DNA of 64,000 nucleotides from Stichopus chloronotus (Eukaryota; Echinodermata; Holothuroidea; Aspidochirotida; Stichopodidae). Location of the stretch: positions 11,447,404 through 11,511,403 of the forward strand of contig CM037842.1 in the NCBI GenBank assembly GCA_021234535.1, read 5' to 3'. How positions within the stretch are numbered: position 1 is the stretch's first letter; each line of letters starts with the position of its first letter. Of the stretch, positions 1-64,000 are shown one piece after another. A model generated the notes under the pieces. The model saw only the letters and a list, made by a program, of their open reading frames with translations. It was not told the origin of the DNA and made no database searches. Position numbers and translations under genes: made by a program.

Positions 1-191
1 TGAAATAGTAAGTACAATTTTTTAGTTGCTGGATATTTTACAACAGCAGATTTCAGTATGTTTTAGTTTGTTCCCTACGTTAGACCTTGGATGGCCTTAT
101 TTCCATTCCTTTATTATGAATGTTTCAAATGTCAATATCTTTTTACAGCTTTTAATCGTGTTGTAACTTGTTTGTAGTGATACTTGACATA

Positions 192-410
192 CACTCAGAG
201 AATTATTTACTTAAATTATGTAAAATAACAACTCCATAAATTTTGCATATAATTAATGTAGCAGTATATGTAAATTCTACATAATTTTGGTAAATTTTAC
301 TACATTTTAGTAAAATTGTTATATACATAATGTAAGACTTACATTAACTGTGTGTAAAATTTTACCTAAAAGTTATGGAGTTCTTATTTTACCGTTACTT
401 TTTGTGAGTG
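192..410. mobile_element. 219-bp TA-flanked MITE with CACTCA termini
   Basis: The segment begins CACTCAGAG and ends GTGAGTG, with TA directly outside both ends (190-191 and 411-412). The first and last 55 bases or so are imperfect inverted copies of each other; both carry a GTAAAATAA.AACTCCATAA block. There is no reading frame, and many GTAAA/TTTAC pentamers are present. Bases 358-393 match 43097-43132, just inside the right end of the large element at 26416-43184, with about 5 differences in 36. Inference: a non-autonomous derivative of that transposon family. Confidence 0.75.
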
Positions 411-1615
411 TACGAAAACCGTTGTTATAGATTTTTACACCACAGTTGTGGTTGCGCATCTATTGTAGTACCATTCCGTGTACCCCGGTAGTATGGGAAC
501 GTGTCACCGTCAGGGTCGTTATAGTAGGTCAGCATGGTGAGGAATGTCAGATGTGAGAAATGGATATAAATACCATGAATCTAGAAGGAATATATCAATA
601 TCATTCCATTAAATGGCTTGTTTGAAGTTGTTTATACCCTAGTCAGTAATATCACTAAAAGTTTAAGAATATAGTTCGTAGATATGACCATTTCAAACTG
701 AAAGAAGTCAAGAAGTCCAGAAGTCAAAACGTCAAGAAGTCAGAAAGTCAAGTTAATCTTGATTGGTCAAAAACAGCCTCATTAATAGGCCAACACTAGT
801 GATAGTAATTCAGTTGGCTGTGTTGACATGTCATACTAGAAAATCTTAAAATGTAATCAGGGAAACGAGGGAATTTTTGTATTTTCATAAGACAGTGTTA
901 AAATGCGGATTCATCAAGGTGATTCGAGTGTTTTTACTTGTCAGTCACACTAATGTGTCATGCCAATGTATATACTTATTTCATGAAGCTTTGTTTTCTT
1001 TTGTCTATTCTATATGTATGCACAATATCAGAAGCCAATTGCCATCTGACCATTGCATCTTACTTTCTTTTTAACATGATTGCCCAAGACTTTGAGCAGA
1101 TGTTTAGCTATGAAATAAGCAACAACTTTTTACTGAAGTAGGGTACACTAGCTTCTAAAGGCATCACATATATCAGCAGCAGCACCAAAAATCAAGCATT
1201 TGTCTCACTGAAGGATCAGTTGAATTGACAAACAAGTCAAGTGGTATGTTCAAAATCGTTCATTTTATAGTTTGAAGGTTAATTATACCAGATACTTAAT
1301 CATTCTCGTCACTTTCAGATCAACCCCGTGGATTCAGTTTTTATTAAAAATTCTACATACACAAGACCTGGCGTTCTTTACCTCCATTTGATGTTTCTTA
1401 TTTCCTTGAAGGCGGGATATCACCAATAACATGGAATTGGAGATTTACCATTCATAAGCACAGTTTTCATAACCAATAAGTCAGAGAGGTAGCCATCCAT
1501 CTGCGAAATCCCGGGGACCTGTTTCAGGCTACAAATGTGCATGTATGTGACACCCATGCTATGTTTTTCACAGCACCATGTTCATACCAATATTAATGCA
1601 TATGTTTATTTTCAG
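411..1615. other. Non-coding stretch, no gene seen
   Basis: No convincing coding sequence. Bases 702-752 hold a short irregular tandem repeat of an AAGTC-containing 9-11-mer. The small reading frames near 877-1141 overlap in two frames and show no domain or splice context. Confidence 0.5.
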
Positions 1616-1797
1616 AGCACACGGCACAGTATGGCTTATATAACCTGATCCACCTGCTGCCTTCCTTTAACCCAGAGGAGAAGGGAAAGTGTAGCCGACT
1701 TGAAAACATCAGTTATTGTATTGGTCGAAAGGCAGTAACTCTGTTACGTTTATATCTTTCTGACATTGGTTACTTGCCAGCTATGACCTATATGTAG
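1616..1797 (+). pseudogene. Exon-like reading frame, unrecognised
   Basis: A pyrimidine-rich stretch ending TTTTCAG precedes an open frame of about 59 codons that has no ATG at its start and runs to TAG at 1795-1797. If read in phase 1 the peptide begins EHTAQYGLYNLIHLLPSFNP and looks protein-like, with mixed charge and a spread of residues that is not low-complexity. No family was recognised and no partner exon was found. It could be a terminal exon, a transposon remnant or chance. Confidence 0.22.
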
Positions 1798-2344
1798 AAT
1801 GGTAACATGTCCAGTGTACCAACTGCTGTTTACTTTTTCAAAGATAAATGTGTGTAAATAAGACAACTGAAAACTAACTGGCCAACTCTATTTCCAGTCT
1901 TTGCTAATGTTTGCCCTCAGATAATTGTTGATATTACAATGTAAGTTTATGTGAGTGGTTCAATACCTATAGTGCCAAAGCTTCGTTACTAATAGAATAA
2001 TTGGTATTTATGGCAAGGAAATGACCTGTTGAAACCTCATTCAAACCTTAAATAAAAACAGAAATTACTCTTCACATCTTCTTTTTATCCCTTACTGAAT
2101 GCAAAAGGAATACATGTCGTCATAATGACATGGATGAGTGTGTGCTTGTGAGTGTGAAATTTTGCTGGTAGACCAAAGCTGCTCCCCATGGATTCAGATC
2201 ATATATATCACATAGGTTTCCATGATCACTATTGTTCATTGTACTTGTCACAGATCATCTGAAACTAACAGCTCTAGATCAGACTCTTAATTCTTTGTAA
2301 ACAGCATAACATGTATGTAGCTCAAATTTGCATGCCGTATCTTT
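1798..2344. other. Non-coding stretch, nothing recognised
   Basis: No open frame with domain-like content and no clear repeat. Confidence 0.5.
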
Positions 2345-2620
2345 TACTCTAAAATGAGAGACGGTCCAACCACACCTCTTCATTGTTTTACTGCGCTTCA
2401 TCTTGCTGAAAATCGCCTTCGGCGGTTTTGTCACCTCATGCTGTCATGCCCTACATGGTCAATTAACCTCTGATCTCGTAAAGTAGTTCAGGTGAGTCAG
2501 TCCAATGACTAGCCGCATTGCTGGGGGTATCAGGTGTTATGTTGATAGAAAAATGTGTAATCGAACATGGAGGGTCAAACTAACATTTTAGCACAACCAT
2601 AACGTCATGGATGTTAAGGT
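2345..2620. repeat. Interspersed repeat, diverged copy of 9370-9665
   Basis: Shares an ordered series of blocks with 9370-9665: CATTGTTTTA, the TCACCTCATGCTGT region, CATGGTCAATT, GTAAAGTA.TTCAGGTG, GTGTAATC and CATTT.AGCAC.  The copies are heavily diverged, with indels between blocks. The family is unknown. Confidence 0.55.
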
Positions 2621-5600
2621 TCCTAGCAGTTAGTACCTGCTTTATATTGTGTATTTTAGGGTAGGTTGTAAGTGATCATAGATTAGAGGAGGGCAAAGTG
2701 TATAATTTGTAAACAGTAGATTTAGGACAAAGTCTCTGATAATGTAACACGTGTTAAATATTGCACAAAGACAGCATCATTTAAAATTTAAGAACCTTGA
2801 ATATACTTATAGTATGTTTTTGGTGGGGCTATAGATATGTCCATTTGTTACAAGAGTTTGAAACATCTGTAGAGAATGCCTCTCTTTTGTTATCCTATAT
2901 TCATTCTGTCAATATACATTCACAAAGTAGCTCTTTTGATATGTACCCATTCAAGGTCACCGCTCACCCATTGCTGGATTAACTGACCATTAATCAAACA
3001 AGACACATGCTATCTGAAACCCAGGCCACGCAAAATAAGCTGAAAAAAAAAAAAATGATCATACTTGCAAGATCTATAGCTTCATTTTTCCATTTGCCCT
3101 AACAAATACTGTGTATGCTGCCTTGGCTGAATCGAAGCTATCTGTATATTCTGGCCAACCTTTATAATAGTGTGATTCAAAGCCATAATTCAACATTGCT
3201 CACACCGTGCCTGGTATTATACATCTCTAACTAACAGTGTAAACTGAAACCTTCAACAGCATGATATTGATATTAATAGCAGTAACAAGAGGCATTAAAC
3301 ATCTGGTTGGCCGAGACAGTCCTTAACCAGTTTGATAATATTTTATAAGGTTATGTGCTGTATAATGCAATTTACGCACTCCTATGGATAAACCATTTCA
3401 ACAATTATTAAAGTTACGAATATATCCAGTAGTGACTGCACTTCGTGGAACATGTTGCGGACCTCACAATTGAAACTCAAATCCCCCCCCCCCCCCAAAA
3501 AAAAAGAAAACATTAATGTGGCAGTCCCAGTTGACACAGTAAACACTTTTCTTTCCAATGCGGTAACCTTCATACGGATATGTGCTTCACACTGCAACCT
3601 CTTCTTAGAAATGCATCTCCATAAGTATTTCCTTTCATACCATATAGGCAGTACATCACCATCTCAAAAGGATACACCAAATGAAAAAGGGGTTGTACTG
3701 GTAGCTACGAAATTTATATCTGAATAAGTTGAAAACTTGTTGGCGATGTTTTGACTACTTGTTTATTACTAAATATTCACTAACTTGCACAAAATTGTTT
3801 TCACTGTTAAAGAAATTTGTGACCACAAAAAGTATGAGTCTGAGCCCGTGTTGTGAATGATTCTTCAGGAATTTCAGTATTCACATGACATGATTAGTAA
3901 GACAATCTATATAAAAAGTGCACATAATACCGGTTTAATGCTGAAGAATTCCAGTGATAAAATTCCAATAGTAATTTGTTGCTCTAAGGTTTCGCAGTTT
4001 TGTTAACTTTTAACAAATATGCAAACCCATTTTTATGCTCATTATTGACTGATATTGTAAGTTCTTCATTTGTTTCATAAATGCATCTGGTCCAGTAATG
4101 TGCTGGGGTACATTAGAAGAATTAGAAAAAAATGTTCAAACTGTCAGCTTGTGTGTCATTCATTACCATATTTTAAATTTTCATAAATTGGAACAGGCGT
4201 TGAGAACTACATGAAGAAACCAGCAGCTAAGATAGACCGATGTCAGCCGTACCTCCTTGGCATTGGAAACGCTAGCTAGTCACAGGAGTCGGGACTCATA
4301 ATAGTCGACAACAAAGCGGTTCCTACATCTAAGTCCAGATGAGGTAGTGTAGCATCAACAGATGCCCTGTTTAAGTCATTCATTATTTTTAACCTGGACT
4401 TTCCTATACCCCTCTATGATTTTTCATGTAGATTCAGCTAAATGTTTACTATATCCCTATAACTGCTGGACAAAAGTGGTTAAATATAGTAAAGGGAATC
4501 AAGGTGTACATGAAGAACGGAGAAATTGCACTCGGAAAGGTTCCTGTTATAATTCATTTTTTTTCCAAAGCGTACAATTGTTATATAATTTAAGTAGTTC
4601 ATAAAACTCTTCATCTGTTATGGCAAATTCTGTTATCATTACATTTAGTCAATGAACTGATCGACTTGTTGTTGTAGTTAAAAGCCTAAATAAATTAAGT
4701 CCAATATTCAAAAATATCCTTATGACATTCTAACAAATATTGTTGTCATTGAGCCAAATTTATGAACAGTTGATAATTTTCCTACACTTCAAATTCCAAT
4801 GTATAATTTTTGTCAAACAATACATGAAGGAGCTGCAGAACAGGATTGTCTTATCTAGGCCTTTTTTTAATGCGTTTTCAGTGAATATGTTCAAACTTTT
4901 GATATACTTACTACAGATGCGCCTTAGATTAAAATATAATGATAATGTAGACGGTAGTTTCGTTTTGTCACATGTATGCCAAACAGACTAATTGCGTGCA
5001 CTAATTTCACTTCCCTCAAATATCTCTGCTCACAAGACTTAAGGAGGTTACATTTGTGTTTAAATTTGGATAATCAGACCAATCAGGAGACATCCAAACA
5101 TTTCTTTCATAAATAGTAATTTTTTCCAAGAGAAGCAGATTTTCTAATTGGGAATCATTCTGCAAATATATATAGCACAATCTCCGCCTGTTTGTGTACT
5201 CCTATACACTACTTTTTTGTTTACTTAAGTTTGTTATCAGATTGTAGGCTTCGAAGTACTTTTTCTGTGAAAACCCTAGTAGAGGCAGTTTCTTGGACAG
5301 TTAAATTAGGTTATTCTTATACTGGATGACTGAAAGGATACTTAACAATTGACGTGGGATGTACTCAGGCTTGCAACAATTACATGGCATGGCGAAGTAC
5401 ATATTTCTGATCTTCCTGAAAGCAGGGAGGTTCAATTTAAAAGGAGTCACAACTGAAAGTTAAATTTTTGCTAATACTGTTAGATTTTCTCCGGTGTGAT
5501 AAGAGTCCCAGTTCATAAGTGATGAGTACGGGGTAAAGCATTACGCCGTTTGCGTGATATATAAAATTTCCAGACGGTATCCAAGCAAGATTTTTCTCAC

Positions 5601-8329
5601 CTGCTTATATCCTATGAAAAGGATTACTTAGAACAATGCTCCGATGCCAATTCAAGTTTTTTGCCGACAGTGAAAACAGGACTTAAAGCTCACCAATCAA
5701 TACGACTGGTTATCTCTTCCCACTCAAGATGGACTGGCGTATATGAATAAGGTGTAGGGCTTTTGCTATATGCAAATGATTAAAATGAACATAAGACTAT
5801 AACTTACTATTGAATTTGTATCAATTTCCACAAGCTTTCGCAATTTGTAGAAGGTGCACCCATGTACAGCAAATTACACATCCTGAAACTTGTCTAACGC
5901 CAGAAGGGTTAGACCAGTTTCAGGATTAAACTGGACACTGGATGAAACTGAAACTGGATAAACGCCAGAAGGCGTCAAAAAGGTGAAAACTAATTTTCGA
6001 GAATAGCAACTGGCAATGTTATAACTATGGACAAAATTTTCCAATGTAACTGACGACGTAGCAGACGACATGAACCCTTTCATGTTAAGATCTTAATACG
6101 TTTTAAGCCCATTGAATCTGTAAGTGGTGAACAAGGCAGATGTCTTTGGCGGCAACTAGGTAGGTTCAAAGGATTTAGAATTATTAAATGTATCTCCTTT
6201 TAATCACATCTCCCTTGCTTAATTTAGGGTGTGTAATACAGTAAAGCATTTAACTTCAAAATATGTTGAAATCATCCCAAACAAGCAAACTGTACATGCT
6301 TTAGTACCTGTATTCATTCTTAAGTGCTGTACATATAGGTACTGTCGGTGTTGTTTAAAAACCTTGTTTAGACATGCTGTGAAACATTCGTTTTCAGACA
6401 CTGTGCTTTCTATTTGTAGAGATGTTTTCTTTTGATGTACCTCTGTTTATGATCATACATATCACCATAAATAAAAAAAAAATATATTTTTTGGTGATAA
6501 AGGAACCATGATCAAAAATAAGAAATGTATAAAACCTTTGCTGTACAGCGATTGCAAAAAATCCATTGTTTTAGCTTTACATTTAGCATGACTGTTTTAT
6601 TAAAATAAAGATAAAGAAAGTGCAATTTATTTGCTTTCATTTTGGAAATGATGTGTCCTGACGTACGGTATTTATTCCAGACAAACTCTTCAAAAGCCCA
6701 CATTGCAGCATTTATGTGATGGCTTATCAGCACTCACAAGTGGTGATATGTTTATCCATTAAGTGCAAATTGAGTCCACCAATGGCTAAAAATGGCGCCG
6801 GTAATAGCGCTTTTAGGTGCTACATTCGGTGCTGATTTCTGTACTGCACTCACTTAGTGCTGATTGCTGCCCAGATAACCGAACATAGCATTTCCTGGGG
6901 CCTATGCTGCCCAGCACCCGTTTTGCTTAAAAGAAAACAAAATCAGTTGCTATACAAGAACTAAAAGGCTCTTGTTAAGTGCTATAGAATAGCTCTCTAA
7001 GTGTGTTTTTTTTTTTCTGTAGCACTTTAACGTATATTTAATGTTACTAAAACATGTTTTACAATTCTAGATCTCCGTTGGAAAATCACTGGTAGCAACT
7101 AGGAACACTTTTGGGATTTGAAAACCTCTTAGATAACCGGAATTTCATGGGAGTCCTAAACTGCTCATAAACAACTTTGAAATAGGAATATCATGTCTGC
7201 GATTCCTCAATTAATGTAAAAATAATCAATTTCTGGAAAAATGGAACAATAATAAGTCTACATAGTGCTATTTAAGGGTTTTACTTCTACTTTTCCCCCT
7301 TTTATATTATGCATAATTTTCTATATAAGTTGTGCATATAAATTTATGTATGTCTTGTATCACAAATGAAATAAACAACAACATCAACAACAACAAAAAC
7401 AACAACAAGGTGACACATGAATCATAATGAATTACGCATCCTTTATCATTTCCTTTGAGAACTTTGCAAATAGTTTTGAGCTGGGCACATATGGGTAAGG
7501 AAATGTTTGGGGAGGGAGTTTTTTCCTTTATTTTGTTTGTTACTAATCTGCTATCTAAGAGGAGGCCAACCATGTGTTCGCGTATAGTGTACAAGGAACA
7601 CTTGAGTTTCTTATCAAGCTGTGTCTCTGTCATACACAACTAAAACGTTTCCATCTCCGCCAGTTTTGCGTGACATTACCCTGTAACTTCAATGGAGTGG
7701 AGATTTATATTTGTCCATTTTGATGATATTTTCACTTCTGACACGATATTCGACTCGGATGGCACTTCAAGGAGTGTCTCGATGTGATTTCAGGTCCGTT
7801 TATTCAATGAATTGTCATCACAATAACTGGTAATGATCTAGCGTATTAAATGCTTTACCATAGCCCAGTAATAATAGTAACACTTTATTGCATTTGTCAA
7901 GAGCACGTAAAATGTCTCTCTGGAATTGAAGTAAAGAGGTTTCCACACTGTGATAAACACTGTTAGCCGGTTTAATCCTCGAGTAGAGGTTATTTTCCAG
8001 CATATCTGTTATGTTATTGATAGTTATATAAGTTCGTTAAGCCCAATTAATCTGCAATAAAGACTTTAACATGTGAGGAAACTTTTAGTGGAAAGTGATG
8101 CTTAAATTTTATTGAAACGCACATTTATAGAGAAAAAATCCTCTTGTCTGAGCTAAATAACGATACACGAAAGAATTGCTGTCATTGGTATTTATGTGTT
8201 CCTAAGGTACTCGTCCAAATATGAAAAAGAATTTCGTTTGAACCTTTTCATCATAATAAAATCTTTACGAGTTGCATGTTCATTTCAGTGCCTTGTCTGA
8301 GTTGATATTTTCTTTTTATGTATACATCT
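2621..8329. other. Long non-coding stretch
   Basis: No gene supported. The reading frames here are short, overlap one another on both strands and lack domains. Simple-sequence tracts are present: a C-run followed by an A-run at 3482-3505 and an (AAC)n-like tract at about 7372-7410. Confidence 0.5.
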
Positions 8330-9292
8330 CGCAGAAAATTGTCAACTTATTGAGTGAAGATTTTCTTATCTTAAAGGAGGATGTGCTTTTAGTCCAGCAT
8401 TTTTTAAAGTATACCAAGGCAATATCTATACTTCTTACAGTTGTAAAAAGATATTAAATCCACGTACCACTCTCAACTTGTCCAATTAAAGCCTAAAATT
8501 CGAACAGAAATGCATTTACGCAAGGCTCGAGTCGTTGTAGTATTCAGACGGAAGTGAAGCATATTTACTACAGGGTTTTGTTGCGTTAACTTTTTAGCCG
8601 AAAAAAAGTGAAGCAATCTTTCTTCTACCATAATTATAGCTCTTAGTAATGCAATTTCTCACGAAAAGAACATGGAGTAGATGTTATTTACCGGATTGCT
8701 ATCAAATGGAAGAGAATGATGGAAGGCTGACAAAAAAGGCTTTATTTTTTGTTAAATTCAAACAGCACACCCTGCTTAAATGGCAATTTAAAACGTTCAT
8801 AGTGAAAGCTCATACAGAGGAAATGTAGCATTATGACTTACCGCAAAACATATCTTCTGGGTGCTTTCAAGTAAAACATTATTACAGGACATTTTGAGGA
8901 CTTCTTACTGCTTTAAATAGTGTACAGTAAACTTGATCAATTACTATACCGACCTAACTCTCTCAGAAGTGGAAGAGAGATCGCGTGATGTGTGCTTAAA
9001 CTATCAGGAACCGCCCCCCCCCCCCATTGTAACATAAAATTTGATAACATCAAGGTTGAAGTACAATCAAAATACACTAAATGACAATGTTTACATAAGA
9101 TTAGATACCAGTGATCGGACTTCGTCATGAGCGTCAATCCAACTGAAATGAGAGATTGCGACATGTTTGAATAACTGACAGTTTCGAATAACTAACGCTG
9201 CCCTGGCAGTGGTCTGTGAACTGCATCTTTGGATAGATTGCGATTTATTGGATAGGTCCAATAGGCTTTCTCCTGGATCTTGGGTACTCAAG
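8330..9292. repeat. About 960-bp dispersed repeat, copy 1
   Basis: Closely matches 10022-10967 in the same orientation, including the block from GGAGGATGTGCT (about 8377), the segment around AAGGCTCGAGTCGTTG and the 3' part with ATCGGACTTCGTCATG. The left edge, GCAGAAAATTGTCAACTTAT..TCTTATCTTA, resembles the terminal sequence of the foldback element near 55723-55765. No coding capacity was seen. Confidence 0.8.
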
Positions 9293-9369
9293 TATTAATC
9301 AATGCTAGATCGTAAATTATCTCTAGGATAATACACGATCGGCATGCCGAAATTCCTACGCTAAACAGC

Positions 9370-9665
9370 TGTTTGGTCCAAAATCACCTTTCTATTGTTT
9401 TAGTGAGGTTCAACTTGCTGCAAACCCGCATCGCCTAAGGTAATCGCCTTTATCACCCCATGCTGTGATAATTCACATGGTCAATTTGACATCGTTCTGG
9501 TAAAGTAATTCAGGTGTGTCAATCCAATGTCTCGCCTTTCTTGAGATGCCTGGCAAGGGGTGTTAGTGTCATGTCCACAGGTAATAGATGTGTAATCAGG
9601 CATGAAAGAGGGTCTGCTGAACATTTCAGCACGGTCGTAACGCCATAGGGGGGGGGGGGTAATGA
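9370..9665. repeat. Interspersed repeat, diverged copy of 2345-2620
   Basis: Same order of blocks as the 2345-2620 copy, ending near a G-run. It lies between the two copies of the 960-bp repeat. Confidence 0.55.
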
Positions 9666-10021
9666 AAGCCATGCACGAGGGCGCAGCATCAAACGCGATA
9701 GTACATTGAAGTACATTTAATACACAGGTCCAAAATTAATTCACCTTGTTCATACATTTCAAGGAGATTTTAATTAAAATCTACGATAAAAGAGAGGAAT
9801 TTGGTTCTAATTAACCCCATTTTTATTAAAAGAGACCCCAAGAAAAGGTTAACAAATTTAGAACGTGTCAACAACATTCGTGTGCGAAACAGAGCGTAAC
9901 ACTTAGACAAAGATAATAGCAATAACAATGGACATTGCAACAATGTCTTCTTAGTAAGTTTACTATGAAGTAGTGTACTAATGTGTGTATTTTGTGTTTC
10001 AGTGTACGTGTATTCACTGTG

Positions 10022-10967
10022 TATTTGGCAGAAACTTGTCAACTTATGGAGTAATGATATTCTTATCTTACAGGAGGATGTGCTGTTTGTCCAGCATTTT
10101 TTGAAGGCAATATCTATACTTCTTACAGTCGTAAAAAGATATTAAATCCACCGTACCATTCTCAATTTGTCCAATTAAAGCCTAATTTTCGGACAGAAAT
10201 GCATTTACGCAAGGCTCGAGTCGTTGTAGTATTCAGACGGAAGTGCCGCATATTTACTACAGGGTTTTGTTGCGTTAACTTTTTAGCCGAAAAAAAAGTG
10301 AAGCAATCTTTCTTCTACCATAATTATAGCTCTTAGTAATGCAATTTCTCATGAAAAGAACATGGAGTAGATGTTATTTACCAGATTGCTATCAAATGGA
10401 AGAGAATGATGGAAGGCTGACAAAAAAGGCTTTATTTTTTGTTAAATTCAAACAGCACACCCTGCTTAAATGGCAATTTAAAACGTTCATAGTGAAAGCT
10501 CATACAGCGGAAATGTAGCATTACGACTTACCGCAAAACATATCTTCTGGGTGCTTTCAAGTAAAACATTATTACAGGACATTTTGAGATTTCTTACTGC
10601 TTTAGATGTTGTACAGTAAACTTGATAAATTACTATACCTATTACCTAACCCTCTCAGAAGTGGAAGAGAGATCGCGTGATGTGTGCTTAAACTAGCTGG
10701 AACTTCCATCCATTGTTAATTAAATTTGATAACATCAACTTTGAAGTGCAATGATAAATACACTAAATGACAATGTTTACATAAGATTAGATACCAATGA
10801 TCGGACTTCGTCATGGGCGTCAGTCCAACTGAAATGAGAGATTGCGACATGTTTGACTAACTGACAGGTTTGACTAAGTAACGCTGCCCTGGCAGAGGTC
10901 TGTGAGCTGTATCTTTGGATAGATTGCGGCTTATTGGATAGGTCCCTGGATCTGGGGTACTTAAAGG
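10022..10967. repeat. About 950-bp dispersed repeat, copy 2
   Basis: Direct-orientation copy of 8330-9292, offset by about 1.69 kb. It is nearly identical through the middle, with small indels; for example, the TATACCAAGG stretch of copy 1 is missing and the C-run of copy 1 is replaced. The DNA between the copies is not a retroelement body, so these are probably not LTRs of one insertion. Confidence 0.8.
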
Positions 10968-13900
10968 GATCACCCAGTCCCCCCGAACAGCATAAATGAG
11001 TGTACTGAGATGGACTGGTACTTGGCCACTGCTGCGTGAAAGTTGTACGAAAGTTTACAAGTTGTCTCTTTTGACACATGTTCATTATCAAATGTCAGCT
11101 CACGAATTTGAGAAGGAAAGTTTCAATCACTTGATATGCTTTGTTCATAATCTGGGAAATGCCATAGTAGTCGCAAAGGTGACAATATGTATGGTGCTTG
11201 TTTGTGAGAGCTAATTGCGTGAAGATTTCACACTATTGAGTTTTAGGCCATATATCAGGGAGTTTGGAAGTTACCTTGCAAGGCCTACATAAACACGGCA
11301 AACGAACCAAAGAAGCATGTCATAAATTTAAATAAATTGCTACATTTGACAATTTGCTGCACCAATGGTTTTGCACTAAGCAGTGGATAAACAGCATTGC
11401 ACATTTGACGGTCAGCATCAAAAATATTTTCATAGAAAAAAAACAAATACACAATAACATATACAAAATAGACATTCCTGTGTGTGCATTCCATGTAAAG
11501 AATGATCAGTAAAATGAAAAGAAAGGAAAATAATGGCAACAAAGACGAAATTCCAATACTGTACACCAGAGGTGAATGCTATTACTCCCTCCATTGCAAC
11601 TCATGTATTTATTGCATTCCAGAGCTTTCATAATGTCAAACCAGTAAGGACATTTGGGCGCTTTGCATCAGTGCATTTAAACAAGATATAAAGAAGAATG
11701 GGATACTATTGAAGCTAAATCCAGATTAGCAGTTATTGTCAATGTAGACTCTGGACAGTAAAGACATACCATTACGAGCTGTGAGAGAATGTGTAGTGAT
11801 ACCGACAGGCATGGAACGTATGTGACCACACCTTTTCCTTTCCAGTTGTATGTGAAGGTAGCAGATGCTATGGATTAGGAAAGTACCAATATTTGACTTT
11901 CAAAACCATGGAAACAGACCTAGCAATAATACATTAAAGTACTCGGCCTGCAGGTACTACATACATCAGAAAGTTCTACAGGCAGAACTAGATATTGTAG
12001 TCGCGTGGTCATATTTGTCGGTCTTATGATGCAGGTTGGTACATACATCACGGGTATCTTTTAGAAGATGGCAATTACACAGGCTTTACACTTGGCAGAT
12101 TTTAAAATTTAACAAACAACTTTATCCAATTCGCATCGTAGAGTTATACTATACTGTACTTACAGCTTGTTGGGAAGACTTGGAACCGATAAAACGCTGA
12201 AATCACTCGACTGTGACTTTTTGTACGTACAGATTTTTTCGGAAAGCTCACGCAACTGGAAACTATGTGTAAACACGTGAAACAAGGGTGAAACGACATA
12301 AAAACAATACTATGAGGACGAACAAGGACTAGTTTCACGAACGACTGATGAAACGTAACTTTGACACGGATGTATGATGAAAACAGTAAATCTAGTGTTC
12401 TACTTGCTATGCGAAGTACAGACTAACGGAAGAACAAATAAACACAGTATAAACCGACAGGGACGGAATAATGAATGCTTCTTCTGAACACCACTTGCGC
12501 TTTCTTATGCGCTAGCTCCTTTCTCATTAGAATATTGCTCTGGAGTGACATACCTTTTATATATGAAGAGCTAGAGCATAAATATGGGCAAGGGGTATTT
12601 ATAGTTACTCATAATTACCTACATTACAACAGAAAGTTGTGGAAATTATACTGCTTAATAGTAATACTTACAGTACACGCTGACAATATACATGTATAAA
12701 GTGCCTGTATCTATCAACAAAGATGTTCATAGCTGTGCAGATGCGGTATATGCATGTCTTGTTACAACATGAGTGTGGCAGTCAGCACTGGCACCACCAA
12801 GGAAAGGAAGAATTTTCCTTTAGGGTAATAAAAAATTGCCCTAAACCACCTGAAGTAGAGTGGCCTGACAGATCCCCGTTTACGTGCGTGTATACTGCAT
12901 TCATTTTTCTCAGTCTTCATGAGGCTTATTTTTTCACCCAGAGATACATTACAACCTCAGAGCTGCTAGGGTTTTCGTTCCAATTCATCAGTAGTAGAAC
13001 AAAATAAACAATAAAAAAATGATCATAACAAGTTTAACAGGGAACTGCATCTACACATGTAGATTGTGCTTCACAAAGGAGCATACGCAAGTTCTGAAGA
13101 TGTTCCTGTACCTTACTACCTGAGTTTCTCCATCAAATCTACAGTATCTGAGGTCTGTCGATAGTCTGCTGCAATCTGCCACATGTATCGATGTGTAAAG
13201 CAGAGTCTTGTAGTAAAAATTGGTAGTCAGTTTGAAGCTCCTTCTGTAGCTACTTCAAAGATAAACTTGTTTGCTCACACCCTATGAATAATAATTTGGA
13301 TTTTTTTTTTTTTTTTTGAGACTCACCACACAAACTCTTCCCTTGTAATTGATCCTATTTTCAAAGTGTTGTTCAATATCGTACATTGAGCCAGATGACA
13401 TCTTCACCCAAGCCAAGAATTAAAACCACTTGTGATCATCTATTTATCTACTGGTGAAGTGCTCTTGTACAGTATCTCTTCTTTTGTTGACTTAGCTACC
13501 ATGGATAGTTACCTAATATATATCTATTAGTTCATCAATTACTACGAGCATCTCGACTTCATAAACAGAGTTTAAACATCTGAAGAATCCAATACATTCT
13601 GCAAAAACTGTTTGAAATGAGGATAACTTTTGCATGCTTCAGCTGGTACCGCCTGTCATTTTGGCGAATATGACCTTAACCCTGAAAAACAAACAAACCA
13701 AAAAAAAAAAAAATGGTGTTATTTGAGTACAAAACCAGAATGCATTCTGCATCGTGATTTTAATGATGTAACCAGAGTTGCTTTAAATTTCAGGAAATGA
13801 GCAGCACCATATCTACTGTAGGTAATTGCATCATACCCTTGCGTGAATGGTGCAATTTTCTAATGTGTCCAGTGTCACACTGTACATGTCCATTCTGTGA

Positions 13901-14165
13901 TGTTTTTCTTTGAAGATTAAGTAATTATGTATCAACTGGCTAACTAAACAGCACATGTGAAATTAATCTGAATACAAGTGCAAAGGGAGTGCTCCTTGTC
14001 TACCAAAAAAAACAAAACAAAACAAAACATGAAACCAAAGACATGACTAAGCAAAAAGGGAGTCACACCTAACCCAATGAGTGTAGCAAAATCATTGTGG
14101 TATGACAAAAAACATCACAACGACTTGGAGATAAGTGCATTGTGTGGCTCATGGATTTCAAATGC
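10968..14165. other. Non-coding stretch
   Basis: No gene recognised on either strand. Homopolymer A and T tracts occur near 13301 and 13700, and a repeated AAAAC tract at about 14006-14028. Confidence 0.5.
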
Positions 14166-14170
14166 TATAA

Positions 14171-14223
<53 letters not shown>

Positions 14224-14447
14224 TGTATACATATATATGTTTGTATATATATATTTATATATGTATATATCATATCATATTATATTATATTCCATTGCAT
14301 TGCGTTGCGCTACGTTACGTTACGTTATGTTACGTTACCTTACGTTACGTTACATTACATTACATTTCATTACATTACATTATAGTATATTACGTTACAT
14401 TATATTATATCATATCATGTGATGTGATGTTATGTTATATTATATTA
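14166..14447. repeat. (TA)n/(GA)n microsatellite and pentanucleotide array
   Basis: An AT tract runs into a GA tract (to about 14221), then an array of 5-base units of the form TTACG, TTATG, TTATA and TTACA from about 14270. Variant units occur in short homogeneous runs, as in stepwise array evolution. The array resumes after the Tx1-like element at 17764. The reading frames over it, rich in YIY and RYVTL, are repeat artefacts. Confidence 0.9.
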
Positions 14448-17400
14448 CATTAAAAGAAATTAAAGAAATTTACGTGGAAATCGAATATTTTACCCGGTCT
14501 TTTCTGCCGACTCAATTTTTTTCTTATTTCAAGACACTTAAAATTGAATGTACGCTCAGATCGACTTATATCAGGTTTTCGATCTGATCATTCTTTAGTT
14601 TTATTGGTTTTGGGTATTGGCACAATTAAGAGAGGTCCAGGTTTTTGGAAGATTAATAATTCTCTATTAAGTGACGATAATTATTTGCATTTCTTAAATA
14701 CGATATTAACCAGAGAATTAGCAACCACTCGGAATCTTAATCCTTCATCTAGATGGGATTTTTTTAAAAATATATTGTACGTTCGGAAACTGTGCCTTAT
14801 AGTAAAAATTTAGACGCAGATAAGAGAAGGTATGAAAAACAGCTTATTTCCCATATCTCTGCGTTGGAAAACGATTTGTATTCTGATTGGTCGGATGAAG
14901 CTAATTCCGCCTTATTGGAGGCACAAAATAAACTTCATCAATTGTATGACTATAAATTAAAGGGTATTCTTGTCCGTTCAAGAGCTCGATTGGTTGAGTC
15001 GGGGGAAAAAAGTACTAAATATTTTTTGAACTTAGAAAATCGTAATAGGAACTCTACTTTAATTAAAAAAAATTCGTCAGGAAGATGGTACAACATTGAC
15101 AAAAGAAAAAGACATTTTAACTGCTTTAGAATCTTTTTACATGTCTCTTTATTCTGCCGGTGATCAAAATTCAGATGTCTTTTTTTAATACCTTACAACT
15201 TGACAAAACATTAGATGATGAGCATTCTCGCCTTTGTGACGGCCCTCTTACTCTTGAAGAATGTATAGCTGCCCTCGATAGTATGCCGCTAGACAAATCT
15301 CCGGGTAATGATGGTCTTTGCGTTAATTTCTATAAACATTTCTGGCATCTGGTTGGTCAATCTTTGGTTGATTCCCTTAATTTTTCTTTCTTTATTGAAG
15401 AACTTTCCCCCGAGCAGAGACGTGGTGTAATTACTCTTATTCCCAAACCTGGTAAGGATCGATCCATGCTGAAAAATCTTAGACCTATTTCATTACTTAC
15501 TTCTGATTACAAATTTGGTGGTAAGGCTCTTGCTAATGGCATGAAGCTTGTCTTGCCTTCCCTTCTTGGTCATCAACAAACTGGTTTCCTTAAAGGAAGG
15601 TTTATAGGTGAAAATATTAGATTTACCCTTGATCTTATTGAGCATTGTTCTACTTTTGATAAAGATGGTTTCATTTTTCTCTCAGATTTTGAGAAAGCTT
15701 TTGATAAAATTGACTGGAACTTTTTGTATAATACTTTACATGCTTTTAAGTTTGGTAATAATTTTATTCGTTGGATCAAGACTTTTTACCACAAAAGCTC
15801 CAGCCGAGTTTTCAATAATGCATATTCGTCGGGTGACTTTATCTTAGGAAGGGGGGTACGTCAGGGTTGCCCACTTAGCCCCTACCTTTCCTTACTTTGT
15901 GCTGAGGTTTTGGCTCAGGTTATTTTTCATAACAATGTTATCAGAAGTCTTAGCATTTTTAATGATGAAGTAAAACTTTTACAGTATGCCGATGATACGA
16001 CATTGTTTTTGGATGATACCGCCGATTCTCTCAAAGAAGTTATTCGTACACTTGAAAATTTTTACGTCGTTTCCGGTTTAAAGAATAACTATGATAAGTC
16101 GATTTTGTTCCCGTTACGTCCCTATGTTAACTGTAAACCAGCATTTATTAATGATCTTCCTGTGACTTGGTCAAAAGGTCCAGTTACTTTGTTAGGGGTT
16201 TCTTTTTCTACTAATCGCGAGGACATTTTTACTCTTAATTTTCCACCCAAGCTCTCTCGGGTAAAACAGTCACTTAACCTTTGGTCTATGAGGGACCTTA
16301 CTCCTGTTGCTAGAAGTATCCTTATTAAAACGTTCGGTCTTTCTCAACTTGTTTTCCTTTTCCTTGTTCTTCCAAATCCTCCAAAGACTTTTATTCGTAA
16401 GCTTAATCAAATAATTTTTAATTTTATTTGGGGTAACAAACAAGAAAAAAATAGTCGGCTGACTAACATTAATCCCATTAGGCCCGGGGGCTTGAATGTA
16501 ATCCATCTAGACTTCTTTCTTGCAGGTTTAAAATGCACATGGGTTCATCGTTATGTTAATGAAAGACCAGGTTACCGGAAGCTGTTTTTTTATTATTTTC
16601 TCTATCGATATGGTAAAAGTTTTCTTTTCAATTGTAATTGTAAGAATGGGGACGTTATGATCAAAAATCAATTCATTGCTGATGTTGTTAAATCATGGCA
16701 AGGTGTGTCGTTTAAAAATCCAGACACTCAATTTGATAATCAAATTGTTTGGAATAATTCTTGTATTAAAGTCAATAATAACATTATTTTCTATCGTTTT
16801 TTTTTTTGAAAAGGGAATTATTTACATACGTGATCTTTTAAATCGTGATGGTACGGCAATTTCTTATAATGGTTTAGAAGTAAATATAATTTACTGCGAT
16901 GTCCTTTCACGCTATATTGGGGTATTATAAAGGCGATACCGGTTCATTGGAAAGTTGCGTATGATTTAGATGCTGATATCATTGACAACTACAACGAACA
17001 TCTCTTACATATGTTTAGGGTCACTTTACGTGCTTCAAAATTCATCTATGATAATTACATTTTAAACTAAAGGGTGCAATTTAAAGGCAGTCTCAAAATG
17101 GAATAACTTTTTTCAATATGACGAAAAAACGTGAGAATCGATTTTTTCGCTGCCCCTGGTATTCTGTTCGTGAAGTCAAAATTCAGTTTTTTCAGTTTCG
17201 TTTTATTCACCGTATTCTTGGTACGAACAGATTATTATTTCTTATGAACTTTATTGAAAGTCCCCTTTGTACCTTTTGTAAAAGAGAAGAAGAAACATTA
17301 GAACATTTGTTTTGGAGCTGCCACATAGTATCTTCTTTTATTTTAGACGTAGAACATTGGTTTTTGAATCGTCAATTTACTTTGTCAAGAGAAGATATTT

Positions 17401-17763
17401 TCTTTGGTTATTGTAGATATATTAAACATCCTTTCAATTTTCTTATTTTGCATTTAAAGTATTACATATTCCAATGCAAACAAAAAGGCGAAATTCCTAA
17501 TATTAACAAATTTTCTTACAAACTAAAATTTCTTTTAGAGGTTGAAAAGCAGATATCTAAAAGAGGCAGAAGTAAACATTTCTTTCATTATGATATTTTA
17601 TGTAGGTCGTTTAATGTACAACTTACTTAATTTACAATCATTTTGATTGGACGTTGCTTGATACTTGTATGAACATTTGGATGCTCATGTAAATATTTGC
17701 TATTGAAAAACACTTTAGAAACGATGATCAATAAACGAAGGTGAAAATAGTTAAAAAAAAAAA
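14448..17763 (+). mobile_element. 5'-truncated Tx1/L1-like non-LTR retrotransposon
   Basis: The element starts near the C-terminal end of the endonuclease domain (SDHSLV motif), so its 5' half is missing. It ends in an A-run at 17753-17763. The 13-mer TTATATTATATTA lies immediately left (14435-14447) and right (17764-17776), consistent with a target-site duplication, although pentamer DNA makes that match less decisive. Both flanks belong to the same pentanucleotide array. Several members of the Tx1 clade are known to insert into specific repeats or RNA genes, so targeting of this array is plausible. Confidence 0.85.
14544..17630 (+). pseudogene. Tx1/L1-like ORF2 (endonuclease end, reverse transcriptase, C-terminal zinc knuckle), frameshifted
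   Basis: Domains in order: the end of an apurinic-type endonuclease (14544-14780), the linker with GEKSTKYFLNLE (14792-15090), and the reverse transcriptase in one open frame at 15160-16809. The RT shows LIPKPGKD, NLRPISLL, the DFEKAFD catalytic aspartate block, GVRQGCPLSP and YADDTTLF. A C-terminal CTFC..EEETLEHLFWSC zinc-binding motif follows at 17118-17630. The frame changes near 14780, 15090 and 16800, and there are further stops before 17118, so the whole ORF is dead although the RT core is intact. The product would nick target DNA and reverse-transcribe its own RNA at the nick. Confidence 0.88.
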
Positions 17764-17822
17764 TTATATTATATTATGTTATGTTATGCTATGCTATGTT
17801 ATGTTACGTTATGTTATGTTAA
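17764..17822. repeat. Pentanucleotide array, right flank of the Tx1-like insertion
   Basis: TTATA, TTATG and CTATG pentamers continue the array seen at 14270-14447. Confidence 0.85.
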
Positions 17823-18049
17823 AACGCCTCTGAAGCAGGCTCTTTGTTCTTACATTCAGCACAAGGTGCTGTACCTACATGACTCATTACAATTACTCAT
17901 AATTCTAAGAAAAGGCATGTATCAGAGAAGAGGTTAGAAAACCGGATATAACAGTGAACGGTTCACAAAGAGATACTATATAAAACACAACACAAACCCT
18001 TTCCGATCTTTGTATTAGTTAAACAGCAATATAGTCCGGACGTGTTATT

Positions 18050-20370
18050 GAGAGTTCGTATTCTTATCAGCACGAGCAAGAAACTGATAAGCACGAATCT
18101 TGCAATGCAATTGATCAAGGACTGCTAACGTCTGGGTGTCTACCCTAAGTTTTCCAGATACAGACCACACAAGAAATCTATCCAGTTCACTATTGCTAAC
18201 AAGAAGAATCAAAATCGTATTCTCACCCAAGAACTTTCTTACCATTACGTCAGACGTTCTATTTCTCACCTACAAGAAGAAGAGTTTTTTCGAGGGACTA
18301 AAATCATATTTCATCATATTTCTTCGTATACTGAAAGAGATATACGTAAGGAATCTCTACACTATAGCAGAGAGATTTCTGATAGACATTCTTTGAGACA
18401 TTAACGATTAACTGTAACGCCTCCTAATAACAATGAGCGCCAAACTACTGACAATATCATCACCAACCTGAGTGATTATATCTTGACCTCTTGTGAAAGG
18501 TTTGTTCTGAAAATGGGCCTAACATCATCAGTTCCTTTTCAGCCTGATAGAATCGATGTTCTTACTACTTTTGAGGAATTCTCCCTGCCCATAGAACATA
18601 CCTTACATATCAAACCTGAAGAAAACAGCGCCTTCATTCATACTCTCCGTAAATCTGCCTGCAACTTGGCCTGGTTTAAACCAAAAAATAACCAACGTCA
18701 ACAATTCCGTGTTGAGTCTCTGCATAAATTACGGCCAAAACAATGATCTGGTCATTCTCATGTCAGATGAGGATAACGAGATTGTCATTCTCAACAAGAA
18801 GTATTATGTTTCTAAGATGGGGACTTGGCTTAATGACGAATGTAAGTCCCAGCGGATTAATGACAACTCTACTGAAACATATGAACGGCAACTTCACAAT
18901 CTCTTACTTGACTTAGAAAACATGATGCACTGTCGGAGAAGGAGTACACATCCTGCTTCAAGTCTGGCTCCGTCATCAGTCGCCTGTACGGTTTGCCAAA
19001 AGTACGCTAAGATGGTGTCCCACTCAGACCTATAATTAGCACTATCGGCGCTTTTAATCGTAACTTAATTGGGGGACTTTTGGTCCAATTTATTCAAAGA
19101 CTTGTGTAATGATTGTTATACCTGTAAGAATTCTTTTACACAACGAACGGAACTTTCTAACATCTACATGCCAGATGGACATATTATGGACAGTATTGAT
19201 GTAGTAACTTCATTATTTACGAATGTTCCGTTAGCTTTTACTAGAGATATTATTCTATACCTTATTTACGAGGACAAGATAATTGACACAAACATCAAAT
19301 GTTCTTATATACTCTTTCCAACTGTTCCTATTTCTCTTTCAATAATCTTTTTTTTTTTCAAGCAAATAGAAGATGTAGCTATGAGATCATCCCTTAGTGC
19401 ATGCTTTGCCAATGTATTTATGTGCCACCTTGAAAATTCTCTTCTGCCTAATGCTAAGTTTCATTACTATAGGCGATATGTTGATGATTCGTTCATAATT
19501 TTGCCTGAGTAGGAGTTACCTAAACTTCTTGCACTTTCAATGTTTTTCTCCTTAGCATTAAATCTACCTATAAGATTGAAAAACACGGCAAAATACCGTT
19601 TCTTGATATCAAAATTTGTAGAGACGTCTCCAGTAATTTGGGTACTTCTTTAATTACATCTATATACAGTAAACCCACTCATAAAGGTATATATTGTAAT
19701 TGGAAATCCTGGACTCCAAACAAGTACAAAACCAGTGCTTCATTGTAGAGATAGACGTATTTGCAATACCGATGCACTTTTCCAAAAAGAACTTCGCTAT
19801 ATTCGTAATTGCCTTCCTCTTAACGCTTATCCTCTTTAACTCATCGAAACCTTTGAGAGATATACCTGTAATTTAAAATCGAGATTACTAATGGGTCCTG
19901 TCCCCCTGCAATGTGGACGAGAATAAAGACGAATCTAAATTTTATCTTAAGTTACCATACTGTGGTAATATGTCTAACAAAATTGCTAGATCTGTCTTTA
20001 AGACTTTCAAACGTTGTACTCATGCACAACTACAGATTTCTTTCAGATGTTCTAAAATTGATTCATTTTTGACAAAATTCCTTATCTTAAAAACAGTGGT
20101 TGTATATATCATATTCCTTGTGGTGACAAAGCTTGTGTGGATAATTACATTGGGGAGTCCAAACTCAGGCTTTGTGATAGATTTAGAAAACATATAAATG
20201 CTGACTACTTCAAGGAATTCAGTTCCATACACAATCACTGAAGGACGGTGTCCCATAAACTTCCGTTCTCCATGTGGAGAATGCCTGGTATAGATGTAAG
20301 ATCATGGAGACTTTTTTCATTAAAGACTTACAACCTACCTGAATAGAAAAGTCCAGAGTTTAAATCTTCA
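18050..20370 (+). pseudogene. Penelope-like retroelement (RT plus GIY-YIG endonuclease), decayed
   Basis: Pieces in several frames follow the Penelope order. An N-terminal region (about 18130-18720, with YRPHKKSIQF) is followed by a DEDNEIVILNKKYYVSKM block typical of the RT N-terminus at 18757. Next come a PLIRPIIS-type region around 19010-19040, SIDVVTSLFTNVP at 19192, a MRSSLSACFANVFM block, and the RT catalytic box YRRYVDDSF at about 19470-19494. A GIY-YIG endonuclease follows with GCIYHIPCG at about 20098 and NYIGES at about 20143. Many frame changes and stops (for example at 18744, 19510 and 19915) make it non-functional. RT and endonuclease motifs together exclude LINE or LTR families. 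Confidence 0.85.
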
Positions 20371-20585
20371 GCTATTCTGAGCTGGTATTACTCACTAACT
20401 TCTGTAACAGCTGTTATTGTCGTGTATTGACTTGTATTGTCAGTTTGCTATTTCGCATTGACGATGTTAGATGTATTCGTGCGAAATATCTATTTTGTTC
20501 ATCATGAATTTCAAATTCATCTCTATTTTCAGTTTGATTGTTACCATATGGACCTATATATATTTTGTTCAGTCCAATTTATAAT

Positions 20586-21660
20586 TTAATGAACGGGTAT
20601 CACGAAAATCCACCATAAAATGATAGGCAAGGTATAAAACAGATCATATTTAGTGGAAACATCATACTTAGTAAAACTGCACGCAGAACAAGGGCACTCT
20701 AGCAAACAAATTGCAGATGAATCAGATACTGGACTTTGCCGCTTGGGCTATATCAACATACAATCAGGAGGGAAATAGAACCTCCTTGGTTTGACAATCG
20801 ACTATTTAAACTGGTATCACGAAAGTCCACAGTAGAATTACGGGCAAAGTATTTGATCTATTAAGCAAATCATACATAGTGGAAACATACGCAGAAGACA
20901 GACACTCTAGCGAACAAAGTGGAGATGAATCAGAAGATGGACTTTGGCCGCTTATGACAAGATACAATCAGGCGGGAAGTTTAACAGCCGACTAAATTTA
21001 TGCATGGGGAATATTTAGCAAAGTAATTGGCTTGTGAAATGGTTACTACAAAATCTAGCAAAACACATGTAGATATTTCATGGGTATTGTGAAATGGTCA
21101 GATTAAAATTTGTCAAAAAAGATGTAGCTAATTAATTGACTACTAAAATATTTACAAGTATTTCTAGTAGACTAATTCTAGCTAATATATCGCATTGTTC
21201 ATTTGTAGGATTAAAATCTGGCAGAAAATATTAAGCAAAATCATTGGCTTTTTAAATGGTCACTACAATCTTTAGCAGACCATGCCAATTTATTGTATTG
21301 ATAAATGGTTACGCTAAACTCTAGACGAAAGAATCTACCAGATGATGACTTATAAAATGGTTACTCTCAATCCAGCAGGGAAAATCTAGCTAAATGTTTG
21401 ACATGTGGAATGGTTAGTATGAAATTTAACATGGAGTTTCTATTCATTTTTTTTTTCAATCCAGTTAATAATACTGTAAACTGGTATCACGAAAGTTCAC
21501 AGTAGAATTACGGGAAAAGTATTTGATATATTAAGCAGATCATATATAGTGGAAACATACGCAGAAGACGGACACTCTAGCAAAGTTCAGATGAATCATA
21601 TACTGAACTTTGCCGCTTATATCAAGATACAATCAGGCGGGAAGTTTAACAGCTGACTAT
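20586..21660. repeat. Three copies of a roughly 190-215-bp repeat
   Basis: Copies lie at about 20586-20805, 20808-20995 and 21478-21660, all in the same orientation. Each begins (AACTG)GTATCACGAAA.TCCAC, contains ATAGTGGAAACAT and GACACTCTAGC, and ends near ATACAATCAGGCGGGAAGTT. The first copy is the most diverged. No coding capacity. Confidence 0.8.
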
Positions 21661-22330
21661 TTTTATCAGGGAAAAAGAGAGAAAGTTTCATTTATAACGC
21701 AATTGCTCTTATTCTACTCTCCGGAAAAGAAATCTACATCCTTAATAAGAGATGTTTCGTGGGTAAACATATATCCATACTTTTTAGAACAACGGGAATT
21801 ATAGGACCTGAAAAGGTGGTTGTCGAAGCTTCTTGCAACTATTGCAATACTGCATTTGACCCAATGAACAATTCATCAGCACATATATCCCTACAGACGT
21901 TCAGACACCTTTTGCAAACTACGCCAAGAAGTTAAAATCTAGAAGAAATTATGAAAATATTTATTCTGTAAAATAGTTAACATGAATAAAAGTTCCAGGG
22001 AATATTTAACAAAATATCTTACCTGTTATATTGTTATAAAAAAGCAACACAGAATTTCTAGCACACCGTTAGTTTCTATTAAATCTTATTGAAACAAAGC
22101 CCATTTTTTTAGGTCTACAATATTGTAATTTTATTACCATGAAATCTAGCAAAAACTGAAAATAAACACAAAGTAATCGACCTGTAAAATGGTTACTACA
22201 TAATTTACCACAAAATATCTAGAAAATTGATTTAATGTGAAATGTTCCAACTTCAATCTGACAGAAAATATCTACCATAGTAATTAACTTGCCAAATTGT
22301 CACTCAAAATTGCAGCAAAATGTATCTAGC
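20996..22330. repeat. Degenerate tandem repeats of about 60-70 bp
   Basis: The recurring phrase AAATCTAGCAAAA...TAATTGACTTGTGAAATGGTTACTA appears many times with drift, outside the inserted copy at 21478-21660. The unit length is irregular and the array is old. A dot plot would define it better. Confidence 0.5.
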
Positions 22331-22839
22331 CAAAATGTGACATTGTTACTTGGTTACACGGAAAATAGCGTTAAATATGTTGCAAACATCGGGCTGAAGC
22401 TGGCGAATAATAAGAATGAACAACAGTGGCGAACAATAAATAAATCAATAACACGGACAAATAAATGCGAGAGAGCTCATATTCTACTAAGGAAGCCCAT
22501 AATGACCATTACAAGCGTCTTTTGAGGGAAATGCAACATGGACATCACGGTTTATTTCTTACGGTTCATATTATAGTATGAGCGAGATGAATGAAATTAA
22601 GCTGACCGAGTGTCAAGGGTATTCTTTAACAAATTCAACGCATAAGGTAAAAAACCTGAACTTCAAAATGATTTTGATTAACCAGTGATATTAAAATGAT
22701 ATCAGGATAGAATAATCTAATAAAATACTAAGCACATGATACGTCACTATATGGTCGGGGAGATTGAACAAAGTTTTAGCTAAAGTATCAACGTGGTATA
22801 GTATTAAGGTACTGGTTGAATGTGGTACTACTATCTATT
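22331..22839. other. Non-coding stretch, nothing recognised
   Basis: Only short open frames without domain character. Confidence 0.45.
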
Positions 22840-23250
22840 ACAACTATTATAACATGGGGAGCGGCAATAGTCAAGGAGAAAATTATTCAACATTAAAAAT
22901 AGAACATAAGACGAAATGCTGTAATTTCAACACCTTTTTCGCCTACCAAATCAATATTGCGCATCAAGTAGGCTTATATTAAGTGGTATGTGGGATTTTC
23001 AACACAACGTTTGGCTAATAAATCAACATTGTAACGCAATATATTGGGAGTTCTTGTTGTCGGGGACATCACGCACTATCACCTCACAGGTGGGGAACCT
23101 TGAGGGAGATTGCCGAGGAAAAAGATATTCAACCTCCAACTCAGTCCATAATCCGACATATCTGATCTTCAACACAACTTTGGGATAACAAATCAACATT
23201 GTAACGCAATATAATGATGGCTTTGTTGTGGGAGTGTTGCCGTAGAATGC
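22840..23250. repeat. Diverged tandem repeat, roughly 150-200-bp units
   Basis: The phrases TTCAACACAAC.TT.GG..AA.AAATCAACATTGTAACGCAATATA occur at about 22998-23045 and 23166-23215, with an older related unit at about 22920-22975. A similar GGGAAAAGATATTGAACGCC phrase recurs near 25950-25970. Confidence 0.5.
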
Positions 23251-23499
23251 CAACGCAGAAGAAGAAGGCAAACAAGTGGTTGTTTCCTTATACTGGAACT
23301 TTATTTCGCAGGAAAGTATTTAACGCAAAGCGGTTCGTTCCGTGAAAACTACAAATACAAAAACTACAAATTAATTCACATAGAATAACTCATACAAATT
23401 ACAGATATAAAAATTGCAATACAAATACGAAATATTTACAAATACGAAATATAGAAATTTCTAAACAATACATAGGCCTATATATATTAAATACAAACT

Positions 23500-23699
23500 A
23501 CAATCTTGGACAAAATACCTTGGGACACCCCCCCCCCCCGTTCAGTGTTGGCTATGGGATTGCTGTTCAAAGGGTACATTCACTTCTATAGCGCAACATT
23601 GGAAAGGGGCGCGGGGTTTCATGTTATCCTCTCACCTAAAATTCAGTATTGTATTTGCAACGTACGACAAAGTGTCCCAACAATTTTATCCAAGATTGT
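23500..23699. mobile_element. 200-bp MITE, copy 1
   Basis: Terminal inverted repeats: it starts ACAATCTTGGACAAAA and ends TTTTATCCAAGATTGT. Within them, CTTGGGACAC on the left faces GTGTCCCAA on the right. It is nearly identical to 25385-25585. No clear target duplication is visible. Confidence 0.8.
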
Positions 23700-24513
23700 C
23701 TGAGAATTTCGAGGGCTTAGAGACATTCGCGGGACACAGGAAAAATCGTCAATTTGAAATAAGTTAAACGGCAAAACTGGAGGTGTTATTCCTTTCAACA
23801 AGAAACATCAGCAGTGCATTTTTGGCATGTTTTGGGCCTATATTGTGGTTGGTTTAGTGTAATAATATTGTTGTGTGAATGTTGTCAATGTTATTACGGA
23901 GAAAAGGGAGGAGTAAGTCAGTGAAATTCATGTATTTGCATTAAATGTGCTGAATAAAATGCAGTGATTGGGAAGGTAACATCATAACTCCAATGCATCT
24001 TGTCGACCAGGAAACTACTTTAAAACATTTTGTATGATACAAATGACATAGTTTCGGCTCAAACTCTGATATTAAGACAGGTACCGAAGAAAAAAAAGCA
24101 AACGAAAACAAAAACAAAAGACACCCCCCAAAAAGAAAAAAACAAACAACTAACATGTTAGTCACTGTGGTCCGTTGAAGAAGATTGATGTATATATGTT
24201 ATTTATTCAAATTGTTTACAGTGATGACGTTTTGTCTGGTATTAAAGTAACTACGCTTCATGACTGTTATGACTGACTTGCAGGTTAATCTGGGTGACAA
24301 AGTGTACTGTCATTAAACAAATAAACCCCTAGAATGCAAATTTAATAAATGTGACGTTTTGCTCATATTCACATAACAGTGACATTGTTGCACCTATTCT
24401 ATTGTACCGTACATGGTGCACTGTAATATGTCAGTCATTTTAAGCAGTTTCAACGGACTTCAGAGTACATATTTGTTGTTAGAGCTGTATCGTAATATTA
24501 ATATTTATATTAA
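23700..24513. other. Non-coding stretch
   Basis: No gene or clear repeat; an A-rich tract lies at about 24090-24150. Confidence 0.5.
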
Positions 24514-24790
<277 letters not shown>

Positions 24791-25384
24791 ACGTTCTACC
24801 AAATGTTTTGACAGGAAAATTTAAGCAACCCGAGGGAAAATTGCGTAGATCACAAGACTGAAGATTACATATGTTACCAGCTTCATGCAATATAAAAATT
24901 ACAGTCACAAATCTTGATTTAGGGGCCAAAAATGTATAAAACCAGCCTTTACTAACGTTCTACCATTATTTTAATATTAAGCTGAATCTACAGATCTGAC
25001 TTCAACGCATTTTTGTAGAACGTACGTGGAGCTACTTCAGAACTGGGATTCCTACCAGCATTCTACAATTGCGGTAACACTCCTGTTGCAACGCAATGCA
25101 ACAGCTACTCATCAATGTTATTTCTAAACGCAACTATTTCTGCTGCATACAAAAACATGAAATAATCTATTCATTCATGATCACTCCTTTCCAACAAAAA
25201 ATATACAAATAAACCCCCACATTAAAATTAAACTTGTTATATTCATAATCGAGATTCAGAATACTTTCATTTGAAAATCCCCAAACCCATGGGCCCCGAT
25301 AACTAATTTTTATGATGCACCTTGTCCAAAAATGTTCAATTTTCTTTCAAAATTTCGCTCCAAAATTGCTCCCGAACACCTGAG
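24791..25384. other. Non-coding stretch
   Basis: Nothing recognised. Confidence 0.45.
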
Positions 25385-25585
25385 ACAATCTTGGACAAAA
25401 AACCTTGGGACACCCCGCCCCCCCCGTTCAGTGTTGGCTATAGGATTGCTGTTCAAAGGGTACATTCACTTCTATAGCGCAACATCGGAAAGGGGCGCGG
25501 GGTTTCATGTTATCCTCTCACCTAAAATCCAGTATTGTATTTGCAACGTACGACAAAGTGTCCCAACAATTTTGTCCAAGATTGT
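25385..25585. mobile_element. 200-bp MITE, copy 2
   Basis: Same orientation as 23500-23699, with only a few substitutions. It starts ACAATCTTGGACAAAA and ends TTTTGTCCAAGATTGT. Its left flank CCTGAG resembles the reverse complement of the CTGAG just right of copy 1, so the true termini may extend a few bases further out. Confidence 0.8.
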
Positions 25586-26415
25586 AAGTCATAAGAGATA
25601 TATAATACGAATACAAAAATAGAATAGGAAAATATCAAAAAGTCGAGGTACATCTCACCTTGTTAGCTTAAGTTCGCCTTCCCTGGCTGTAACGGCAACA
25701 TATACAGGTACAGGTAGGTTGACACGGAATTCCGGCACATAGCAGAATTAAAGGACTGATTCACTGACAATGACGCAAAGAGCTACGATAGCCAGCTGAA
25801 TCGACTGCTGACGCATGATTGCACATACAAAGGAATGCACGAAATCTTCGGACTGTACGTTAGCACAAAAATTCTTAAAACTTTCATTACATTGAGGAAC
25901 CACCCACAATCATTCAACAGGTGGAAACTATATTGGAAATTGTCACTCGAGGGAAAAGATATTGAACGCCAAAGTGCATATACCAATGTCCGATTGTAAA
26001 CCAAACACAGTGCATCTTGCACCATTCACTAACAACAAGTAACGGTACACGTACCTATACATCCTGTAACATTGTACTTGATCGGTGTTTGGGTTTAAAG
26101 TTAAAATCCATAGTTATAGCTAGAAATGACTTGCGCGAAAACAAAAATAAAACAATAAAGTATTAGTCATTCCGATTTACTTTGTATTTAAAACTCTCTA
26201 TAAGTTATATTTCTTTTTAATTTGAGCACTCTCTGATTCTGAGATATTTATTCATTTGTTCATTTTTTTTACCTTCGACAATATTTCTTATGTTTGAAAA
26301 CTGCGACTACATTCACGTATTTACATGCTATTTAAAGTACTTTCTATAAAAATAGCTAAAGCAGCATATTCCTTGTTTTAAAGTAATAATTAAGGTAGGT
26401 GGAATTAACATTATC
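25586..26415. other. Non-coding stretch left of the large transposon
   Basis: No gene seen; a short block at about 25950-25970 resembles the 22.8-23.2 kb repeat. Confidence 0.45.
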
Positions 26416-26417
26416 TA

Positions 26418-26640
26418 CACTCAGAAAACAAATATGTAAAATTATGATAAGTAAATCACGTATTGTAAAAAATACACAATTTTCTGCAAATATTACACAA
26501 CATTAAGTAAAAACGTTCTAAACATGCTACAATTAACTTACCAAAATTTCATGTAAAGACCTACAAAATCATTCATGTAATTTTTGCAAAAGAGTTAACC
26601 AATTTGAAATGACTTTACATGATGAAATAGTACTTGGACT
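26418..26640 (+). repeat. Left terminal region of the large transposon
   Basis: CACTCAG heptamer at 26418-26424, followed by repeated TGTAAA, AGTAAA and TTTACATG motifs up to about 26640, the expected pattern for transposase-binding subterminal repeats. The SAM gene start codon lies 350 bp from the tip. Confidence 0.7.
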
Positions 26641-26767
26641 ACTTTGCAAAATAATATAACAACTTTTAACGGAAAATTTAGTAATACGGCCCGACATATG
26701 CATGCTTGCTTTGCGAACACTGAAAGCTACCCGACCGACTGCTCATGATTTCGCACCTTGCGCAATT

Positions 26768-26840
26768 ATGGCATCGGAGCCGACTTGGAAGATTACGTTA
26801 AGTGATTGGGGTTTATCAGAACTAATAAAAGAATTCGAAG
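26768..26840 (+). CDS. SAMD3-like exon 1 (start codon, first half of SAM)
   Basis: ATG at 26768, then MASEPTWKITLSDWGLSELI; the W..L..WGL..LI..F pattern is the N-terminal half of a SAM fold. It ends in phase 1 at a GTAAGT donor. This ATG is preferred because it starts the SAM helix and is the first in frame. Confidence 0.75.
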
Positions 26841-28470
26841 GTAAGTTTTAGTCTTTCTGTGAGTGAAACTCGACAATTGAACTGCAAATGATTTGTAATT
26901 ATAAGATATAAAGTCTGCTTCACGTAACCCGATACTACTATTTATAACGTATCGTATAACGTATCCCGGCCATAGCATAGTTGTAGTATAGTATTGAAGG
27001 CATAGGCCATGTGTGGTACTAATAAGACTGTCGGCCATTGCGTGGCTTTGAGACGTCAGTTTCATACATTTCATTTGTGATTTTCACATAGAGATATGAT
27101 ACACACCCTAAGAGTAGAATCGTGGCACTGCACCATATTATTGTGAGTTGTAGGATTCTGTGGTTTTTAAACGTCGTTAGGTTACCGTCAAAGTTAAGAT
27201 TATTCCTAGGCTAGTAGAGACATACCTATCTTGCTATTACTAACGTTAAGCCCTAGCTCCAACTGTATGCTGTAGCCAGCTATGAGCATTTCACGCAATC
27301 TGCCTATGCCTGCGTCTAACGAAACAGGAAATGTGCACTGGCTGGGGGAGGATGGGAGGCAGTTGCGCAAAATATATATAGACATGGGAGCTGGAGTTTT
27401 TGTCGCCCTTAGGCCTGCTGAGGTTAAACCCGGTCACCCTGGCCCATGAAAATTGAAACATGCCTACTGTGGAGTGGAGTGTAGTGTACTGTAAGTAGCG
27501 TTACGCTAGCAGAATGTCATAACACTACAATGGTTTTAATTTTACAGTTATTACTGTAGTCTCTATGTTGATCGGGTGCATAACATCGAAACCATCAAAA
27601 TTAAAATAGCCCCTAGGCCTAGGCAATATATGATCATGACACACTGCTAAACTGAACCCAAAATAAAACTGGTCATTAGTTTTGGCAGTGAAGATTGAAG
27701 AACAGTTTGCAAATCTCAGGTATGCTTTCAGCGTTTTTTAATGCAATGACAATGGAGTGAGTGCATGACCCGAATCTTTTGATTTAGCATAGTACATTCA
27801 ACCAGTTTTACGAGGCCTACAGTGGGCCGGAATGGTACAACAATGAGTACTTGCAACCCTCTCACACATATTATCGGTATGCCTTGAAACAGGCAAAATT
27901 AGGATAGGCAAACTAAAATTTTTTCTTCGAAATTCCTGTAAACAATAGCTGTATTGCACAACTGTATAGTAGCTTTGCTCACGGATTAATTAGGGCAGAC
28001 TGTGTAGCTGAATGCTCGCCTGCTATACTGGGCTGTTTATGCTTTTAATGCCAATGGATTGTTTTGGCCATGTTCAGTGTGGCTGCAAAACTTATCATTC
28101 TCTTGCAGGCCCTTCTGCAGGTTTAGCTAACATAATTCTTCAGTAACATTTGGTCAAGAGAACTTTTACCATGGGATTTCTCATAATTGCATTGTGCCAG
28201 GTTTTGTACATTTATTCGTCGTATAAAAGGGAATGTCTGTGTAGTGTTAGGGTTGGCTGTTTGGGTGGATGAAGGGAGGAAGTTTGTGGTTTATCTTGTT
28301 TAGACGTAGTGAACTTATACGGTAGCTTTGCTGTGTACACATGTGCAGGTGGTATTCAAGTTGTTTGATAAGAGATCTTTGATCAGTGCCATGTCTGCTG
28401 TACTTTAAAACCTGATTTTGTTTGGTTTGCATTGTAAGGCAAACTTTCAATTACATTTTACCACATTTAG

Positions 28471-28580
28471 ACCAAGAATTTGACGATGAGGCATTTTTAC
28501 TATTAACAGAAGAAGACGTAAAGCAATGAATACCAAAAATGGGTCAGCGTTTGAAGTTTATTAAACTCTATCGTGAAAAG
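28471..28580 (+). pseudogene. SAMD3-like exon 2 (second half of SAM) with in-frame TGA
   Basis: Acceptor ATTTAG at 28465-28470. The exon encodes EFDDEAFLLLTEEDVKQ, then TGA (28527-28529), then IPKMGQRLKFIKLYREK, and ends in phase 0 at GTGAGT. The LL.LTEEDVK and MGQRLKF..LY patterns are diagnostic of SAM. The stop falls between two conserved helices. Confidence 0.75.
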
Positions 28581-28985
28581 GTGAGTATTATATTCTTACA
28601 TTACAATATTATTGATGATTGAAAACATAATTAAATTCACAAATAAAAATATTGACCTCTGCAGAGTCTTGAAAAAATGCTGCTCTTTGACACATCTGTT
28701 AAAGTTGTGTTGCAATGACCCATCAATTGTAAGAGTCTTAGAAGATAATAATTTAATAAAGTATACAGAATCAGTGTACTATATAGAAGATATTCTGACA
28801 ATATTTTTGTCAAGATTTGACGCAGGTTAAAATTTATAACTCTTCTTTTGCAGATTTTCCAGTAAAATGAATTCAGATGCAAATTCTGTAACATATGGTT
28901 TGGCTTCCTGTACTGTACACATACTTGACAATATAGTTCTCATCACTTTACAAGCACATGTTAACTATTAAAACACGTCTGCAGT

Positions 28986-31402
28986 ATGGATCCTGAATGC
29001 TTCACTTGTTTCAAATGCTTGAACAAAATCAAAGGTGGACTAAATGGTCTATTTCTTCACATGAAAATCAGCCATTTGATAGTGACCTCTACTTCTACAA
29101 AATTTGTTTGTGCAGAAGGTAACTGTAAGCAAGTTCTCTCGAGGGGGTCCTCATATAAGCGCCATTTAATCCTCAATCGTATTCACCAAAGACATAATAG
29201 ACAGTACCAAGATGAAGTTGAAGTTATAAATGAAGATGCGGCTAGTATTGCTGATGATCTCGAGGGTCGACTTTGTCAAGGGGAAATGCAAGAAAATGTA
29301 CATAATGACATTAATAATTCAGTAGCAGTATATATTTCTCACTTACGCAGTTGTGCAGTTCCAACTTCAGTTGTCCAATCTGCTCTCAATGAGTCAAGAG
29401 ACCTTGTGAGAACCATAATAGACAGCATAGAGGCTAAATTGAATTCAGTGTTACAAGACACCAGAGAAGGCAGGCTTCCACCAACTTAAAATGTTGACTG
29501 TGTACAATTATTTCTTCAGAGCATGAAAGATCCTTTAGAAGAATTACAAACTGAATTCTTACAAACAAAGCATCCTAATAATTGTGGTGCAATTGTTTTG
29601 CCAAAAGAATACGTTCTTGGACAAGGACACAAATCTCGCAATGACAGAAAAACAAGGAGAATATATCAAGAGAAATTCAATGAAACATTCCAGTCTATTC
29701 CATTGAGGGAAATCATTATAAGGTTTCTACAACAACCAGGTGTTATGTCAAGTATTCTCAGTATGCAGCAGTCAACTGACCAGGATTTATTGAAGTCATA
29801 CTTAGATGGTTCTTCATTTAAAGACATGAATAAAGGCAGCGGAAGGGAACTTATTCTCCCTGTTTTAATCTATTCAGACGACTTTGAAACAGCAAACCCA
29901 CTAGGGTCCAGGAAAGGAATACACAAATTAACAACATATTACTGGTTGCTCTTACTCTTGCATCATATGTTAATAAGTATGGAATTGACAGCATATTAAT
30001 TGTTGTAACAAACGAATTGAGAGAACTTCAATTAAATGGAATTGAAATCAATTGTCCAGGTGGATATGAAGGTCTTGTTAGATCTCAACTCTTCCAAGAT
30101 ACAGGAGATAATTTGGCCTTAAACTTGATGTTACATCTTTCTCTGCTAATTATTTCTGCCGTATCTGCAAAATCCATAAAACCGTTGCGGATTTATCTTG
30201 TGCTCAAGCTTCTCATCTGTTGCGTACAAAAGAAAACTTTGCCACTGATCTCCAAAAGGACAACTAACCTGAAACAGGCATTAAAAGATTCAGTGTATTA
30301 AACACACTCCCTGATTATCATGTGACTTTAAATGTGGCATTGCATGTGATGCATGATTTTCAAGAAGGGATACAACCACTAGAGCTGAAGCTGGCGCTTC
30401 AAGCTCTTGTACTTGAGGGAAGCATCGAACTTGATGAAGTAAACTCCCGAATAAAGTGCTTCAATTTTGGATTTAATGCCAAGAAAAACCGCCCTAGTTC
30501 CATTTTGCAATCACATTTGAACAACCCAAATGGGTCCAGTGGACAAAAAGCTGCTCAGATGGAATGCTTGGCTTTATTCTTTCCTCTTCTCATTGGCGAC
30601 AAAGTAAATGACGACTCAGAAATGTGGGAATTATACTTACCCATTTTAGACATTTTTAGTCAAATCACCAATTATTAGCAAAACTGCAACCTACATGCTA
30701 AAAAGCAAAATCCTAGAACACCATCAGCTTTTCATGCAATTATTTCCAGATAGAAAGTTAACACCGAAGAAACATAACTGTCTTCATTATCCTCATGCTA
30801 TAAAACTGTTGGGACCACTTTCACAGTACTCAGTAATGCGAATGGAAGCAAAGCATAAAGTTCTGAAAGGTTGGGCAAAATCATCAAACAGTTATATAAA
30901 TATTGCCAAAACATTGGCCTTGAAGCATCAGCAAGCCCAGGGGCTCAACTTCTTAATGAACGAACACATTGATTTTAAAAGTAAAGAAATTCACAGTAAA
31001 AGTGTTACAGAGTTTTCCTCATTGGAGAATGCAGAGGAGGTGTGTGAAGTATTGGGTTGCAATCTAAATGAAAGCATTATTATAGTTAATTCTGCACAGA
31101 TAAATGGCTACACTTTTAGAAGTAATGTCTCTGTACTTCTGAAGTGGGAGGAGGATCCTTGGTTTGAAAAAATAGAATATATTATAGAGATTGGCTCTGC
31201 TTTGAAGTTTTTAACAAGGTCATGGGACACCCTCTATTTCCACAACCATTACTGTGCTTATGCTGTTAAAAAATCATTACAGGACAAACTACACATCAGA
31301 AATCCATATGAGTTGTTTGACCACAAACCTTTTCACACTGTTAACTGTTATGATCCTCAAGATACAATATTGTACATAGTTACTCACTTTAATCTAGCAT
31401 AA
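28986..31402 (+). pseudogene. Zinc-finger transposase-like gene nested in intron 2 of the SAM gene
   Basis: The first frame (28986-29486) has two C2H2-like fingers, CFKCLNK...HMKISH and CAEGNCK...HLILNRIH, then a helical region. The second block includes YSDDFETANPLGSRKG. Later blocks hold GDNL, YFCRICKIH, VMHDFQEGI and VMRMEAKHKVLKGW. These motifs, in this order, are known from multicopy fish and invertebrate proteins that I take to be CACTA/TNP2-like DDE transposases; the conserved acidic residues in FETANPLG, GDN and EAKH are candidate catalytic positions. Breaks: TAA at 29487-29489, a frame change near 29940, another near 30140, TAA at 30265-30267, and a frame change near 30660. It would be skipped by the phase-0 splice of SAM exons 2 and 3, so it is probably a separate transcription unit. 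Confidence 0.75.
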
Positions 31403-31751
31403 TACTGTACATCACTGGGCAGCCGTTGGAAAGATGATGTTCACCAAACCAAGATTAGCATTAAAGTTAATTTCAGAAACTCAAGCTTTGGTTGGTACTG
31501 TGCCGTACACTACTCTAAAAATGTAACCTGTGTTCTCTTAGTCAAAATGAAAACAAATATTTCTGTAATTTAATGTAATGAGCGATTGTTAAATATTAAT
31601 TTGTGTCTGTTATCTGTTGCAGGAAATCTTATTAAATGAAGACAGTTTCATTAGTTTAAATATGCAATACACTATCGCGTGATCTTGAAGAGAAGAATAT
31701 TTGTGCATTCAAAAATGCTGTATGATTTTTTTTTTTTTTTTTGTACTGTAG

Positions 31752-32108
31752 TTTTGGAAAGTTATGCCAACTGACAGCTATTCATGCAAAGTGGATTTGT
31801 CTGATGTTGAATCATTGTTCAGTAGCAGTACTGTGACGAGCGACTCGGAATTGTCATGGAGTGAAGAAAGGTCGATGATTACACCTTCACCTGCTGAAAC
31901 AATAATCCTATCTGATAGCCCTGCCTCCTTGCGTGTCCCTCACACAATCAACCTGACTGACTTTGGTGAAGTGAAAGGTCTTCCAGATTCAAACAAAGAA
32001 CAATTTTGCGGTACCCAGGCCAGGGTTGTTGATGAATCCCGACCATCTGGCTCAGGGGTAAACACCAGCACTTCTGGCAGTCAGCTGAGCCATAAGCCTT
32101 CAATGTTT
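31752..32108 (+). CDS. SAMD3-like exon 3 (serine/threonine-rich linker)
   Basis: A long T-run and TACTGTAG acceptor precede a phase 0-0 exon of 119 codons that is rich in Ser, Thr, Asp and Pro, with no fold expected. It ends at a GTGAGT donor. The open frame runs past the donor to 32171, but the splice keeps phase with exon 4. Confidence 0.65.
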
Positions 32109-32756
32109 GTGAGTTTGGATTTTAAGTACTGTAGCATTCTCATAAAAGTCTTTCGTAAGATTTGGGTATAGAGCTATGACACAGTTTTTTTTTTTCTATC
32201 AAATAAAAGTAAGTGTTTGGAATCCCCAAAATTCAACAGTTCTGTGATGGTTTTGTTACATTTTTGTTAACAATTAAGGACGATTATGTTGATAATAGTG
32301 GCCACATGCAGGTAAGAAACTTGCACGTTGAAGGTGGTGTGTGTGTACTCAACGTGTGTGTGTGGTTGCATTGGTATGACGGGGGTAGACTAGGAGGGAC
32401 TTTTTGTGGCATTTGTGTTGTCTTTAACGATTACGAGAACTTCTGCAGATGTTATATTTAACATGTAAATTCCCTATAGTGAGAACATAAATCTTTTTCT
32501 CCTTGATGCATGTTAAAGGACACTTGGGGATAGTAAATCTACAGCTATCTCTAGTATACAAGTAGTGTATACTTTCACCAGTGTTGAGAACATCATCAAT
32601 TCTGAATGGGACGAAACAATTCATGTGATGGTCATTTGAAAATTCTGAACTTCATGCCCACAAGTTTTACAGACTTCAGTTGATTAGTCTGTTGTAGGGG
32701 CAATTGTTGCATATTATTCGCACTTATCTCTGTGAATATTGTTTCATTCAATTCAG

Positions 32757-32896
32757 GATGTCAGGAAAATCCACTCGGTGGACAGGAATGGACAGGAGTT
32801 AATGAAGAGACTTGATAAAGCTCAGAGATGTGTGAGGAGTGATAAACGAAAACTATGCAACATCCTGGCTTCACACATCACCAAAAGTGGATACAA
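32757..32896 (+). CDS. SAMD3-like exon 4
   Basis: Acceptor TTCAATTCAG. The frame DVRKIHSVDRNGQELMKRLD... is basic and helical, and contains CNILASHITKSGY. The donor GTAAAT leaves phase 2, which exon 5 completes. Confidence 0.65.
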
Positions 32897-33469
32897 GTAA
32901 ATCAATCACTTTCGTTTTATTTTAAACATTAGTCTTGTTGCTGTGTCCAGTGCAAAACTCTGACAGGTTCTAGTGGCCCACATTAGGAACCCAAAATATT
33001 TGTTCAATAAATGGAACAATGTCATATTTCTGTTTCCTTCAAAATTTAAAAATATATGAGGTTGTCTTGACAGATTTGACACATATAAACACCCATAAAA
33101 ATAGTTCAGAGCAAAAACATTTTAATTACCTGTAAGAGGAACAAGGTCAAGGCATTCTGGTAAAAGTTGCAACTGTAACCATGTGGTGTTAATGAGATAT
33201 TGACAGTTAAAAGTTTCCACATTCATCCAATGTGAACTTGAATCTAAACAAATTTGATATCATGGATGCACAATGGCAAAAGTATGCATTGTTACTCTTT
33301 ACATTTTACTCTTTTGGTTTGACATTAATGTGGCAAATATATGGGTAGCTTGCTTACCTACAGTTTTGCATACTTAGCAAAACATTTTTGTTCTATCTAC
33401 CATGAAAGTGTTTAACTGTACATGGTTAGTTAACTCATAGCCCTATAGGGGCTAGATGAGATATTGTAG

Positions 33470-33790
33470 TCATTTGGCTAGTGGAGCTATATATTGTACT
33501 GTGCACCCATGGGAGAATGGTTGCCATGGAAACGCTTGGAGTGGATGACAAGCGACACCCGAGGGGTACCCCATGGTAGAGTGACCATGGGTACAGGAGG
33601 GTCCTGTTGGGTGGTATAAATGAAAACGTGCCAATACGTGTGTGTGTGGGTGTGTGGGTGCATGTGTGCGTGTGTGCGTCCGGACCTGTCCAAATTGTGG
33701 TTTTTCCAGAATATTTTGAAAAGCATATGAGTGATTAAGTTGAAACGTGGGAAGGTTGTGCATGATGCCAATATGTGCAAGATGTATTAG
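33470..33790. repeat. GT-rich intronic tract
   Basis: GTGTGTG- and CATGTGTGCG-type simple sequence at about 33640-33680 inside intron 4 of the SAM gene. The overlapping antisense reading frames, rich in HTH, are artefacts. Confidence 0.6.
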
Positions 33791-33794
33791 TTGT

Positions 33795-34390
33795 ATGGTA
33801 AATCAAGTCAAATTTGCTGATTTTTTTTAGAAAAAAGTCTATTTTGCTCCAAAATTGCTATTTCCAGCATATCTTGTGAAGTATTTGAACATTTAATGCA
33901 AAACTTTGCAAAAACTTACGTGAGAATGAAAACTTTCAAGTTATATTACTTTTGCAGTAAAGAGAGTGACATTGGCTGATTTTTTTTAAAAAGGCAATTT
34001 TGCCCCCAAATTTTTATTTCCAGTAATCTTGAGAACTATTAGATCAATTTACTTACAGTTTTGTAAGTACTTACCTGAGGACACATTGTTCAACATAATA
34101 TTACTGTAATGGTAAATCGAGTCAAATTTGCTGATTTTTTAGAAAAATAAGCCAACTTTGCCCCAAAATTGCTATTTCCAGCATGTCTTGAGAAGTATAT
34201 GAGCATTTAATGCAAAAATTTGCAAAAACTTTCATGAGAATGATATATTCGAGGTATATCACTTTTGTAGTAAAGAGGGTGAAATTTGCTGATTTTTGAG
34301 AAAAAAGCCAATTTTGCCCCCAAATTTGTATTTCCATCATATCGTGAGAACCATTAAACCAATGAACTTAAAGATTTGTAAGTACTTAGG
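33795..34390. repeat. About four diverged tandem units of roughly 155 bp in intron 4
   Basis: Each unit has TCAAATTTGCTGATTTTTT, then an A-run, then TTTTGC.CCAAAATT.CTATTTCCAG, then TTTAATGCAAAA.TTTGCAAAAACTT or a diverged equivalent. Units start near 33807, 33970, 34112 and 34270. Confidence 0.7.
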
Positions 34391-34548
34391 CGGCAATAAA
34401 CTATGAGAAACTCCTATGTGCAGGTCCTGTATTGAAATCAATGTGCATGTTGGCAATGAGATACGCAACTCCGTGGCTTGCCCTCTTCTTTTTATTTTAG
34501 AATATCTCTGTATATTATGTTAATGAAATCCTGTGTTTCTACTTCAAG

Positions 34549-34642
34549 CCTCAGACCACCTTCCTTCATCAAAGCTGAAATGGCACAAAGTATTATCAAG
34601 GCATTCCCATACGTGGCAGACCCCAATGGAATAACAGGATAT
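34549..34642 (+). CDS. SAMD3-like exon 5
   Basis: Acceptor CTACTTCAAG. It encodes LRPPSFIKAEMAQSIIKAFP and ends NGITGY at a GTAAGT donor in phase 0. The AFP.V.D..G.TGY pattern is a conserved landmark of the family. Confidence 0.7.
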
Positions 34643-35888
34643 GTAAGTTCTAATTTCAAATTCAGTTGTGATTTTTTTTTTTTTTTTGTTAGTTTGCCTT
34701 TTTCCTTATTGGAGGCATGAGAACTTATTAGAAGGTGTGCATGGTATTATGTTAATATGTGTGTGACACCTTGTCTTGCAAACACGATATCTTAAGCAGT
34801 AAACATTGCCAGTGCATGAACTCAGCTTGGCGTGCAGGTAGCTCCAGGTAGGTAAATGATCCTAATGTTGCTCTTGATGGTGGTCATTGCCCAGTGTCCT
34901 TTGATGTTAGCAATTAAGGCAAAGACATGCCAAACATGCATATGTCAAATGTTCAGATTGTTTGAACTTATAAATTGAGATAGCAGGTAGTCAGTAGATC
35001 TCTTTTCGATCCTTTCGCAGAGGCAAAAGGTCATTCTAGACCACAGTCTGAAATCCCTGTTCAAGCAATGTGTCAGACATACATCAGTCACACATTTGTC
35101 AGGTGAGGAAAATAAGGAAATTTTGTATCAAAAATTTCTATTCATACCTGGCAAGATATCACTACTTTGCTAATTGACTTTTTGCTATCATTTGTGTTCG
35201 ATGTCTTTGCCTATATTGCCCAAATGGGTATTTACATACCCTTAAAAAGCTGGATGGACATTTTGAGAAGACATCTGCAGTATCTATATGAAACTGCAGA
35301 ATGAATACCATGCAGAGTAACAAAAAGAGTTCAAAATGAAATGATGAATTATGCATGTAACAATTTTATTTTCATTGATTGATGACAGGTCAGAGCATAT
35401 ACCTGTACGACATGTATGTGGTAAAGAAGTGGCATAATAGTGGGAAGGATTTGAGATTTTCGGTGTTCATTTCTTGTGATTGTTTGGTTTAGTTCAAAGA
35501 ACTCTTCTTTGCCATGGTCACAGAGCGTCATGAGAGTCTGAGTTAACCCTGGAGATGTAAGGGGGTTACTGCTATTGGATGGTGAAATAAACCTCACCCT
35601 GTGATATTTTGCAGTGACCTGTGTACCGAAGTGTTCCTATATGGTATTTGTCACATTGCAATTTTCTGCAACCTAGTGTGTACTTTCAAACTTATGCTTT
35701 TACAAAAGTCATCTTGCCGACAAGTGCAGATGAAACAGGCAACAAATCAGAAAAAAAAGTGGTGACATGCATTTCACTGTTGAAAAAGCATTATTTCACT
35801 TGATACATATTTGGTTTTCTTGTTGAGTTTCATTTGGTGGAATGCCATTAATAACTATTTCATGTTTTTATTACAAATGTGTCTTCAG

Positions 35889-36057
35889 GAAAGTTTCTGC
35901 TGTAAGGGCTCGAAGAAATCAGGGCCACCATCTGGGCCCCTGGAAGACAGAATTAACTATCTTCGACGTATTCATAATACTGCAGAGTGCCCCTCAGGTA
36001 TAAAACGAAGTGCACCAGGAGGAAAAGATCTAGAAGAATTGTCTGCTAAACAGCAAG
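35889..36057 (+). CDS. SAMD3-like exon 6
   Basis: Acceptor TGTCTTCAG. It encodes SGPLEDRINYLRRIHN followed by a basic, low-complexity stretch, and ends in phase 1 at GTAAGT. The LE.R..YLRR block matches the family pattern. Confidence 0.7.
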
Positions 36058-37042
36058 GTAAGTCTATTCTTTTTGTGAAAAACTGGAAAGACATGTTTCA
36101 AAAGTAAATATTAAAATAATCATCAAAAGCAAAGACAGAGTGTTAGCCGTTCAACCTTTCTTGCAATTTTAGGGAGCTTTAAAACAATTCAGAACATTTC
36201 TTTTGTCGCTGCTTAACACCATGAATCACTAAAATTATAATCAGAACAGATTCTACACTAATATTGTGAACCAAACACAATTTTGGCATTCAAAGTGCTA
36301 CAAGATTTGTCTGTAATACAACTGCAGGGGTGAGTTTAATTAAAGTTTTCGACTTAACTTATGATGAGTTAGTGAGTGGCCACATATTTTTCAGAACTAT
36401 CACAACAAGGAGCTGGTTCTTGAACTGATTGTAGATTCACAAACAAATTGTTTGCCTTGCTCATGCACAGTGCACACCATGTAGTAGAATTGTTTCACAT
36501 CGGTCCTGCACAACAGGTTCCAAAGAGCTGTGTAGGCATGTGCTCAACAAACTTTCAGATATTAAGCTAAGGATATTTTTGTTTCTTAATGATATAAGCA
36601 TGCATCAAGTTTGGCTGTTGACTGACGTGAATGCTGATGTTTTATTCTGTTAGGCACATGTATCGGTGAACTTACCTCGCAGACAAGTGCAGATGAAACA
36701 GAACAAATCAGAAAAAAAAAATACGATGGCTGATGTTTAGAAACCTGCAGTATCACCACAAATTAGGTGTAAATCTGGTGTACATACACATACAGCTGCA
36801 AATCCTTTCTGTCTTAGAAAGAGATACTCTATTGATACTTAATTCACATACCCTATTGGCTGACTGAGGTCACATGCATGGTTATTTGTCCAATTTAGGA
36901 TTTTGGACAATTGAAGTGTGTAAAATTTTAAATACAGTTAGGAAGGGATTGACAAATTATTGAGCTTACCAAGCCATCTTTTGCATGAATACCATCTGAG
37001 AATTAAGCTTCATTGGGGAATTCATTCTGTATTTTGCAACAG

Positions 37043-37227
37043 AGATAAAAATACCTTCTACACAACTGCAATGGCTGAAGGCACACACCGGGCAAGAGGA
37101 CCCAAAGCAAGTGGAAGACTACATGAATAACACAGTTAACTACAGACGTAACTGGATACAAACGCAAACAGATTGTACCATGAAGGAAATTCTGTAAGAA
37201 TTTCGGCATCTCTTAGACCCAGGAATG
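37043..37227 (+). pseudogene. SAMD3-like exon 7 with in-frame TAA
   Basis: Acceptor TTTGCAACAG. It encodes LQWLKAHTG...NYRRNWIQT and ends FRHLLDPGM at GTAAGT. The TAA at 37195-37197 is in frame and also forms a cryptic donor-like CTGTAAGAA. Confidence 0.72.
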
Positions 37228-37889
37228 GTAAGTTTCAGCAAAATCAGTCTAATATTAGTGTAGAATTTGTTAAATCAATGATTAGGTTTGATGCCTGAGA
37301 ATTATTACTACTTTTTTAATCTAATGGAGAATTTGGCTTCCTTTTGTTTTGTTAGTTATGATTAAAAGCCTCAAATCTTCCACACCATAAATAAAATGTT
37401 GCAAAAATTGTGATTGATATATGTGACATACCAAAGGGTTTGTTCTCACTCTTTAATCTTTTTGAAGGAAAGTGATGTGCTTTATTGCAAATCACGAATC
37501 GATTATACATTGTGATATGATATAACAGGGACAAAATAATCACTAAGTGAGCAATACTGTGCAGTACTTGGTAGTCATACTATCCACACATCATACTGTA
37601 AGCTTCACATGCTTATCAACTTTCCTAATATTGTCCTCCTGTATTAATGGGTAATTTGCTAAGTCATCAATGTCTTTCAACATTTTACTCACATTTGCTC
37701 ATTCATCAGCACTAGTTGTATGCGACAAGTGCCAAAGGTTGAAAATCTGTATTTTCAATTAATTAATTGTAAGCAACATTTCTGGAAAAATGATATTTCA
37801 ATATCATGCAGTTTGAGTATGACTTACGTGTCTTTTCATGCATTTGAGATTTTTTGTCAATGTTATAATTAACCTCTTTTCTGATTCAG

Positions 37890-38040
37890 ATTGGAAAGCA
37901 CTTCAGTCTAATCTACCCCGAGGCAACCGAACGGTTTTATGAAAACTGGCCCCAGCTGAGCCTTGACCTAATCAGTTACGCAAAGTTCACACAGAAAGAG
38001 GATTCCTTCTTTGGAAAAAGTCTCACTGAACTTTCACCAG
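37890..38040 (+). CDS. SAMD3-like exon 8
   Basis: Acceptor CTGATTCAG. It encodes IGKHFSLIYPEATERFYENW, which matches the family pattern of a phenylalanine-rich helix after a D.PGM motif. It ends in phase 1 at GTTTGC, a weak donor. Confidence 0.68.
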
Positions 38041-38446
38041 GTTTGCTATTACATATTTGTCAATTTGGAATACTAATAATTTATTGAGGCAACTGCATTT
38101 TGCACAACCATGATGCTGATCAACAAAAAGTGGGACAAAATAACCATAGACAAATGCTGATAAAATTCCAGTCTTTTATTTTTCAATTCAGAATAAACTT
38201 ACAGAATGAAGGATGAGATCTGTGAACAAGATTTGGCTGTATTTGATTCCTTGGTGAACGCTAGATGAATCTCTGTGAGGGGAAGATGTGTGCATGCACC
38301 TGTTTCTACGTGACACCTTGCTTATCAAATGTGTCAAAAATGGTCACATTTTCTTTCTTTATTCTTGGCAGCTTGCATAATAATGTGGTGCGGTAATATA
38401 GTGGGCAACATCCAGGTGTTTGAAAATCATTTTTTTCCCTTTCCAG

Positions 38447-38559
38447 ATGAAAAATACAATGCTGCTATCCATTTACTACCCAACTTTTTTCCTGGGAGAT
38501 GCAAAGGAGGAAGAATTTCAGTGAAGGAGTCATGTGAAGCTTTGGTAGACTTCCATTGT
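38447..38559 (+). CDS. SAMD3-like exon 9
   Basis: Acceptor CCTTTCCAG. It encodes AAIHLLPNFFPGR...ISVKESCEALVDFHC and ends in phase 0 at GTAAGT. AI.LLP..FP and EA...F are family landmarks. Confidence 0.72.
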
Positions 38560-38957
38560 GTAAGTTTTTATGGCCAAAGTGTGAATGTTATTGACAACTA
38601 GGAAACATAATGTGGTTGAAGAGCTGTGCCTTGCATCCCTCAGTAAAATGAGATTTCAATTTCTCTAAACTAACTTGAGAAAGCGATCAAATGGCTTATG
38701 GATTGGAAAGAAAATTGCAGCCATATAATTTTTTTGCATGCACACTACCATGAAAAATGTTTTAATACAAGACCTGCAAGGTGTGATAGCATCTCATTGC
38801 TTGAGCTTGGGTCATTATTTAATGTATTTCATTGTCTTGTGACCTCTTGACTGACTATATGTTTATTTGTTTGGGAAGTATATAAAGTTTGTATCTGCGA
38901 AACTATGAAAGTTTAACACTGCTTCCAATATGATAGAAAGTTCTTAATTTCACACAG

Positions 38958-39192
38958 GAAAGCACGGACTTGGAATTCTACCTACAGAACATTACTGAAA
39001 GGCCACAACCATACGTATTAATTCTTGGCGGAAACAAGCTGGAGCCCATTCGTTATCATAGAGAGGCATGCCTTATCTCAAAGGACACTCATGAAGGCTG
39101 TTGATGTCTGTTTTAAATCGTTTTACGTGTTCAATTGGGAATATCAGAAAGCTTGTATTGGTGTTTGGGAATTTTGTACAAAAAGTGTATGA
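38958..39192 (+). pseudogene. SAMD3-like exon 10, frameshifted, to stop
   Basis: Acceptor CACACAG. The first frame gives PQPYVLILGGNKLEP. After an extra base near 39048 the reading continues as FVIIERHALSQ..., then AVDVCFKSFYVFNWEYQKAC, and ends at TGA 39190-39192, close to the family's usual C-terminus. Confidence 0.72.
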
Positions 39193-39677
39193 GTTGCCTG
39201 GTAGTGTGAAGTGCCACCAGATCAGCTACTTTCGTGCTTTTCGTGCCACCTGCAAGGATAACGATACCATATAGTACAGCTGGATAGTTTTTCTGTTCAA
39301 GATTGGTTTGCGTTTTGGATTTTTGCACTCTTCTGTATGCTTTACAAAGCCATATCTGAGACTGGCTGTCAACTAATTTAGCAAACCTTCTTTGATTGTA
39401 TTGTTTATGCCATAAGTTCTTCTTTTCATTTCCCTGTATTACTGAGTTGTACCGTGTTTCTTAATGACATGTTTTTGCATCTACAAGAAGAAACCTTGTT
39501 CTCAGACTGTTTCCATATATTTTTCATCCGTCCTTTGATCACTTGGAAATTCTCCACATTTTCCTTCAACGATTTATCATCCTTTTATTTATTGTTGCTC
39601 GTTCATTGATCACATGTTGCTTATCCTGTAATACTTGAAAATGAAACTAATAATGATAATACATTATATATATTCTA

Positions 39678-42101
39678 GAAGAAAATGCTGAACAAGCCTT
39701 CAATATATTTATGTCAAAATTTAATTATTATTTGAACAAAAACATTCCTAAGGCTAATCGAAAGTTAAAGCAAAATTGCTCCATCAAACCCTGGATTACT
39801 AAAGGAATACTGAAATCTATAAAAACAAGGAACAAATATTATAAGAGCAGCCTCAAAGACCCCACCACAAATAATATTAACAGATACAAGACGTATCGTA
39901 ATAAGTTAACATCTATTATACGCTTATCAAAGAAAAAACACTATGGCACAAAAATAGAGAACTCAGATGGTGATGTCACTACCACCTGGAAAATTATCAA
40001 TGATATCCTTGGTCGATCAAAAAATTCTACTCCTATACATAGGCTTACTCATAATAATTGTATTTATGACCAACCACATGACATCGTCAATGCTTTCAAC
40101 ACGTACTTTGTTAATATAGGACCTGAGCAAGTCTCATCGGTACAGGCTACTAATGTAAATTTTAAACATTTTCTCAAAACACCATGTGTGTCTTCCTTAT
40201 ATTTTACTCCATCTACACCATTTGAAATAATTCAGGTAGTAAACTCACTTAAATCTAGTGACTCAACCAGTCATGATGAAATCAGCAATAATCTTTTGAA
40301 GAAAATAATTGCGTTCATCGTCTCCCCTATTACACACATCATCAACTTGTCACTAAGTACTGGTACTTTCCCTACTAAAATGAAACTCGCCAAAGTGATA
40401 CCCATTTATAAAAAGGACGATGCCTCTCTGATAAGCAATTATCGTCCCATATCTATCCTCTCTAGCTTCTCCAAAATCCTCGAAAGAGTTGTATATAATA
40501 GACTGTATTCTTTCTTTATGAAAAACAACTTACTCTTTCCATGTCAATATGGCTTTCAAAAACACAAATCTACAGATATTGCTCTTATTGAGCTTTGTGA
40601 TAAGATTTCAATTTCATTATCCAAAAAAGAACATGTACTTGGCGTTTTTATGGATCTTAGCAAAGCTTTCGATACTCTTGACCATCATATTTTACTAAAC
40701 AAATTAAACTTTTATGGTATTAGAGGAATTCCTCTCGTATGGTTTGAAAACTACCTTTCCGACAGAAAACAGTACACTACTTATAATAATGTAAACTCTG
40801 ATATTTCATTGATCAGATGTGGTGTCCCCCAAGGTTCTATCCTTGGACCCTTGTTATTTCTCATATATATTAATGATATTTGTAACTCATCTTCATTACT
40901 TCATTTCATCTTATATCCTGACGATACGAATGTATTTTTATCTCACCATAATTTTGAGCATCTTATTGAAACTATGAATACGGAGCTACCCAAGGTCTCC
41001 ACATGGTTCAGAAGTAACAGGTTATCATTAAATGTAAATAAAACGAACTTTATGCTCTTCAAGAATCAAAGGTCAATTAACACTTACCCTTCCTTTAATA
41101 TTTTTATTGACAATATGAAAATTGATCAAAAAGTAGGTACTAAATTCCTAGGTATTACTGTCGATGAGGAATTGAACTGGAATTCTCATATAGCTAACGT
41201 TATTACGTCTGTATCACGTGGAGTTGGTGCATTGTGTAAAGTAAGTTCTTATATTCCTCGACGAACTTTGATTACTGTTTATAATTCGATTATACTACCC
41301 TTCATTTCATACTGTAATATTGTTTGGGCTTGTCAAAAATCTAAAATTAACTCCTTGCTTCTTCTCCAGAAAAAAGCTGTCCGGATTTGTACGAACTCAG
41401 ATTATCGGGCACATTCGAATCCATTATTTTATGAGCTACGCACACTTACTATACATGATATTCATTACCTCCAAATTGCTCTTTTTATGTACAGATTCCA
41501 TACTCAAGAACTGCCCGCCAACCTGTTACACATGTTTCGCATCAACTCTGCTATCCACAATTATCCAACCCGAATTTCTTTAAATGTTCATCTAGAAAAC
41601 CCCAAAACAGCTCTCGCCCATCGATCTATTAGACACACTGGCCCCGACCTTTGGAATTCTTTACCTATGGATATTCGAATGTGCCCTACAAAAAATAGCT
41701 TTAAGAGACAAATTAAGAGTCTTATCTTGGATAAATATACTATGCAATACTGATTTATTACAAGTGATGTAGAAAACCTTCTTCATCCCTTTCCCTTTGT
41801 TTTTCCTACATCCACCCACCTCCCTCCTCCCCACCTTTTTTTTTTCTTCCTACTCCTAAGGTTCTTTTCTTATTCTTATTTCATTTCCAATTTTTGTTGT
41901 AAATAACTATTGTATAGTTTTGTTGTTCTTAAGTCACCTGATCTTCATTCCCAATTAGTATAACTTTGTTTATTTTCTGTTGGACGTCACCTCAAGCTCT
42001 CTCAGAGCTTATGACGTCCCTTTCATGTATGTGTATATAGTATATAGTGTATCCTGTGCGAACATCACTTTACATGTAATGACATGTAATGACATGTAAT
42101 A
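39678..42101 (+). mobile_element. L2/CR1-like non-LTR retrotransposon nested in the transposon
   Basis: 5'-truncated: coding similarity begins abruptly at about 39678. The tail is three ACATGTAATG decamers (42072-42101) rather than poly(A), as is common in the CR1/L2 group. Left flank GATAATACATTATA and right flank GATTATACATTTA resemble a diverged target duplication. It inserted after the SAM gene stop, so it postdates the host element. Confidence 0.8.
39711..41753 (+). CDS. Reverse transcriptase part of an L2/CR1-like ORF2, open for 680 codons
   Basis: The frame is already open before this ATG, so the ATG is internal to a truncated ORF2. Motifs in order: PWITKGILKSIKTRNKYY linker, KLAKVIPIYKKDD, NYRPISILSSFSKILE, VFMDLSKAFDTLDHHILLNK with the first catalytic Asp, GVPQGSILGPLLFLIYINDI, and YPDDTNVF with the paired catalytic Asp. 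The C-terminal region has RTLTIHDIHYLQIALFMYRF. There is no stop or frameshift over 2 kb, so it is young. The usual YADD or FADD box reads YPDD, which may impair activity. The endonuclease is missing, so the copy is not autonomous. Confidence 0.85.
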   Translation: MSKFNYYLNKNIPKANRKLKQNCSIKPWITKGILKSIKTRNKYYKSSLKDPTTNNINRYKTYRNKLTSIIRLSKKKHYGTKIENSDGDVTTTWKIINDILGRSKNSTPIHRLTHNNCIYDQPHDIVNAFNTYFVNIGPEQVSSVQATNVNFKHFLKTPCVSSLYFTPSTPFEIIQVVNSLKSSDSTSHDEISNNLLKKIIAFIVSPITHIINLSLSTGTFPTKMKLAKVIPIYKKDDASLISNYRPISILSSFSKILERVVYNRLYSFFMKNNLLFPCQYGFQKHKSTDIALIELCDKISISLSKKEHVLGVFMDLSKAFDTLDHHILLNKLNFYGIRGIPLVWFENYLSDRKQYTTYNNVNSDISLIRCGVPQGSILGPLLFLIYINDICNSSSLLHFILYPDDTNVFLSHHNFEHLIETMNTELPKVSTWFRSNRLSLNVNKTNFMLFKNQRSINTYPSFNIFIDNMKIDQKVGTKFLGITVDEELNWNSHIANVITSVSRGVGALCKVSSYIPRRTLITVYNSIILPFISYCNIVWACQKSKINSLLLLQKKAVRICTNSDYRAHSNPLFYELRTLTIHDIHYLQIALFMYRFHTQELPANLLHMFRINSAIHNYPTRISLNVHLENPKTALAHRSIRHTGPDLWNSLPMDIRMCPTKNSFKRQIKSLILDKYTMQY

Positions 42102-43000
42102 TGATTATACATTTAGGAGAAATAGCTGGGTTTTTTGTGAATTTTTTATTTATAGTTTGTTTAGGCAGATAGAAATTATTTCAACGAGGGATCTACTGAT
42201 GAGTCAGTGAAAGTAGACATTAAAACATGATATATCAATTACTTTAACATGGTTGTCCCTGTTTTTAACCATTGAAGGTGCATTTAATACTCTTCGTCTA
42301 AAATCTTGAAGAATTTGATCCTTAACTCTAAACAGGAAACATGATAATTAAGTAATTGCATGATTAGCTGCATAACAAGATGAAAGCTAAAAATTATGAA
42401 TGGAAATGACTATATGTTCAGATCCTTACCTAACTAGGAGAAATTGCTGCTTTTTCATTTAATTATTTATTTAGTTATTGTTATTGGGTATTGATTATAC
42501 ATCTTTGGCAGATGTAAATGATTTTCACCCTGGTTGAGGAGGGGTTTCAACCGACTAATGTCTAATCAGTGAACTGGGAAGTCACAAGTAGAACATGAAC
42601 CTGTTCAGTTCAATATGCAAGAAGGTTTAAAAGAACGTCTTAAAGACTGCAGCAAAATGTGAAGTGGTGGGGGGGGGGGGGGGAGTGGGGAGCTGTGCAG
42701 ATATTTACTAAAAGGCACACAGAAGATTTCATTCCTAGTTCAGTGTGTAAGATGTCAGATCAAAACAAGATGGACACAAACTGAAATACATATTGACTGC
42801 AAACTTTTGAAATAAACGTTGAAATTAAACTGATAATCCTGTATTGTGTTTGTTTTATTGGTATTTGCTGTTCCTTTCTGTCTGGCGTATTGTGGTCAGG
42901 TTACATACAAAGTGTAGTAAAAAGGGCATCCAGCTGCTCAATTTTTACCCAATTGTAACGTAAAATTTACTGATATTCCTTGTAAATTATTTTACTAGAC
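42102..43000. other. Non-coding right part of the large transposon
   Basis: No gene seen. A G-run lies at about 42668-42683. This DNA would be the 3' part of the element after the SAM gene stop. Confidence 0.5.
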
Positions 43001-43182
43001 AGATTTATGTAACATTCACTTCCCAAGCTTTACTTAAGTAATTTGCAATTTTTTTTGCAGGTTTGTCAAGTAAAACTTTACCATAACCAGTTTAGTAAAT
43101 TTTACTTAAAAGTTTTAGTGTTCTGATTTTACATGGTAATTAAGTAAAATTTTACTTAACCTGGGTAAATTTTTTCTGAGTG
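43000..43182 (-). repeat. Right terminal region of the large transposon
   Basis: Repeated AAGTAAAA and TTTTACTT motifs precede CTGAGTG at 43176-43182. The block at 43097-43132 is shared with the MITE at 358-393. Confidence 0.72.
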
Positions 43183-43184
43183 TA

Positions 43185-44127
43185 AAATCATCGGAAAAGA
43201 AGCCAACTGTTGGGTCAGAGTTCATTTCTTGGTACGAGGAAGAATTTGGGAGAAAAAAATCAGTGAGGTGAGTAAGACACTCCATGTTCGCGAAACTACT
43301 ATAGGGCGTTCGTGTAATATGTTAAGGGCGTGGCAACACCAAAGGCTGATTAGCGAAGAACAAAAATTGATATATACCTGTCATTTCTCAACCAATTTCA
43401 CTGTTGGTGGGCTTAAATAAAACGACATTTTATAGGGAAACCACTTTATTAATCATTACTACTGAAGCAATAATTAATTAGCAATTACGATTAATTATTC
43501 TTAATGAGCCCAAATTAGTAAATTTATTTTTTTCTTAAACTCTACACATCAATCTTTTCATTGGTACATAGGATTCTGGCAAAATATTTTGGCAATCTAA
43601 AAATGTACGCTAACAGTGAACTCATTTTTGATCCGTAATAGACCTACACATTACTACTACATTATAGAGGGCGTTGAGGTTTTGTTTCCTTCCTTTCAAG
43701 GATATACAAAGTCTTCCATCGATGAACAAAAATTCACTGTCGAAACTGATAATTTTTTGTTCACAGGCAAATAAGCAAATAATCAGTCATGAAGAATTAA
43801 CAAGATAACAGTTTTACAGAGTTCCTATAATCAGGTATATCGATCTACAGAACAGCTCCAAGTAAACCTTGTGTTCAAACAACTCGTGTGAAATAATGAG
43901 ACTCATAATCTGTTTAGCCATTTCAGTCTTACCGTAATTTACTCAGCTCCTGCGCTTACAATTGTTATACTTTTTTTCTCTGGCGGAAAAAAATCTCTTT
44001 CGTTTCCCTGTAGCCAATGAACACGGCCTGTTCGTCTTTCTTTTTCAGTGCACCAGTTCAAGGATCACATCCTTGTTTTTCCCATTCCGTGACACTAATA
44101 GTTCTTGCGGGTAACTGAAATCTGCAT
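43185..44127. other. Non-coding stretch between the transposon and the Ig gene
   Basis: No coding sequence supported. It may hold the promoter of the Ig gene, but no core element was identified with confidence. Confidence 0.45.
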
Positions 44128-44172
44128 ATGTTACACTCGGTCTATGATCACTCTTGTATTTTCCATCAGAAG

Positions 44173-44269
44173 ATGGATCTTAGACGATGCAAAGGTAACA
44201 ACGGAAAAGAAGGAAGTTTATTTAACTTCCTATATTTGTTCATAATTATGCAGTTTACTTCTCTTAAAG
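44173..44269 (+). CDS. Signal-peptide exon of an Ig-domain gene
   Basis: From ATG 44173, 32 residues with a basic start (MDLRRCKG) are followed by a hydrophobic stretch, LFNFLYLFIIMQFTSL, typical of a secretory signal. It ends in phase 1 at a GTAGGT donor, matching the phase of the next exon. An in-frame ATG at 44128 would add 15 residues; the downstream one places the hydrophobic core at a more usual distance. The product would be secreted or on the cell surface. Confidence 0.55.
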
Positions 44270-44527
44270 GTAGGTCCAAATATTTTGTTTGCCTTTTGTT
44301 CAATAAAATAGATCTAACTATTAGGCAATTTTCAGACGGGCAATCCTGTGACATGAAATTGTCTCTTCTTTTTCTTTTCGTTAGGGCATTTATTTACACG
44401 TCAATATAATACCACATTTAAAGATGTATTCACTGCGTTATGTAATTGATCTAGATTAAATTACATTAAAATGTAACTAACTCTTGATCCGTTATATTCA
44501 CAATTGGAAATTATGGTCTCACTTTAG

Positions 44528-44809
44528 CGATCACATTCACAAACTCAGACAATTGCACGTTGATTGCAAAGTTTCCGGGAGATCAACTAAAACTGGAATG
44601 TGATGTCGGAGAAGCCGAGCTGTCACTTTGGAAATGGGGGCTCGAAGTATTGTATACAGGCACAAGAAAAGTAACTCTTCACAAAAACATCTACCTTGAG
44701 GCAGATGGTTACGCACTGAATCTAAATCCAATCAGTATCGCCAATGGAGGCACTTACACATGCAAAACAACCAACGGAAGAAGAACTCAATATTGTCTTC
44801 AAGTGATTT
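44528..44809 (+). CDS. Immunoglobulin-like domain exon
   Basis: A phase 1-1 exon of 282 bases, the classic form of a shuffled Ig domain, with an ACTTTAG acceptor and a GTAAGT donor. It encodes one Ig-like domain: LKLECDV with the first Cys, LWKWG with the core Trp, and NGGTYTCKT with the second Cys in the Y.C motif. Another Cys pair (DNCTL and QYCLQVIC) may add a disulphide. Together with the upstream signal exon it starts a secreted or membrane receptor-like protein. No later exon could be joined with confidence. Family and ligand are unknown. It is the strongest candidate for an ordinary host gene in the window. Confidence 0.65.
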
Positions 44810-47800
44810 GTAAGTATTTTTTTTTTTTGATTTTCGTTCTTTAGAAACTGTTTAAAGATGAAATACAATTTGCTTGGTGTCTTTCCATCGTAGGTAATGT
44901 AAATACTGACATGGGAGAAATCACAGTATATCATTTTTGCAGTGCATTGATCTTTGTTACACATACAAACGGATTTCTTTATTCATAGTGCACATGAACC
45001 TCAAAGTTACGACTTGCTGACGAGACTTTAAGTCAAGTCTGTGAGAAATTGCATCTTGGTTTAGTAGTACGACAAAAGCGACATGTTGGATTCTATGCTT
45101 GTTGGTATGCATTTTGCTAAAAATAGCTATTCCAAGCATTTTGATTTAGATCGAAGGTGTTAATATCTCAAACTACTTTGGAGACTGTTTAAATAGAATA
45201 TACTACATTTTTTTTGGGGGGGGGGGGCAAGGCATGACGTAGACTTGCAGTAGGATAGGGTAACATTCAAAAACATAAATTATGGTATACACTTTTTTTT
45301 GTACATGGTTTCCTTTTAGTAAGATGGAACGCTTGCCACAGTGTTACCAGTCACACTAACTTTCTTTAGTTTCTTTATATGCATGCGCTGATTACCAGTT
45401 CAGTCTCTCAGAGACGTAAACCAATGATCTATGCAGTTACGTTCTTTGACGTTACTAAAGTATCTCTCTTTACTGCTATCATTTCTGAATGAATATATCG
45501 AGGAATATTTATAAAACATTTTACATGTGGTTATAACATATATCTAAAAACGTTTTAGTGGATAAAATTGAGCAGTTACTTGTGAAATGAACTATGTTTC
45601 ACAATCAATGACATGTAACCACTTTTTGTGCTTGAATCTCTCTTTTATTTTTTTTTATTTTTAGAAAACAAATTACCCAATTTCCTTAAGATAAAATCAG
45701 TTGATTGCGTTGGTACAACGTAATCATTCAGAGCGTCCCTTTTAGTCTAACCTCACAATGCCACGCGACAACGAATGTTGGAACAGAAAGTGTTACCAAA
45801 GTCTCATGTCTTAACATTTTTTTTTATTTCATCACCTCAGAATGCACTTCGATTATGGATAAATGCGATCTTATTTTATGACACGACATTTTACTTATTC
45901 GTAAGTATGCAAAACGAGAATGTTACATACAACATCGTGACGAATTCTCAACTGCAGCAAAACAGGTGTTACTTTATGTGACTGTCAGTATAGTACCAGT
46001 AATATTACCCGTTTTTTATTCACCAGATTAGTCATGGTATAGTTAGTACGTCATGACTACTTGAAAGGTACACTGTCAACGGAATATTGAGATAACGACC
46101 GGATTTATAGTCTAACAAAAATGATTATCGGTAGGTGAATAAAACTTCGAGGGATGTAAAAAGTTTGTAAAGAGCAACTGAATAGTCTAGGGGTATGATA
46201 ATATTTTGTGCTTCATTATTTTCAAAAGCAACGTTCGTGACTCAAGAAAACAGCGTACAGCTTAGGTTGCTTTGTTGGCGTGGAAAGCAGTAACGCTAAT
46301 AGAAGTGGTCGACTTCTAATTCGATGGCAGAATTTGGGTGTAGGACTTTGCGTTATACACACATGCACATGAGATTGATATGGGGTCTTAAGAAAAAATA
46401 AAATAACCTTCAAAGAACTGAAATGTATGTGAACGTGTTTAGGCTAGCTCTAGAAGAAACTGATCACTTTAGACTTGTTGGTACCGTTTTGGCTGATGGT
46501 TGGTGGAATATTTTGTACTAAGCCCATCACTAAAGATTTGATGAAATCCTTCGGGCACAGCGCACGGTCTAGTTCTGCATCATATCAGCAGTGGTTTACA
46601 CACAGTTTGATGGGAGGAGCCAGACTGTTAAATTCGTCGACTAACAGGGGAGGAGGGGGGGGGGGGGGTTGACTACCGCAAGTTTTAGAATCCTACAATG
46701 GTTATATGCAAAATGGTGCAATCTAGGACTAGTAGTTCTAGCACAATTTAGTTGTAGCACAACTTAGTATCTAGCACAGTTAATCCAATCATTTTTTAAG
46801 CATGTTGCATGTTAAACTCCGTAAGTAAACAGACTGACAAAGTTGCGATGTTTTTTTTTTTTGTTTTTTTTTTTTGTGGTAAGGATCAGCGTAAAGCACA
46901 GTATTATGGATTTAAAGTAGAAGAGTGGCCAGAATCTAGAGATGAGACACATATCGCCATACGTATATGTTGGGACATTTAAGGTACGTGGCCAAAATTC
47001 AAATCCCGTGAGGTGTTTAGGCAGAGAAAATTCTGCACGCAGAACTATCTAAGCAGAGCGCCACCTTCAGCTGACGTCGAACGTACGAAAAAGATTTGCC
47101 TTTTACAAAACTCATAGATAGGCAGGAAACGGCACTTCAGGTTTGTCTTCTTTAGATGCATGCATCCACCCTTGAAACAGGGATGCCAAGTCAGCTTTCC
47201 AGATTGATGAGAAAAACATCGAGCTACGTGTCTGTCATTCTATCTATGATAAATGGTAATGATTTACATTGTTTTATGTAGACTATTCCCACCTAATGGA
47301 TCGATATTTCTCGTTCAGCAGCATTTGCGTTGACCATTAAAACAATCCTATACTTAACTTGGTGGGAGCAGAAGGCTTCAAGTCACTTGCTTTCACTATG
47401 TAAGCAGAGGGTCACGTCTAATGGCTGTCGCTGAGGGTACAAGGAAATTTGTGGTTAAAAATGTTACCCCCCAGCCTTCCTAGATAGGCCGAGAATCATC
47501 CTCTCCATAGTCTATAAGTAAGCTACTGGAATTGCCAATGTTGGTATTTTCTTGGATGAAACCCCTTCTCCTTTACATAATTTCATCATATACTCGAGGA
47601 AATGTAAAAGATACATAAGTTTAAGGAAACATTTCACTGCAATCATTGGCTCTTGTTTGCTTTTTTTTCTTTCACTAGTAATATCCGGTGAACAAGTTTA
47701 CCACTTTTTTATTCCCCAACTGAATCGTTCACTCAGATTATCCTATTTCTTCCGATTTGTCATTTTCCCCACTAACAGCAGCTATGAGCGGCATTGCACC

Positions 47801-48779
47801 CCGCGGTACCTACCCTTTGGGCACATACTGCATACTAAAGATGAGCAATGGCTTTATTTTTATCTCCCACAAGGGTTGTCTCGTTCACGACAGCGCAATT
47901 ATTTCGTTCTTCAAGTGTCAATTCTTTGTTTTCACAGACAATACCTCGGTAGTTGGTCAGTAGACCAAACATAGACTGGGAATGGGCAGAAACTAAAACA
48001 ACTAAAAAAAAAACATAAAGTATGTAGCGGTCTATAATCGACAGACAGCTATCACTCTGCAATTGCTTTTCTTTATCTTTTCGTATTTCTATGGTTTCAT
48101 TGATAGAGATTGCACTTCATTGCCTGTGTGTGCGTGTGCAACTATATAGGAACACTGGCAGAGAGTTCGAGTCTTGCAGTCTTTTCTCGCTCATGTGGAG
48201 CTCGTAATTGGGGTAGCCGAAAATTCCGATAGCGCAACGAAATGTGTCAGCTGATACTAGGAGCCCACCATTTTGTTGGGCACTCAGGTACTGTATGGGC
48301 TCATTAGCTAAAGGGAGTATCGGTGCCTTCCTTACGGGCAAGTGTTGTCAGTACTGCTTGCGGCATGGAGTATATGTCCTCTGTGTGTAAGCGTGCACCT
48401 TTCAGGGGCTGAGTTGGAACGCCATCCTTTGTTAGGACACCGGACGTGGCTTGTATGAGGGACCAGATGTAAAAATAAAAACTACTTAAGGTGTGGCGGC
48501 TCACAAATCAACCATAAGATGTCACTTTGCAATTCGTTTGGGACAGAGATTTTTATATTACTTTGCGGTCAAAAAATATCCCATACGATGAAAATGTCTC
48601 GTAAGTCAACCTTCAGTCGCTATTCTTGTGGAAAATTAAAGGATGGCGCCGTGAGTCTTGAACAGTTCATTAGAAAAGAGTTGAGGGCACTTGTTTTTTT
48701 CGATATTGTTACCACGTAAAAATTTAAAAAATGATGTTATGATCACATGTCTAATATTAAATTTTGGTTACCGATGCTC
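44810..48779. other. Non-coding or intronic stretch downstream of the Ig exon
   Basis: No further Ig, transmembrane or tail exon was recognised. An acceptor-like tract before 45840 (TTTCATCACCTCAG) opens a short frame with a GTAAGT donor near 45902, but joining it in phase 1 would create a stop at once. An open frame of 140 codons at 47552-47974 has no recognisable domain. C/G-runs lie at about 45215-45230 and 46650-46670. Confidence 0.4.
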
Positions 48780-49161
48780 ACCGTCTTTGAACAGTAGTTT
48801 TTTTTGACAGTTTTCTTGACAGTTGCAAAATTTATCTGTTGGAAAACATCTTCTTAGACACGTTACGTTATGTTTCTTTCTTTTTTCTTTTGAAGTGTCC
48901 TGCCAGTTTGCGATCATGGGAAAGTTTGAGTAACGCTTTTCCCATGACACGAGGCACAATCAATTGATAAGTAAACTTCTCGTCCGACTGGGATTTAAAC
49001 TTCCTGTATAGTACACCGTCTTTCATTTCCAGTTGTTGCCAGTTGTTTCCAGTTGTTCTGGGCTGAATGTTTACGTCTGGTAGCATTGTCATTTCTAGTG
49101 CGTTGATAATACGTTTACTCAGTACATGATTAACGTATACATAGATAGATCTACTCCACAA
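48780..49161 (-). pseudogene. Ty3/gypsy integrase zinc-binding region, fragment
   Basis: On the minus strand the frame reads LEMKDGVLYRKFKS, then LIVPRVMGKALLKLSHDRKLAGH, the region just before and at the HHCC zinc-binding domain of Ty3/gypsy integrases. After a frame change near 48880 it continues with FCNCQENCQKK, which fits the Cys pair of the same domain. The catalytic core is absent. The fragment lies only about 200 bp inside the primer site, so gag, protease and RT have been deleted. Confidence 0.72.
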
Positions 49162-49354
49162 GTGTTAAAGATCTCGAGATGCAGAAGAAAATATTATCCA
49201 ACACTTAGGGTACTCAAAGGATCCTTGTTGACGGGAAGTATGGATATGAGGAATACTTTGAAGTTCACGCGTTTTCTGGGAAGCACGTACAATATCTAGG
49301 CACGTGTGTAAGGGCATGAATGTATTTCTGTATGTAATGCCAACGAATGTCTAT

Positions 49355-49370
49355 CCCACCTCTGACACCA
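49355..49370 (-). promoter_or_regulatory. Primer-binding site, tRNA-Leu type
   Basis: On the minus strand TGGTGTCAGAGGTGGG lies 4 bases after the proposed LTR end. TGGTGTCAGA is complementary to the CCA-bearing 3' end of tRNA-Leu, a primer used by many Ty3/gypsy elements. Confidence 0.7.
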
Positions 49371-49589
49371 ATTTTGTAACGCCACTTCCGACGTGGGTTC
49401 CTATGGGGATAGACCGGGCAAGGGGAGAAATAAGAGGGTGGGTAGGGTGCGCCCAGTAATAACAACAGGAAGCAAAGACGGTAGATACGTTTCCCCTGTA
49501 CTATAATTGGTGTGCTCATTTGCAGTGATTGTAATCAGTTAATGTACAATCAAACTAGAATCAATATGATATAATTAGTTAGCAAATGA

Positions 49590-50215
49590 AACAATATAGT
49601 GCGACGTCCGCGGTAGCAACCCCTCTTGTCCACAAGCGTTGACTTCTGGCTGAGTACCGGTTGTCCAATGTCTGGGACAGCAATCCCCCTCGTCCACAAG
49701 CGCTGCGTCTACGTCTTGTCCTACTGATAGACTGTGCCGCCAACACTAAAGAAATGTGGCCGCTTACGATATACCAACAGCGGCGCAACTGCCCCTATCG
49801 ATGAACCGCACCCGCTCACAGTATACAAACGGCCACCCAACAAACTAATCGAATAAAGTGTGCCCGCTTGTGATAAACAAATGGCCAACAGCAAGCCCTA
49901 TGGATAGAGTGTAGTGGCTTACGATAAACGGCCGGCCGCAAGTCCTATGGATGTACTGTGGTCGCTAACGATAAACAAATGGCCGACTGCAGGTCCTGTG
50001 GATGTACTGTGGTCGCTAACGATAAACAAATGGCCGACCGCAGGTCCTATGGAAAGACTGTGCCCACCAACAGTATACAAACGGCCACCCTGGAAACCAA
50101 TCGAGTAAAGTGTGCCCGCTTACAATAAACAAAGGGCCGACAGCAAGTCCTATGGATAGACTGCGGCCGATAACAATGAACGAATGTCTCACGGCAAATC
50201 CTATTGATTACTTGT
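49590..50215. repeat. About 50-bp tandem repeats inside the LTR
   Basis: The core GATAAACAAATGGCC recurs with drift near 49873, 49923, 49970, 50021, 50128 and further out. The two units starting at 49970 and 50021 are almost identical and 51 bp apart. Each unit continues with GCA.GTCCTATGGAT.GACTGTGG. Confidence 0.85.
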
Positions 50216-50382
50216 AGCCGATGGTTCCCCACGAATCCAGTCGAAAGACGGAAACCAGAAAACTGTCTGCGCTAACGTTGAACCAGCAGTTCCAGTAGTT
50301 CTCTTCTGACTTCACGGTCCGGGTCTATCGTACGACTCTGGCTCTAACTCTGTCTGACTGCCCGTTCATGAGCGCGCTCAGG

Positions 50383-50391
50383 CCTTTTATA
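50383..50391 (-). promoter_or_regulatory. TATA box of the gypsy LTR
   Basis: On the minus strand TATAAAAGG is followed about 25-30 bases later by a CAGTCAGA initiator-like sequence. This supports a U3/R boundary near 50355-50365. Confidence 0.5.
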
Positions 50392-50916
50392 CATTCGATT
50401 TCCCGCTGCCTTTTTTCACGTGGCGATACCCTGGCGGTAGACCTCGACGATCCCGAGAAAATTGACAATGTTTATTTCCCCTAGCAACAGTTGCCAGCAA
50501 ACATCGACTCGTAGGCTTCTGCCCAGGGCAGATAAGCACCTGGGACTTCTCCCCGGGCCTCAGCAGGAGTGGAGGAGTCTGGGAAAACCATCGTTGTTTA
50601 CATCCCCTAACAACCGTTGCCAGTAAACGTCGGCTCCTTGCCTTTGTTCCAAAGGCAAAGCGTACATCCGGACTTCTATTTAAGGGCCTTTGAAGCAACC
50701 GATGAGAGCGAACCGATCGTCTGGTTCCCACCATAGATATTCAATTTCTAGATTGCAGCAAGGCTCACTTGGCACAGATTCTTGGCAATACTAAGACACT
50801 AAATTGAGCACTTGAGCGAAATAAAAGAACTCACAGCCTTAGCAGTGCAGTAAATGGAGAACTTAGGTTTAGAGGATAAACAAAAAAGAAAATACCCAGC
50901 ATTACACATGGTTACA

Positions 50917-51399
50917 TAGGTTGAAATGCCGTGTCACTTTCATAAAAACGCAAAGATGTAAAAGTCACGCTGACGCCATGCACTAACAGTCCCAAACTGT
51001 ATTACGCACTATAGAAAGAGTGACATTTGACCTTGATCTATGACGTCATCATTCGAGGGGACAGCGCAACTCCTGCCCAGGCACCTACCCACCACGTTTG
51101 AAGTCATCCGACTTAACACCTAGAAGGAATTCGTGGCAAAAATTTTCAGATCATTTTTGCCGATTTGGCCATTCATCACTTGACCTTTGACCTGGTGAAG
51201 TCATCAACATTAAAAAAATCTTGTACCGTTAACGTTTGATATATAGTAGATGTATAACACTATGATATAATGCTGAAAATGCGATTTTCGTCTTCATGCC
51301 CTTTGACCTATGACCGCACCTAAACATCGAGTTTGAAGTTTACCTAATTTACCGTCTGGGAGGAAATATCGCCACACGTTTTGGGGCATTTGTAAAACA
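50917..51399. repeat. Diverged relative of the 57-kb repeat flank
   Basis: Contains GGCACCTACCCACCA.GTTTGA and TGACCTTTGACCTG.TGA.G phrases that also occur at 57009-57210. The phrase ACGTTTTGGGGCATTTGTAAAACATGAAACC, next to the minisatellite, is inverted relative to the 57-kb copy. Confidence 0.6.
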
Positions 51400-51690
51400 T
51401 GAAACCAGCCAAAACCAGCCAAAACCAGCCCAAACCAGCCAAAACCAGCCAAAACCAGCCAAAACCAGCCAAAACCAGCCAAAACCACCCAAAACCAGCC
51501 AAAACCACCCAAAACCACCAAAACCATCCAAAACCAGACAAAACCACCCAAAACCAGACAAAACCACCCAAAAACAGCCAAAACCACCCAAAAACAGCCA
51601 AAACCACCCAAAACCAGCCAGAAACACCAATAAACACCCAAAACAACCAAAACTACCCAAAAGAAGTCAAAAACAGCCATAATAACCCAA
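51400..51690. repeat. Decamer minisatellite (AAAACCAGCC)n
   Basis: About 28 copies of AAAACCAGCC, drifting to AAAACCACCC and then to looser variants after about 51600. A 10-base unit opens all three frames, which explains the overlapping frames rich in GFGWFWLV on one strand and QPKPAKT on the other. They are not genes. Confidence 0.95.
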
Positions 51691-53454
51691 AATGGTGAAA
51701 GGAAATGTTGCCGTCTAAATATCAGGTGACTGAGTCCGGTCCCTGTTTTTTTTTTTTTTTTTCTAGCGTGTACAGCGTCAGAGGTATGGGTTTGCTAATT
51801 TTTAGATGCCTTGCTTACTTCAGTGTAGTTTCCTTCAAGGTTGCTAGTTTAAGAAGATATTTTTCAAAAGTCCTTCACGTCTAATTGTTTAACGTTGTCA
51901 ATGATTGCTATACATGATACTGGATAAAAATGAATTGACTTAGACACAGACCATATATGACCCAGCCAGAAATATCTGACCGCCAGTGCCAAAGTGGCCG
52001 ACAGAAGGCTACCGGGGCCATCTGGTTGAACAAAATCTTGTATGATTATATGCAGTCGAGCCAATGGCCCTTTCTTCGGTGGACCGACTGCATGGTCGCC
52101 AGAGGTCAGTTCTCCGGCCGACCAAAGTTTGCTATCAGAGATATGGGACTGAGTAACAAAGAACTTGATTTAGCCTGGGCCTCCCCTACAGGAGTGCTTG
52201 GCTTCTATTTCAGCAATGCCATGTCTACCCCACCTCCTCCCACCCCATCTGCCCATACTTTTAAAAATATCTGTCAATTCAGTTGCAACCTCATCTTCCT
52301 CCTTACATTTTGAGCAGCTGGCTGTGTAAAGACTCTCTGTTTTCACACTAATTACATATTGCTGCAAGACTTTATCAGTGTGACAAGTTCATCCCAGAAA
52401 TGTAGTAAAGTGTCTCTTTTCTTAGCATGTCAAATCATTTGCAGCTAGTTTAGCAACTGAGTGTAGTTATCAACTCGAGTCTGTACTATTGTAATATTTA
52501 ATAGCAGAAATTCCCTGAGTTTTCTCTCTTCTCAGAGAGAGATGGGCGGTTGTGACTCAGTCACGACTTGGTTTTGTCTGTGGTTTATTCACAGGTCATA
52601 CACAGCCCCACGGATGAAGGGATGTGCTTTGCTTTTGTAAAGGTGTATAATGGCTAACAAATAATGATCATGAAAAGGGGACTTGGGCTAGAAATTTAAA
52701 TGAACCAGTGGGACTTTTCATCTGGAACCTTCTTTAAGAGGGCATCTGGATTTCGAGACATCGTTTGCATTGTTGGTTCATACTCATTCTACAAGCTGTA
52801 CCTGATTTTTCACCTGTGCTGCAATTGATGGAATATCATGGCATACTTACCAGGTTGCGTCGTGTAGGATCGTGGTGAAACCTCTCAACATGTGCATGAG
52901 GAAGGCATTAGGATTCATGAGCGCGTATTCGCGGTGTTATTTGCCCCTCCAGGTTGTTTCCTTACCCCCCAGTTGCCCCCCCCCCCCCGTTGCTCTCACC
53001 CTTCCCAATCAGATCTCATCCAAAATTAATTTAATCACAAAACTATGTATTGGCATTGGACTGAATAAGAACAGCTTCTGGGGAACTATGATTGATAAAT
53101 GCCTAATTTATGTTACACAGGCTGCCAGTTTTCATATCATGCGCGTAGCCACTTCAACAGTAGGCCAGCCTGGTCAGACCAATTTTCTCTGGAATGTTTA
53201 CCGTCCAGCGTAAGGGAAGGGCGGGTAGGTTGTTTTCCTAAAGATAGGAATGTCGTTGTTTTCCTAAATATGTAAATGGAATGGAAGTGTATGTAGCCTA
53301 TGTGTGTGTGTACTCGGTGGTACCGCGTAAATGTGAAATGGTACTCCTAAAGATAAAAGTTGGGAACCTTGGAGTACGGTCAACCGAAGAAATAAATGAT
53401 ATAAAAGTAAATAATATACATCTCTCGGGGCTTAATTTTCCACCCAGAGATATG
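51691..53454. other. Non-coding stretch
   Basis: No gene recognised. The frames at 51957-52313 and 52872-53213 lack domains. A T-run lies at 51747-51762 and a C-run at about 52976-52988. Confidence 0.45.
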
Positions 53455-53660
53455 CTTAAACCTCAGAGCTTCCGGGGGCTTTGCCCTGGACCCCTCCAGG
53501 GGCCCTGAGGCGGGCCCGTGGACCCCAACCGCAAGACCTTTCGCTCCGCGCTCGGTTTCGAGCTGCGCGAGAATGTTTTTGCCCCCCCCCAGCATTTTCC
53601 TCTGCCCTCAGTTTGCCCCCCAAATCTGACATTCTGGCGCCGCCACTGGGGGAGTTAATA
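53455..53660. repeat. GC-rich island, probably an interspersed repeat
   Basis: Much richer in G and C than its surroundings, with GGGGGCTTTGCCCTGGACCC and a TCTGGCGCCGCCACTG end. Its edges are sharp. Only one copy is seen here; the repeat reading rests on composition and general resemblance to dispersed invertebrate repeats. Confidence 0.4.
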
Positions 53661-54127
53661 TTTACAGGCGAAACCTGTCAATGACAGAGAGTTTTACTTC
53701 CTACCAATCGGACAGTGTATCGCTTTGACTCAGCAGATCGTGATTACGATGTTGCACTGCGCATACCGTGTGATTTATCATGTGCGTGTAGACCTAGCAC
53801 TTGCCGATAAGTGCTAAGTAGACCTGTGATATGACACAGCATTGTACTTTAGGTATGCAACTGAGCACTGAAGTCAATAGGCTATACGTGCAGGGCAGCC
53901 TGTGTCAACTTATCGAGGGGTGGGGAGGGGGTAGGCATTGGACATAATAAAAGACTATTACACCCGAGGAGGGGATGCCACATCCCAGTTGGTTACTCAT
54001 TTCCATATGAACTGTGTATGAGTATGAAATACAGTTTCAACTAGATGAATTGAGCTTGCGGCAAGACTCTTGGGACTGTGGACATATGCTGCACCCCTGA
54101 TTGCAGATCCGCCCAGCAACACGTACT
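53661..54127. other. Non-coding stretch
   Basis: Nothing recognised. Confidence 0.45.
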
Positions 54128-55790
54128 CCTTAGTACGGAAGCTTAAAAGTGCCATCAAGATAAGTATATCTTTGCCCCATAAGTTGACAATTTTCAGCAA
54201 AATGTCTACATAACGAGATAATATCTCATCAAAAATCAGAGAAATGATCACTTGTTCAGTTGTGTTATCTAAACAACTCAACATTTTCCTGCAAAATGTT
54301 AACTTGTTTACTTGCTTCTTAGCGAGGAATTCAACATTTTTTGAAGAATGTTCTTATAACAACTTGTCACATCCTGTCAATTGAACAATTTGCTGCAAAA
54401 TGTTGACATGTTCACTTTCTTACTAAGTGAACAATTGAACAATTTTCTGCAAAATGTTTGAATGACAACTTATCATATCTTGCCATTTTAACAATTTTCT
54501 GCAAAATGTCTACTTGTTCACTTTTTTGTAAGTGAACAATTGAACAATTTTCTGAAAAATGTTGACTTGTTTACTTTCTTACTAAGTAAGCAATTGAACA
54601 ATTTTCTGCAAAATGTTTGAATGACAACTTATCATATCTTTTCATTTCAACAATTTTCTGAAAAATGTCTACTTGTTCTCTTCCCAAACCAGAAATAGAA
54701 ATTACAGCATGAGATAAGTTGTCATTTGAACATTTGGCAGAAAATTGATTAATTGTTCACTTAGAAAGATATGAACAAGATAACATTCTGCAGAAAATTG
54801 TTTAATTGTTCACATCAAAGGAAATGATCAAATCAACATTTTGCAGAAAATTGTTGAAATGACAGGATGTAATATGTTGTCATTTAAACATTTTGCAGAA
54901 AAATGTTTAATTGCTCATTCAGAAAAGAAGTGAACAAGTCAACATTTTGCAGAAAATTGTTGAGTTGAAAAGATACGATAAGTTGTCATTTGGACATTTT
55001 GCCGAAAATTGTTGAATTACTCAGTTAGTCAAAAAGTAAACAAGTGGACATTTTGCAGCAAATTGTTGAAATGACAAGATACGCAAGTTGTCATTTGAAC
55101 AATTTGCAGAAAATTGTTTAATTGTTCAAATAACATAACTAAACAATTAATCATTTTTCCGTTTTTTGTTGCTATATTTTCTTGTTATCTAGACATTTTG
55201 CAGAAAATTGTCAAGTTACGGGGCAAAGATATTCTTATTTGGATGGCACTTTTAAGCTTCCGTAGAAAATTGATCATTGTTCACTCAGAAAGATATGAAC
55301 AAGATAACATTCTGCAGAAAATTGTTTAATTGTTCACATCAAAGGAAATGATCAAATCAACATTTTGCAGAAAATTGTTGAAATGACAGGATGTAATATG
55401 TTGTCATTTAAACATTTTGCAGAAAAATGTTTAATTGCTCATTCAGAAAAGAAGTGAACAAGTCAACATTTTGCAGAAAATTGTTGAGTTGAAAAGATAC
55501 GATAAGTTGTCATTTGGACATTTTGCCGAAAATTGTTGAATTACTCAGTTAATCAAAAAGTAAACAAGTGGACATTTTGCAGCAAATTGTTGAAATGACA
55601 AGATATGCAAGTTGTCATTGGAACAATTTGCAGAAAATTGTTTAATTGTTCAAATAACATAACTAAACAATTGATCATTTTTCCGTTTTTTGTTGCTATA
55701 TTTTCTTGTTATCTAGACATTTTGCAGAAAATTGTCAAGTTACGGGGCAAAGATATTCTTATTTAGATGGCACTTTTAAGCTTCCGTTCC
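54128..55790. mobile_element. Foldback-type element with internal tandem repeats
   Basis: The left end (ACGGAAGCTTAAAAGTGCC at 54135) and the right end (GGCACTTTTAAGCTTCCGT to 55787) are inverted copies. The left arm repeats CAATTTTCTGCAAAATGT..ACTTGTTCACTT about every 60 bp. The right arm is the reverse complement, GAACAAGT.AACATTTTGCAGAAAATTGTT. A 525-bp segment of the right arm including its terminus (54739-55263) is duplicated in tandem (55264-55787). No coding sequence. Confidence 0.8.
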
Positions 55791-56639
55791 TTAGGCTAAT
55801 ATAGATACGTACATCTTAAATGAGATGGACAACTTAGCTTTGACACAAACAAATAAGCCTGGCCTAGATGGTATAACGGCACGCACTAAGAGCCACGATG
55901 TATGGCTTCGCCACCAACGGATTCTGGCGGTAAAGATACTTCTTCAAATAGATAAGTAAAAACAATGCGGTAAAAAACAACGAAGAACACAATGATCGCA
56001 CTATGCCGTTGGTCGTGGTATGGTAGTTATCAGTACAGTACACGACTATTCCAGGCAGCATGCGCATTAACTGCACAGGTCACTGTCAGTACAAGCTACA
56101 ATGAACAGAATTGCTACTGGGTGGGAACGACTTGAAGCAATCAATCATTTCCTCTATTTTCCCTGAGTGAAAGTCGGTAATATTTCGAAAGGGTACTCTG
56201 TGTTACACTCTATGATAAGATTCAAGATTCAAAGGGTCTTGCAAGCAGGCTAAAATGGCGATTAGCAATTATTAAAAAAATAGAATGTCTGCGTCACTGT
56301 TTACCTGTACGTTGAATCTGCATTTTACTTGTGTGTGCAGGAACATATAACATAACTATTCATGGCCACCAACGCAGATGAAAATCAGAAAAAAAAAATC
56401 ACACGACTCTCTGAGTAAATCCAAGAATCGAAACTATGGACTTGGATTAATTCGTTCCCCATAATGTTACCTCAGTCGTTAAGAACATAATTTCATATAA
56501 GCAAACATGTACGACGACACATGAAAAATACTCTGCAATGCAACCATTAAAAGGTAATAAGACGACAAACAGAAGATCGGCAAGACCGTACCACGGAAAT
56601 GCTCCCCAAATAAAAAAAAATTAAACAACACATCAAAAT
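55791..56639. other. Non-coding stretch
   Basis: No gene or clear repeat. Confidence 0.45.
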
Positions 56640-56751
56640 TTTCCATTTGAAATGTGCTGGGCACATTTGGGAAGACATCATCATGATAGTGGGCACGTAG
56701 AGTACGCCTGTCTGACTCCCTCTGAATCATATCGTATTTCGGCGGATTTGG

Positions 56752-56952
56752 GGTGTATTTGGGTGGTTTTGGCTGGTTTTGGTTGGTTTTTGCTGGTTTT
56801 GGGTGGTTTGGGGTGGTTTTGGCTGGTTTTGGGTGGTTTTGGTTGGTTTTGGCTGGTTTTGGGTGGCTTTGGCTGGTTTGGGGTGGTTTTGGCTGGTTTT
56901 GGGTGGTTTTGGCTGGTTTTGGGTGGTTTTGGCTGGTTTTGGCTGGTTTCAT
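56752..56952. repeat. Decamer minisatellite (GGTTTTGGCT)n in copy 1
   Basis: About 20 units of GGTTTTGGCT, GGTTTTGGGT and GGTTTTGGTT, the reverse complement of the 51.4-kb array. It is bounded on the right by TTCATGTTTTACAAATGCCCC, as in all three loci. Confidence 0.93.
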
Positions 56953-57008
56953 GTTTTACAAATGCCCCACGTTTTGGAACGTTTAGTCGATTTGACCTTT
57001 AATCAGGC

Positions 57009-57020
57009 GACCTTTGACCT
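57009..57020. promoter_or_regulatory. DR1-type nuclear-receptor motif within the repeat
   Basis: GACCTTTGACCT is the reverse of AGGTCAAAGGTC, two AGGTCA half-sites with one spacer base. Equivalent sites lie at 61959-61970 in copy 2 and, as the full TGACCTTTGACCT, at 51181-51193. The match is seen in the sequence; function is unknown. Confidence 0.35.
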
Positions 57021-59058
57021 GATGAGGCCATAACAATTTCTTGTGTCTTGTGCTTACCATACATGGTAGTTTTATAATTCTAGTATATTTACTCAAACAG
57101 ATAATGTGTTTTTTTATTTTCATGACCAGTGATCTTTAACGTCATAGGTCTCGCTAACGTTCCATTTTATCTCCGGGCACCTACCCACCAAGTTTGAGGG
57201 TCATGCAACTTACCGTCCATGAGGAGATCTTGACATTTTCTTTTGCACACACACATACACGACACCTTTGGGGCACGCCTTCTCACCGCGTAACCCCAGT
57301 GGGTTTCTCGACCTATGTGATCTGTATACCATGAGGTACCCTAACGTGAGGACTACTGACCTAGGATTTTTCGGTTGAATAGTACAAGAGAAGAAAAGTG
57401 GGCTCCTTTTTTGTCTGTTTTGGCCGACTTCAGCCTCTCAACAAAGTACAATAACTCCTCTCTGTATACTGCGTGTATAGGGAAGAGGTAACAAATAACT
57501 GATGGTTTCGATGTTGCTCAATAGCTACTTGAGCTTCACCATAATGTGTTTAACTCGTGCGACATTAGGTTTCACAGGTATTTGAGAACCTGTAAATGAA
57601 CCTATGCAGTTTCGACGCATAGGAATTCAAGGAAAGTCAACCATCCATAAATATTTATCAAATCTGTGTTTAATCAGTTGCCGTCCTTAGTCCATTAACA
57701 ATTTCTGCATATTGTGTTTGTTTCCATGTACTTTAGCAATGTTGCACAATTTCAATTTCTTTGTGTACGGATGATCACATGTCATGTAGATACGGAGATA
57801 CTTTTTTTCGAATAACGAAACAAGTGATTGCAGCTATAGAAAGTATTTTAGAAGAATCTTTATAGGAGCAAAACTAGAAGAATAATTTACAGAAATAATG
57901 CAGCTCAGTACAGCTTATTCCCTTCATGACCTACCAACGCTGTCCCTTTTGCAACTGCTCACTACCAACACATGTGTGACTTCACCCTCGACTGTAGACT
58001 GTCCTGCCCTAGAGGTTATCTTTTTTTCCACCTGAAAAGTTCAACCCTTTGCCTTTACAAGTATGTGTACAACTGTAAAAGTCTTAGAGGGAGCTAAACA
58101 AGTTCTAAAAATAAGTTGCCAAAAGCCAAATTGCATTGTGGATGTTACTTATGCAGATAGTTGGAGGAACGAGTGGAAGGAAAACATTTTTATAAGTATT
58201 AAAATAAAGTCTCGCTATATAAATTTCAAGGTTGATGATTTTATATATTCATAACGTGACTGAAATGAGGATATTAAACACAACGCAATTGGTACTGTTA
58301 TAGGCATATTCCAAATGTGATTTACATGATAATAATTATTTGATAAAATGCCTTTAATGACACTTACATCTGATTAGTTTTCTTCTACTTTACTACCTTT
58401 ATGAGTTATTTTGTTTAATTCCCAGTCATTTCAAGGCCGGTGCAACCCTTTTTCAGTGGGGTGGACCTGGCTGCAACTCTTTTAAAGTTTGGGGTAATTT
58501 CTTAAAGTGAAATTTTGAAAGAAACTGTTATTACGTGTAGTATCTTTTAAAAAAGGACACTTTTTATGAAAAAGAGCATCATATCTAGAAATTCTTTGAG
58601 AGAGTGCAAACAACTGTTTTTCTCTGAAAATGACACGATTTTTGATATCCATCCACGATGCTCCTTCACATTGTCCTTTGCTGGCTAATTTTTGAAACGA
58701 TATAACATGATACAGACTAAGGTTCCAACCTAAGAACAATCTCTAGTGGTCAATGGACATTGCTACTTTTCTTTTGTTAACTTTTGCTTAAAAGTGGCTA
58801 AATTGATCCGCCCGATCCCTTTTCGTTATGTTTTGAGTTATCATCACTTTTTTTGTGTTTACTTGGAGGTTAAAAAGCACTGATCATGGAACCTTTTTTT
58901 TTTTTTTTAAATTATAGACGATGTGTAAATTATGACGATTAAAAAAATTTAGATTGTTTGATTTCGGTACACGAGCCTATTACAGGTAAGCTAAGCTGGT
59001 GGGACACCTCCCAAAAAACACTATCCATTCCAGCTCAAAAATCTGAATTTTCAAATTC

Positions 59059-61559
59059 AAATGTCATGTTTGGCCAAACCGTTACCAGTCACAAGACCGT
59101 TACTAATCACATGATAGATAGGGAATCCGGATATGATGTACGTTGTATGCGAAAGGGTCCAGGAAGCTCGCTATCTCAGTGTGTAAGTCAAGGGGAGAAA
59201 TTATTGCTGATGTGGCAACTTCACATATGAGGATTTCGTCTCCATTTTGTTATAGTATTTACCAAATGCGTAACCGACCAAGAACAAGCAATTTTGAAAA
59301 GCAATACCTATTGCCAAGAAAAGGAAGACGTAGTTTTCATGTAGACTCTAAGACAACGAATCAAAGTGAATACTTACAGCCTCTTTCCCCTTCGCATAGG
59401 CTACATTTTTCTTTCCTATTCTCACAAAGTATGCTTAATTGGAATAGCGCCGTCTCTTGTTGGCCACTCGCTCCGAAACTTTGTGTGTGCTACCTGCATC
59501 GTTGTTTTTTTGTTTTTTTTATCAGTGTACTTGATATTATTAATGTCATAAATAGTAAATGCATGCGCTGGTGCTGAAGGCAAAATGTTAGTGAGGCAAA
59601 ATTTGAAATCTTGGGTTTACATTTTGTAAAAATTCCAAAGTCAACTAATCGACCAGTTTTATGAGTTTTGCTGGAGTGAAATGTGTAATTGTGTATCCCA
59701 ACTAACATGATTTTCAAAATTTGCTGATGGAAAACATAAATATCATTATGGGTACAGTTGACACAGACATTCCTACTGAATACATTCTTCGTTTTCATTA
59801 CATCATTACTCTTGAAGGTACACTTTAAAAAAAAAAAAAGTCTTTCCAAATCGAAAAACACCCTAAGGAACATTTTCTAGCTTTCAGTACCATAACATGA
59901 AGTAAACATTCAAACTCTAAGTTATTCATTTAGAGTATTGGCAAAAGTGTCAATGTGTGTTATCTTAAAGTATCCTAAACTCCAAATGTTGGCCCATTCC
60001 AGTCAGGTGACCTTCTGTTATCCAATGTTAAACCAAGATGATGAACCACGGACAATCACATGTCAATGAATACAACAAAACGGTAGATCGACAGAGTTTT
60101 TTTTTTTCAGTCTGCCATATCTTACTACTAGTAATATCTTACTACTAGTAATAGTTAAAAAACGTTCTATGGAGAAGTTCAAAAACAGCTCCTTGTGAAA
60201 CGAAATCTCTAATGACTGCTACCCATCGTCATCTCGAAGGGTCTCCACACAACCGTCAGATTAACATCTTTAACGACAGAGAGCTTCAAAGCACAAATAA
60301 TGTATTTAAGCCTATCGATAGGCCTAAAAGTTAGGCCCTAGGCGGTTCATGGTGAAACCAAAAAACTCAACAGGGACGGACTTGACTGCGTTATCCCAAA
60401 CCAGCCATAAAGTGATCTTACAGCAATGTTTCACAGTAATTCTTTGTTGAAACTTGTATAGGACTAGTTCCGAAATTTTACGCAAAACTCTTACAGTCAT
60501 ATGCGAATCAAGTTCCGCACACACCAAGTCTTCCAATTACAGCTGCTGTAACGTACATGAAACCACAGCATGCACAGATACATAAGACTAAGAGCAAACT
60601 AACATGCATTGCTGCTATGTCAATTGTTATTATTATAATTATTATTATTATTGTGTAAAGGGTTAGATAGTGCTTCCCGCACGAATATTGTTTACATGTT
60701 GTAAACTTTTTTACCTTTTCTATGGGGTTTCTTTCCAATAAAATACGGTTATTTCAGACCCACTTTCCTTTCTTTTTAGCCGTTTGTTAGTCAACCTTTC
60801 GTTCGCATGTATGTACAAGGTTGATCAACTTTGGACCTGTGTATTAATGTAGAATAATGCACTCTCGGGGGTTAATGCAAGCAATCCAGCGAAGACATTA
60901 ACCTTTTGATAAACATTTAATGAAATATTCGAGCTATCAACTTGCGAAATATCGAGAGGCATTTTTCTTCGTGAAACATAATTCTGTTAGAAGTAGCTTT
61001 GTTTATCTCTGATCACTGAGTTCTAAGAAATTGAGCTAAAAAACTGTAACTCGAAATACACTGTTTCCGGATGCGTGTCCCGGCTTTAAGAGCCAAACTA
61101 CCCTTACGGAATGTGTCATTTATTAACGCAGTCGTTCGGTTGTAGCATATGTGCTGAAAGCTTTCCTGGAGTAACTTTCCAAGTAGCACGTGGTAAGTGT
61201 ACTTGTGTACATGGTCACTTCTCCATATAACATGAGTCTCAAGTGGCATAGGAATGTTCATTCCCCTCCCCCCTCCTCCTCCTCTACCTTTCTCTACCTC
61301 TTTCTCTCTCCCTCCATCGCCCTCTCTGTTTCTCTCCCTCACTCTCTAAGAATCAACCCGGGGCCAATTCTCACTTTCAAGTGATGTTCTGGTGAAGTGT
61401 CATAATAGCATCAGCTCCTGCAGATACTCGGTAGCATGTTACATGCAATAAGCGGTCTCCGCTTTTCAAGCAACCCCCAGAACGAATCATGAATGAATAA
61501 AACATACACGGGCACTTCATATCCCTTTGCACATCTTTTTCCTCCTGTTCTTTTTTTTT
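59059..61559. other. Non-coding spacer between the two 2.4-kb copies
   Basis: No recognised gene. The 144-codon frame at 59143-59577 has no domain. An (ATT)n-like tract lies at about 60628-60655 and a CT-rich tract at about 61264-61345. Confidence 0.45.
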
Positions 61560-64000
61560 TTTCCATTTGAAATGTGCTGGGCACATTTGGGAAGACATCA
61601 TCATGATAGTGGGCACGTAGAGTACGCCTGTCTGACTCCCTCTGAATCATATCGTATTTCGGCGGATTTGGAGTGTATTTGGGTGGTTTTGGCTGATTTT
61701 GGTTGGTTTTGGTTGGTTTGGGCTGGTTTTGGGTGGTTTTTGGTGGTTTTTGCTGGTTTTGGGTGGTTTTGGTTGGTTTTGGCTGGTTTTGGCTGGTTTT
61801 GGTTGGTTTTGGGTGGTTTTGGGTGGTTTTGGTTGGTTTTGGGTGGTTTTGGCTGGTTTTGGGTGGTTTTGGCTGGTTTTGGGTGGTTTTGGCTGGTTTC
61901 ATGTTTTACAAATGCCCCACGTTTTGGAACGTTTAGTCGATTTGACCTTTAATCAGGCGACCTTTGACCTGATGAGGCCATAACAATTTCTTGTGTCTTG
62001 TGCTTACCATACATGGTAGTTTTATAATTCTAGTATATTTACTCAAACAGATAATGTGTTTTTTATTTTCATGACCAGTGATCTTTAACGTCATAGGTCT
62101 CGCTAACGTTCCATTTTATCTCCGGGCACCTACCCACCAAGTTTGAGGGTCATGCAACTTACCGTCCATGAGGAGATCTTGACATTTTCTTTTGCACACA
62201 CACATACACGACTCCTTTGGGGCACGCCTTCTCACTGCGTAACCCCAGTGGGTTTCTCGATCTATGTGATCTGTATACCATGAGGTACCCTAACGTGAGG
62301 ACTACTGACCTAGGATTTTTCGGTTGAATAGTACAAGAGAAGAAAAGTGGGCTCCTTTTTTGTCTGTTTTGGCCGACTTCAGCCTCTCAACAAAGTACAA
62401 TAACTCCTCTCTGTATACTGCGTGTATAGGGAAGAGGTAACAAATAACTGATGGTTTCGATGTTGCTCAATAGCTACTTGAGCTTCACCATAATGTGTTT
62501 AACTCGTGCGACATTAGGTTTCACAGGTATTTGAGAACCTGTAAATGAACCTATGCAGTTTCGACGCATAGGAATTCAAGGAAAGTCAACCATCCATAAA
62601 TATTTATCAAATCTGTGTTTAATCAGTTGCCGTCCTTAGTCCATTAACAATTTCTGCATATTGTGTTTGTTTCCATGTACTTTAGCAATGTTGCACAATT
62701 TCAATTTCTTTGTGTACGGATGATCACATGTCATGTAGATACGGAGATACTTTTTTTCGAATAACGAAACAAGTGATTGCAGCTATAGAAAGTATTTTAG
62801 AAGAATCTTTATAGGAGCAAAACTAGAAGAATAATTTACAGAAATAATGCAGCTCAGTACAGCTTATTCCCTTCATGACCTACCAACGCTGTCCCTTTTG
62901 CAACTGCTCACTACCAACACATGTGTGACTTCACCCTCGACTGTAGACTGTCCTGCCCTAGAGGTTATCTTTTTTTCCACCTGAAAAGTTCAACCCTTTG
63001 CCTTTACAAGTATGTGTACAACTGTAAAAGTCTTAGAGGGCGCTAAACAAGTTCTAAAAATAAGTTGCCAAAAGCCAAATTGCATTGTGGATATTACTTA
63101 TGCAGATAGTTGGAGGAACGAGTGGAAGGAAAACATTTTTATAAGTATTAAAATAAAGTCTCGCTATATAAATTTCAAGGTTGATGATTTTATATATTCA
63201 TAACGTGACTGAAATGAGGATATTAAACACAACGCAATTGGTACTGTTATAGGCATATTCCAAATGTGATTTACATGATAATAATTATTTGATAAAATGC
63301 CTTTAATGACACTTACATCTGATTAGTTTTCTTCTACTTTACTACCTTTATGAGTTATTTTGTTTAATTCCCAGTCATTTCAAGGCCGGTGCAACCCTTT
63401 TTCAGTGGGGTGGACCTGGCTGCAACTCTTTTAAAGTTTGGGGTAATTTCTTAAAGTGAAATTTTGAAAGAAACTGTTATTACGTGTAGTATCTTTTAAA
63501 AAAGGACACTTTTTATGAAAAAGAGCATCATATCTAGAAATTCTTTGAGAGAGGGCAAACAACTGTTTTTCTCTGAAAATGACACGATTTTTGATATCCA
63601 TCCACGATGCTCCTTCACATTGTCCTTTGCTGGCTAATTTTTGAAACGATATAACATGATACAGACTAAGGTTCCAACCTAAGAACAATCTCTAGTGGTC
63701 AATGGACATTGCTACTTTTCTATTGTTAACTTTTGCTTAAAAGTGGCTAAATTGATCAGCCCGATCCCTTTTCGTTATGTTTTGAGTTATCATCACTTTT
63801 TTTTGTTTACTTGGAGGTTAAAAAGCACTGATCATGGAATCTTTTTTTTGTAAATAAGAGACGATGTGTAAATTATGACGATTAAAAAAATTTAGATTGT
63901 TTGATTTCGGTACACGAGCCTATTACAGGTAAGCTAAGCTGGTGGGACACCTCCCAAAAACACTATCCATTCTAGCTCAAAAATCTGAATTTTCAAATTT
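61560..64000. repeat. 2.4-kb repeat unit, copy 2, cut by the window edge
   Basis: Direct-orientation copy of 56640-59058. The offset is 4,920 bp before the minisatellite and about 4,949 bp after it. Open frames at 63012-63203 (one V-to-I change) and 63431-63688 repeat those of copy 1. Substitutions are few, so the copies are recent or have been homogenised. Confidence 0.88.
61678..61901. repeat. Decamer minisatellite (GGTTTTGGCT)n in copy 2
   Basis: About 22 units, with a different order of GGCT, GGGT and GGTT variants from copy 1. The array has therefore changed faster than its flanks. Confidence 0.93.

Follow-up and report, generated by a model that had tools for sequence, protein, structure and literature searches.

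Does a SAMD3-like gene that lies beside a transposase belong to its animal host or to a transposon? The question is raised by a locus of the sea cucumber Stichopus chloronotus, which we analysed within a stretch of 64,000 nucleotides (hereafter the window). The first-pass annotation had read there an element of 16.8 kb bounded by terminal inverted repeats (TIRs) and flanked by TA on both sides, and this reading was borne out (Table 1). The element proper spans 26418-43182, and 26416-43184 with both TAs: the left junction reads TA then CACTCAGAAAAC... at 26416/26418, and the right one ...TTTTCTGAGTG then TA at 43182/43184. In a ranking of every CAC/GTG pair that joins 24000-26768 to 41800-45000, this pair came first, with an 11-base perfect run and matching TA. 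Runs of 11 or more were reached in 3 of 200 dinucleotide shuffles of the scanned stretches, so that the inverted repeat by itself is only moderately significant. The right end is also marked by a copy on another contig (C15), which matches the window at 86% over 353 bp in an alignment that stops exactly at the right TA. The homology of this copy to the window starts only at 27379, and the left 345 bp of the element match only themselves in the genome; hence a second full copy of the left end is lacking. The enrichment of GTAAA near both ends, also noted at first, is reflected in GTAAAATTT, which, with one mismatch allowed, occurs 13 times in the two outermost segments of 350 bp each, where the interior would lead one to expect 1.07. 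Across the genome, TACACTCAGAAAA followed by GTAAA within 30 bases gives 35 matches at 30 distinct sites, both window ends included, and the reversed control gives 4.

Table 1. Features of the window element (positions in the window)
Feature	Positions	Strand	Basis
Left target-site duplication (TSD) copy, TA	26416..26417	.	Sequence; best pair in unbiased scan
Left TIR, CACTCAGAAAA	26418..26428	+	Sequence; unbiased pair scan; genome-wide motif and GTAAA enrichment
Left subterminal region, GTAAA / TAAGTAAA repeats	26418..26620	+	Repeat counts
Exon 1 of the SAM gene, with ATG, the first half of the domain and donor GTAAGT	26768..26840	+	Exon reading; SAM_1 with exon 2
Exon 2 of the SAM gene, with the second half of the domain, an in-frame TGA and donor GTGAGT	28471..28580	+	Homologous exon directly 5' of transposases at C12, C22
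Transposase gene, with C2H2 zinc fingers at the N-terminus and a DDE core (C(2)C, H(3)H)	28986..31402	+	Between SAM exons 2 and 3
SAM gene exon 3: acidic/Ser-rich linker, approximate borders	31754..32108	+	Resembles start of Holothuria leucospilota P0045
SAMD3-like body exon	32757..32896	+	Exon comparison
SAMD3-like body exon	34544..34642	+	Exon comparison
SAMD3-like body exon	35888..36057	+	Exon comparison
SAMD3-like body exon, in-frame TAA	37042..37227	+	Exon comparison
SAMD3-like body exon	37891..38039	+	Exon comparison
SAMD3-like body exon	38445..38559	+	Exon comparison
SAMD3-like last exon(s), frame shift near 39060, end approximate	38958..39230	+	Exon comparison
Nested LINE-type retrotransposon, later insertion	39690..42101 (approx.)	+	Reverse-transcriptase frame 39660-41753
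Right subterminal region, dense GTAAAATTTTAC / TTAAGTAA repeats	42920..43182	-	Repeat counts
Right TIR, CTGAGTG end	43172..43182	-	Sequence; pair scan; C15-copy homology stops here
Right TSD copy, TA	43183..43184	.	Sequence

Between these ends lie, as first described, a SAMD3-like gene, a zinc-finger transposase and a retrotransposon that was inserted later. The retrotransposon, labelled LINE-type from a reading of its reverse-transcriptase frame, is missing from the C15 copy. Both genes are broken, the transposase having a TAA in frame at 29487 as well as frame changes. The window copy is thus dead, and it has no second complete copy. When joined, SAM exons 1 and 2 match Pfam SAM_1 with 17.9 bits (E 0.0039), below the cut-off of 23; an ant protein (P0047) reaches 19.1 bits against a cut-off of 23. 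The order of the exons and the splice-site-like sequences around them are compatible with a transposase lying in an intron, at the window as well as at C12 and C16.

The decisive evidence for a two-gene element is a related, younger family. It has seven copies of 11.6 kb with CACTGTAAAACCC ends, identical boundaries and differing flanks, and a 2-bp target duplication in all of them (TA in six, CA in one). In every copy an uninterrupted transposase frame of 888 aa is followed, on the same strand, by a SAMD3-like gene. A CAC..GTG-bounded unit therefore moves whole, makes a 2-bp duplication that is mostly TA, and carries both genes in one order and on one strand. The expectation that the same ends would enclose both genes elsewhere was thus realised by this family in 7/7 copies, and not by the window element. 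An empty target site was found for one of the insertions, that at C1 within a repeat: in a search with the joined sites of six of the seven copies (all but C253), at least 40 genome sites run uninterrupted through its junction, the C1 repeat accounting for all 40 sites that were scored. Subterminal repeats are weaker here than in the window (GAGGTAACT 4 times against 0.04 expected; TTTGAGTTAA, with two mismatches, 12 against 1.64). The presence of both genes within the bounded unit in every young copy supports the initial proposal that the SAM protein is encoded by the element and not by the host, and both proteins almost certainly belong to it.

What kind of element is it? Judged by its motifs and ends, the transposase carries the signature of CACTA/CMCT transposases, with the core motifs as well as CA..TG termini and a duplication within the range of 2-5 bp. 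Residues D362, D454, H688, H692 and E712 of the DDE core are invariant in the 13 aligned homologues, as is C479, and C476 is nearly so. The C(2)C and H(3)H motifs also occur in the pieces of the window transposase; the C12 relative, which stands outside this alignment, lacks the first H. The termini are CAC..GTG with a 2-bp duplication in all seven young copies and likewise in the window. Pfam lists Transposase_21 (tnp2) in 2/13 homologues (best E 2.7e-4) and DUF4218 in 5/13 (best E 0.0064) when E values up to 1 are admitted, the bit scores listed being below the curated cut-offs. In a profile search of PDB sequences with the transposase, the 60 of 95 matches that were listed were all to zinc-finger type proteins. 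Among prokaryote genomes the transposase alignment gave one match, a 4.5-kb contig in an Aquifex MAG, which we put down to animal contamination, and viral contigs searched with the transposase and accessory alignments gave no relative.

The accessory proteins share a conserved, mostly helical body and differ at the N-terminus, which is SAM in the window, PB1 in the young family and in fish, or a third module. The ubiquitin-like PB1 fold of the PB1-type proteins was confirmed by fold matches mainly over residues 14-94; Pfam lists PB1 in 4/8 proteins, with scores below the curated cut-offs. A profile search against PDB sequences gave no match for the accessory protein, and a 'Corona_5a' match to the third module was sub-threshold and ascribed to chance. 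The SAMD3-like genes are multicopy and linked to transposases, but the fish relatives that we found have a PB1-like N-terminus, not a SAM domain. These include the annotated SAMD3-like P0007, homologous over 99% of the 341-residue element query at 38% identity. The query was of the PB1 type, which biases the fish sample toward such N-termini.

Two proteins are required by a plant CACTA transposon. The element described here resembles maize En/Spm in its CAC..GTG ends, its end-near repeats, its coding for two proteins and the position of the transposase frame (TnpD in maize) inside the accessory (TnpA) transcription unit, an organisation partly set out in PMC1636069. In contrast to the plant-style 3-bp duplication and CACTA core, we found 2 bp and CACTC (window) or CACTG (young family). 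The accessory protein also has a SAM or PB1 domain and the transposase C2H2 fingers; the comparison with TnpA is one of organisation. A further known system is SmTRC1, an animal CACTA-type (TRC) transposon with a 2-bp duplication and an alternatively spliced, shorter second protein, for which its authors proposed in 2006 a role as TnpA counterpart; unlike here, its ends are CCC and its second protein had no detectable relatives in other species (PMC1636069), whereas ours is conserved and recognisable. As far as titles and the opening of abstracts tell, publications that name SAMD3 together with a transposase or transposon draw no link between them. The EnSpm-like fungal ESTA transposons, compared here by motifs, ends and duplications, share the C(2)C and H(3-4)H motifs of the CMCT clade and the CA..TG ends, but they are fungal and carry TET/JBP genes (PMC12730594). 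Their duplication is TA, as in the window and in six of our seven copies, the other copy having CA.

We consider it likely that the window element is a dead representative of a two-protein, cut-and-paste lineage in animals, CACTA/EnSpm-like and of the CMCT clade, and that its SAMD3-like protein would be a TnpA-like partner of the transposase. The body of this partner would bind the end-near repeats, and its SAM or PB1 module would polymerise head to tail, coating both ends and bringing them together; the transposase, with its zinc fingers and DDE core, would then cut the paired ends. We see such action at the ends by polymerising as evenly balanced. Somewhat better placed is the view that one promoter would give rise to both proteins through alternative splicing, with the transposase nested in an accessory-gene intron in the way that TnpD is nested in TnpA of maize En/Spm.

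The accessory protein might instead counter host silencing or regulate the transposase without binding the ends. This disputes its role only, and the probability that we give to it, which is rather low, overlaps with that of the main explanation. SAM and PB1 also occur in chromatin and signalling assemblies, which would fit such a role. So would the TET/JBP genes of other CMCT transposons, thought to counter silencing (PMC12730594), and the fact that maize TnpA also regulates its own promoter (PMC1636069). Yet the dense GTAAAATTT repeats at the ends of the window element suggest an end-binding partner.

The protein might also be a passenger, a host gene captured once, carried along and dispensable for movement. 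Genome-wide, a transposase lies upstream at 28 of the 37 SAMD3-like loci, always on the same strand, and the gene is multicopy as first supposed, not single-copy. Seven of the 28 were added by reading, four of them through matches that are weak (E 2e-6 to 8e-6). An earlier count, made with a single transposase query and allowing distances up to 20 kb, was 17/37 and included C20:60799 (19.4 kb apart), which the later count leaves out. Weighing against the main explanation, the search by itself places a SAMD3-like match no more than 10 kb away at 21 of the 75 transposase loci, a figure that is a lower bound. No transposase was found at the other nine SAMD3-like loci (four read 3 kb upstream, five by search only), and at one of these, C2:32327670, a frame of 384 aa is free of stops; both observations would suit a passenger. 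However, the body occurs with three groups of transposases (888-aa, 901-aa and the SAM-type of C12 and the window) in constant order and strand, and where compared the two proteins have matched divergence and codon-position constraint. One would expect a passenger to decay or vanish, and we regard this explanation as improbable. It does count against the main explanation that the scans for inverted repeats turned up no pair around either the SAM-type locus at C12 or the 901-aa locus, so complete ends are known for two families only.

That a stationary host SAM gene received a transposase in an intron, with ends that coincide by chance, is scarcely credible and was rejected: the broken copy, the left end that matches only itself and the shuffles that give as good an inverted pair leave some room for it, but the right end is the exact breakpoint of the C15-copy homology, at C12 and C22, too, SAM exon 2 lies directly 5' of the transposase, with body exons behind it at C12 (where they match singly only weakly, the last exon excepted), and in the related seven-copy family both genes move together within one unit.

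Since the element carries a SAMD3-like gene beside its transposase, many genes so named are probably parts of transposons and not ordinary animal genes. A wider proposal, which we hold at a shade under even, is that of a major animal CACTA-like lineage whose conserved second protein coats and pairs the ends through an exchangeable polymerising N-terminus (SAM, PB1 or a third fold), with many fish and invertebrate SAMD3-like genes, possibly SAMD3 itself, as active or domesticated copies. The finding of a two-protein element would already reclassify a multicopy family whose members now figure as host genes in the annotation of several fish and sea-cucumber genomes. It gives the second-protein partner of animal elements a conserved identity, and in the swap of SAM for PB1 on one body it shows a natural domain-exchange experiment. 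Nearly identical copies with unbroken frames are present in the genome, and with them such a partner can be tested.

Our results suggest that SAMD3-like genes and transposases probably form a two-protein system, as in maize En/Spm. When the first exon of the young-family SAMD3-like gene was used as query, we found 57 matches at 37 loci, and 21 of the 37 had a transposase match within 10 kb. With positions rotated 2,000 times, such loci averaged 2.43 and never exceeded 6. A separate tally had used one transposase query and a 20-kb limit; of the loci without a match there, we read the 3 kb upstream of 14. Ten of these contained coding sequence for a same-strand transposase relative, as did none of eight unrelated 3-kb stretches. 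Seven of the ten were newly counted, four of them weak (E 2e-6 to 8e-6), which brings linkage to 28/37; in all 28 the two genes share a strand and the SAMD3-like gene follows the transposase. Of the remaining nine loci, the four whose upstream 3 kb were read showed no transposase. Conversely, at least 21 of 75 transposase loci had a SAMD3-like match within 10 kb, a lower bound because the 901-aa transposase family scored none, yet at contig C22 has a SAMD3-like body downstream on reading (accessory-protein profile, E 3e-20). Another copy of this family, on C18, likewise has the first module of the SAMD3-like gene after its transposase.

The clearest units belong to the young family. The last 250 residues of the window transposase gave 67 matches, seven with an 888-aa frame, and these seven loci are copies of one 11.6-kb element. 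Six are 99.57-99.92% identical to the C16 reference copy over 3,711 bp. All seven share CACTGTAAAACCC ends in differing flanks, and the left 258 bp matched solely these loci in the genome. Each has a 2-bp target duplication, TA in six copies but CA in one. This difference speaks for the dinucleotide being part of the target and not of the repeat. A single search with the joined flanks of six insertions produced 2,365 candidates; the 40 that were scored all correspond to the C1 insertion, which sits in a repeat, and cross its junction without the element. All seven carry the SAMD3-like gene on the same strand, 77 bases beyond the point where the transposase match ends; in the C23 copy the SAMD3-like gene has a stop. 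In this family a 3' splice-site-like sequence lies between the transposase stop and the ATG of the second gene.

The window element has the same two genes. As the first-pass annotation had proposed, a SAM-domain gene and a transposase lie between its ends, all on the + strand: SAM exons 1 and 2 are 5' of the transposase and the others 3' of it. Neither gene is intact: the transposase contains an in-frame stop and shifts frame, and the SAM gene has stops in exon 2 and in a body exon and a frame change in the last exon. The best-matching proteins come from Apostichopus and Holothuria, so the genome is probably that of a sea cucumber. The nested retrotransposon that the first-pass annotation also reported is a LINE-type element near the 3' end, lacking in the C15 copy, which has nothing aligning to the transposase region or to anything left of 27379.

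The inverted ends next to TA held up as well. Of every CAC/GTG pair in the scanned stretches, the CACTCAGAAAA pair ranks first, and its 11-base inverted run was reached in 3/200 shuffles. The ends are better supported than this figure alone, because the right TA is the exact stop of homology to the C15 copy, the terminal motif with GTAAA has 35 genome-wide matches versus 4 for the reversed control, and GTAAAATTT occurs 13 times in the terminal regions versus 1.07 expected. A point against them is that no second copy of the left 345 bp was found in the 719-Mb genome, in which the window lies on contig C14.

Features and their coordinates
Feature	Sequence	Position	Strand
Window element ends, CACTCAGAAAA beside TA	window	26418; 43182	
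LINE-type element	window	39690-42101	
Open frame just outside element	window	44488-44844	+
TACACTCAGAAAA	C247	7364, 27087, 46827, 66524	
TACACTCAGAAAA	C119	7355, 27062	
SAM-type locus	C12	21494501-21504500	
SAMD3-like frame, 384 aa, stop-free	C2	32327670-32328680	
Third N-terminal module	L083	414-728	

A search with the spliced window SAM protein, its stops written as X, returned 16 matches. They fall in the window itself, on C15 and at a single site on C9; C12 and C22 match at SAM exon 2, which there lies directly 5' of the two transposases that score best after the window's own in the 67-match search. At C12, exon 2 is followed by an 849-aa stop-free transposase frame and by the body exons in order, mostly weak matches when taken singly. 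SAM-type transposases are just 35% identical, so the nested arrangement appears to be old. An ant protein of the same kind (P0047, Lasius platythorax) has a SAM-like N-terminus (23% identity, 94% of query, E 1e-5). The first H of H(3)H is substituted in the C12 transposase, which is possibly inactive or domesticated; the part of this locus that was read showed no inverted ends.

Thirteen transposase homologues share D362, D454, C(2)C at 476/479 (C476 nearly invariant), H688-x3-H692 and E712, and C2H2 fingers occur at the transposase N-terminus. The shared residues make up the signature given for EnSpm, Mirage, Chapaev, Transib, Plavaka and ESTA (PMC12730594). Pfam matches were weak (tnp2 in 2/13, DUF4218 in 5/13). 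The likeness to maize En/Spm lies in a second protein beside the transposase and, probably, in a transposase frame inside the second gene. The second protein would bind subterminal repeats and polymerise through SAM or PB1, and the two-gene unit would be spliced. In three pairs compared, divergence and third-position excess were alike in both genes, as expected if both are needed.

For SmTRC1, an animal CACTA element, PMC1636069 proposes a TnpA-like second protein, for which its authors found no relatives. Here the partner of an animal CACTA-like transposase is conserved and recognisable, already named, but misleadingly, as SAMD3-like. Among the papers listed in literature word searches, none joined SAMD3 with transposons.

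Some observations stand apart. The third module (...DLPFVEEHDITQILKPIQCRKLL...), between a 901-aa transposase and its SAMD3-like body, was not recognised by Pfam. Contig C5 (37.7 Mb, ~5% of the genome) holds 12 of the 37 SAMD3-like loci, perhaps reflecting a low-recombination or sex-linked region. The C2 frame, with no transposase within 3 kb upstream, is a candidate domesticated copy. A 4.5-kb 'Aquifex' MAG contig (QNXQ01000188.1) encodes a transposase relative, 38% identical, probably animal contamination. The TACACTCAGAAAA motif recurs about every 19.7 kb on C247 and C119, a long tandem array carrying the element end motif. The open frame outside the window element resembles, by eye, an immunoglobulin-like domain.
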